From NCBI GenBank assembly GCA_011390465.1, contig JAABSH010000035.1:1-40754 (forward strand): 40,754 bases of DNA, written 5' to 3'. Positions 1 through 40,754 of the stretch are shown here, one piece after another. A model generated the notes under the pieces. The model was not told the DNA's origin and ran no database searches. It was given only the letters and a program-made list of their open reading frames with translations. A program made the position numbers and the translations under genes. Position 1 is the first letter of the stretch. Each line of letters begins with the position of its first letter. Source of the stretch: Desulfobacteraceae bacterium. Lineage in GTDB: Bacteria > Desulfobacterota > Desulfobacteria > Desulfobacterales > Desulfosalsimonadaceae.

Positions 1-30
1 CCCACGGTAAATTTGTTCTGCCTTTTTTAA

Positions 31-104
31 GGCAGGCACGGTGGCCTGCCCTACGAACCGGTCAAGGTCTCCACGCGTCGTAGGGGCGGCCACCGTGCCG
101 TCCT
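31..104. repeat. Palindromic dispersed repeat, copy 1
   Basis: An imperfect inverted repeat. The left arm GGCACGGTGGCC plus GCCCTACGA pairs with a right arm TCGTAGGGGC plus GGCCACCGTGCC, separated by about 25 bases. A second copy in the same orientation lies at 40013-40084, with the same arms and a similar loop (gaaccggtcaaggtctcc against gaatcggtcaaaatctcc). This is the structure of a REP-type or non-autonomous mobile element. The TAGGGGCGGCC core resembles intergenic palindromes that I recall from many Desulfobacterota genomes. No coding function is apparent. Confidence 0.8.
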
Positions 105-271
105 GCAATATGACAAAAGACCTATGGTTACAGGCTTTGGGGGTAGAACAAATTTACCCTGTTTGCGAAGCCGTCATTCTTGACTTTTCTTTTGAGAGAC
201 AGTATAAAGCCTCTAAGAATTAATTCCAACCAGGAGAGATTCTATGGTTGACCGTCATATTCTTAAAATCC

Positions 272-529
272 ATGTTCCGGGCATATTTTCTTTCCTGCAC
301 CGTTTGCTTTCTGAATCTCCTTTTGCTGTTGCCCGGCGATACCATGCCCCCCTTCTCTTTTTACCTGTTCCATTTATCCGGTTTAACCGATTTATCGGCC
401 GTGATCACCTTTTCGGCCATTTCGACCGCAGGGTGCGGGGTTTATCCCCGCCCGAAACGGGAGGGCGTAAAGCCCTCCCCTACTGTAGCCGAAACAATGA
501 TCAAGTCCGATTTATCCGGAAGCCTTTGA
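272..529 (+). pseudogene. Possible truncated membrane-protein (VanZ-like?) fragment
   Basis: The frame from the ATG at 272 gives a hydrophobic N-terminus followed by LLLPGDTMPPFSF, which recalls the first membrane helix and PG-x-x-P motif of VanZ-like proteins. The reading frame runs into the palindromic repeat at 431-481 and stops at 529 without further family features. A good Shine-Dalgarno-like AGGAGA sits before an ATG at 244 in another frame, compatible with an old frameshift. The match is short, so this is only a candidate remnant and may be chance. Confidence 0.2.
431..485. repeat. Double-hairpin palindromic repeat
   Basis: Two adjacent GC-rich hairpins. GGGTGCGGGG-tttat-CCCCGCCC lies at 431-453 and GGGAGGGC-gtaaa-GCCCTCCC at 460-480, followed by CTACTGTAG. 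The layout is that of a dispersed intergenic repeat. It could also act as a bidirectional terminator shielding the hdr promoter from upstream transcription, although it lacks a clear T-run. Confidence 0.6.
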
Positions 530-553
530 CATAACCGCTATGATTGATATGAT
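526..553 (+). promoter_or_regulatory. Predicted sigma70 promoter of the hdr operon
   Basis: A perfect -35 box TTGACA (526-531), a 16-base spacer and a -10 box TATGAT (548-553). Transcription would start near 560, giving a leader of about 90 bases before the ATG at 650, which has GGGGAAAGGGG upstream as ribosome-binding site. This is the best promoter seen in front of the electron-transfer operon. Confidence 0.65.
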
Positions 554-649
554 TTTATCCGGATCGCAACACATTCAGCATTGCAAATCAGTAAACCCTC
601 ATCGCAAGCATAAACAACTGTCCATGCCGCAGGGGAAAGGGGACGCTTC

Positions 650-3600
650 ATGTCACTGAGAATCGGCTGTTATATCTGCCACTGCGGCATCAATATCGCT
701 CACAAGGTCCGGGTGGCGGAAGTGGCGGAATTTGCCGCATCTCTGAATGAAGTTGCGGTGGCCCGGGATTATAAATTCATGTGTTCGGATCCGGGCCAGG
801 AACTCATTGAAAACGACATCCGGAATCTCAACCTCGACCGGGTGGTGGTGGCGTCCTGCTCTCCCCGGCTGCATGAAAAAACATTCCAGGCAGCCTGCCG
901 CCGGGCCGGCCTGAATCCCTTTATGTTTCAGATGGCCTCAATCCGGGAACAGGTTTCCTGGGTCACGGCAGATGAAGACGAGGCCACGGAAAAAGCCAAA
1001 ACCCTGGTGGCCGGGGCCATCAACCGGGTGAAATTTCATCACCGGCTCGAGACCCGGCATGTGGGTGTGCATCCGGACGTGCTGGTGGTGGGAGGCGGCA
1101 TTGCGGGCATGCAGGCGGCCCTGGACATCGGAAACGCAGGCCTTACGACCTATCTGGTGGAAAAATCCACTACTATCGGCGGCCACATGCTGCAGTTTGA
1201 CAAGACCTTTCCCACCCTGGACTGCGCTGCCTGCATCGGCACCCCCAAAATGGTGGAAGTGGCCCAGAACCCGAATATCAGGCTGTATTCCTATTCAGAA
1301 ATCACGGATGTATCCGGCTACATCGGCAATTACACGGTTAAAGTGCTTCACAAGCCCCGTTTTATCATCGAAGACCGGTGCACCGGCTGCGGGGAATGCG
1401 CCAAGGTCTGCCCGGTAACGTTCCCCAGTGAATGGGATGAATCCTTGGGAAACCGGAACGCCATTTTCAGGGCCTTTCCCCAGGCCGTTCCCATCACCTT
1501 TTGCATTGATAAAAACGATACCGCTCCCTGCGTGACTGCCTGCCCGGCCCATGTCAACGTCCAGGGCTATATCCAGCTCATCAAAAAAGGCGAATACGAA
1601 AAAGCAATTCGCCTCATCATGGAACGGATCCCCCTGCCCGGTGTTCTGGGCCGGGTCTGCCCCCATCCCTGTGAATATGAATGCCGCCGGCAGCAGGTGG
1701 ATGAACCCCTTGCCATCCGGGATCTGAAACGGTTTGCCGCGGATCAGGTGGATTTTTCCCGCCTTGAAATTCCGGAAATCCCGGACCGAAAAGAAAAAAT
1801 CGCGGTGATCGGCTCCGGGCCGGCCGGACTGACGGTTGCTTATGACCTGCGGCTTCTGGGATACCAGGTGACGATTTTTGAAGCAGCGGAGAACCCCGGG
1901 GGCATGCTGCGGTACGGAATTCCGGATTACCGGCTGCCCCAGCAGGTGCTGGACGCGGAAATCGATTATATCCGGCGCATGGGGGTGAACATCACCACCG
2001 GCGCCACCCTGGGAAGGGATTTTTCCCTGACGGATCTCAAAAACGACGGATTTTCATGCGGGTTTCTGGGGATCGGGGCCCAGCAGGCCCTGGCCCCTGG
2101 CATTGCGGACGAGGAAACCCCCGGCGTCATGGATGCGGTGGAATTTTTACAGGCCGCCAACCAGGGAAACCATGCCATGCCGGGAAAGCAGGTGGCCGTG
2201 ATCGGCGGCGGCAACGCGGCCCTGGACGCGGCCCGGGTGGCCCGGCGCATGGGGTCCGATGTCACCCTTGTTTACCGGCGCAGCCGGGCCCAGATGCCGG
2301 CCTATGAAGATGAAATTATCGGCGCCCTGGCAGAGGGCATCGAGCTTAAACTCCTTACCACACCGGTGCGGGTGCTGGCGAAAAAGGGTCGGGTCAGCGG
2401 GCTGGAATGCATGGAAAACCGGCTGGGACCGGCGGATTCCAGCGGCAGACAGCGGCCGGAACCCATTGACAATTCCAATTTCATTCTTCCCTGTGACGCT
2501 GTTATCACAGCCATTGGCCAACAGATTCACTTGCCGGAAGAACTCGCGAAAATGCTGGACTGTCCCCCAAACGCCACCATCAAAACAGACCGATTTACCA
2601 TGCAGACGCCAGTTCCCTGGCTGTTTGCCGCGGGAGACGCTGTCACCGGGCCGGCCACGGTCATTGAAGCGGTAGCCGGGGCCCACAAGGCGGCCGCTGC
2701 CATGCACGCCTTTGTATCCGGCTTTGTATCTGGCCAGGATCTCACAGAATATCAACATCAGAAAATGCCCGCACCGTTTGCGGAAAGTCCGGTTCACAAA
2801 CCCATTCCCGAACACATCATGGCGGCCCCGCGCCAGCATCAGGCCCACCTTGCGCCGGCGGTCCGCAGTGCCGGTTTTGACGAAGAAGCCCTGGGGCTGA
2901 GTTCTGATCAGGCCATGGCGGAATGCGGCCGGTGCCTCAACTGCCAGGGCTGCTGTGAATGCATGGAATGCGTGTCTGTGTGCGAGGCAAAGGCCATTGA
3001 TCATTCCATGCAGCCATGGGAAGAAGAGATCAAAGTGGGGAGCATTATTCTGACCACGGGCTATGATGTGCTGGATCCCACGCCGATGAAGCAGTTTGGT
3101 TACGGCCGGTTCCCCAATGTTTACACCAGCCTGGAGTTTGAACGGATCAGCAACGCCACCGGTCCCACGGGCGGCGATATCCTGATGCGGGATACGGATC
3201 TCAACTTTACCACAAAACCCAAAAGCGTGGCCCTGCTTCACTGCATCGGCAGCCGGGATGTCAACTACCATGAATACTGCTCCCGGGTCTGCTGCATGTA
3301 CGCGTTAAAATATTCCCATCTCATCAAGGAAAAAACCGGCCACGACACCGAGGTCTATGAATTCTATATTGACATGCGGTGCTTTGGCGAAGGGTATGAA
3401 GAATTTTACCGCCGGTGCCAGGAGGAAGGCACCCGGTTTATCCGGGGCAAGGCCGCGGAAATCACGGATCAGGCCGAAACCCCTGGGGAACAGGGAAAAC
3501 TGGTGGTGATTGCCGAAGACACCCTGTTAGGCCGGGTGGTGCGCGTTCCCGTGGACATGGCGGTGCTGTGCGTGGCCATGGAAGCCCGGGCCGATGCCCG

Positions 3601-4069
3601 GGACGTGGGCCGGATTTTCGGGGTCAACCTGGGGGCGGACGGCTTTTTTCTGGAAGAGCACCCCAAGCTCGGCCCCCTCAATACGGCTACAGACGGCATT
3701 TTTATTGCCGGGGCCTGCCAGTCTCCCAAAGATATTCCGGATACCGTGGCCCAGGCATCGGGGGCGGCGGCCAAATCCCTTTCCATGGCGTCCGCCCAAC
3801 AGGTTCAGGTGCCGTCCACCATTTCCTGGATTGATCCGGATGTGTGCGCCGGATGCCGGGTCTGCATCGGCCTGTGCCCCTATTCCGCCATTGAATTTGA
3901 TGAACGGCGCCATATTTCCGTGGTCAATGAAGCGGTATGCAAAGGCTGCGGCAGCTGCGCCGGCTTCTGCCCCAGCGGGGCCGCCCGCATCCGGCATTTT
4001 GAGAAAAAACAGATTTTCGCGGAATTTGAGGGCATCATGGATGCCCTCTATCTAACGGCAACACCCTAA
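650..4069 (+). CDS. hdrA: HdrA-like protein with inserted NfnB/GltD-like flavoprotein module (HdrA1)
   Basis: A flavin- and Fe-S-containing subunit of a cytoplasmic heterodisulfide-reductase-type electron-bifurcating complex, 1139 aa against about 650 for plain HdrA. The HdrA N-terminal domain spans residues 1-140 and the FAD Rossmann motif GGGIAG is near 148. The conserved CAACIGTPK follows at 192-200 and a first ferredoxin cluster CTGCGECAKVCP at 244-255. Residues about 265-755 then form a complete glutamate-synthase-small-subunit/NfnB-like module: Cys clusters CVTACPAH (294) and CPHPCEYEC (337), GSGPAG (388), GGGNAA (519) and AAGDAVTGPATV (660). HdrA resumes with a Cys-rich stretch (759-778), IGSRD and CSRVCC (about 867-882), and ends with two [4Fe-4S] motifs (1066-1077 and 1097-1108). 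The inserted module probably oxidises NAD(P)H. First gene of the operon, 14 bases before mvhD. HdrA-NfnB fusions are known in sulfate reducers; the substrate is inferred. Confidence 0.9.
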   Translation: MSLRIGCYICHCGINIAHKVRVAEVAEFAASLNEVAVARDYKFMCSDPGQELIENDIRNLNLDRVVVASCSPRLHEKTFQAACRRAGLNPFMFQMASIREQVSWVTADEDEATEKAKTLVAGAINRVKFHHRLETRHVGVHPDVLVVGGGIAGMQAALDIGNAGLTTYLVEKSTTIGGHMLQFDKTFPTLDCAACIGTPKMVEVAQNPNIRLYSYSEITDVSGYIGNYTVKVLHKPRFIIEDRCTGCGECAKVCPVTFPSEWDESLGNRNAIFRAFPQAVPITFCIDKNDTAPCVTACPAHVNVQGYIQLIKKGEYEKAIRLIMERIPLPGVLGRVCPHPCEYECRRQQVDEPLAIRDLKRFAADQVDFSRLEIPEIPDRKEKIAVIGSGPAGLTVAYDLRLLGYQVTIFEAAENPGGMLRYGIPDYRLPQQVLDAEIDYIRRMGVNITTGATLGRDFSLTDLKNDGFSCGFLGIGAQQALAPGIADEETPGVMDAVEFLQAANQGNHAMPGKQVAVIGGGNAALDAARVARRMGSDVTLVYRRSRAQMPAYEDEIIGALAEGIELKLLTTPVRVLAKKGRVSGLECMENRLGPADSSGRQRPEPIDNSNFILPCDAVITAIGQQIHLPEELAKMLDCPPNATIKTDRFTMQTPVPWLFAAGDAVTGPATVIEAVAGAHKAAAAMHAFVSGFVSGQDLTEYQHQKMPAPFAESPVHKPIPEHIMAAPRQHQAHLAPAVRSAGFDEEALGLSSDQAMAECGRCLNCQGCCECMECVSVCEAKAIDHSMQPWEEEIKVGSIILTTGYDVLDPTPMKQFGYGRFPNVYTSLEFERISNATGPTGGDILMRDTDLNFTTKPKSVALLHCIGSRDVNYHEYCSRVCCMYALKYSHLIKEKTGHDTEVYEFYIDMRCFGEGYEEFYRRCQEEGTRFIRGKAAEITDQAETPGEQGKLVVIAEDTLLGRVVRVPVDMAVLCVAMEARADARDVGRIFGVNLGADGFFLEEHPKLGPLNTATDGIFIAGACQSPKDIPDTVAQASGAAAKSLSMASAQQVQVPSTISWIDPDVCAGCRVCIGLCPYSAIEFDERRHISVVNEAVCKGCGSCAGFCPSGAARIRHFEKKQIFAEFEGIMDALYLTATP

Positions 4070-4083
4070 CCAAAGAGGCTGTC

Positions 4084-4509
4084 ATGACCCAAGCGCATCA
4101 TCCGTTAATCATCGCCTTTGTCTGCAACTGGTGCACCTATACCGCAGCAGACCTGGCCGGCACGTCCCGGCTGGCCTATCCGGAAAACATCCGGCTCATC
4201 CGGGTCATGTGCACCGGCATGGTGGATCCCCAGTATATTATCAAGGCCTTTCTTGAAGGGGCGGACATGGTGCTGGTGAGCGGCTGTCATCCCGGGGACT
4301 GCCATTATATCAACGGCAATTACAAGGCCCGCCGCCGGATAAAACTGCTCAAAGAAATTCTGCCCCGCATCGGCATTGAAAAAGAACGCCTGAAACTCAC
4401 CTGGATCGGGGCCAGCGACGGCATCCAGTTTTCAAAAACCATGCAGGAACTGGTGGTGCAGGCAAAAAAATTAGGCCCCAATCCGGTGAACACCCAAAGC
4501 GTTCGATAA
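4084..4509 (+). CDS. mvhD: MvhD-type [2Fe-2S] iron-sulfur subunit
   Basis: A small (141 aa) electron-transfer protein of the MvhD/FrhD 'hydrogenase iron-sulfur subunit' family, which in methanogens passes electrons from hydrogenase to HdrA. The expected cysteines are visible: CNWC at residues 14-17, Cys43 in VMCTG, and Cys68 and Cys73 in SGCHPGDC. The start ATG follows an AGAGG ribosome-binding site. The gene sits directly after hdrA1 and before an FrhB/FdhB-like gene, with no hydrogenase large subunit nearby. Its donor is therefore more likely the NfnB-like module or the FrhB-like subunit than a hydrogenase. Confidence 0.9.
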   Translation: MTQAHHPLIIAFVCNWCTYTAADLAGTSRLAYPENIRLIRVMCTGMVDPQYIIKAFLEGADMVLVSGCHPGDCHYINGNYKARRRIKLLKEILPRIGIEKERLKLTWIGASDGIQFSKTMQELVVQAKKLGPNPVNTQSVR

Positions 4510-4510
4510 A

Positions 4511-4550
4511 ACCGGAGCGCTGTATAAAAATGACCGCCACCGGAGCGCTG
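4511..4550 (+). repeat. 12-bp direct repeat between mvhD and the frhB-like gene
   Basis: The sequence ACCGGAGCGCTG occurs at 4511-4522 and again at 4539-4550, with a 28-base period, in the 92-base gap before the next gene. It may be a small duplication or part of an mRNA structure. No known regulator site is recognised. Confidence 0.5.
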
Positions 4551-4601
4551 GACTGCAAAACAACAATTTGAGAAGGTATTAAAAACGGAGACATTCGCAC
4601 C

Positions 4602-5750
4602 ATGGCACACACCCTGTTCCTGACATCAGCAGATGAAACCCCCCTTACCCTGATCCGGAATTTTCTCAAATCCGTTTTACAGACAGAATCGGTCCAGGCC
4701 GTGCTTGTGCCGGCAAAACTTTTGCCTTCAGACACCCTCATGCCCCATCTCATCAGTGATCCCGATCTTCTGGCGGGTGCCGACCCCTTAAGCCCTGTCT
4801 TTCCCTTAAATGCCAGCCGAATGGCAGCAAAACTTTCCGTCAAACCCGTGCAGGGAAAAATTGCCATGGTGCTGCGGCCCTGCGAAATCCGGGCCCTGGT
4901 TGAACTGGAAAAGCTGAAACAGGCAAACCTGGAAAACTGCCTCCTCATCGGGGCGGACTGCATGGGCGCTGTTTCTGCCAAAGACCATACAAATATGGAT
5001 CCGCCTGAGAATTTTTCGCCGCCGAAAGAAGAAAACCTGGCCCCTGCCTGCCGGGCCTGCGAGCATTTTGTACCGGAAAACACGGATATCACCATCGGCC
5101 TGTTCGGGATCACCCCAAAAGAGACCATAATGCTCCAGGCCGGCACGGACGCGGGCATGACCCTTCTGAAAAAAATCGCCAAAGACACCGGCCGGCAATT
5201 TACCGAAGATGCATCCGAACGGCAAACAGCAGTGGCGGAAAAACTCAAGCAGCGCATAGGGTACCGGGATGCCATGTTTGCAGCCACCCGTCAGGCCCTG
5301 GACAGTCCGGAAAATTTTGCCCGCTACTTTGAGCGGTGCATCAACTGCTACAACTGCCGGGTGGCCTGTCCGGTCTGCTACTGCCGGGAATGCGTTTTCA
5401 ATACCGATGTATTTGACCACGCGCCTTACCGCTACGTTCAGTGGGCCCGGCGCAAAGGTGCCATCCGGATGCCCGCGGATACGGTTTTCTACCACATGAC
5501 CCGCCTGGCCCATATGAGCCTTTCCTGCGTGGGATGCGGACAGTGTTCCAATGCCTGCCCCAATGACATTCCAGTGATGGAAGTCTTCAGGACCACGGCA
5601 TTTGACGTGCAGCGCGCCTTTGACTATGAGGCAGGCAGAGACCGGGACGACCCCCTGCCGCTTTCCGTGTTCAAAGAAACAGAATTTACCGACATTGTCG
5701 GCATTGAATCCGGGCCTACGGAATCCGCGGGCACCGGAAACAACCCCTGA
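4602..5750 (+). CDS. FrhB/FdhB-like flavin and Fe-S subunit (F420 hydrogenase/dehydrogenase beta family)
   Basis: A 382-aa subunit of the FrhB/FdhB family, whose members bind FAD and exchange electrons with F420 or NAD(P)H. The family motif RPCEIRALVELEKL lies around residue 92. A Cys cluster CINCYNCRVACPVCYCREC lies around 246-264 and a ferredoxin motif CVGCGQCSNACPNDIP around 309-324, predicting at least two [4Fe-4S] clusters. The start ATG lies about 10 bases after GGAGA. In sulfate reducers such subunits sit beside HdrA/MvhD and are thought to form an NADH- or formate-linked entry port. No formate dehydrogenase alpha subunit is in the window, so the electron donor stays open. Confidence 0.85.
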   Translation: MAHTLFLTSADETPLTLIRNFLKSVLQTESVQAVLVPAKLLPSDTLMPHLISDPDLLAGADPLSPVFPLNASRMAAKLSVKPVQGKIAMVLRPCEIRALVELEKLKQANLENCLLIGADCMGAVSAKDHTNMDPPENFSPPKEENLAPACRACEHFVPENTDITIGLFGITPKETIMLQAGTDAGMTLLKKIAKDTGRQFTEDASERQTAVAEKLKQRIGYRDAMFAATRQALDSPENFARYFERCINCYNCRVACPVCYCRECVFNTDVFDHAPYRYVQWARRKGAIRMPADTVFYHMTRLAHMSLSCVGCGQCSNACPNDIPVMEVFRTTAFDVQRAFDYEAGRDRDDPLPLSVFKETEFTDIVGIESGPTESAGTGNNP

Positions 5751-5779
5751 AAACGGAAAAACCTGAACAGGACGATAAA

Positions 5780-8700
5780 ATGAATGAACAGACAACATAC
5801 AATGCCCTGGTCGTCGGTGCGGGCATCAGCGGCATCCGGGCGGCCCTGGACCTAGCCCAGGAAAACCGCCGGGTACTGATCGTCGATAAACGCCCGGCCA
5901 TGGGCGGCATCCTGAGCCAGCTGGATTTTCAGTTTCCGTCCAACCATTGCGGCATGTGCAAAATGCTGCCATTGGTCCGCCGGGACCAGGGGAGCCAGTT
6001 TTGTCTGCGAAAAGGCCTGTTCCATGAAAATATCGATCTTGTTCTGTCTGCCGAACTGAGCGGTCTTTCCGGAGAGCCCGGCAATTTTGCGGTCAAAATT
6101 CATGAAAAACCCACCTGGGTGGACCCTGACCGCTGCGTGGGGTGTGGATTATGCGAAACCGTGTGCCCGGAAACCGTGCCGGATGATTTCAACCGGGGCC
6201 TTTCCACGCACAAAGCCATTTATCTGCCCGTTCCCCACGCGATTCCCAACCCCTATGTGATTGATCTGGCCGCCTGCACCCGGTGCGGGGCCTGCGCGGA
6301 CATCTGTCCCACCGGCGCGGTGATGCTGTCCACGGCGGAGCGCCAAAATTTTCACATCCTGGTAGTGGACGATGAACTGAGCGTCCGGGATTCTTTAAAA
6401 GAATGGCTGACGGAAGAAGGGTTTTCCGCCCACATGGCGGCTTCCGGGGAAGAAGCCCTGGAAAAACTGAAAACCCGGCCCTGTCAACTCATGCTCACGG
6501 ATATAAAAATGCCGGAAATGTCCGGCACTGCGCTTTTGCACGAGGCCAAAAAAGCCTATCCAAATTTGTGCGTGGTCATGATGACGGCTTACGCTACCGT
6601 GGAAACGGCTGTAGAGGCCATGAAAACCGGGGCCGCGGATTACCTGATCAAACCCTTTCAACCGGACACCCTGATCCCCATGGTCATCCGCCTGTACCAG
6701 GACATTGAAGCGGCCCATGACCGGGAACTGACCGTGGAGGCCCTTATTCTTGCCACGGGCACGGGATTTTACCATCCCGCGGATGAAAAAAATATTTTTG
6801 GCTACGGCATTTTCCCCAATGTGGTCACCAACCTTGAATTTGAGCGGATCATCAGCCACACCGGACCCCATGGGGGCGGCCTGAAGCGCCTGGACAACGG
6901 CCGGCCGATCCAAAAAATCGCCTGGATTCAGTGTGTGGGCTCCCGGGACATCCAGAACAATGCGGATTTTTGTTCCACCATCTGCTGCATGGCCGCGGTC
7001 AAAGAAGCAGTGCTTACAAAAACCCTGGCTGCCGGCCGATCCGCCGAAGCGTCAACCAGTCAGTCCACCGGTCATTCAACCGAACAAGCCACCGGTCAGG
7101 TGGAAACCGTGATTTTTTACATGGACATGCGGGCCTGGGGAAAATCGTTTCAGCGATATGTTGACAATGCAATAACCGAACACCAGGTGCGGTTTGAACG
7201 GTGCAGGGTTCATTCTCTTAGCCAGACAAAAGACACCCGAGAACTGGAAGTGGCCTTTCTGGCGGACGATGGCAGCCGCCGCACGGCCCTGTTTGACATG
7301 GTGGTGCTTTCCGTGGGCCAGCGGCCGGCCGATCAGACCGAATCCCTTTCAAAAATCTGCGACCTGCCCCTGACCCCGGCCGGATTTTTTGAAACCCTGC
7401 CCTTTGCCGGGTCCCGCACCCCCCGGGAAGGCATTGTGGCGGCAGGGTCTGCTGCCGGGCTCAAAGATATATCAGAATCCGTTATGCTGGCCTCTGCCGC
7501 GGCCCGGGAAGCCGGGCAGATCATCCACACCAAAACCATTAGCGAAAAAAGGCCGGCGCAAACCACCGAAGACACTGAAACACCCCTGTACCGGGATGTT
7601 TCCAGAGAACCGGTAAGGCTTTTTATCGGCATCTGCACCTGCGGCACCCGCCTGTCAGCCTGTATTCAACCGGATGCCCTGACCCAATGGTTTTCCCTGG
7701 ACCCGGAAATTGTAAAAATATCGTTTGTGGATCAGGTCTGCACGGCCAGCGGATGGGAAAAACTTGCCCGGGAAATATCCGGCACCCGCGCCAACCGGGT
7801 GCTTATCGCTGCCTGCCACCCCTATGTGTTCATCAAAAAAATAACCCGCCTGGCCCGAACATTAGGCATTGCGCCCGATCTCATGGATGTGGCCGATATC
7901 ATGGGGCCGGTGTTCCGGGCCGCTGCTCAAGCGCCGGAAACTCTCTCCGCCTTTGCAGCGGAAGTCTTCAGTACCCTGAACCAGGGCGCGGAACGTCTCA
8001 AGCAGGCCGACCCCACGGCCCCCGACCAGGTCCCGGTCTGCCAGCGGGCCCTTGTCATCGGCGCGGGCATTGCCGGCATGACAGCGGCCCTTGCCCTTGC
8101 AGATGCCGGCCATGAGGTGGATTTGATTGAAAAAACCCATCAACCCGGCGGCAACCTGAACTGGCTGGATCAAACCCTGGAAGGTGCGTCATTGGCTGAT
8201 TTTCTTCAAAAAACCCTGGACCGGATTCAAAAACAGCCCCGGATCACCGTGCACACAACCACCCGGCTCATCGCCTGCAAAGGCCTGGCCGGCCAGTTTC
8301 ATTCAACAATAGAAATCTGTCCGGAAACCGGCGCTGAAACAAAACAGGTCCGCGATCTGGAACATGGCGCCATCATCGTGGCCACCGGCGGGCATGAAGC
8401 CCCCACCACCTCCTTCTGCCACGGCACCCACCCCGCGGTTATCACCCAGAAAACCCTGGAAATACGGCTGCGAAATCAGGAAATAACCCCTGAACAGGCA
8501 GGCACCGTGGTCATGATCCTGTGCGTGGATTCCCGGCAGGAGCCCCGGAATTACTGCTCCCGGGTCTGCTGCCCCACGGCCCTGAAACAGGCCCGGCGCC
8601 TCCAGGACCTGAATCCGGATGCGGCCATCTATGTTCTGTACCGGGACATGATGACCGTGGGATTTTCAGAAACCTATTTTACCCGGGCCAGAGGCGACAA

Positions 8701-9325
8701 TGTCATGTTTATGGCATATGACCCCAAAGCACCCCCCCGGGTAAGCGCGGAAACCGACACCCCGGTGGTTACATTAAAAGAACCGGTGCTCAACCAGCCG
8801 GTGGAAATTTCAGCGGATCTGGTGGTGCTGGCCACCGGCATGGTGCCGGACCTGCCGCATGACCTGGCCCGCGTCCTGGGTATTGATAAAGATAATGACG
8901 GATTTTTTCAGGAAGCAGAATCCAAATGGCGGCCCCTGGATGCCTTGAAGGAAGGCATTTTTGCCTGCGGCACCGTGCTTTCGCCCCGTTCGGCCGCGGA
9001 AGCCGCGGACACGGGCCGGGCCGCGGCCACCCGGGCCATCCGGCTGCTTTCCGCCCCTGCGATCGCTTCGGACAAAACCGTGGCCGTGGTGCGGCACAGC
9101 CTGTGCAGCCTGTGCGAACGCTGCATTGACGCCTGCCCCTATGGGGCCAGGACACTTAATTCAGATCACACCCGGATTCTGGTAAACACTCTCATGTGCC
9201 AGGGGTGCGGGGCCTGCGCCGCCGTCTGCCCCAATGATGCATCCATCCTGCCGGGGCTCTCCGCCCGTCAGATGCTGGAAACCGTTGATGCGGTGTTCGA
9301 ACAGTTGGAACCGGACCGGATGTGA
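5780..9325 (+). CDS. hdrA: Tandem HdrA-like protein with embedded REC receiver domain (HdrA2)
   Basis: A 1181-aa fusion. The first HdrA half starts at the FAD fold (GAGISG, residue 13), lacks the usual N-terminal domain, and has CGMCKM (57) and two ferredoxin motifs (119-130 and 166-177). A complete response-regulator receiver follows at about 190-312: acidic pair D197-D198, phospho-acceptor D241 in LTDIKMP, T269 and K291, all conserved. The HdrA flavin domain resumes at LILATGTGF (323) and runs to about 590. A second HdrA unit spans 610-1181, with N-terminal domain, GAGIAG (761), CSRVCC (926) and two C-terminal [4Fe-4S] motifs (1109-1120 and 1140-1151). The REC domain lies exactly where HdrA1 carries its NfnB module. 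Ribosome-binding site AGGA. It should form the core of the complex with HdrB and HdrC. The REC suggests phosphorylation-gated electron flow, which is inference. Confidence 0.9.
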   Translation: MNEQTTYNALVVGAGISGIRAALDLAQENRRVLIVDKRPAMGGILSQLDFQFPSNHCGMCKMLPLVRRDQGSQFCLRKGLFHENIDLVLSAELSGLSGEPGNFAVKIHEKPTWVDPDRCVGCGLCETVCPETVPDDFNRGLSTHKAIYLPVPHAIPNPYVIDLAACTRCGACADICPTGAVMLSTAERQNFHILVVDDELSVRDSLKEWLTEEGFSAHMAASGEEALEKLKTRPCQLMLTDIKMPEMSGTALLHEAKKAYPNLCVVMMTAYATVETAVEAMKTGAADYLIKPFQPDTLIPMVIRLYQDIEAAHDRELTVEALILATGTGFYHPADEKNIFGYGIFPNVVTNLEFERIISHTGPHGGGLKRLDNGRPIQKIAWIQCVGSRDIQNNADFCSTICCMAAVKEAVLTKTLAAGRSAEASTSQSTGHSTEQATGQVETVIFYMDMRAWGKSFQRYVDNAITEHQVRFERCRVHSLSQTKDTRELEVAFLADDGSRRTALFDMVVLSVGQRPADQTESLSKICDLPLTPAGFFETLPFAGSRTPREGIVAAGSAAGLKDISESVMLASAAAREAGQIIHTKTISEKRPAQTTEDTETPLYRDVSREPVRLFIGICTCGTRLSACIQPDALTQWFSLDPEIVKISFVDQVCTASGWEKLAREISGTRANRVLIAACHPYVFIKKITRLARTLGIAPDLMDVADIMGPVFRAAAQAPETLSAFAAEVFSTLNQGAERLKQADPTAPDQVPVCQRALVIGAGIAGMTAALALADAGHEVDLIEKTHQPGGNLNWLDQTLEGASLADFLQKTLDRIQKQPRITVHTTTRLIACKGLAGQFHSTIEICPETGAETKQVRDLEHGAIIVATGGHEAPTTSFCHGTHPAVITQKTLEIRLRNQEITPEQAGTVVMILCVDSRQEPRNYCSRVCCPTALKQARRLQDLNPDAAIYVLYRDMMTVGFSETYFTRARGDNVMFMAYDPKAPPRVSAETDTPVVTLKEPVLNQPVEISADLVVLATGMVPDLPHDLARVLGIDKDNDGFFQEAESKWRPLDALKEGIFACGTVLSPRSAAEAADTGRAAATRAIRLLSAPAIASDKTVAVVRHSLCSLCERCIDACPYGARTLNSDHTRILVNTLMCQGCGACAAVCPNDASILPGLSARQMLETVDAVFEQLEPDRM

Positions 9326-9363
9326 ACCCGAAACCAGACAGAAACCTGAATTCAAGGAAAAAC

Positions 9364-9909
9364 ATGAAGAATACCCATGCCCGGCAACCGCTGAAATCAG
9401 TCAGAAACATGGTCCAGGCCTGCATCCAGTGCGGCACCTGCACCGGTTCCTGCCCCAATGCCTTTGCCATGGACCATACCCCCCGGCAGTTGTGGCAGAT
9501 GCTTTTAAACGACCGGCCCCGGGATGCCATCACCAGCAAAACTTTTATCCTGTGTTCTTCCTGCTACTACTGCACCCTGCGCTGTCCCCGGGGGCTGCCC
9601 CTTACCGATGCCATGGCAGCGCTCACCCGGCTGGCAAAAACCGAAAACCCGGGCGGTTTCAAAAAAAGCCAGGCGTTTTTTCATCAGTTTCTTGAAAGCG
9701 TCCGGCGCCACGGCCGGGTGAATGAATCCGAACTGATGACCCTTTTTTTCATGGAAGCAAAAGACCCGGTGCTGCCTTTTGCGTACGCAAATCTGGGAAT
9801 AAAATTTTTGCGGAAAAACAAAATCCGCCTCCCTTTTGTCAAACAGAAACCCTCCCGGGGGCTTGACAAAATTTTTGAAAAAGTGCGGGAACTGGAGACC
9901 CATTCATGA
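9364..9909 (+). CDS. hdrC: HdrC-like iron-sulfur subunit
   Basis: A 181-aa protein with two [4Fe-4S] motifs, CIQCGTCTGSCPNAF and CSSCYYCTLRCPRGLP, in the arrangement of HdrC, which wires HdrA to HdrB. The ATG at 9364 is preferred because AAGGA precedes it at the right distance. A GTG at 9322, which would overlap the end of hdrA2, would add 14 polar residues. The stop overlaps the hdrB start by four bases (ATGA), indicating translational coupling. Confidence 0.9.
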   Translation: MKNTHARQPLKSVRNMVQACIQCGTCTGSCPNAFAMDHTPRQLWQMLLNDRPRDAITSKTFILCSSCYYCTLRCPRGLPLTDAMAALTRLAKTENPGGFKKSQAFFHQFLESVRRHGRVNESELMTLFFMEAKDPVLPFAYANLGIKFLRKNKIRLPFVKQKPSRGLDKIFEKVRELETHS

Positions 9910-10826
9910 AATATTTTTATTATCCCGGGTGCTCCCTTGAAGGCACGGCCAGAGAATACAACCTGTCCACACTCTCCCTGATGAACGCCCTTGGCGCGGA
10001 GCTCATTGAAATTGAAGACTGGACCTGCTGCGGGGCCAGCGCGGCCCACAGCCTTTCCGAGCTCCTCGCCTGGGTGCTGCCCGCCCGGGTCCTGGCCCTT
10101 GCGGAAAAAATGAACCGGGAGCGCAAAAAACCACTGGACATCCTGGTGCCCTGCAGCGCCTGCTACCTGAATCTGAAAAAAGTCTCCGAAACCTGCCGGA
10201 CCGACACCGGCCTGCTTGAAAAAATCAATACCGTGCTGGCAGTCGAAGGGCTTTTTCTGGAAAACCGGCTTATTGTCCGGCATCTGCTGGATGTATTGAC
10301 CCGGGACATTGATATTTCAGATATTAAACAAAACGTGCAAAAATTTTTTACCGGCTTTTCCGTGGCACCCTATTATGGGTGTCAGTGCCTGCGGCCCTAT
10401 GCCGTGTTTGATGACCCGGAACGTCCCGAATCCATGGAGCCCCTGATCCGGGCCGCCGGTGCCGCCGTGCACCCTTGGAAAATGGGGGGCCGGTGCTGCG
10501 GGGCCGCCCACATGACCACCCACCCGGAAACCGGCCGGGCCCTGGTGGCGGCCATTCTGGCCGGGGCCCGGGGATCCGACATGATTGTGACGGTATGCCC
10601 CATGTGCCAGATGAACCTGGAAGGATTTCAGAAAAAAATCGCCAAAACCGGCCCCGGCATTTCCGAAACCACGATTCTTTATCTTCCCCAGTTCCTTGGC
10701 ATGGCCCTGGGCCTGCCGGAAAGTGCGGTTCGCACGGATTTAAACCTTTGCATCACCCCGGGATTTCGCAAAAAATATCAGCCGCTGACGGCAAAACCGC
10801 TGTCCGGGGCACAGCCGTCAGCATAA
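9906..10826 (+). CDS. hdrB: HdrB-like disulfide-reducing subunit
   Basis: A 306-aa HdrB-type catalytic subunit with two CCG domains. The first has DWTCCGAS (about 37-44) followed by CSACYLNL. The second has YYGCQCLRP, GGRCCGAAH and CPMCQMNL. These cysteines bind the non-cubane [4Fe-4S] clusters that cleave heterodisulfides in methanogens. In a sulfate reducer the partner could be a DsrC trisulfide/disulfide or another thiol carrier; which one cannot be read from sequence. It overlaps hdrC by four bases and ends 9 bases before the Usp gene, so both lie in one transcription unit. Confidence 0.92.
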   Translation: MKYFYYPGCSLEGTAREYNLSTLSLMNALGAELIEIEDWTCCGASAAHSLSELLAWVLPARVLALAEKMNRERKKPLDILVPCSACYLNLKKVSETCRTDTGLLEKINTVLAVEGLFLENRLIVRHLLDVLTRDIDISDIKQNVQKFFTGFSVAPYYGCQCLRPYAVFDDPERPESMEPLIRAAGAAVHPWKMGGRCCGAAHMTTHPETGRALVAAILAGARGSDMIVTVCPMCQMNLEGFQKKIAKTGPGISETTILYLPQFLGMALGLPESAVRTDLNLCITPGFRKKYQPLTAKPLSGAQPSA

Positions 10827-10835
10827 GGAGGCACC

Positions 10836-12152
10836 ATGTTCAAAAAAATACTACTGGCCGCCACCCTGGCGGAGGACAGCAGAGGCGCCGCCAATCTTTC
10901 TTTTGCCCTGGCCCGGCCCAGCAGTTCCCGATTGTTTGTGTTTCATGCCTACGGCCCGGACGAGGCCGGCTGGAGCAGCATCCGCCACTTGTCCGCCTCC
11001 GGCAAGGTCAAAGCAGCGGAAGAACAGATCATTGCCGGTTTTGAAGAAGCGCTGGACGCCATTGAAAATTATACCATCACCGTGGTTCCGGGGGTGCCCC
11101 ATGAAGAAATTCTGCGCTTTGCCCGGAAAAAGCAGGCGGATCTGATTGTCATGGGCCCGCACCGGGTGCGTGCCGACCAGCCGCGCATCTGGGGCATGAC
11201 CGGCTCCACCCTTCAGAAAGTCAGCCTCCGGGCCCGCTGCCCGGTGATGATTGTGCCCCCGGACGTTCCCCGGATTTATCCGTCCGGTCATATTGATCTT
11301 TCCGAGGCAGACCGGGCCAATTTTCACATCCTGATTGTGGATGACGAACTTTCCCTTCGGGATTCACTCAAAGAATGGTTGTCTGAAGAAGGATTTTCCG
11401 CGCACACGGCGGCCTCCGGGGAAGAAGCCCTTGAAATACTGGCCGCGAAACCCTGCCATCTCATGCTCACGGATATCCGCATGCCCGGAATGGACGGCGT
11501 GGCCCTGCTGCACCAGGCAAAAAAAAAGCATCCTGAGCTGGCAGTGGTGATGATGACCGCCTACGCCACCATTGACACGGCCGTGGACGCCATGAAACAG
11601 GGGGCCCTGGATTATCTGGTAAAACCCTTTGATCCTGAGCTGCTGATTCCCAAAGTGAGAAAAATCCACGAGGATTATGAAGTGACCCGGGGACGGCTCA
11701 AAGTGGCGTTTTCCAATATTGTGCTGGCAACGGATTTCAGCCGGCCCGCCCATTGCGCGTTTAATTTTGCAGCAGACATTGCCCGGTTCTATGAGGCCCG
11801 GCTCCATATTTTTCATGCCCTGCCGATGTCTGAAGAAACCAGCGCCGGATGCTCCCAGGAATTGATTGAAAAAAATATTGCAGATGCACTGGCGCGCATG
11901 AAACAAGATTACCTCCCGCCCCTTAAAGACGCAGTGCCCTTTTCCCTGGAATCCTGGGAAGGGGTTCCCCATATGGAAATCCTTAAATTCGCCCGCTGGC
12001 GGCACGCGGATTTGATTATCATGGCCCATCATTCCAGGGAAAAAGATCCGGAAAAAGCCCTGCTTGGCTCCACCGTTATCAAAGTGGCTTCCGGGGCCCG
12101 GTGTCCGGTGCTCAGCATCAACCGGGACTTTATGCCCAGCTGCGGGGCTTAG
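10836..12152 (+). CDS. Usp-REC-Usp protein (universal stress domains flanking a receiver domain)
   Basis: A 438-aa three-domain protein. Usp domain 1 (residues 1-142) ends with the GSTLQKV-x-CPVMIVPP nucleotide-site pattern. A REC domain (about 162-285) has D169-D170, phospho-acceptor D213 in LTDIRMP, T241 and K263. Usp domain 2 (about 290-430) ends with LLGSTVIKV and CPVLSIN. A perfect AAGGAGG ribosome-binding site precedes the ATG. By hand alignment the REC matches the one inside HdrA2 at about 85 of 113 residues, with long runs of shared codons, so one copy probably arose from the other. It has no output DNA-binding domain. It could be a phosphate sink, a scaffold or a competitor for the kinase that phosphorylates HdrA2. 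Confidence 0.88.
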   Translation: MFKKILLAATLAEDSRGAANLSFALARPSSSRLFVFHAYGPDEAGWSSIRHLSASGKVKAAEEQIIAGFEEALDAIENYTITVVPGVPHEEILRFARKKQADLIVMGPHRVRADQPRIWGMTGSTLQKVSLRARCPVMIVPPDVPRIYPSGHIDLSEADRANFHILIVDDELSLRDSLKEWLSEEGFSAHTAASGEEALEILAAKPCHLMLTDIRMPGMDGVALLHQAKKKHPELAVVMMTAYATIDTAVDAMKQGALDYLVKPFDPELLIPKVRKIHEDYEVTRGRLKVAFSNIVLATDFSRPAHCAFNFAADIARFYEARLHIFHALPMSEETSAGCSQELIEKNIADALARMKQDYLPPLKDAVPFSLESWEGVPHMEILKFARWRHADLIIMAHHSREKDPEKALLGSTVIKVASGARCPVLSINRDFMPSCGA

Positions 12153-12162
12153 GGAAAAGCCC

Positions 12163-13716
12163 ATGCAATCGCCTCCGCCCTGGAAAATTGTGCTGATCGA
12201 CGATGAAGAAAGCATCCGGAAGATCACGGCCATTTCTCTGGAAGACTGGGGCTTTCAGGTCAAAACCGCGGAAAACGGGCAAAACGGCATTGACCTGTGC
12301 CGGGAATTTGCCCCCCAGATTGTCATTACAGACATTAAAATGCCGGGCATGGACGGGCTGGCGGTGCTGGAGGCCCTGAAAACCCGTCAGCCGGAAATCG
12401 AAGTGATTGTCATGACCGCGTTCGGGGATATGGATATGGCCATCCGGGCCATGCAGCTGGACGCGTCGGATTTTATCACCAAGCCCGTCAATGACACCGC
12501 CCTCAGTCTTGCCCTGAACCGGGCAAAAGAACGGTTTTCATCCAAAAAACGGCTCAAGGAATACACCACCCTGCTGGAAACCGGATGGTCCTCCGCCACC
12601 CGGTCGCTTATGAAAAACTTTGCCTTTCAGCAGCAGGTCATCGACAGTTCCATAAACGGCATTATCGCTGCCGGCCCGGATGACATCATTAAACTCATGA
12701 ACCCCAGCGCCCGGTCCATACTGGGTTGCGAAAAAGACGAATCCCGCCCCCGACTCGGCCTAGCCGATATTTTTGATCCGTCCGAATACCGGCAAATTAT
12801 CCAGCATCTGGACGGCGCATCCCATGGCGGGAAAAACAAAATCAACCTTATGGAAACCGTGATCAAAGACCGCCGGGGCGCTCAGATACCGGTTCAGATT
12901 TCCGCCAGCAGATTGTTTGAAGAAAACCGAAAAAACGGCATCCTCTTCTGCGTCCGGGATTTACGGGAACTGCGGCGAATCGAACAGCAGATGGCGGACC
13001 AGGAACAGATTCTGCATCAGGACAAAATGATCTCCCTGGGCAAACTGGCCGCCAGCATGGTTCATGAAATCAACAACCCGCTTTCCGGCATTCTCAATTA
13101 CCTGAGGCTCATGGCAAAAATCGTGAGCAAAGGCATGGCGCCGGAAAAAATCGAAAAATTCGGCCGGTATCTGGAGATTGCCATCACGGAAACCGACCGG
13201 TGTTCCCGGATCGTATCCAACCTGCTCACATTTTCCAGAAAATCCGATATGTCTTTTTCACCGGTGGATGTAAGGGATCTCATTCACCGGTGCGAACTGC
13301 TGAGCCGGCATAAACTGGAGCTTCAGCATGTTTCTCTGCACGTTGAGACACCCCCTGACATCCCCCGGATTCAGGCGGATGCCAACCAGATCCAGCAGTG
13401 CATCATCAATCTGATTTTCAACGCCCTGGATGCCATGCCGGACGGCGGTGCCATCACTGTGGGGGCGGCCTATGACCCGGCCAGAAAACAGGTGGCCGTG
13501 CACGTCCAAGACACCGGCACCGGCATTGACCCCAAAGACCTGCCCCATATTTTCGAACCCTTTTACACCACCAAAGACGCCGGCTACGGCGTAGGACTGG
13601 GTCTATCCACGGTTTACGGTATTATGGAGCGTCACGGCGGCACCGTTCGGGTGGCGCAGACCTCACATCAGGGTACCTGTTTTGTGCTGGTGTTCACTCA
13701 CCTGGCAGACGACTGA
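12163..13716 (+). CDS. Cytoplasmic hybrid histidine kinase, REC-PAS-HisKA-HATPase
   Basis: A 517-aa soluble kinase starting at the ATG at 12163, after AGGGAAA and 10 bases past the usp stop; an upstream in-frame start would overlap the Usp gene. An N-terminal receiver (residues about 7-125) has D13-D14 and phospho-acceptor D57. A PAS domain spans roughly 155-275, and a short coiled coil leads into the HisKA domain with H301 in MVHEINNPL. The HATPase_c domain has an N box (LIFNALDAM), G1 (DTGTGI) and G2 (GVGLGLS). There are no membrane segments. Its position right after two REC-containing proteins makes it a candidate partner of HdrA2 and Usp-REC-Usp. The N-terminal REC suggests that it is itself a target of the next kinase. 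Confidence 0.9.
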   Translation: MQSPPPWKIVLIDDEESIRKITAISLEDWGFQVKTAENGQNGIDLCREFAPQIVITDIKMPGMDGLAVLEALKTRQPEIEVIVMTAFGDMDMAIRAMQLDASDFITKPVNDTALSLALNRAKERFSSKKRLKEYTTLLETGWSSATRSLMKNFAFQQQVIDSSINGIIAAGPDDIIKLMNPSARSILGCEKDESRPRLGLADIFDPSEYRQIIQHLDGASHGGKNKINLMETVIKDRRGAQIPVQISASRLFEENRKNGILFCVRDLRELRRIEQQMADQEQILHQDKMISLGKLAASMVHEINNPLSGILNYLRLMAKIVSKGMAPEKIEKFGRYLEIAITETDRCSRIVSNLLTFSRKSDMSFSPVDVRDLIHRCELLSRHKLELQHVSLHVETPPDIPRIQADANQIQQCIINLIFNALDAMPDGGAITVGAAYDPARKQVAVHVQDTGTGIDPKDLPHIFEPFYTTKDAGYGVGLGLSTVYGIMERHGGTVRVAQTSHQGTCFVLVFTHLADD

Positions 13717-13769
13717 ATGATAGGCGAAAAAGCCCGGAACGGAAAAAACAAAAACAGAAAGAGCAACAC

Positions 13770-16133
13770 ATGATGCCCCTGAAATATCTCCGGGACAGTT
13801 TGGCATATAAACTGATTTTTGCCGTCGGCCTCACCGTCCTTGCCACTGCCCTGCTGTTTGCTTTTTTCATCATCTCCTATGAAAAAAACAAGGCCATGGA
13901 AACCATCACGGCCGAAGCCAGCCGCCTCAGCACCACAATTCTTCTGGGCACCCATTACGCCATGATGCTCAACGCCAGGGACGACATCAACCAGATTATT
14001 CAAAACATTGCCCGGCAGGAAGAAATCAAAAATATCCGCATTTTCAACAAGGCCGGAGAGATTCATTTTTCAAACACCACAAATGAAGTGGGCCGGGTCA
14101 CCAACATCAAAGATGAAGCCTGCTATGTCTGCCACAAGACTTCCCCGCCCCTGGAAACCCTGGAACTGGACCAGCGCAAACGCATTATTCCGTCAAGAGA
14201 CGGATACCGGCTCATGGGAATGATCAGCCCGATTTATAACGCGCCCGGCTGCGCCCGGTCCTGTCATTTTCATCCGGCAGACAAAAAAGTGCTGGGTGCC
14301 CTGGACCTGGTGGTGTCTCTGGAACAAACCGACCGACAGATCGCGTTCTATGAAAAAGGCCTGCTTTTTTTCGCCCTGTGCCTTTTTCTGGTCTGTGCCG
14401 CCATCATTGGGCTTCTGGTGCTCCGGTTTGTTAATCAGCCCATCCAGAAACTGATTCGCGGCACCCGGCAGATCAGCAAAGGCGTCTACGGCCGCATCGA
14501 CGGCATCCGGAACGGTGAATTCCGGCAGCTGGCGGATGCCGTCAACCATATGGCCGAAGAAATCGACCTCAAACAGACCGTGCTCAACGAGCAGCGAAAA
14601 GAATATCAGCAGCTCTTTGAAATGGTGCCCTGCCTGATTACCGTGCAGAACAAAAATTTTGAACTGCTCCAGTACAACCACGAATTTGCGGAACTGTTTC
14701 ACCCGAAGAAAGGCGACTATTGCTTTCACGCCTATAAACGGCGCTCCACCCCCTGCGAGCCCTGTCCCATGAAGGAAACCTTTAAAGACGGCAAGTCCCA
14801 TCACGGGGAGCAGAAAAACATCAACAAAGATGGCGAGCTGTCTTACTGGGCCCTGCGCACCGCGCCCATCAAAAACCGTGGCGGCGAAATCACCGCGGTA
14901 ATGGAAATTTCCGTGGACATCACCCAGATACGGCTGCTGGAAAAAGAAGTTAAAAAATCCGAAGAAAAATACCGGGCCATTTTCAATAATATTCCCAATC
15001 CCCTCTTTGTGCTGGAAAAAGAAAATTTAAACATCATTGACTGCAATGCTTCGGTAAAAACCGTCTACGGCTTCCAAAAATCCGACATTCTCCACCAGAA
15101 ATTCGACATGTTTTTTGATCCGGCCCTCCGCGCCGACAGCATGGAAAAAATCAAAGCCTGCCGCTCCATCAACACGGTGCGGCAGGTGGGAAAAGACGGC
15201 AAAATCATTTTTGCGGACATTCATGTCTCTCCTTCCCAATACCTGGATGCCCGGGTGCTGCTGGTCAGCGCCACCGATATCACCAAACGTCTGGTTGCCG
15301 AACAGCAGTTGATCCAGGCCGGCAAAATGGCCACCCTGGGAGAAATGGCCACGGGCATTGCCCACGAGCTGAACCAGCCCCTGTCGGTAATCAAAAGCGC
15401 CAGCAATTATCTGATGCGCAAGATCAAAGCAAGTGAGGCCGTCCCCGCCGCCATCATGGCCACCATGGCCGAAGAAATGGACGGACAGGTGGACCGGGCC
15501 TCTAAAATCATCAATCACATGCGGGAATTCGGCCGGAAATCCGATGTGATCCGGGAAAAAACCCAGGTCAACACCGCGCTCACCAAAGCCTTTGATATTT
15601 TCCGGCAGCAGCTGAAACTCCGCCAGATCGACGTGATCCAGCACCTGGACCCGGATCTTCCCCTGGTAATGGCGGATGAAAACCGGCTGGAACAGGTTTT
15701 TATCAACCTGCTGATCAATGCCCGGGATGCCATCGAAGCAAAAATGGAAGAAAAAACGGAAGCAAAAACGGGAAAAAAAACAGACGCAAAAATGGAGGAA
15801 TGCGCTGAAAAAACACTGGAACCCCATGAAATAAAAAAACAGATTTTTTTAACCACCCGGACGGAAAATGGCCAGGTGATCGTTGAAATCGAAGACACGG
15901 GCACCGGAATTCCCGCGCCGGTACAAGAAAAAATATTTGAGCCCTTTTTCACCACCAAGGACGCGGGCAAAGGCACGGGCCTGGGTCTTTCCATCTCTTA
16001 TGGCATTGTCAAAGACTACGGGGGAGACATCACCGTGACCCGGGGCCGCCATGGCGGCGGGGCCCTGTTCATCCTGACGTTTCCGCCTGTTTCCGGTCCA
16101 CGGCCTGAAAAAACCCTTAAAAAAAATCATTGA
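13770..16133 (+). CDS. Membrane histidine kinase with predicted c-type heme motifs in its periplasmic sensor domain
   Basis: A 787-aa sensor kinase; either of two adjacent ATGs (13770 or 13773) may be used. A first membrane segment lies at about 13-36 and a periplasmic domain at about 37-190, with CYVCH at 118-122 and a second CARSCH (CxxxCH) at 161-166. A second membrane segment (about 195-220) leads into a HAMP domain. A PAS domain with a CEPCP motif (329) and a second PAS (about 400-510) precede the HisKA domain, with H532 in IAHELNQPL. The HATPase domain carries a Lys/Glu-rich insertion after its N box ([12 protein letters not shown]) and ends with DTGTGI and GTGLGLS. The paired Cys-Cys-His motifs suggest covalent heme, hence redox or gas sensing. 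Third signalling gene of the hdr operon. Confidence 0.88.
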
Positions 16134-16164
16134 CTTCCGGATACGCATTTGAGAAAAAAAGTAA

Positions 16165-16177
16165 GTGGTCGGACCAC
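16165..16177. promoter_or_regulatory. FadR/GntR-type operator
   Basis: The palindrome GTGGTCGGACCAC contains TGGT-N3-ACCA, the core typical of FadR-subfamily GntR operators. It lies 57 bases before the gntR start and 31 bases after the kinase stop. This position suggests autoregulation of the gntR gene and of the metabolic genes behind it. Confidence 0.7.
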
Positions 16178-16233
16178 CGGATCATCCTATCGCCCGGGTT
16201 CTTACGTTTATTCTGAGAAAGGCTGCCTGCACC

Positions 16234-16944
16234 ATGAAAAAACCGGTTGCAATGTTTAAACCCTTAAACAAAACAAAACTTCACCAGGAAATTGTTGAAC
16301 AGCTGAAAAACCGCATCATCAACCGGGAGGTGGCGCCCGGGGATAAACTGCCCGCGGAACGGGCACTTGCGGAAATGTTTCAGGTAAATCGCTCCACTGT
16401 GCGGCAGGCCCTGGGCAAACTTGAAAGCATGGCCCTTGTGGAAATCCGCCACGGCGAAGGCGTGTTTGTAAAAGATTATCTGGAAAGCGGCAGTCTGGAA
16501 CTGGTGCAGGAACTGCTTTTCAAAAAAGGCGCACTGGACATGGCGGTTTTCAAAAATCTCATGGATCTCCGGCAGCTCCTGGTGCCGGAAATGGCCTGGT
16601 GCGCGGCAAAAAACCGCACGGATGCGGAAATGGAAAAAATCGAACGTATCATTGCATCTACAAATGAGCAGACCATGGCGGCAGCAGACATGCAGCTTCA
16701 TCATGTCATTGCCCGGGCCAGCGGCAATGTATTGTATGTGCTGATGCTCAACGCGTTTACCACCCAGATGAACGCCTATTATCAACTCTATTTCAGCGAT
16801 CCCGACAATATTGCAGAAACCCGGCGGTTTCATACGGATATTGCCGAAGCCATCAGACACCGGCAACCGGACCGGGCAAAACAGATCATGCAGACAGTGC
16901 TGGCATCTGCCGCGGGAAAATCCGTGAAAATGCTGGCGGCCTGA
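16234..16944 (+). CDS. GntR-family (FadR/FCD subfamily) transcriptional regulator
   Basis: A 236-aa regulator. A winged-helix GntR domain (residues about 10-80) shows KLPAERALAEMFQVNRSTVRQAL and an all-helical FCD-type effector domain follows (about 90-230). The FCD domain shows the His and Asp/Glu positions expected for a metal or carboxylate site (for example LHHVIARASGN, FHTDIAEAI). The ATG at 16234 is preferred over a GTG at 16165, which lies inside the operator. The regulator sits directly upstream of the AGPS-like, FGGY kinase and MttB-like genes and probably controls them through the site at 16165-16177. FCD ligands are usually small organic acids; the ligand here is unknown. Confidence 0.88.
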   Translation: MKKPVAMFKPLNKTKLHQEIVEQLKNRIINREVAPGDKLPAERALAEMFQVNRSTVRQALGKLESMALVEIRHGEGVFVKDYLESGSLELVQELLFKKGALDMAVFKNLMDLRQLLVPEMAWCAAKNRTDAEMEKIERIIASTNEQTMAAADMQLHHVIARASGNVLYVLMLNAFTTQMNAYYQLYFSDPDNIAETRRFHTDIAEAIRHRQPDRAKQIMQTVLASAAGKSVKMLAA

Positions 16945-16991
16945 TCAGCTCACGACGCTGCAATTTAATCTTTAACGCACTGGAGACAATC

Positions 16992-18686
16992 ATGGCACAC
17001 GGATTTCAACCCAACTGGACGGAAAAACCCCCTAAGAAAAATTCTTTCCGCTCGGTTTTCAAATGGGGGGACCCAAAGGAATTCAAGCATCCCAGCCACG
17101 CGTGGTACGAAATGCTCAAACAAACCTTTGACCTGACAGATGCGGATTTCAAAAAACCCCGGTTTGAAGGCAATGAAAAAGTCACCATTGACCACGGGAT
17201 TTCCCTTTCTGCGGACGATATTGAGGCCATCACCGGCATCGCGGGCAAAAAAAACGTGAGCACCGATGATTACAGCCGGGTGAAATACAGCCACGGCAAA
17301 ACCGTGGACGAAGCCATGGATCTCCGGCATCAGAGAGTCCGGCATGTGCCGGACATGGTGGTGCACCCGAAAAACAAAAATGACGTGCAAAAAATCGTGT
17401 CCTACTGCAACACGCAAAAAATCCCGATTTATGTTTTTTCCGGCGGATCTTCGGTGACCTTCGGCCTGAAAACCCCCAAAGCCGGCATCATGCTGGTGAT
17501 GAGCACCCACATGAACCAGCTCATTGGCGTAAACGAGCTGAACCAGACCGCCACCGTGCAGCCGGGCATGTTCGGGCCGGCCTATGAAGCAGCCCTGAAC
17601 GATGCCCCTGACACCTTCAACACCGCCCACTGTTACACCTGCGGCCATTTTCCCCAGTCTTTCGAGTTCTCCACCGTGGGCGGCTGGGTGGTCACCCTGG
17701 GTTCCGGCCAGGCTTCCACCTATTACGGGGATGCCGGTGATATCGTGTTTGCCCAGGAATACGTCACCCCCGCCGGCTCCTTTAAAACCCTGGAATTCCC
17801 GGCCACGGCCACCGGCCCCAAGCTCAACGACATCATGAAAGGCAATGAAGGGGCCTTCGGCATTCTGGTGGAAGTGACCATGAAAATTTTCCGGTACATG
17901 CCCAAAAACCGGCAGCGGTTCGGATTCATGTTCCCGTCCTGGGAAGCAGCGGTGAACGCCAGCCGGGAAATCTCCCAGGGAGAATTCGGCCTGCCCGCGG
18001 TATTCCGGATTTCCGATCCGGAAGAAACCGAAGTGGGATTAAAACTCTACGGCATTCACGGCACTCCCATTGACAAACTCATCACCTTCCGGGGATATAA
18101 ACCCATGGAGCGCTGCCTGTGCATGGGATGGGCCGAAGGGGAAAAAGCGTTTGCCGGGCACGTCAAAGACATGGTGGCCAAAATCTGCAAACACAACGGG
18201 GCCATGTCCCTGAGCGGCTATGCGGCCCGGAAATGGGAAAAAACCCGGTACAGAGAACCGTACATGCGCGAAGATCTCATGGATTACGGCATCATCATCG
18301 ACACCCTGGAGTCCGGGGTCACCTGGGACAACCTGCACCGGCTCCACCAGGGCGTGCGGAAACACATCAAATCCCGGCCCGGAACCATCTGCATGACCCA
18401 TGCGTCCCATTTTTATCCCCAGGGCACCAATCTGTATTTTATTTTCATGCTCAAAATGACGGATCTTGCCGATTACCGAAAATTCCACGACGGCATCCTT
18501 GCGGCGATTCTCGCAAACGGCGGCTCCATCAGCCATCACCACGGCGTGGGCAAACTGTTTTCCAAATTTATGGACCAGCACCTGGGCAAAACCCAGATGG
18601 AGGCGCTGCGGGCACTGAAAAACCATTTTGATCCAAACCATATCATGAATCCCGGCGGCCACCTGGGGCTGGATGCAGATGAATAA
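16992..18686 (+). CDS. Alkylglycerone-phosphate synthase-like FAD enzyme
   Basis: A 564-aa VAO/PCMH-type flavoprotein closest to alkyl-dihydroxyacetone-phosphate synthase (AGPS), the ether-bond-forming enzyme of plasmalogen synthesis. The FAD domain contains VFSGGSSVTFGL and the long shared motif SFEFSTVGGWV. The C-terminal half has ILANGGSISHHHGVGKL, almost identical to the AGPS active-site segment, and ends in DPNHIMNPG. Compared by eye with AGPS as I remember it, the equivalents of its catalytic Arg419 (AVFRISD), Arg515 (YMRED), Tyr578 (NLYFIF) and His616/617 (SHHHGVG) are all present. There is no obvious membrane anchor. Ribosome-binding site GGAGA. The neighbouring FGGY kinase could supply or remove a phosphorylated glycerol-type substrate. 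A role in ether-lipid synthesis or breakdown is plausible; a D-lactate- or glycolate-type oxidase is the main alternative. Confidence 0.82.
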   Translation: MAHGFQPNWTEKPPKKNSFRSVFKWGDPKEFKHPSHAWYEMLKQTFDLTDADFKKPRFEGNEKVTIDHGISLSADDIEAITGIAGKKNVSTDDYSRVKYSHGKTVDEAMDLRHQRVRHVPDMVVHPKNKNDVQKIVSYCNTQKIPIYVFSGGSSVTFGLKTPKAGIMLVMSTHMNQLIGVNELNQTATVQPGMFGPAYEAALNDAPDTFNTAHCYTCGHFPQSFEFSTVGGWVVTLGSGQASTYYGDAGDIVFAQEYVTPAGSFKTLEFPATATGPKLNDIMKGNEGAFGILVEVTMKIFRYMPKNRQRFGFMFPSWEAAVNASREISQGEFGLPAVFRISDPEETEVGLKLYGIHGTPIDKLITFRGYKPMERCLCMGWAEGEKAFAGHVKDMVAKICKHNGAMSLSGYAARKWEKTRYREPYMREDLMDYGIIIDTLESGVTWDNLHRLHQGVRKHIKSRPGTICMTHASHFYPQGTNLYFIFMLKMTDLADYRKFHDGILAAILANGGSISHHHGVGKLFSKFMDQHLGKTQMEALRALKNHFDPNHIMNPGGHLGLDADE

Positions 18687-18703
18687 AACCGGAGGCGTTT
18701 GAC

Positions 18704-20269
18704 ATGAAGAAGCCCCCCGCAACCCCCCTCATCCTGACCATTGATGCAGGCACCCAGTCCATTCGGGCGGCCCTGGTAAATTTGCAGGGACAGATCCTTG
18801 ATCTGGTCAAAACCCCTATTGAACCCTATTTTTCCGCGCATCCGGGCTGGGCCGAGCAGCATCCGGCATATTACTGGGACATGCTGTGCCGGTCCTGCCA
18901 GTCGCTGCTTGGAAAAGCCGAAGGTCAAAAACACAATATTGCCGGCATCAGCGTTACCACCCAGCGGGCCACGATGGTGAACGTGGACAAAAACGGCAAG
19001 GCCCTGCGGCCGGCCATTGTCTGGCTGGACCAGCGCAAGGCGGACGCGGAAAAAGTGATCTCGCCCCTGGTGCGGCCGGTGCTCAAAGCCATTCGCCTCT
19101 ATGATGTGGTGGAAAAGATGGTTTCCAGCTGCCAGATCAACTGGCTGCAGCAGCATCAGCCGGAAATCTGGGAAAAAACCCATAAATACCTGCTGCTGTC
19201 CGGGTATTTCAATTTCATGCTCACCGGCGTGTTTGCCGATTCAGTGGGCAGCAATGTGGGATATCTGCCGGTGAACACCCGAACCTACCAGTGGGCGGGA
19301 CCCCGGGATATAAAATGGAAACTGTTTCCGGTGGCGGCGGAAAAACTCCCGGAACTGGTGAAACCGGGCGCCCATTTAGGCGAGATAACGCAAAAAGCCG
19401 CTGCCGACACCGGTATTCCCCAGGGGCTTCCGGTGATTGCCGCAGGCAGCGACAAGGCCTGCGAAATTCTGGGGGCCGGATGCCTGACCCCGGAGACCGC
19501 ATGCCTGAGTTTCGGCACCATTGCCACGGTCAACACCGCGATCCAGAAATACGTGGAGTTAAAACCCTTCATCCCCCCTTATCCCGCGGCCCTGCCGGAC
19601 CAGTATTACACGGAAATCGCCATTATGCGCGGATTCTGGATGGTCACCTGGTTCAAGGAACAGTTCGGGCTAAAGGAAAAGCTGGAAGCGGAAAAAAAAG
19701 GCGTGACCCCGGAAATGCTGTTTGAAAAAATTATCCGGGACATCCCCCCGGGCTCCATGGGACTGATGCTCCAGCCTCACTGGTCTCCCGGTCCGCACAT
19801 GGAAAAATATGCCAAAGGCGCCATTATCGGATTTGGGGATGTGCATCACCGGGGCCATCTGTATCGCGCCATGATCGAAGGCCTTGTGTACGGCCTGAAA
19901 GAAGGTGCGAAACTCACGGAAAAAAAGAACAAGGTGTCCATCACCCGGCTGCGCATCTCCGGCGGCGGGTCCCAGAGCGACACGGCCATGCAGATCGCCG
20001 CCGATGTGTTCGGCGTGCCGGCCCAGCGGCCCCATACCCACGAGACCTCGGTGGTGGGCGCGGCCATGGACGCGGCCGTGGGACTGGGATTTTATCATGA
20101 TTTTACATCCGCCGCGCAGGAAATGACCGCGGTAAAAGACACCTTTGATCCCATAGAGGGCAACCGGCGCATTTATGAAGATCTCTACGAAAACGTCTAT
20201 ACCAGAATATCAGACCGGCTCATGCCGCTGTACCGGGAAATCCAGAAAATCACCGGATACCCCGAATAA
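18704..20269 (+). CDS. FGGY-family carbohydrate kinase (glycerol/xylulose kinase type)
   Basis: A 521-aa ATP-dependent kinase of the FGGY family. The N-terminal phosphate loop IDAGTQSIRAAL (residue 12 onward) and VTTQRATMV are visible. So are the catalytic-Asp segment AAGSDKACEILGAG (about 247), the second-domain ATP site SFGTIATVN and the FGGY signature region RLRISGGGSQSDTAMQIAADVFG (about 424). GGAGG precedes the ATG and the gene starts 17 bases after the AGPS-like gene, so the two are probably translated together. The substrate cannot be read from sequence; the AGPS-like neighbour makes a glycerol, dihydroxyacetone or alkylglycerol substrate an attractive guess. Confidence 0.85.
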   Translation: MKKPPATPLILTIDAGTQSIRAALVNLQGQILDLVKTPIEPYFSAHPGWAEQHPAYYWDMLCRSCQSLLGKAEGQKHNIAGISVTTQRATMVNVDKNGKALRPAIVWLDQRKADAEKVISPLVRPVLKAIRLYDVVEKMVSSCQINWLQQHQPEIWEKTHKYLLLSGYFNFMLTGVFADSVGSNVGYLPVNTRTYQWAGPRDIKWKLFPVAAEKLPELVKPGAHLGEITQKAAADTGIPQGLPVIAAGSDKACEILGAGCLTPETACLSFGTIATVNTAIQKYVELKPFIPPYPAALPDQYYTEIAIMRGFWMVTWFKEQFGLKEKLEAEKKGVTPEMLFEKIIRDIPPGSMGLMLQPHWSPGPHMEKYAKGAIIGFGDVHHRGHLYRAMIEGLVYGLKEGAKLTEKKNKVSITRLRISGGGSQSDTAMQIAADVFGVPAQRPHTHETSVVGAAMDAAVGLGFYHDFTSAAQEMTAVKDTFDPIEGNRRIYEDLYENVYTRISDRLMPLYREIQKITGYPE

Positions 20270-20295
20270 CCGGATATTCCGACGCAGGGAACCCA

Positions 20296-21822
20296 ATGAA
20301 CCAGACCGCACAATTACTGAACACCTTAAAATCTGGAGCAGGTAAACCGGCAATGCACACACCAGCAACTAAAATTTTTGACCAGGGCATCCGTCTCGAA
20401 AAGGAAATACGATTCGAACAGGCCAAAGCCGTATATGAGGACATTCTTGATCATGTCACGGATGAACTGGTTCTGGAAAAAGCGCGATGCCGATTGGAAG
20501 ACATGGACCACCTGATCGCGGAAAAGGCCATCTACCAGCGCATTGATGAAAACGCAAAACAGGTGCTCACGGAAATCGGCATCGATATCAGCCACAGCCC
20601 GCCCCTGATGGATCTTCTTATGGAAGCCGATGCCGTTGATTTTAATAATGAAACAGCCCTGTTCATTCCCTTGAAGCGGGGTTATATCGACCGCTGCCTT
20701 GGGCAGATCCCGCGCAAAATTCCCGGAGACCCGGGAATGAATACCTTTGGCACCGGGGCAACCGCTCCTTTTTTAAAACGGACGGGCGACGAAGACCTGC
20801 GGCCGGCCAATCGCCGGGAGTATGAAAAGATTATCCGCACAATTGGCGAACAACAGGGTATTGCAAGAATTTTCAGTCTGCCCGTGGCCTGCGACAAGAG
20901 CATTTCCCTTTTTGAAATCGCTCAGCAGATGGAAAAAAATTATCAAGGCCTCAAGATGATCCCCACCAACACCATGAGCGATGCCGAAGTGAAATTTTTC
21001 AGCGGCAAAGCGCACTGGTTCGACGGCACCAGTCTGATAACGTCCCTTGCGCCGATGGGGAACATGGTTGCCCCGTTTTTGCGCAGTGCCCGCGCCGGCA
21101 ACACCCTTTTGCTTGTCGACCAGAGCATTGCCGGCATTTCTGCCCCGGGCAGCCCGGAGGCGTTCCTGACACAGAATCATGCGCAGGTGCTTTTCATGAT
21201 GGTGATGGCCCAGACCGTTCATCCGGGCATTTCCTGCATTCACTGCGGCATCCCAAGTGTTACCGGGGCAGACGGGAATCTTTCTTACAGCTCCCCTCAT
21301 CAAACTTTCATCAATGCCGCCCTGGCGCGGGTCAACACCTGGATTACCCATTTTCCTTCCGCCCAGACCGGCGGCAGTACCAGCCTGCCCGATGTGACGG
21401 ATCAGGCCCTGCGGGATTCAGAATTGAGCCGCAACGCCTTGCGCAAGTATGGGGTGCACATTGTACGACACGCCATGGGGGCGTTGGGCAATCTCACGTT
21501 TTTCAGTCTGGAAAAATTTTTAAAGGACTGCAAGCGGGAACGGCGGTCAAAGATGATATTTGATGAAATCCCAAAGGACAAGGGAATGATACCCTTGTAC
21601 TTTCCCGGCGATGACCAGGCCCTTGCGGGAATCCGCGAAATTGCGGAAAAAGGCAACCCAAAGGCGGCCGACCATACCTTAAAAAATGTGGATGCGTTTC
21701 GCCGGTGGGAGGACGATATCCGCCAGGCGGCGAAAAAAAAATGCTATTACCCGCAGCTTAATGATATTGTCATCGACACTATAGCGTCCGACATCCCTGT
21801 CACCGGCCGGCGACCATTATAA
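20296..21822 (+). CDS. MttB-superfamily (COG5598) methyltransferase homologue lacking pyrrolysine
   Basis: A 508-aa member of the trimethylamine methyltransferase superfamily. Residues about 25-75 form a helical, TPR-like N-terminal extension. The barrel follows, with YQRIDENAKQVLTEIGID near 80, TGATAPFL (153) and the C-terminal KAADHTLKNV signature (456). At the position where MttB has the amber-encoded pyrrolysine, this protein reads QTGGSTS, placing Ser361 there; no in-frame TAG exists. Non-Pyl homologues such as MtgB demethylate glycine betaine or other quaternary amines onto a corrinoid protein. No corrinoid protein or MtbA partner lies nearby, so substrate and activity are open. Last gene of the gntR cluster; its end overlaps the convergent tauE-like gene by 23 bases. 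Confidence 0.85.
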   Translation: MNQTAQLLNTLKSGAGKPAMHTPATKIFDQGIRLEKEIRFEQAKAVYEDILDHVTDELVLEKARCRLEDMDHLIAEKAIYQRIDENAKQVLTEIGIDISHSPPLMDLLMEADAVDFNNETALFIPLKRGYIDRCLGQIPRKIPGDPGMNTFGTGATAPFLKRTGDEDLRPANRREYEKIIRTIGEQQGIARIFSLPVACDKSISLFEIAQQMEKNYQGLKMIPTNTMSDAEVKFFSGKAHWFDGTSLITSLAPMGNMVAPFLRSARAGNTLLLVDQSIAGISAPGSPEAFLTQNHAQVLFMMVMAQTVHPGISCIHCGIPSVTGADGNLSYSSPHQTFINAALARVNTWITHFPSAQTGGSTSLPDVTDQALRDSELSRNALRKYGVHIVRHAMGALGNLTFFSLEKFLKDCKRERRSKMIFDEIPKDKGMIPLYFPGDDQALAGIREIAEKGNPKAADHTLKNVDAFRRWEDDIRQAAKKKCYYPQLNDIVIDTIASDIPVTGRRPL

Positions 21823-22771
21823 ATTCACCCGCATACTTTAACGCGGTAAACAGAATCACGCCGGCCAGCATCCATTTAATCGCGTTTGCCGGAACAAATT
21901 TCTGGCAGCGGGCCCCCATATACATGCCTGCCATGCCGCCCACGCCGAACAACACCCCCAGCAGCCAGTCCGGCGCAATGGACATATCAGGATAAAACGG
22001 GGCAATGGCCTGGTAAAAAATCACTCCGGCCACTGAGGTGACAAACGTGCCCATCAGGGCGGCCCCGGCAACCGTATAAACCGGCAGGCGGAAAAACGTG
22101 ACAAAAAACGGGGCGATAATCGCTCCGCCGCCGATTCCGTAAATACCGCCGATAATGCCCACAACAAAACTGAGCCCGATGATACCCCAGAAAGAAACGT
22201 CAAACCGTTCGTCATAAAAGGTGTATCCCAGGCGCTTCAGGTTAAAATGGGTGACGCGCACAACCGCCTGGGAAGCCTTGTCGGATCCTTTTTGCGCCGC
22301 CGGCTGGGAGCGATACCGGCGGACCATCTCCTGAAACCGGTGTTCACTGCTGTTTTTGGCTGCGCCGGGATCTGTTTTTTTGCGTAACTCCTTTATCATC
22401 CGAATCCCGATATAAAGCAGCACGGCAGCGGCAAACAGCTTGAACTGTTTGGGATCCGGAAGATAGACCACCCGCACCACCGCGCCGATAAAGACCCCGG
22501 GCAATGTGCCGATGACCACCACCCAGGTCAGCGGCCACACCATTCTTCCTTCTTTCCAAAACCGGTAGACACCGCTGGGAATGGCAACAATATTGAACAA
22601 CTGATTGGTGGCGCTCACGGATGGGTGGGTGTATCCCAGAAATGACATCTGAAACGGCAGGAGCAGAAAGGCCCCGGACACGCCGCCCATGGAGGTGAAA
22701 AATGAAATCACAAAAGCGACCAGCGGGGGAATCCATACAGCCACTTCAATGCCGGCAGTTTGAAAAAACAT
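21800..22771 (-). CDS. TauE/SafE-family anion permease
   Basis: A 323-aa integral membrane protein of the TauE/SafE (sulfite/organosulfonate exporter) family with about eight hydrophobic segments split by a charged central loop (about residues 125-190). Visible features are the N-terminal FFTSMGGVSGAFLLLP repeat motif and its second copy GIIGGIYGIGGGAIIAPFF, the pseudo-symmetric signature of the family. The start is placed at the complement of 22769-22771, where GGGAG lies 7 bases upstream; an upstream ATG would add 14 polar residues. It is convergent with the MttB-like gene. Substrate may be sulfite, sulfonate or another small organic anion. Confidence 0.85.
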   Translation of the reverse strand: MFFQTAGIEVAVWIPPLVAFVISFFTSMGGVSGAFLLLPFQMSFLGYTHPSVSATNQLFNIVAIPSGVYRFWKEGRMVWPLTWVVVIGTLPGVFIGAVVRVVYLPDPKQFKLFAAAVLLYIGIRMIKELRKKTDPGAAKNSSEHRFQEMVRRYRSQPAAQKGSDKASQAVVRVTHFNLKRLGYTFYDERFDVSFWGIIGLSFVVGIIGGIYGIGGGAIIAPFFVTFFRLPVYTVAGAALMGTFVTSVAGVIFYQAIAPFYPDMSIAPDWLLGVLFGVGGMAGMYMGARCQKFVPANAIKWMLAGVILFTALKYAGEFIMVAGR

Positions 22772-22862
22772 TTTGATCTCCCTGAAAAATCCGTCATCAC
22801 CCGTCGTCATCACCCGTCATCCGCCATGGCAAATGACAGCCGTGACAGGCTGGTTTTGCAGG

Positions 22863-22890
22863 AAATTAGCATGATTGCGGCAAAAGTCAA
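22863..22890 (-). promoter_or_regulatory. Predicted promoter of the tauE/safE-like gene
   Basis: On the minus strand TTGACT (complement of 22885-22890), a 16-base spacer and TAATTT (complement of 22863-22868) preceded by TGC. This puts the transcript start about 80 bases upstream of the permease ATG. Confidence 0.5.
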
Positions 22891-22954
22891 GGTATAACGG
22901 GTGATTCCAGGGTAAAACTGCAAAAAAACAAAAGAGAAACAGAATTATATTTCA

Positions 22955-23081
22955 ATAAATAAAAAAAAGTGTTTCTTTTTTATTTATAATCAGGTAATAA
23001 TTATTGGTTTAAAAATTGGACCCATCCTTAATGGACGGGGATCACTTTAAAAATAACCCGTCGTGTGATGCATGACGGGTT
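22955..23081. other. AT-rich inverted repeat and hairpin upstream of typA
   Basis: The 370-base gap between the divergent permease and typA genes contains two structures. One is an AT-rich stem, ATAAATAAAAAA against TTTTTTATTTAT (22955-22987), ending in a perfect TATAAT (22985-22990) that lacks a good -35 box. The other is a GC stem, AACCCGTC (23055-23062) pairing with GACGGGTT (23074-23081), about 60 bases before the typA ATG. The first could be a bidirectional terminator-like or regulatory structure. The second could be a leader hairpin or attenuator. No gene is seen in the gap. Confidence 0.45.
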
Positions 23082-23143
23082 TATGGTTTTAAAACAGGCC
23101 GGTGGTCCGGCCGCACATAACCTCTTATAAAGAAGCAGAAAAA

Positions 23144-24976
23144 ATGGAAAAAATAACCAACACCGCCATTCGAAATATCGCCATTATCGCCCATGTTGAT
23201 CACGGAAAAACCACTCTGGTGGATGCCATGTTCAAGCAGAGCGGATTGTTCCGGGAAGGCCAGACCGTTGACGACCGAATGATGGACAGCATGGATCTTG
23301 AACGGGAACGCGGCATCACCATTGCCGCCAAAAACTGCGCCATCAACTGGAACGGCACCAAAATCAACATCATCGACACCCCGGGCCATGCGGATTTCGG
23401 CGGGGAAGTGGAGCGGGCCCTGTCCATGGCGGACGGCGCCATTCTGCTGGTGGATGCCTCCGAAGGCCCCCTGCCCCAGACCCGGTTTGTGCTGGACAAG
23501 GCCCTCAAAAAAGGGCTCAAGATCATTGTGGTCATCAATAAAATTGACCGCGACGATGCCCGGCCCGCGGAAGTGCTGGACGAAATCTACAGTCTGCTCA
23601 TTGATCTGGACGCCACGGACGAGCAGATTGAATTTCCGCATCTGTATGCCGTGGGCAGAAAGGGAATTGTCATGGAAAAGCCGGACATACCGGGAAAAGA
23701 CCTGCACCTGCTCATGGACATGATCGTCGATGAAATCCCTGCGCCGGTCTCAGACAAAGACGCCCCGTTTCAGATGCTGGTCTCTGATCTGAGCTATTCG
23801 GATTATATGGGCCGCCTTGCCATCGGCAAAATCATCAACGGGTCAGTGTCATCGCGGAAAGATCTGGTCTGCATTCAGGAAAGCAGCCGCCAGCTTCCGT
23901 TGAAAGTTTCCAAAATTCAGGTTTACAGCGGCATGGGCGTAAAAGATGCCGTGGAGGCAGTTGCCGGCGATATCATCGTCTTGTCCGGCATTGAGGATGT
24001 TCACATCGGCGATACCATCTGCACCAGCGAACATCCAAAAGCCCTGCCCCGGATCCGGGTGGACGAGCCCACGGTGTTCATGAAGTTCACCAACAATACG
24101 TCTCCTTTGGCCGGCCGGGACGGCAAGCTGGTGCAGGCCAGCAAAATCCAGGCCCGCCTGATCAAGGAAAGTCTGATGAATGTTTCCATCCGGGTGGAAG
24201 AAGCCGATGACAAGGAAAGTTTTATTGTCAAAGGCCGGGGAGAATTTCAGATGGCCATTCTGATCGAAACCATGCGGCGTGAAGGATTTGAACTCTGCGT
24301 GGGCCGGCCCCAGGTCATTTTCCGGTATGAAAACGACCGGAAACTGGAGCCCATAGAGGATCTTCTCATCGACTGCGAAGGGGAATACAGCGGTATTGTC
24401 ACGGAAAAGCTGCTCAAGCGAAAAGGGAGTTTGACCCGCATGGAGCACCGGGAAAACGGCCGGGTCCGTTTGGAATTTTCCGTGCCGTCCCGGGCCCTTA
24501 TCGGATATCGGGACGAATTCCTGACCGACACCCGGGGCACCGGCATCATGAATTCCTCATTTGCCGGTTATGAAGCATTCCGGGGCCATTTCCCCAGCCG
24601 GTTTACCGGCAGCCTGGTGTCCGACCGCCAGGGAAAAGCCGTGCCCTTTGCCCTGTTCAATCTGGAAGCCCGGGGCGCCCTTTTTATCCAGCCCGGCGAC
24701 GATGTGTATGAAGGGGTAATTATCGGCGAACACAGCCGGGGCAATGATCTGAACGTCAATCCCTGCAAAACCAAGAACCTGACCAACATGCGGGCCTCCG
24801 GCAAAGACGATGCCGTGATTCTCACACCCGTGCCGCCCATGACCCTGGAAAAAGCCATCCAGTTCATCGGAGACGATGAAATGGTGGAAGTCACACCCAA
24901 AATTATCCGGCTTCGCAAAACCATCCTGTCCGCCCACGGCCGAAAAGTGGTGGTCAGACAGGGGGCTGCGGCATAG
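23144..24976 (+). CDS. typA: TypA/BipA ribosome-associated GTPase
   Basis: A 610-aa translational GTPase, matching the usual TypA/BipA length of about 607. G1 HVDHGKTT, G2 ERGITI, G3 DTPGHADF and G4 NKIDRDDA lie within the first 140 residues. The EF-G-like domains follow, then the TypA-specific C-terminal region (SRGNDLNVNPCKTKNLTNMRASGKD). The ATG at 23144 gives the canonical MEKITNTAIRNIAIIAHVDHG start; a GTG at 23102 would add 14 residues. TypA helps ribosome assembly, particularly in cold or stress, which fits the RNA helicase and RRM genes downstream. Confidence 0.96.
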   Translation: MEKITNTAIRNIAIIAHVDHGKTTLVDAMFKQSGLFREGQTVDDRMMDSMDLERERGITIAAKNCAINWNGTKINIIDTPGHADFGGEVERALSMADGAILLVDASEGPLPQTRFVLDKALKKGLKIIVVINKIDRDDARPAEVLDEIYSLLIDLDATDEQIEFPHLYAVGRKGIVMEKPDIPGKDLHLLMDMIVDEIPAPVSDKDAPFQMLVSDLSYSDYMGRLAIGKIINGSVSSRKDLVCIQESSRQLPLKVSKIQVYSGMGVKDAVEAVAGDIIVLSGIEDVHIGDTICTSEHPKALPRIRVDEPTVFMKFTNNTSPLAGRDGKLVQASKIQARLIKESLMNVSIRVEEADDKESFIVKGRGEFQMAILIETMRREGFELCVGRPQVIFRYENDRKLEPIEDLLIDCEGEYSGIVTEKLLKRKGSLTRMEHRENGRVRLEFSVPSRALIGYRDEFLTDTRGTGIMNSSFAGYEAFRGHFPSRFTGSLVSDRQGKAVPFALFNLEARGALFIQPGDDVYEGVIIGEHSRGNDLNVNPCKTKNLTNMRASGKDDAVILTPVPPMTLEKAIQFIGDDEMVEVTPKIIRLRKTILSAHGRKVVVRQGAAA

Positions 24977-25176
24977 CCCGTTTAACATATGGATGCGGTT
25001 TTGCCTTTGGTTCTGGCTTTTGCCCTGCCACCGGCTGACGCGCGCCACATCCGCCATCTGAGCCCAGATATGAGCCCAGACACGGGCCGACATCCGTGTT
25101 CGTATACTTCATCCTGTCATAAAACACTTTATCACAGGGTTTTTACCAATGATCATCAAAAAAAGCAGATACCTTA

Positions 25177-27039
25177 ATGAATTTTGAAAATACCGGTCTC
25201 AACGACCAGATATTAAACGCGGTCAATGAAATGGGATTTACCGCCCCCACCCCGATTCAGGAAAAAATCATTCCGGAAATTATTCATGGCGACCGGGATA
25301 TTGTGGGCCTTGCCCAGACCGGAACCGGCAAAACCGCGGCATTTGGACTGCCCCTGATCCAGCTCACGGATTTTTCCGCTCCCCATACCCAGGGCATTGT
25401 TTTATGCCCCACCCGGGAACTCTGCATTCAGATATCTTCCGATTTTAAGGCATTTGCCCGTTACAGCAAAAATGCCAAAATCGTTCCGGTATACGGCGGT
25501 ACCGGTATTGAAAACCAGATCCGGCTGATCAAAAAAGGGGCCCCGCTGATTGTGGCCACTCCTGGCCGGCTGCTGGATCTGATCCGGCGCAGGGTGGTAA
25601 AAATCGACAAAGTGTCCTTTGTGGTGCTGGATGAAGCCGATGAAATGCTCAACATGGGCTTTACCGAAGAACTGGACGCTATTTTAGAAACAACCCCCAA
25701 AGAAAAGCGGACCTGGCTGTTTTCCGCCACCATGCCCTCCGCGGTGGCCAGAATTGCCGCCAACTACATGAACGACTGGGTGGAAATCGCGGCCGGCAAA
25801 AAAAACAGTGTGGCCGCCAACATTGACCACGTCAATTACATGGTGCTGGAAAAAGACCGGTATCCGGCCCTGAAACGCATTATTGATTATTATCCGGATA
25901 TTTACGGTCTGATTTTCTGCCGCACCCGGAACGAAACCCGGCAGGTGTCTGAAAAGCTGATGAAAGACGGCTACAACGCGGAAGCCCTTCACGGCGAATT
26001 ATCCCAGGCCCAGCGGGATGCGGTCATGGGCAAATTCAGAAACAGAACCCTTCAGCTGCTGGTGGCCACGGATGTGGCGGCCCGGGGACTGGATGTGGAA
26101 GATATTTCCCATGTGATCAATTATAATTTTCCGGATGAGGCGGAAATCTATACCCATAGAAGCGGCCGCACGGCCCGGGCCGGAAAATCCGGGGTTTCCA
26201 TCGTTCTGATGAATACCCGGGAACGGCGCAGGCTGGCGGAAATAGAGCGCAGAAACCACATCACCTTCACCGCCTGCAAAGTGCCGGCCGGATATGCCAT
26301 CTGCGAAAAACAGCTCTATGCCATGATCAACCGCCTGGTGGCGGTGGATATCGATCAGGAAGAAATCGGAAAATTTCTGACACCGGTGTATGAAACCCTG
26401 GCGGGCCTGTCCCGGGAAGAACTGATTCAGCGGTTTATTTCACTGGAATTTAACACCTTCCTGGATTATTACAAGGGCGCCAAAGACATCAATGCGACCG
26501 GAAAAACCGCCAGCCGTGCCGACGGTGCAAAACCCTACAAAAAAAATGCCCGCCCCGCCGGTCGCCCGAATAATCGCACGGCCAGTCGCCCAAACAGTCG
26601 CATGAACAGTCACACGGCCAGCCATCCGGATAACCATCCCGACAGCCGCCCCGCCACCCGAAAAATGCCGGAGGCCAAATTCGAAAAAAGAAAAAATGCC
26701 GCTGACCAAAAACTGCCGTTTAAAAGCCGCCTGAAAAACAGTGATATTCCCACCCAGAGTTTTTTTATGAACGTGGGAATGCTGGACAATATCCAGAAAG
26801 GCACCATAACGCGGCTTTTATGCGACCGTTCAGGCATTGCCGCCGCCCAGATCGGAAAAATTGAAATTTTAAGGGAATTTTCTTTTTTTGAGATTGATCA
26901 TCAGGTGGCGGATGCGGTACTTAAATCAATGAAAAATGCAAAACTGGACGGCCGGGACGTCATGGTCCAGTTCGCTCAGAAAAAAAAGGCAAAGCCGAAA
27001 CAGAAAAAATACGGCAAAAAAAGCCTGAAAAATTTTTAA
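25177..27039 (+). CDS. DEAD-box RNA helicase with DbpA-type RNA-binding tail
   Basis: A 620-aa helicase of the DeaD/CsdA/DbpA group. The Q motif (FTAPTPIQEK), Walker A (AQTGTGKT), PTRELC, DEAD, SAT and HRSGRTARAG are all present within the first 340 residues. A low-complexity basic linker rich in Arg, Asn and Pro (about 440-500) contains repeated RP-N-R/H-P-D units. A C-terminal DbpA-like RNA-binding domain follows (about 530-600), and the end is Lys-rich. The 200-base gap before it contains no gene. Its role is probably ribosome assembly or mRNA unwinding at low temperature. No strong ribosome-binding site is seen before the ATG. Confidence 0.93.
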   Translation: MNFENTGLNDQILNAVNEMGFTAPTPIQEKIIPEIIHGDRDIVGLAQTGTGKTAAFGLPLIQLTDFSAPHTQGIVLCPTRELCIQISSDFKAFARYSKNAKIVPVYGGTGIENQIRLIKKGAPLIVATPGRLLDLIRRRVVKIDKVSFVVLDEADEMLNMGFTEELDAILETTPKEKRTWLFSATMPSAVARIAANYMNDWVEIAAGKKNSVAANIDHVNYMVLEKDRYPALKRIIDYYPDIYGLIFCRTRNETRQVSEKLMKDGYNAEALHGELSQAQRDAVMGKFRNRTLQLLVATDVAARGLDVEDISHVINYNFPDEAEIYTHRSGRTARAGKSGVSIVLMNTRERRRLAEIERRNHITFTACKVPAGYAICEKQLYAMINRLVAVDIDQEEIGKFLTPVYETLAGLSREELIQRFISLEFNTFLDYYKGAKDINATGKTASRADGAKPYKKNARPAGRPNNRTASRPNSRMNSHTASHPDNHPDSRPATRKMPEAKFEKRKNAADQKLPFKSRLKNSDIPTQSFFMNVGMLDNIQKGTITRLLCDRSGIAAAQIGKIEILREFSFFEIDHQVADAVLKSMKNAKLDGRDVMVQFAQKKKAKPKQKKYGKKSLKNF

Positions 27040-27193
27040 CGGCTTTTCCCCCGCTGTATAGGCCGGCAGGGCATTGCCATTCAAAATGTTTTTCCCTGCA
27101 AACACGCCGGGACGCTAAAATTTTTTCTATGGGATTTCTTCGGCTCCGCGCGGGATCATAATTTTTGAATACGCTTTTTTGAGACTGTCATTT

Positions 27194-27222
27194 TTGTTTA
27201 TCCCCGGATTTAGCACTATTAT
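27194..27222 (+). promoter_or_regulatory. Predicted promoter and structured leader of the RRM gene
   Basis: The 336-base gap between the helicase and the RRM gene contains TTGTTT (27194-27199), a 17-base spacer and TATTAT (27217-27222). The resulting 5' leader would be about 145 bases and includes a stem formed by CCGGTTT against AACCGG with an inner TCAGG/CCTGA (about 27234-27267). Long leaders of this kind are typical of cold-induced RNA-binding protein mRNAs. The -35 match is weak. Confidence 0.4.
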
Positions 27223-27375
27223 ATCCGGGCCGGCCGGTTTCCGCATTCAGGAACGCCCTGAACCGGATAACGCCGATATATAAAGGCCACTCTTTGGCCC
27301 ACCGCTGTCCGCTAATTGTGTGGCTGGTTACCGGACGGCGCTTTCTCGATCATGCCACACGCAAAGGAGATTCAT

Positions 27376-27651
27376 ATGAATATGTACATTGGAAACCTTG
27401 CCTACAATGTCACGGAAGAAGATCTGAACGAAGCGTTTTCCGAATTTGGAAACGTTGAAAGCGTCAATATCATCAAAGATCGTTTTTCCGGCCAGTCAAA
27501 AGGCTTTGGCTTTGTAGACATGCCGGACAACTCAGAAGCGGACAAGGCCATCAAGGCATTGAATGGAAAAGATTTTAAAGGCAGGGACATCAAAGTCAAC
27601 CAGGCCAACCAGAAACCCCGGGGTAAAAAAACCCGCCGTCCGCGCTATTAA
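27376..27651 (+). CDS. Small RRM-domain RNA-binding protein
   Basis: A 91-aa single-RRM protein. RNP2 is MYIGNLAY at residues 3-10 and RNP1 is KGFGFVDM at about 44-51. A basic tail KPRGKKTRRPRY follows. A strong AAGGAG ribosome-binding site sits 7 bases before the ATG at 27376. The family resembles cyanobacterial Rbp and eukaryotic glycine-rich cold-inducible proteins and probably chaperones mRNA. It is followed by a rho-independent terminator, so it is likely a monocistronic unit. Confidence 0.93.
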   Translation: MNMYIGNLAYNVTEEDLNEAFSEFGNVESVNIIKDRFSGQSKGFGFVDMPDNSEADKAIKALNGKDFKGRDIKVNQANQKPRGKKTRRPRY

Positions 27652-27708
27652 CCGAATCCTTATAAAAACCTGAGCCGGCCTTGCCGCCGGTTCGGTAATT
27701 TCCATAAA

Positions 27709-27750
27709 AGGCCGCCAGTGTGTTTCAGTCATGGCGGTCTTTTTTATTTT
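27709..27750 (+). terminator. Rho-independent terminator after the RRM gene
   Basis: The stem AGGCCGCCA pairs with TGGCGGTCT around a loop of about 13 bases, followed directly by TTTTTTATTTTT. A second small GC hairpin (CCGGC-cttg-GCCGG) lies at 27675-27690. Confidence 0.85.
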
Positions 27751-27881
27751 TAACGGCTTTGTAATGCTGAAGGCGTCTATGCCTTGTTTTTACAGAGCGT
27801 ACCTGTTTTTCTCGTGCTTGTCTTTCCCAAAAACCTGTGATAATTTTTTAATCTGGTTATCCACCTGCCTCATGGCCGTTT

Positions 27882-27930
27882 GTAGTGTGCCCGTGAGGGC
27901 ATAGAATATAACGCCTTATGGCGTCACTAC
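27882..27930. repeat. GTAGTG...CACTAC palindromic repeat
   Basis: Outer arms GTAGTG (27882-27887) and CACTAC (27925-27930) enclose two mini-hairpins, GCCC-gtga-GGGC and ACGCC-ttat-GGCGT. This cruciform architecture is that of a small dispersed intergenic repeat (REP/MITE class). It sits just upstream of the thioesterase gene. Confidence 0.65.
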
Positions 27931-27968
27931 GAGCCAGAGTACCCCAAAAACTTATCCAAGGACACGCC

Positions 27969-28886
27969 ATGAATAGCTGCACGCCCGTTGACAATGTACT
28001 CGATGAATTACTGACGCTTTTAAAACTTGAAAAGATTGAAGAAAATATTTACCGGGGGAATTCTCAGGATCTGGGGTTTGGCAATGTTTTCGGCGGCCAG
28101 GTGCTCGGGCAGGCATTGTCCGCGGCCACCCGGACTGTAAACCAGACGGAAAAAACCGATAAAACAGGAAAAACGGATAAAATCCGCGGCGCCCACAGCC
28201 TGCACGCCTATTTTATGCGCCCGGGGGATCCGGCAAAACCGATTGTATATCAAGTGGACTGCATCCGGGACGGCAAAAGCTTTACCACCCGGCGGGTGGT
28301 GGCCATCCAGAAAGGTCGGGCCATTCTCTCTATGTCCGCTTCTTTTCATACGAATGAAACCGGATTTGAACATCAGGAGCCCATGCCGAAAAATATCCCC
28401 GGACCGGAAGGGCTTCTGTCCGAGGTAGAACTGGCCCGCCAGATCAGCGATAAAATCCCCGCATCCATCCGCAACCAGATCCTCTGCACCAAGCCCATTG
28501 AAATCCGGCCGGTAAATCCCATGAACCCGTTTGCCCCGAAAAAAGAACCCCCGGACCGGTACGTATGGTTTAAAACCATCCATGCCATGCCCGAGGATTT
28601 GTCGGTTCACAAATACATGCTGGCCTATGCATCGGATTTCGGCCTGGTCTCCACCTCCCTGCGGCCCCACGGCCGGACTTTCTGGAACCCGGACATGCAG
28701 GTGGCCAGTCTGGATCATGCCATGTGGTTTCACCGGGAATTCCGCATGGACGACTGGCTGCTCTATGTGATGCACAGCCCCAATGCCGGCCGGGCAAGGG
28801 GCCTGAACCATGGCCGCATCTATACCCGGGACGGCATCCTGGTGGCGTCTACAGTTCAGGAAGGCCTCATCCGGTACCGGGGCTGA
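27969..28886 (+). CDS. tesB: Acyl-CoA thioesterase II (TesB family)
   Basis: A 305-aa double-hotdog thioesterase that hydrolyses acyl-CoA. The N-terminal motif GNVFGGQVLGQALSAA (about residue 38), LHAYFMRPGDP (about 77) and the C-terminal RAMWFHRxFRxDDWLLY-type segment (DHAMWFHREFRMDDWLLY) with SPNAGRARGLNHGRIYTRDGILVAST are characteristic. The ATG at 27969 with AAGGA upstream gives the canonical length; an in-frame ATG at 27918 lies inside the palindromic repeat. A short KTDKTGKTDK insertion follows strand 2. It appears to be a stand-alone gene. Confidence 0.93.
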   Translation: MNSCTPVDNVLDELLTLLKLEKIEENIYRGNSQDLGFGNVFGGQVLGQALSAATRTVNQTEKTDKTGKTDKIRGAHSLHAYFMRPGDPAKPIVYQVDCIRDGKSFTTRRVVAIQKGRAILSMSASFHTNETGFEHQEPMPKNIPGPEGLLSEVELARQISDKIPASIRNQILCTKPIEIRPVNPMNPFAPKKEPPDRYVWFKTIHAMPEDLSVHKYMLAYASDFGLVSTSLRPHGRTFWNPDMQVASLDHAMWFHREFRMDDWLLYVMHSPNAGRARGLNHGRIYTRDGILVASTVQEGLIRYRG

Positions 28887-29081
28887 AAAGCAGGTATTTC
28901 AAACCCTTCGGCCCTACCCTCATCCATATCTGCTTATATTTGCTACAAGCACAGTTTCTTTGATCTCATCCTGCCACAAGATATTGTTCACGCAGGTTAA
29001 AAAAAAATCTGCAATGGTGCGTATAGTTATCGACAAGATGCACAGGGGAAAAAATTTGCAATACTGTCGTTTTTGTGATGG

Positions 29082-29154
29082 TGTTCATAATTCTGTGTCA
29101 GTTAATTAAAAACTCATATGCTCAGCTAAAAAAAACTGACATGAATTATGAAAA
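29082..29154. repeat. Long interrupted inverted repeat (MITE-like or IS-end remnant)
   Basis: The left arm TTCATAATTC (29084-29093) plus TGTCAGTT (29096-29103) pairs with AACTGACA (29134-29141) plus GAATTATGAA (29143-29152), around a 30-base AT-rich loop. The 352-base gap in which it lies (28887-29238) has no gene. The arms look like terminal inverted repeats of an insertion sequence brought together by internal deletion. A terminator for the flanking genes is an alternative. Confidence 0.6.
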
Positions 29155-29238
29155 CAACAATTTACGGCTTTGCAAACTGTTCCGCTTTTTTGTGTAGAAA
29201 ATTACATGGTTTAACTATATATAAAATACTTTTTATGA

Positions 29239-30030
29239 TTACCAAATAATGAGCTGGTGGAGAAATGAATTTAAGCCATTGGCGGGTGATTCAATTTTTT
29301 CACGGGTAAATGTAAATGTGTCCATCAAATTCCCGTCTGCATCATAGTTGGTTTCCACGATTGAACGTCCTTCGGTATCAAAGGCGTAGAAACCATATTC
29401 CAGAAGCTGGTCGTCAGGACTATACCATTCATATTTTTCCAGCAGACCCTCTTCATTATATAAGACAAGCGTATACCCCACAAAATTGTCGGATCCGTCA
29501 TACTCATCGCTCCGGGTAATTTTGCCATCGACATTGTATGAAAAAACCTGGTATTCATCGATTGTGCCGTCAAAGTTTTCATCCTCGTAGGAACCGATTA
29601 ATTTCCCATCGGCGTCATATTCAAATCGCTCGATATTTAAACGCCCATCATCATGTTCCATTTTGTAACGAATACATCCATTAGCATCGGTAATAAAGTT
29701 GTATCTCTCTTCTCCCCAAATATTGCCTGTAGTCCGGTTTTTTTCATATTCAGAAATGGATGAAATAATGCCATTCGAATAAATAAAACAAACAACTTCA
29801 TCGGTTTCATCCAAGGGCTCATTATCCACGCCAACGGCCTTGATTATTTTCCAACTGTTTACAGTAGTAGCTGTAGAGGCTCTTAAGCCTGTCGACACTT
29901 GCAGGGCATTGATGGCTTCCGAAACGCCAACCTGTCCGTCGCCGTCGACATCGCCGGAAACACCGGCCAAAGAAAAGGGCACCAGAATCAACAAAAGAAC
30001 GATAAATATAAAAAAACGGATCTTTTTCAT
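29239..30030 (-). CDS. Secreted protein with dockerin-like Ca motif and YD/RHS-like repeats
   Basis: A 263-aa exported protein. It begins with a signal peptide (MKKIRFFIFIVLLLILV...SLA, about 22 residues) and a half-dockerin/EF-hand segment GDVDGDGQVGVSEAINALQ (about 26-44). The remainder consists of short beta repeats of the form FEYDADGKLIGSYED, FSYNVDGKITRSDE and NYDADGNLMDTF, resembling YD/MORN-like or RHS core repeats. The start at 30030 is preferred because GGAGG lies just upstream; an earlier ATG contains that ribosome-binding site. No enzyme is recognised. It shares the dockerin-like motif with the next secreted gene and is lower in GC than the flanking chromosome. Confidence 0.75.
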   Translation of the reverse strand: MKKIRFFIFIVLLLILVPFSLAGVSGDVDGDGQVGVSEAINALQVSTGLRASTATTVNSWKIIKAVGVDNEPLDETDEVVCFIYSNGIISSISEYEKNRTTGNIWGEERYNFITDANGCIRYKMEHDDGRLNIERFEYDADGKLIGSYEDENFDGTIDEYQVFSYNVDGKITRSDEYDGSDNFVGYTLVLYNEEGLLEKYEWYSPDDQLLEYGFYAFDTEGRSIVETNYDADGNLMDTFTFTREKIESPANGLNSFLHQLIIW

Positions 30031-30072
30031 TTTTTCCTCCATTATAAATTTTTGATGTCAGTATTGATGCTC

Positions 30073-30178
30073 TCGTAAAAAGTCGAAACCCGAGAAATAG
30101 ACCCCAATATAAATCGCTCTTCGTTTAATCTCATATCCATATATTGTATATAAAAATTTTTCAGCGGACTTTTTACGA
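30073..30178. repeat. 106-bp element bounded by perfect 12-bp inverted repeats
   Basis: TCGTAAAAAGTC at 30073-30084 is matched by GACTTTTTACGA at 30167-30178, framing an AT-rich interior without coding capacity. The related string GCTTTTTACGAG with a nearby TAAAAAGGC also occurs before the second FGGY kinase (about 35832-35861). The layout is that of a non-autonomous miniature element. Confidence 0.6.
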
Positions 30179-30263
30179 ATCCATCAGTATTAAGGTTTTC
30201 GTTCATGCATTGGTAAATTGATAAAGCTTTTCATATGGGTCCTGATTTTTTTTACGATCTGGA

Positions 30264-32816
30264 TTACTGTCTTACCCCACTTAAAATTTGAAGACCCTGT
30301 ATAATATCTGGCATGCTCCATTTCCCGTCACTATCTGCATCCCATATCGTCTCGCTCCGCCTTTCGACATAAGATCTAAAACATCTGTCTTCCTCAATGT
30401 CGGGATTCGTATTACCTTCCATCCACACATCTTCCTGCGCTTCGATACGTTCACAGGCCATGCCGGAAGCATAGAAATCATCCCATCCGGTTGTTGACCA
30501 TGCATACCACGGATCACTTTCGGATGAGGCCGGATTCGCATCTGATCGCAAGACGATGGCCAGCGTATCACCTTTTTCAACCGCGATATCGAAGGTACTA
30601 ACATCCACCTTGATCCATCCGGTTTCTGTTATTTCTTCGGGCGGGATGGATGCGTAAGCAAGTGCTTGGGTATCTTTTGCAATCGGAAAACCATCATATC
30701 TTGTATCTCTGATGTCTAACATCAAGGGGGCTTCAACGGTGCCATGGACTTTGAGCATTATATCCACACTGTGCAAATAACCGGATTCGCCAGCAGTAAA
30801 CGTCTGGCCCAAATCAGTGCCGCTGCAAATTAAAGTGTGGGCGTATACATGATCGGATTCCAAGGCTTGATCCAGAACGATGTCTGCATGATTTTGCGTG
30901 TCCGGAATGGTTGGGTCTTGTTCGTCCGCATCCACTCGGCCGTTATGGTTTTTATCCTCTTGGCCATCCATTACGCCATCATAATCTGTATCTTGATTAA
31001 GAGGATCTGTAATTGTGCTTGGATCCATATCTCTTTTAAATACCGTCAAATCAGTATATCCGGAAACATCATGGACGGTCAATCCAATCTCCGTTCCGTC
31101 CTGTATGCCATCGCTGTCCGTGTCCGCATTGCAGGGATCGGTTTCACCGGCATCCACCACCCCGTTGCGATTGGCATCCTCATCCCCGTCGGCAATACCA
31201 TCGTCATCGGTATCCGCATCATCCGGATCCGTACAACCCGCAGCCTCCTGTGCATCCGACAACCCGTCATTGTCACGGTCATTGATGGTAAGTGACAGCA
31301 GTTCCCACCCGTTTATTTCCCCGCCATCGTTTTTTTCTTCCTTTACAATGCCGATCCCTTGTGCGAGGTAGCGAATATCCGTATCCGGCCCGCGAACCAC
31401 TTCTATTTTCAGACAGTTGGTAAAAGGACCCGCGCCCGTTCCCAATTGCGGGAGCATTGCATCCGTTTCCAAAACCTTGTTGTAAAAACCGGAATAATAA
31501 TTGTTATACGTTCCGCCGGACTGGTAATAGATCTGCCCGGGAATCGGATCGGCCGGCAGCCACAGATAGGCCAGATTTTTACCCAGAGTGGTCGTATTAT
31601 CACCAACAGCACTGTATATTTTCAAAAGCCAGATGCACCCGTCGGTGTCTTGTGCCAGCCACAGATAATACCATTCCGGGTCCGATTCGGGATCCGGATC
31701 ATTGCCCCAGCCACCCTTGACCAGTGTCTTCAAGCAATTCACCCCATCCACCACCTCATTTTCCATTCCCTGAATGTAACGGCCGTAACCGTTCCATGTG
31801 CCGGTACCCGTATAGGTGATTTTTCCGCCGGGTATCCCGGGCATGTAGGGATTGGTCAGGTCAGCCGAATTCGCATCGAATGTATTATCTTTAAGAATCG
31901 GGTTGCGTTCGCCCGCGTCGATAACACCATTTCCGTTCACATCTTCCTGGCCGTCAGTCAAACCGTCGGCATCCGAATCCGGGTTGCAGGGATCGGTTTC
32001 AGAATTGTCAATGATGCCGTTTCGATTGGCATCTTCCTGGCCGTCCTTCAAACCGTCCTGATCCGTGTCCTGCATTAACGGATCCGTGGTTGTAAAGGGA
32101 TCCAGATCCGCCTGGAAAAAAGCCAAATCGGTATCCGGACCAATATCATCAGCCGTATACCCTTTTTCCGTTCCATCCTGAATGCCGTCTCCATCAGTGT
32201 CCGGATTGCCCGGATCGGTTTCACCTTGATCTACGATACCGTTACCATTGGCATCCTCCACATCATCGGGGATGCCGTCGTCATCAGAATCTGAATCGCT
32301 GGGATCGTTACCCCCGTTGCATAACTGGCTGCTATCCCAACTACCGGAGTCATCATACCACCAGTTATAATGCAATGCGCCATTTTCCACATTAACCGGA
32401 TCAATTGCACCGTATAAACCATTTTGGCGAAAAATCAGTATCCCCTGGTAACAGTCATTCTCCTTGTCACCAAACCAGACTGCATTGACGGTATTCGAAA
32501 AGGTATGTGCAGATACATCGTTAAAGTCACAAATATCACTCAACCCTGCATATCCTGCATATCCTGCACCGCAAGATGACGGTGATATGACATCGCCCAT
32601 GTAAACGTTTCTTCCCGTATAATAAGTAAGGCTGGATGTATAAATGTATCCTTTACTGTTAAAATCATTATTGCTGTAGCCCATCTTCATTGGGCCAAAC
32701 ATTATATCCTGGGAATCAGAAACCACATTGCTGCCGGAATAGATAGTTGCATGGGCAAATGGAATAATGGCAAAAATCATAGTCCAAAAAACCAAAACCC
32801 ACATGTATTTTTTCAT
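30264..32816 (-). CDS. Large secreted Ca-binding protein with two thrombospondin type-3-like blocks
   Basis: An 850-aa exported protein with a signal peptide ending near FAHA-T (residue 23). An N-terminal domain (24-165) is followed by a block of Asp-rich TSP3-like repeats (about 173-310; units such as DTDGDGIQDGTE and DANGNGIVDQGETDP). A beta-rich middle domain (about 320-510) follows, then a second TSP3 block (512-640) that closely repeats the first. A C-terminal beta domain (about 650-820), possibly carbohydrate binding, precedes a terminal dockerin-like motif DADSDGKWSMPDIIQGLQILSG. The repeats should bind calcium and stiffen a cell-surface stalk. GGAGG precedes the ATG and a good promoter lies upstream. 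No catalytic domain is recognised; adhesin or S-layer-associated roles are possible. Confidence 0.8.
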   Translation of the reverse strand: MKKYMWVLVFWTMIFAIIPFAHATIYSGSNVVSDSQDIMFGPMKMGYSNNDFNSKGYIYTSSLTYYTGRNVYMGDVISPSSCGAGYAGYAGLSDICDFNDVSAHTFSNTVNAVWFGDKENDCYQGILIFRQNGLYGAIDPVNVENGALHYNWWYDDSGSWDSSQLCNGGNDPSDSDSDDDGIPDDVEDANGNGIVDQGETDPGNPDTDGDGIQDGTEKGYTADDIGPDTDLAFFQADLDPFTTTDPLMQDTDQDGLKDGQEDANRNGIIDNSETDPCNPDSDADGLTDGQEDVNGNGVIDAGERNPILKDNTFDANSADLTNPYMPGIPGGKITYTGTGTWNGYGRYIQGMENEVVDGVNCLKTLVKGGWGNDPDPESDPEWYYLWLAQDTDGCIWLLKIYSAVGDNTTTLGKNLAYLWLPADPIPGQIYYQSGGTYNNYYSGFYNKVLETDAMLPQLGTGAGPFTNCLKIEVVRGPDTDIRYLAQGIGIVKEEKNDGGEINGWELLSLTINDRDNDGLSDAQEAAGCTDPDDADTDDDGIADGDEDANRNGVVDAGETDPCNADTDSDGIQDGTEIGLTVHDVSGYTDLTVFKRDMDPSTITDPLNQDTDYDGVMDGQEDKNHNGRVDADEQDPTIPDTQNHADIVLDQALESDHVYAHTLICSGTDLGQTFTAGESGYLHSVDIMLKVHGTVEAPLMLDIRDTRYDGFPIAKDTQALAYASIPPEEITETGWIKVDVSTFDIAVEKGDTLAIVLRSDANPASSESDPWYAWSTTGWDDFYASGMACERIEAQEDVWMEGNTNPDIEEDRCFRSYVERRSETIWDADSDGKWSMPDIIQGLQILSGVRQ

Positions 32817-32878
32817 AAATCGCCTCCGTATCTGTAATGTTAAATTCCTTTACTATTGTCCGGTTAAAAATTTTAAAT

Positions 32879-32907
32879 ATAATAACACATTGTTTTTAAT
32901 GACTCAA
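32879..32907 (-). promoter_or_regulatory. Predicted promoter of the TSP3-repeat protein gene
   Basis: On the minus strand TTGAGT (complement of 32902-32907), an exact 17-base spacer and TATTAT (complement of 32879-32884), about 60 bases before the ATG at 32816. Confidence 0.6.
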
Positions 32908-33139
32908 TGAATTTCCGGAATCAGGTTGTATGTCAAATTTTAAAATGTCCTTTATGTTGTAGGAGGTCGTCGACGGGGTTTTGGGAATCGATTGCAGCAG
33001 TGGAATTGATCCCCCGCAAAATTTCGGAGATATAGCCATTTTCATTAATTTGGGCGGCACCGATCCTGTATGCCTTCAACTCACAACTTATTAAATCCAG
33101 TCATTCGAAAAGTGAAGTTGAGAACAGAAATCATCACGT

Positions 33140-33318
33140 CAATTCCGGAATTGGCTCAGGTTTTTTGACCGGAGGTCATGGTCGCAAATATCACGGTGAA
33201 CAAGATGAACCAGAAATTTCCGGATCAAGTCCGGCTCCTCGATAAAGGGGATCTTCATGATTGCCTCACATTTCGGGCTCTTCACTGGATTTACATGATA
33301 AATCAATCTCAGATTAAC
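33140..33318 (-). pseudogene. C-terminal remnant of an IS91-like transposase
   Basis: Reading the minus strand from 33318 to the stop at 33140-33142 gives about 59 residues that include LIYHVNPVKSPKC followed by MKIPFIEEPDLIRKFLVHL. This matches the C-terminal zinc-ribbon-like tail shared by many IS91-type transposases (pattern L-IYEVDP-L-CPKCGG-MKIIAFIED-VIRKILEHL). A stop codon at 33319-33321 and the absence of the rest of the gene show it is a decayed fragment. The first cysteine of the CPKC pair has become Ser and the following glycine pair is lost. The remainder of the 859-base gap (32817-33675) shows only the two flanking promoters. Confidence 0.55.
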
Positions 33319-33597
33319 TCAAGGAATGAATCTTTGGTGAGGTAAGGATAGTGCTCACCGCCAAAACCATCTTCAATAGTGCAATAGCTATCCTTGCCAG
33401 CCGTGCATAAATGTCTGGTCAATATATTGTGGCGGGAAATTTTCAAAATATCCGACCGTTGGCACATTGGCATTGCTTGTAATATTCCGCAATCTTAGCA
33501 GCCGGCTGCTGCCGCAGATGCTTCGATTATCATCATCGGCGTTTGGCGGGATCGAATTATCTTAGGAATAAAATAAAAGTCTTCGCGATTTAAGCTA

Positions 33598-33626
33598 TTG
33601 CATTCAAAAAAAACGAAGATTATTAT
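33598..33626 (+). promoter_or_regulatory. Predicted promoter of the tetR gene
   Basis: TTGCAT (33598-33603), a 17-base spacer and TATTAT (33621-33626), about 50 bases before the tetR ATG at 33676, which has AGGA as ribosome-binding site. Confidence 0.6.
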
Positions 33627-33675
33627 TTCTGAAAATCCTTTCATCAAAATTGCCCCCATTCCAGGATAAATTTAA

Positions 33676-34302
33676 ATGAAAACTGCCCGCGGCAAAACAG
33701 AGATAAGTCAAATCCGAAAAAATATCCTTGAAAAAGCACTGGACATTATTGCAGCCAAAGGGCTGGATGGCCTGACCATGCGAAGCCTTGCCAAAAAAAC
33801 CGGCATGACCGCCCCCAACCTTTACAATTATTTTTCCAGCAAGGATGAAATATACATTCACCTGGTTATCCAGGGGTTTGAAATGCTGTATCAGGACCTT
33901 AAAACCGCTCACCAGGAAAACCAGAATCCTTTGAACCGGCTAACGGCAATGATAGGCGCCTACATGGCATTTGGCATGGAAAAACCCCGTTATTACGACA
34001 TCATGCTCACCCGCCCCACCCCGAAATACAATGATTATGTGGGTACTGCCCTGGAAAAAATCTCATCTGTTGAATACAAAATTTCCATGGATATTGCCGC
34101 CCTTGCCCTGGACACCGCAAAAGAAGCCATGGGGCCGGACACATCGGAAAACCTGCTCACCCGGCGGCTGGTCCAGATTTGGAGCCTTATGCATGGCATG
34201 ATTACCCTGAACAACAGCCATGTCATGGGATATGTGGCAGATAGGCCGGATTTGGTTTATCAAACCCTTATTGATGAATTTATTGCGACCCTGCGGCAGT
34301 AA
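33676..34302 (+). CDS. TetR-family transcriptional regulator
   Basis: A 208-aa repressor. The N-terminal helix-turn-helix (residues about 12-60) shows the TetR pattern ILEKALDIIAAKGLDGLTMRSLAKKTG followed by LYNYFSSKDEIYIHLV. A helical ligand-binding domain follows (about 65-205), including MEKPRYYDIMLTRP, similar to the WHG/TetR_C group. It lies 109 bases upstream of the saccharopine-dehydrogenase-like gene with a long palindrome in the gap, the usual arrangement for local control. Ligand unknown; acyl-CoA or other hydrophobic ligands are common in the group. Confidence 0.9.
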   Translation: MKTARGKTEISQIRKNILEKALDIIAAKGLDGLTMRSLAKKTGMTAPNLYNYFSSKDEIYIHLVIQGFEMLYQDLKTAHQENQNPLNRLTAMIGAYMAFGMEKPRYYDIMLTRPTPKYNDYVGTALEKISSVEYKISMDIAALALDTAKEAMGPDTSENLLTRRLVQIWSLMHGMITLNNSHVMGYVADRPDLVYQTLIDEFIATLRQ

Positions 34303-34329
34303 GCGGAATATCCTTTTAAAAACTTTTGC

Positions 34330-34379
34330 TTGACTTTTTAAGTAAATTGAACTTTGTTAAACTTAACAATGTTCAATTT
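34330..34379 (+). promoter_or_regulatory. Promoter with 36-bp TetR-type palindromic operator
   Basis: A -35 box TTGACT (34330-34335) is followed by a nearly perfect palindrome at 34344-34379. Outer arms AAATTGAAC and GTTCAATTT and inner arms TTGTTAA and TTAACAA pair exactly; only one position in each arm (34353 and 34370) and the central two bases do not. The palindrome covers the expected -10 region, so binding would block transcription of the gene at 34412. The adjacent TetR protein is the obvious ligand of this site. Confidence 0.75.
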
Positions 34380-34411
34380 ATCTCCACTTTATTCATCAGG
34401 GAAAAAACACA

Positions 34412-35641
34412 ATGGCAAAAATAATCATACTGGGCGGGTGCGGCGCTGTCGGCAGCGTGGCGGTGAAAACACTGGCTGCACAGGCGAACCACGCACAAAT
34501 CATCATTGGTGACATCAATCAGCAACGGGCAAAGGAAATTATCCTTACTGCCGGCTGCAACAACCTGTCTTTTACCCATGTCAATGCGGAACACCCGGAA
34601 AGCATAGAGCAGGCCATTGCCGGCAGCGATCTGGTGGTGAACTGCATCGGCCCGTTTTACAAAACCGTCAAAACCATTCTGGAACAGGTGATTGCCCAAA
34701 AAATCAATTATGTAGATGTGTGCGACGACGTGGACGTGACCCTGGAAATCCTGAACTGGCACGAGAAAGCAAAAAACGCTGGCATTACCGCATTGATCGG
34801 CATGGGCAGCAGTCCGGGGGCCACCAATATTCTGGCGAAATTTGCCGCGGACCATCTGCTCGATGAAACCGAAGCCATTGATATCTTCCATGCCCATGGG
34901 GGCGAGCCGGTGGAAGGGGAAGGCGTTATCGGCCACCGGTTTCACTGCATGAGCATTGATATTCCCATGTTTCTGGAAGGGAAACTCAAATATGTAAAAT
35001 TTTTTGAACCGGACGGGCGGGCCCTGCGAACCACCTTTGATTTTCCGGCCCTGGGCCGGGATATTCCGGTATACCCGTATCCCCATCCGGAGCAGGTCAC
35101 CATTCCCAGATACATCCCCCTCAGCCAGGTCACCAACCGGGGAACCGTGCTGCCGGATGCGTATTACACACTGACCAAGGATGTCTGCAAAGCAGGTCTT
35201 TCCAGCCGGGAGCCGGTCATGGTCAAAGGGCAACCGGTGATTCCGTATGACTTTGCCATGGCATACATTATCCGGGAACGGGAGCGGATTTTAAAGGAAA
35301 CCCATTTCGGGGCTCAGCGCGGGTGCTGTTCCGTGGTGGCCACCGGACAAAAAGACGGCAAATACCGGCAATACCGGTTTCACATGGCCTCTCAGAGCGA
35401 AGCATTAGGTGAAGGCACCGGCATCCCCGCGGCCATCGGTGCTTTGCTCATGCAGCAGGAAAAAATCACGGAAAAAGGGGTCCTGCCGCCGGAAGGCTGC
35501 GTGAATCCGCTGGATTTTATTGATCTCATCACAAAAGTCATGGATCTGGACAAAAAAGACAAAAACAGCCATGACGAATTTTCCGGGGTGTTGGTACAGC
35601 AAATTGATGAAAACGGCAATATTGAAGTCATTGATATCTGA
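34412..35641 (+). CDS. Saccharopine dehydrogenase-like NAD(P)-binding oxidoreductase
   Basis: A 409-aa protein with an N-terminal Rossmann fold, nucleotide loop GGCGAVGS at residues 8-15 and the family segment VVNCIGPFYKTV (about 75). It continues with YVDVCDDVDVT and the saccharopine-dehydrogenase-like catalytic/dimer domain (GMGSSPGATNILAKFAADH). It belongs to the Sacchrp_dh_NADP group, which includes lysine, carboxynorspermidine and many uncharacterised dehydrogenases. It sits downstream of the TetR operator and is separated from the second FGGY kinase by a terminator-like repeat. Substrate unknown; no lysine or polyamine genes are near. Confidence 0.82.
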   Translation: MAKIIILGGCGAVGSVAVKTLAAQANHAQIIIGDINQQRAKEIILTAGCNNLSFTHVNAEHPESIEQAIAGSDLVVNCIGPFYKTVKTILEQVIAQKINYVDVCDDVDVTLEILNWHEKAKNAGITALIGMGSSPGATNILAKFAADHLLDETEAIDIFHAHGGEPVEGEGVIGHRFHCMSIDIPMFLEGKLKYVKFFEPDGRALRTTFDFPALGRDIPVYPYPHPEQVTIPRYIPLSQVTNRGTVLPDAYYTLTKDVCKAGLSSREPVMVKGQPVIPYDFAMAYIIRERERILKETHFGAQRGCCSVVATGQKDGKYRQYRFHMASQSEALGEGTGIPAAIGALLMQQEKITEKGVLPPEGCVNPLDFIDLITKVMDLDKKDKNSHDEFSGVLVQQIDENGNIEVIDI

Positions 35642-35657
35642 TTTTCAAAAACTTTTT

Positions 35658-35735
35658 CACCACAGAGGACACAGAGTAAAAACGCTGTTTTAAACGACTT
35701 GTCTCTGTTACCTCTGTGTTCTCGGTGGTTTTTTT
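35658..35735. repeat. CCACAGAG...CTCGGTGG inverted repeat, probable terminator
   Basis: The left arm CACCACAGAGGACACAGAG (35658-35676) pairs with CTCTGTGTTCTCGGTGG (35712-35728), followed by seven T. This motif is a recognisable dispersed repeat in unrelated bacteria. Its position right after the saccharopine-dehydrogenase-like stop, with a T-run, suggests use as a rho-independent terminator. It divides that gene from the FGGY kinase downstream. Confidence 0.7.
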
Positions 35736-35868
35736 AAATTAAAATCCAATCGATATTGTCGCTAAATGGTATACCAATAAATGATGGCTTCCAACTAAGC
35801 AAATCTCAAAAGCATTATCTCGCGCAGCGTCATAAAAAGGCGTTAAACGGCTTTTTACGAGTTTGTCT

Positions 35869-37446
35869 ATGACGGATCAAAAAAAATTTATCCTCGCCAT
35901 CGACCACGGCACTTCGGGCATCAAGGCCGCCATTGTTTCCGTCAACGGCCGGGTGGTGGACTATGAATATGAAAAAACGCCTATTACCTTTTTGCCCGGG
36001 GGCGGCGCGGAACAGAACCCGGATGACTGGTGGCGGGCGCTGATTGCGTCCTGCGCGCGGCTGACAACCCGACAAACCGTCCCGCCGGAGGCCATTGCCG
36101 CGGTGGCGGTCTCCAGCACCTTTTCCTCCACCGTGGCAGTGGACAAAAACGGCGATCCCCTCATGAATGCCCTGACCTGGATGGATTCCCGGGGCGCGCC
36201 CTATGTTCAGAAACTCATGAAGGGTTTCCCCGGCGTGGATGGCTATGGAATCTTTAAAATCATGCGCTGGCTTCCCAAAACCGGCGGGGGGCCCACCCTG
36301 TCCGGCAAGGATGACATTGCCCATGTGCTGCTCATTAAAAATGCGTTTCCGGAAATATATCACAACACCCATCTGTTTTTGCCCAGCAAGGACTATCTCA
36401 ACCTGAAACTGACAGGCAAATTCGCGGCATCTTTTGATTCCATGCAGCTTTTCTGGGTATCAGACATCCGGGACATCCACAACATCCGCTATGATGAGAA
36501 ACTTCTGTCCCTGCTGGATCTGGAGCCGGCAAAACTGCCGCCCATGAAAAAATCCACCGCCATTCTCGGCACGGTTCGCAAAGAAGTGGCAAGAGCCCTT
36601 GGCATTCCGGAAGCCACGCAAGTGGTGGTCAGCTCTCCGGACCACCAGAGCGCCTGCATCGGTTCCGGCGCGGTCACCGATTTTGCCGGGCATCTCTACG
36701 TGGGCACCTCATCCTGGATTCAGGCGGTGGTGCCGTTCAAAAAAACCGATGTGCTGCATTCCATTGCCTCCTTTCCCACGGCCATTCCCGGCAAATACCA
36801 GTCCGTGAACGAGCAGGACATGGCCGGGGGATGCCTGAGCCATCTGTTTGACAATCTTTTGTTTTATGACAATGCACTGAAGGGATCACGGCCCGCTGAT
36901 CCGTATGCATTTATTGATCGTATTGCCGGAAATGTTCCTGCGGGCAGTCACAAGCTGATTTACCTGCCCTGGCTCAACGGCGAACGGACCCCGGTGGACA
37001 ACACCACCCTTCGCGGCGGATTTTTCAATATGTCCAAAACCATCACCCAGGACCATTTGATCCGGGCCGTAATGGAAGGAGTGGCGTATAACACCCGCTG
37101 GAGCCTGAAATACGTGGAACGGTTCATAAAACAAAAAATGGATCCCATTCACTTTATCGGCGGCGGCGCGGCATCGGCTGTGTGGTGCCAGATTTTCGCG
37201 GATGTTTTGAACCGGGAGATCCGGCAAATGGAAGATCCCCGCCAGGCCAATGCAAGAGGCGCGGCGTTTATCGCATCAGTGGGACTCGGATATATCACCT
37301 TTGATGATATTCCGAAGCTGACCCGGATCAAAAAAACCTTTCTTCCGAATCCGGAAAACCGTAAAATTTATGACGACCTTTATAATGTGTTTATCCGGCT
37401 CTATCAAAAAAACAAATCATTGTACCGGCGATTGAACCGCAGATAA
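35869..37446 (+). CDS. Second FGGY-family carbohydrate kinase
   Basis: A 525-aa kinase of the FGGY family with the N-terminal loop AIDHGTSGIKAAIV (about residue 10) and the catalytic-Asp region VVSSPDHQSACIGSG (about 249). The ATP site GTSSWIQAVVP and the signature IHFIGGGAASAVWCQIFADVLN (about 424) follow. The ATG at 35869 is favoured; a TTG two codons earlier is possible. It differs clearly from the kinase at 18704 in sequence around the active Asp, so the two probably act on different substrates. An inverted repeat with a TTTTTACGAG arm sits immediately before the start. It is followed after 60 bases by the DUF3786 gene. Confidence 0.85.
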   Translation: MTDQKKFILAIDHGTSGIKAAIVSVNGRVVDYEYEKTPITFLPGGGAEQNPDDWWRALIASCARLTTRQTVPPEAIAAVAVSSTFSSTVAVDKNGDPLMNALTWMDSRGAPYVQKLMKGFPGVDGYGIFKIMRWLPKTGGGPTLSGKDDIAHVLLIKNAFPEIYHNTHLFLPSKDYLNLKLTGKFAASFDSMQLFWVSDIRDIHNIRYDEKLLSLLDLEPAKLPPMKKSTAILGTVRKEVARALGIPEATQVVVSSPDHQSACIGSGAVTDFAGHLYVGTSSWIQAVVPFKKTDVLHSIASFPTAIPGKYQSVNEQDMAGGCLSHLFDNLLFYDNALKGSRPADPYAFIDRIAGNVPAGSHKLIYLPWLNGERTPVDNTTLRGGFFNMSKTITQDHLIRAVMEGVAYNTRWSLKYVERFIKQKMDPIHFIGGGAASAVWCQIFADVLNREIRQMEDPRQANARGAAFIASVGLGYITFDDIPKLTRIKKTFLPNPENRKIYDDLYNVFIRLYQKNKSLYRRLNRR

Positions 37447-37506
37447 AAATCCTGCAGCATCGTATTTGCCCTTTTTTAATAGACAAACTCAAAAGGAAAT
37501 TCTCAT

Positions 37507-38085
37507 ATGGCCCTCTCCGTTGTGGACCTGTACCGGGATATTCTGCCCAAAACCAACTGCCGGGACTGCGGCTTTTCCACCTGTCTGGCCTTTGCCAGCA
37601 TGGTGGTGTCTGAACAGCATCCCATTAAAAATTGCCCCCACCTGACCCCGGAAGTGGTGGCGGCCTGCGAAAAGGAACTGGCAGTCCAGTATGCGGCCGG
37701 TAAATGGCTGAAACGGGATATGAAAACAGATGCCCTGAAATGGGCAAAAGAAAAGTCCGCGTCCATGAAAATCCAGGATCTGCCGGACAGAATCGGGGGG
37801 ACATTGATTGAAAAAGACGGAGAACCCGCCCTGGAGCTTCCCTATTTCAATGATCACATTATCATTACTCGGGACGGGATCACCCGAAAAGACGGCGCTG
37901 AAATGACCCGCTATGAGCAGGTGTTTATTTACAACCTTATGTTCTGGGATGCGGAAGCAACAGATGGGTTTGGCGCGGAAACAAAACTCTCTTTTGACGA
38001 TACCATCACCCAGCATCTGGATATCGAATCCATAATGTTTCTGAGCGAGCGGCTGCGGGAAATACTGTGTGAATTTTCAGGCTAA
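37507..38085 (+). CDS. CoFeSP-like [4Fe-4S] plus DUF3786 protein
   Basis: A 192-aa protein. The N-terminal 50 residues carry the four-Cys pattern CRDCGFSTCLAFA...NCPHL (Cys18, 21, 26 and 43) found in the Fe-S domain of the corrinoid iron-sulfur protein and in ASKHA-type RACo-related proteins. The remaining residues form a DUF3786 domain (LELPYFNDHIIITRDGI...MTRYEQVFIYNLMFW). AAGGAAA precedes the ATG. Such proteins are typical of anaerobes with Wood-Ljungdahl or methyl-transfer chemistry and may handle corrinoids; the function is unproven. It converges with the ClC gene, the two stops lying within a few bases. Confidence 0.82.
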   Translation: MALSVVDLYRDILPKTNCRDCGFSTCLAFASMVVSEQHPIKNCPHLTPEVVAACEKELAVQYAAGKWLKRDMKTDALKWAKEKSASMKIQDLPDRIGGTLIEKDGEPALELPYFNDHIIITRDGITRKDGAEMTRYEQVFIYNLMFWDAEATDGFGAETKLSFDDTITQHLDIESIMFLSERLREILCEFSG

Positions 38086-38086
38086 G

Positions 38087-39919
38087 TTAGATTTCAGAGC
38101 CGCCCTGCAGCCGCTGAATCTGGCGGTTGTAGAAGGCAATCACATCCCGCCGGCTGATCATGCCCATGAGAATGCCCCGGTCATCTTCCTGAACCACGGG
38201 CAGGGAATCAATATTTTTAAATGTAAATTTCTGGAGCACGCTGTTTAAGTCTTCGGTCAGGGTGGCGGTGACCACCTCGCCTTTGGCAATGTCCTGCATC
38301 ACCACCAGGTGTTCGATCTCCGGCGCAAACAGCACCCCCCGGATGTCCGTGCTGGAAAAAATACCGGTCATGCGGCTGTTTTCATCCATGACCGGGAAAT
38401 AATGCTGTTTGGTGCGGGAAAAAAACTGTTTGAACTCCAGAAACGGCATATTCTGGGGAATGGTTTCCACTTTTTTTACCAGATGAATCAGATCCTGCAC
38501 CTTGATCATCTGGAGCACATCCACCATGAACTCGCCCGCATGGGCCGCGGACGCCACCCGGTTTTTAACCTGCTTCTGATAGATGGTCCATGGCCCGGAC
38601 ACCACATAGGCGATGGCGCAGACAAACAGCGACGGCAGCAGCAGTTCATACGAATCCGTCATTTCACTGACAAAGATAATAGTGGAAATCGGGGTATTGG
38701 ACACGGCCGTGAAAAACCCGGCCATGCCCACCACAATAAAAGACTCCGGATGGGTGACAATGCCGGGCATGAAATTATGAAACAATTTTCCCACCACACC
38801 GCCCATGGCCCCGCCGATGACCACGGACGGGCCGAATACCCCGCCGGAGCCGCCGGAACCGATGGAAAAGGAAGTGGTCAGAATCTTCCCCATGGCCAAA
38901 AGAAACAGCGCTGTGATGGTCATGCTCATGGGATCATTCAGCACCATCTGCACATACCCGTAGCCAAAGGCCAGGGTGGTGGGCAGAAAAAAGCCGATCA
39001 TGCCGGTGCACAGCCCGCCAATGGCCGGCTTGATGTGATTGGGCAGTTTCAGGCGTTTAAAAATACCGGTAATGCCGTAAAAGGATTTAACATACAGAAA
39101 TCCCGTAAAGGCCAGCACCAGGGCCAATACAATATACGGCCCCAGCTCCAGGGGATTTTGAAACACAATATCATCCGGCGACTCAAACAGGGTGCCCCAG
39201 CCGAACACCAGGCAGAACACGCAATAGGCAATCACCGATGAAATCCCGGCCGGAATAATCACTTCAGATTCAAACTCCGGGTCCCGGTACAATACCTCAG
39301 AGGCAAACAACGCCCCGGCCAGAGGGGCCCGGAAAATACTGCCCACCCCGGCGCCGATGCCGGCCGCCAGCATGATGCGCCGCTCCCGGTCGGACATTTT
39401 AAGCCGGGTGGCCAGAAAGGAACCGAACCCCGCGCCGATCTGGGCAATGGGGCCTTCCCGGCCCCCGGAGCCGCCGGTGGTAAGCGTAATGGCCGAGGCA
39501 ATGGTTTTGATAATCGGAATGCGGCCCCGGATAAACCCGCCCTTGTTGTGATACGCGTCAATGGCCGCGTCCGTGCCGTGGCCTTCTGCTTCCGGGGCGA
39601 ACTGATACACCAGAAACCCGCTGATCAGCCCGCCCATGGCCGGCAGAAACAGCAGCACCCACCGGTTGAACACCGTGCTGGTGGGATGGAATAAATGTTC
39701 TTCGCCCACCGGGGCCGGAGGGCGGTATCCGGCCATCATATCCATAAAAAAATGGCTGCCAAGGCCGCACAGATAATGAAACAGAATAGAGCCCAGCCCG
39801 GCAATCACGCCGATCAGCACAAACATAATGCTCCATTTTCCTGCCTGGGCGATATTAAAGGAACGAATCCAATCTTTGATGGTTCCGGCCCGCTCCTTTA
39901 TGCTGTCTGTTATCGCCAT
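38087..39919 (-). CDS. ClC-family chloride channel/antiporter with CBS domains
   Basis: A 610-aa membrane protein. The ClC core (about residues 25-455) shows the selectivity motifs GSGGREGPIAQIG (about 150-162, including the gating Glu of GREGP) and GSGGSGGVFGPSVVIGG. The C-terminal 140 residues contain two CBS domains (VETIPQNMPFLEFKQFF..., VVTATLTEDLNSVLQKF...), which usually bind nucleotides. The start at 39919 has AAGG upstream. The gating Glu is compatible with Cl-/H+ antiport or channel activity. In anaerobes it may aid acid or osmotic tolerance. No partner gene is obvious. Confidence 0.93.
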   Translation of the reverse strand: MAITDSIKERAGTIKDWIRSFNIAQAGKWSIMFVLIGVIAGLGSILFHYLCGLGSHFFMDMMAGYRPPAPVGEEHLFHPTSTVFNRWVLLFLPAMGGLISGFLVYQFAPEAEGHGTDAAIDAYHNKGGFIRGRIPIIKTIASAITLTTGGSGGREGPIAQIGAGFGSFLATRLKMSDRERRIMLAAGIGAGVGSIFRAPLAGALFASEVLYRDPEFESEVIIPAGISSVIAYCVFCLVFGWGTLFESPDDIVFQNPLELGPYIVLALVLAFTGFLYVKSFYGITGIFKRLKLPNHIKPAIGGLCTGMIGFFLPTTLAFGYGYVQMVLNDPMSMTITALFLLAMGKILTTSFSIGSGGSGGVFGPSVVIGGAMGGVVGKLFHNFMPGIVTHPESFIVVGMAGFFTAVSNTPISTIIFVSEMTDSYELLLPSLFVCAIAYVVSGPWTIYQKQVKNRVASAAHAGEFMVDVLQMIKVQDLIHLVKKVETIPQNMPFLEFKQFFSRTKQHYFPVMDENSRMTGIFSSTDIRGVLFAPEIEHLVVMQDIAKGEVVTATLTEDLNSVLQKFTFKNIDSLPVVQEDDRGILMGMISRRDVIAFYNRQIQRLQGGSEI

Positions 39920-40012
39920 GCCTGATCGGCCTTTTTTATGACTGGTGAAAAAATTTTCTGGTTATCCAATTCCGGCAAGTTGATGCAAAATAGAGAAGAT
40001 CATTTCAATTCC

Positions 40013-40084
40013 GGCAGGCACGGTGGCCTGCCCTACGAATCGGTCAAAATCTCCGGAAGCTGTAGGGTCGGCCACCGTGCCGAC
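40013..40084. repeat. Palindromic dispersed repeat, copy 2
   Basis: The same element as at 31-104, in the same orientation: GGCACGGTGGCCTGCCCTACGAA, a loop similar to copy 1, then TGTAGGGTCGGCCACCGTGCC. It lies in the gap between the ClC and aminotransferase genes. The right arm has a T in place of a G inside the GGGGC block relative to copy 1. The gap holds no gene. Confidence 0.8.
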
Positions 40085-40184
40085 CGGACTAACATGCCGA
40101 AGTGAATATGCAAAAAAATTTTTAACTGTTTTCCCGAAGGGACCTTTGACGCGCCAAAATTATTTCTCTGCGAGCGCTCGAGGG

Positions 40185-40754
40185 TTAAGTTAAATCCTGC
40201 ACCCCCTGGAGCACCGTATCAAACAGCACCTGCACATCCGACTCCTCAAGACAGGAAAACGCCACCCGCAGATCCGTTTCTCCCAAGGCAATCAGTCCCA
40301 CGCCGTATTTGTCCAATAAATGCACCCGCAGCTTTTCCGCGTTCACGGTTTTCAGGCGGATGCACATAAAATATCCAGAATTAAACGGATACACATCCCA
40401 GGCGTCCTTGTATTTAGGATCGGCCAGCACCTGTTTGACTTTTTTGGCCCGGGCTTCGAGGATTTTATATTTTTCCGCTTTTTCCGCGGCAAACGCCTCG
40501 CTCTTCATAGAGGCCAGCACAATGGACTGGCTCAGGTGGGAGGCATTGGAAATATTGCCCCGGACCGCGCCCGCGGTTTTCCGGACCATGGCATCATAAA
40601 CTTTTTCAAGGTCTTTTTCCGCGCTGCACCCGTAAGTAATGAATCCCACCCGAAGGCCCCAGACATAATTCTCCTTAGTGGCCCCGTCCAGCTTCACGGC
40701 CAGGAGCCGGGAATGGGCGCCGGCAAGCCGGGCAAAAACCGATTCCTTGAGCAC
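40185..40754 (-). CDS. Class I/II PLP-dependent aminotransferase, N-terminal part outside the window
   Basis: The C-terminal 189 residues of a fold-type I aminotransferase; the gene runs off the right edge. The PLP-lysine region appears as KLDGATKENYVWGLRVGF near the cut end, where Lys27 of the fragment is the likely Schiff-base residue and the Arg of GLRVGF a phosphate ligand. A coiled-coil-like helical stretch (AEKAEKYKILEARAKKVKQVL) and the small domain with YFMCIRLK and a conserved LRVAFSCLEE-type C-terminal motif (substrate-carboxylate Arg) follow. Substrate probably an aspartate/aromatic-type amino acid; not determinable here. The codon at 40754 is GTG but the true start lies further upstream. 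Confidence 0.85.
   Translation of the reverse strand: MLKESVFARLAGAHSRLLAVKLDGATKENYVWGLRVGFITYGCSAEKDLEKVYDAMVRKTAGAVRGNISNASHLSQSIVLASMKSEAFAAEKAEKYKILEARAKKVKQVLADPKYKDAWDVYPFNSGYFMCIRLKTVNAEKLRVHLLDKYGVGLIALGETDLRVAFSCLEESDVQVLFDTVLQGVQDLT

Follow-up and report, generated by a model that had tools for sequence, protein, structure and literature searches.

Anaerobic energy metabolism depends centrally on electron bifurcation, for which, to our knowledge, no direct post-translational switch has been described. Response regulators with an enzymatic output, such as CheB, PleD and RpfG, have a phosphorylatable receiver (REC) covalently joined to an enzyme; the protein described here shares this arrangement, but here an Fe-S flavoenzyme from energy metabolism is the output, with the receiver embedded within the enzyme chain. 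Receivers of the NtrC/AtoC type are among the best-scoring named models for this domain, all of them below cut-off, and they differ in that our protein has no sigma-54 or DNA-binding domain.

Among redox enzymes, the closest described systems are the HdrA subunits of the archaeal Mvh-, Elp- and Fdh-HdrABC complexes (5odc, 8rvu, 7bkb). In archaeal Hdr, according to the available part of PMC12350162, electrons are anticipated to leave through the inserted ferredoxin, and an arm movement seems to gate electron transfer. The protein studied here, REC-HdrA, is encoded at 5780..9325 on the + strand of the window, the whole stretch of 40,754 nucleotides from a Desulfobacteraceae bacterium that was analysed. 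It shares with archaeal HdrA the flavin core, the inserted ferredoxin and the N- and C-terminal domains, is likewise encoded with MvhD-, HdrB- and HdrC-like subunits, and its modelled core (residues 6..586) aligns with 8rvu_a (151..576) over 421 residues at an rmsd of 2.8. It differs in being a bacterial tandem double with a 120-residue receiver at the ferredoxin/flavin junction, and its gene is accompanied by one for an HdrL fusion and often by histidine kinase genes.

A related bacterial locus has been published. Locus VIII (hdrA4) of Desulfobacterium autotrophicum HRM2 is a tandem hdrL/hdrA copy with fdhB and hdrB/hdrC, as given in the available text of Strittmatter et al. 2009 (PMC2702500). 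One genome in our set (G192) carries hdrL-mvhD-frhB-REC-hdrA-hdrC-hdrB, and we infer that it is this strain and locus, so that the cultivated HRM2 probably has REC-hdrA in the form of the published hdrA4; in this genome the sensor kinase discussed below lies elsewhere on the chromosome, not alongside REC-hdrA. The word “receiver” is absent from the main text of PMC2702500, and its available passages and legends mention no HdrA receiver. Targeted full-text searching of an open-access library likewise found no description of a receiver within HdrA.

A complete receiver within a tandem double HdrA

The reading frame is open throughout and encodes 1181 aa. Residues 1–600 form an HdrA flavin core with an inserted ferredoxin, and residues 611–1175 (7610..9304, + strand) a second HdrA half with an N-terminal domain, a flavin fold and a C-terminal 2[4Fe-4S] ferredoxin, whose cysteines (C1109/1112/1115/1119 and C1140/1143/1146/1150) are invariant in 16 aligned rows. 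The name HdrA2, used in an earlier note on this DNA, is not supported: the NCBIfam HdrA2 model (NF040770) has a cut-off of 1100 bits and the score here is 593. What the frame encodes is two HdrA units in tandem. This double HdrA is probably electron-bifurcating.

The inserted ferredoxin domain (residues 118–176; 6131..6307, + strand) has its cysteine motifs at 119–129 and 166–176. Cysteines 119/122/125/129 and 166/169/172/176 are invariant in the 16 aligned rows, and among 77 rows the first motif is found in 74 and the second in 75, with gaps in the remainder. The receiver (residues 190–312; 6347..6715, + strand) starts about 14 residues past C176, the last cysteine of the second motif, and extends to the point at which the flavin domain is taken up again, in agreement with the placement in the earlier note. 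Its match to Response_reg (PF00072) spans residues 193–301 with an E-value of 7.9e-29 (100.5 bits; the cut-off is 30.2), and the phosphorylation set is complete, with the two acidic residues D197 and D198, the phospho-Asp D241, T269 and K291, so that the claim of an entire receiver inside HdrA is confirmed. In 5odc_A the positions aligned to the receiver flanks, 308 and 319, are only 11 apart, and the double HdrAs without a receiver at three other loci (L036, L037 and L039) have a few residues where it sits, a short linker in these outgroups whose place the insertion takes; the existence of such proteins suggests that the receiver was inserted later.

We predicted the structure, a step proposed in the earlier note, using AF2 with 16 sequences (mean pLDDT 72.9; the model is without cofactors or partners). 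The predicted receiver (189..313) has a (beta-alpha)5 fold and matches 3crn_B with a Z-score of 22.6 and an rmsd of 1.4 over 125 aligned residues, and in the model the HdrA core fold is left intact by the insertion. The second half (611..1141) matches 8rvy_A in the VIA fold comparison (Z 37.6, rmsd 4.1). The last helix of the modelled receiver (295–311) runs directly into a strand of the flavin domain (313–324).

All five phosphorylation residues are intact in 74 of the 77 distinct REC-HdrA sequences, counted from 91 candidates minus exact duplicates, with a single row for the window and without the REC-REC-HdrA from a further locus (L161); an inability to accept phosphate is thus unlikely, judging from the residues kept. 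The three exceptions are two decayed receivers and one with D198E. Mean identity to the window is 61% for the receiver (56 rows), 59% for the ferredoxin (54 rows) and 48% for the subsequent flavin domain (56 rows), so the receiver is conserved like the ferredoxin and more than the flavin domain that follows it.

Distribution across genomes

Searching HdrA homologues for the same architecture, as had also been proposed, identified REC-hdrA in many relatives of sulfate reducers, with 72 of 192 genomes of the class carrying it and 7 more outside the class. Full-length matches in relatives are 46–70% identical, and the receiver is present in all 20 loci returned. As the same junction recurs in these matches and across many independent genomes, chance and an assembly or frameshift artefact are both excluded, and with them the objection that the domain might be absent from close relatives. 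Nor is the receiver general to HdrA: no REC match was obtained for three further HdrA-type proteins from the same genome as the window (L171, L176 and L177), and double HdrAs lacking the receiver occur elsewhere. Loci L048–L100, mostly receivers in other proteins caught by the receiver part of the query, were not used as orthologues, and 1042–1044-aa ORFs with a receiver in two genomes (G073 and G145) were discarded for want of an HdrA match.

A conserved operon

Beyond 5780–9325 the finding takes in a conserved operon that includes kinase genes, all on the + strand, beginning in the order hdrL-mvhD-frhB-REC-hdrA-hdrC-hdrB. The hdrL-like gene (650..4069) encodes a 1139-aa fusion of HdrA with a GltD-type NAD(P)-binding part (Pfam Pyr_redox_2, Fer4_20 and Fer4; NCBIfam PRK12771 and HdrA2 matches, both below cut-off), and hdrL lies upstream of REC-hdrA in all 46 loci with sufficient flank. 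It is followed by mvhD/flpD (4084..4509, 141 aa; Pfam FlpD, E 5.9e-53) and a FrhB/FdhB-like Fe-S subunit (4602..5750, 382 aa; Pfam FrhB_FdhB_C and Fer4), which are both found upstream in 47/49 loci. Downstream lie an hdrC-like gene (9322..9909, 195 aa; NCBIfam CoB_CoM_SS_C, E 1.1e-18, below cut-off) and an hdrB-like gene (9906..10826, 306 aa) with two CCG stretches (Pfam CCG; NCBIfam SdhE and HdrB below cut-off), a pair present in 44/49 loci.

Signalling genes come next. A 438-aa USP-REC-USP protein (10836..12152; Pfam) has a receiver 72% identical to that of HdrA. A REC-PAS-HisKA-HATPase hybrid kinase (12163..13716 from the likely ATG start, within the ORF 12064–13716; Pfam, the PAS match being weak) has a receiver with only 35% identity to it. 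The last is a membrane histidine kinase of 787 aa (13770..16133; Pfam) with a periplasmic sensor followed by HAMP, two PAS domains, HisKA and HATPase, which we propose as the kinase of REC-HdrA.

The candidate sensor kinase

In 55 of the 72 class genomes with REC-hdrA, an orthologue of the HAMP-PAS kinase is encoded no more than 15 kb away from it, and in 47 of those 55 the nearby kinase has a periplasmic sensor of the family with haem-c-like motifs. The sensor is present in 58/72 genomes with REC-hdrA versus 27/120 without (Fisher p 2e-15, with relatedness ignored). Among 46 loci the kinase is on the same strand as REC-hdrA in 34 and on the opposite strand in 3, and 9 have no kinase. That REC-hdrA so often lies beside a membrane sensor kinase gene suggests direct control of energy metabolism by phosphorylation, not by way of gene expression.

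The linkage has exceptions. In 17 of the 72 genomes no such kinase stands inside the 15-kb limit, and six of these are without an orthologue at E 1e-100, five of which nevertheless keep an intact receiver site. A similar case outside the class (G252, a 67%-complete genome) has an intact receiver and a weak best kinase match. Both decayed receivers and the D198E receiver occur in genomes without a close kinase orthologue. Since the sensor is found in 27/120 genomes lacking REC-hdrA, and relatives of the kinase also accompany USP-REC-USP, the kinase may serve several receivers.

The sensor of the window's kinase carries a CxxCH motif (residues 118–122) and a CxxxCHxH motif (161–168), together at 14121..14273 (+ strand; alignment), and CxxCH with a second Cx3-4CHxH is invariant in 11/11 aligned sensors. 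The haem-c chemoreceptor sensors GSU0582 and GSU0935 are presumably members of the Mcp40H Pfam family, and all 11 sensors match Mcp40H-20_sensor (PF21563) weakly, with E 0.01 or better (26.9 bits against a cut-off of 27 in the window). As characterised in the available text of PMC8396549, the GSU sensors share with the kinase sensor a CX2-4CH-type motif, two membrane segments and a HAMP domain; the kinase sensor differs in feeding a histidine kinase, in having two motifs instead of one and in that its haem binding is predicted. In the VIA fold comparison, WalK/Cache-type sensors rank first (4ywz, Z 14.9), and haem-c sensors are absent from the best 50 rows, a ranking still compatible with kinship to them. 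From its motifs, the periplasmic sensor may bind haem.

Discussion

On balance we favour, with some reserve, a reading in which REC-HdrA is a response regulator with an Hdr-type flavoenzyme as its output, phosphorylated by the nearby membrane kinase and gating electron flow without transcription. The kinase, encoded nearby and often bearing a periplasmic sensor with c-type-haem motifs, is probably redox-sensing and would phosphorylate D241. The receiver lies precisely where the flavin domain meets the inserted ferredoxin, the anticipated exit in archaeal HdrA, and phosphorylation might move that ferredoxin domain, or the second HdrA half, or alter how either docks. Such a shift could gate flow among NAD(P)H (via HdrL-MvhD-FrhB), ferredoxin and HdrBC, whether on or off and in either direction. 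Also in favour of this reading, helix 1 of the HdrA receivers (RDSLKEWL) is conserved and common to the USP receivers; hybrid receivers differ, and the H-box HELNQPL is found in 51/52 kinase rows (the rows of both comparisons include duplicates). In a receiver tree, a quick one in which long branches are unsure, the HdrA and USP receivers form one clade (SH-aLRT 98), and next to it lie six receivers from the same neighbourhoods (fork support 84), of which the one scanned is a REC-sigma54-HTH protein.

Alternatively, the receiver could control assembly, dimerisation or localisation of Hdr, for instance by bringing the complex to the kinase or membrane or through REC–REC dimers, with catalysis affected only indirectly. 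Receivers often dimerise through the alpha4-beta5-alpha5 face, the HdrA core appears unaltered by the insertion in the model, and a close relative of the receiver sits between the two USP domains of another operon protein, which suggests that it works as a portable module. We nevertheless consider this unlikely, since a docking tag would not require so specific a position as the exact ferredoxin/flavin junction, which the receiver occupies in 72/192 class genomes.

That close relative also bears on whether the receiver is instead a phosphate sink, or a shared receiver of the kinase, that tunes phosphorylation of USP-REC-USP or other regulators and hardly affects HdrA. The USP receiver is, as noted, 72% identical to that of HdrA and shares its helix 1. 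Other kinases and receivers share REC-hdrA neighbourhoods, those of the decayed-receiver genomes included. However, USP-REC-like matches (ORFs of 441–493 aa, at least 53% identity) are listed for about a dozen of the 192 genomes compared with 72 for REC-HdrA, which leaves most REC-HdrA genomes without a visible partner of this kind, and nothing about a sink requires its insertion into a redox enzyme of 1181 aa; we regard a sink as improbable.

Still less probable, in our view, is a reversed arrow, with the Hdr module acting as a redox sensor whose state the receiver reports to the kinase system. The operon is rich in PAS domains and hybrid kinases, and redox sensing by a domain neighbouring a receiver is conceivable, but receivers normally act as inputs, and conservation of the ferredoxin cysteines, and of mvhD, frhB, hdrC and hdrB as partners, is of the kind seen in an enzyme. 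That the receiver is a structural spacer or a decaying insertion without regulatory role is hardly credible given the intact sites and ferredoxin-like conservation, even if two related genomes (G478 and G586) have decayed receivers in an otherwise conserved operon, from which we conclude that HdrA tolerates loss of the site.

Gating by phosphorylation of REC-HdrA would have a wider meaning if it holds. We suggest tentatively, at close to even confidence, that a periplasmic redox-sensing kinase reversibly switches flavin-based electron transfer, probably bifurcation, by phosphorylating the HdrA receiver next to the ferredoxin exit, coupling outside redox conditions to the splitting of electrons inside the cell in a large set of Desulfobacterales and related bacteria. 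The receiver would be a natural handle for structural work on Hdr, since BeF3 or mutation of D241 could lock the complex in a single gating state. If true, a redox enzyme of energy metabolism joins the outputs of response regulators, and a switch of electron bifurcation and its probable kinase can be named here.

Receiver within a tandem HdrA

The 1181-residue ORF at 5780-9325 (+), here termed REC-HdrA, contains a Pfam Response_reg domain at residues 193-301 (E 7.9e-29) flanked by Fer4 motifs and flavin/NAD(P) domains, which bears out the earlier note's description of a receiver (REC) embedded in HdrA. The name HdrA2 given there is unsupported, since the protein scores 593 bits against the NCBIfam HdrA2 model compared to a cut-off of 1100. 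In PDB comparisons, the flavin core and the inserted ferredoxin of 5odc_A align with residues 5-181 and 317-414, and its N-terminal and C-terminal regions with residues 611-786 and 924-1173; the protein is a tandem double HdrA.

An AlphaFold2 model was built from 16 sequences (mean pLDDT 72.9, pTM 0.68), with ten-residue blocks averaging 69 to 91 over residues 191-310. The receiver has the (beta-alpha)5 order, and its last helix (295-311) is followed directly by a flavin-domain strand (313-324). By VIA-align, the HdrA chain 8rvu_a (151..576) superposes on residues 6..586 of the model (421 aligned, rmsd 2.8, Z 42.6) and the receiver 3crn_B on residues 189..313 (125 aligned, rmsd 1.4, Z 22.6), so the receiver is predicted to adopt its own fold and leave the HdrA host fold uninterrupted. 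In three double HdrAs lacking a receiver (loci L036, L037 and L039, the latter two recorded as Dehalococcoidia and Chloroflexi), a few residues take its place.

Distribution and conservation

We searched 192 genomes of the class with the junction, residues 155-367, and found it in 72, so that the architecture is not absent from relatives. It is spanned nearly in full in 68 of these; in G146 and G160 the match begins within the query because the inserted ferredoxin has been lost, with the receiver still in place (L120:6017-8965 and L119:5828-8713, respectively), and G185 and G204, where only the later part is matched, are counted as truncated copies. Among 395 phylum genomes, 14 match across the junction (E at most 1e-36), seven of them listed as same phylum only: five ordinary and two divergent (G478 and G586, 34-35% identity).

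The phosphorylation residues named in the earlier note (D197, D198, D241, T269 and K291) are indeed present, and all are retained in 74 of 77 distinct sequences. The exceptions are G016 (D198E) and G478 and G586 (L111:10416-13961 and L112:10268-13804, both on the minus strand), which read D-P-D-A-H and, judged by these residues, appear to carry a natural pseudo-receiver; the operon around these decayed receivers is otherwise conserved, lacks the HAMP-PAS sensor kinase and has other kinases nearby. Mean identity to the window protein (53 to 56 rows) is 61% for the receiver and 59% for the ferredoxin, 48% for the flavin domain that follows them, and 29% for the N-terminal part of the second half.

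Operon

The window operon (650-16133) runs hdrL (HdrA-GltD), mvhD, frhB-like, REC-hdrA, hdrC, hdrB, USP-REC-USP (a receiver between two universal-stress-protein domains, 10836-12152, +), hybrid kinase and HAMP-PAS kinase, all encoded on the plus strand and never more than 92 bases apart. We surveyed 53 REC-hdrA loci, limiting each count to those with enough flank: hdrL lies upstream in 46/46, mvhD and frhB upstream in 47/49, and hdrC and hdrB downstream in 44/49. Where hdrCB is missing, the next matched gene is the HAMP-PAS kinase. Of the 46 loci with more than 6 kb downstream, 34 show a HAMP-PAS type kinase on the same strand and 3 on the opposite one; in the other 9 none was seen.

Downstream of the window's kinases, 16165-21822 holds in a row a GntR/FCD regulator, a GlcD-like FAD oxidase, an FGGY kinase and a divergent MTTB-family methyltransferase. 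The 850-residue ORF at 30264-32816 (-) has no Pfam match.

Possible partner specificity and origin of the receiver

Receiver helix 1, with the consensus RDSLKEWL, hardly varies across 70 HdrA rows counted with duplicates (R in 68, S in 67, W in 62). All 12 of 12 USP receivers share its R, D, S, E and W; the receivers of hybrid kinases differ. The kinase H-box HELNQPL occurs in 51 of 52 rows. The window's HdrA and USP receivers are 72% identical, and a quick tree of 167 receivers groups 68 HdrA receivers, 13 USP receivers and one HdrA cut by a contig end in a single clade (SH-aLRT 98). Next out, with support 84, come six receivers from the same gene neighbourhoods; one of them was scanned and proved to be a REC-sigma54-HTH regulator. 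The simplest history would be that one NtrC-type receiver was inserted into HdrA and later copied into the USP protein, a direction that the tree leaves unproven. Relatives of the kinase lie beside USP-REC-USP at L151, L152, L154 and L158, where the fetched flanks contain no REC-hdrA.

A 390-residue REC-HATPase protein with no HisKA match adjoins the sensor kinase at L136:3835-5004 (-), and ORFs of comparable length and match follow the kinase in other loci too. In a second, apparently independent fusion, an HdrA-like protein carries tandem receivers N-terminally (L174:6743-8509 (-) in G187; contig C95 in G022); this fusion is matched across its junction in 2/192 class genomes.

Candidate kinase

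The proposed kinase (13770-16133, +, 787 residues) has, as read from its sequence, a sensor domain between two membrane segments. In 11/11 aligned sensors, CxxCH and Cx3-4CHxH motifs are invariant and Pfam gives a weak match to the Mcp40H sensor family, to which the Geobacter haem-c sensor domains presumably belong. In Geobacter and Desulfovibrio, periplasmic sensor domains with haem c reportedly detect oxygen or redox potential (PMC8396549). The kinase sensor may bind haem.

Among the 192 class genomes, 85 have this sensor: it is present in 58 of the 72 that carry REC-hdrA compared to 27 of the 120 that do not (Fisher p 2e-15, ignoring relatedness). In 47 of the 72 it is no more than 15 kb away from REC-hdrA, and eight more (G013, G017, G020, G022, G064, G093, G186 and G211) have an adjacent kinase matched by its core alone (E at most 1e-100), bringing the total with a nearby kinase to 55. 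In 11 the sensor kinase is farther off or on another contig, and six (G016, G144, G156, G163, G187 and G202) have no orthologue at E 1e-100. In G478 and G586 the best kinase match reaches 44% across roughly residues 101-509 of 520 (E near 1e-85), and in G016 33% (E 5e-43). The altered receivers of these three genomes may be tied to a weaker kinase match, which is suggestive only, because the other five kinase-less class genomes and G252 keep intact sites.

Proposed mechanism and novelty

The first half of the double HdrA holds the flavin core and the inserted ferredoxin, the anticipated electron exit in archaeal Hdr, and the second half holds domains of the type of the arm, whose movement in archaeal Hdr seems to gate electron transfer (PMC12350162). 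Lying between exit ferredoxin and flavin domain, the receiver would be well placed to gate that ferredoxin or the arm-type domains, with phosphorylation acting as either an on or an off signal. We infer phosphotransfer to REC-HdrA, bifurcation and gating by this protein, and haem binding by the kinase sensor.

Locus VIII of D. autotrophicum HRM2 has been described with tandem hdrL/hdrA4, fdhB and hdrB/hdrC (Strittmatter et al. 2009, PMC2702500), and the word "receiver" is absent from the main text of that paper. G192, probably this strain, carries the REC-hdrA operon (receiver E 5.1e-27), with its sensor kinase elsewhere on the chromosome. Targeted searches of the open-access literature found no description of a receiver within HdrA, in agreement with the earlier note within that literature. 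Response regulators with enzyme output are already known, and therefore what is new is the output class, an Hdr-type enzyme, and the embedded position of the receiver.
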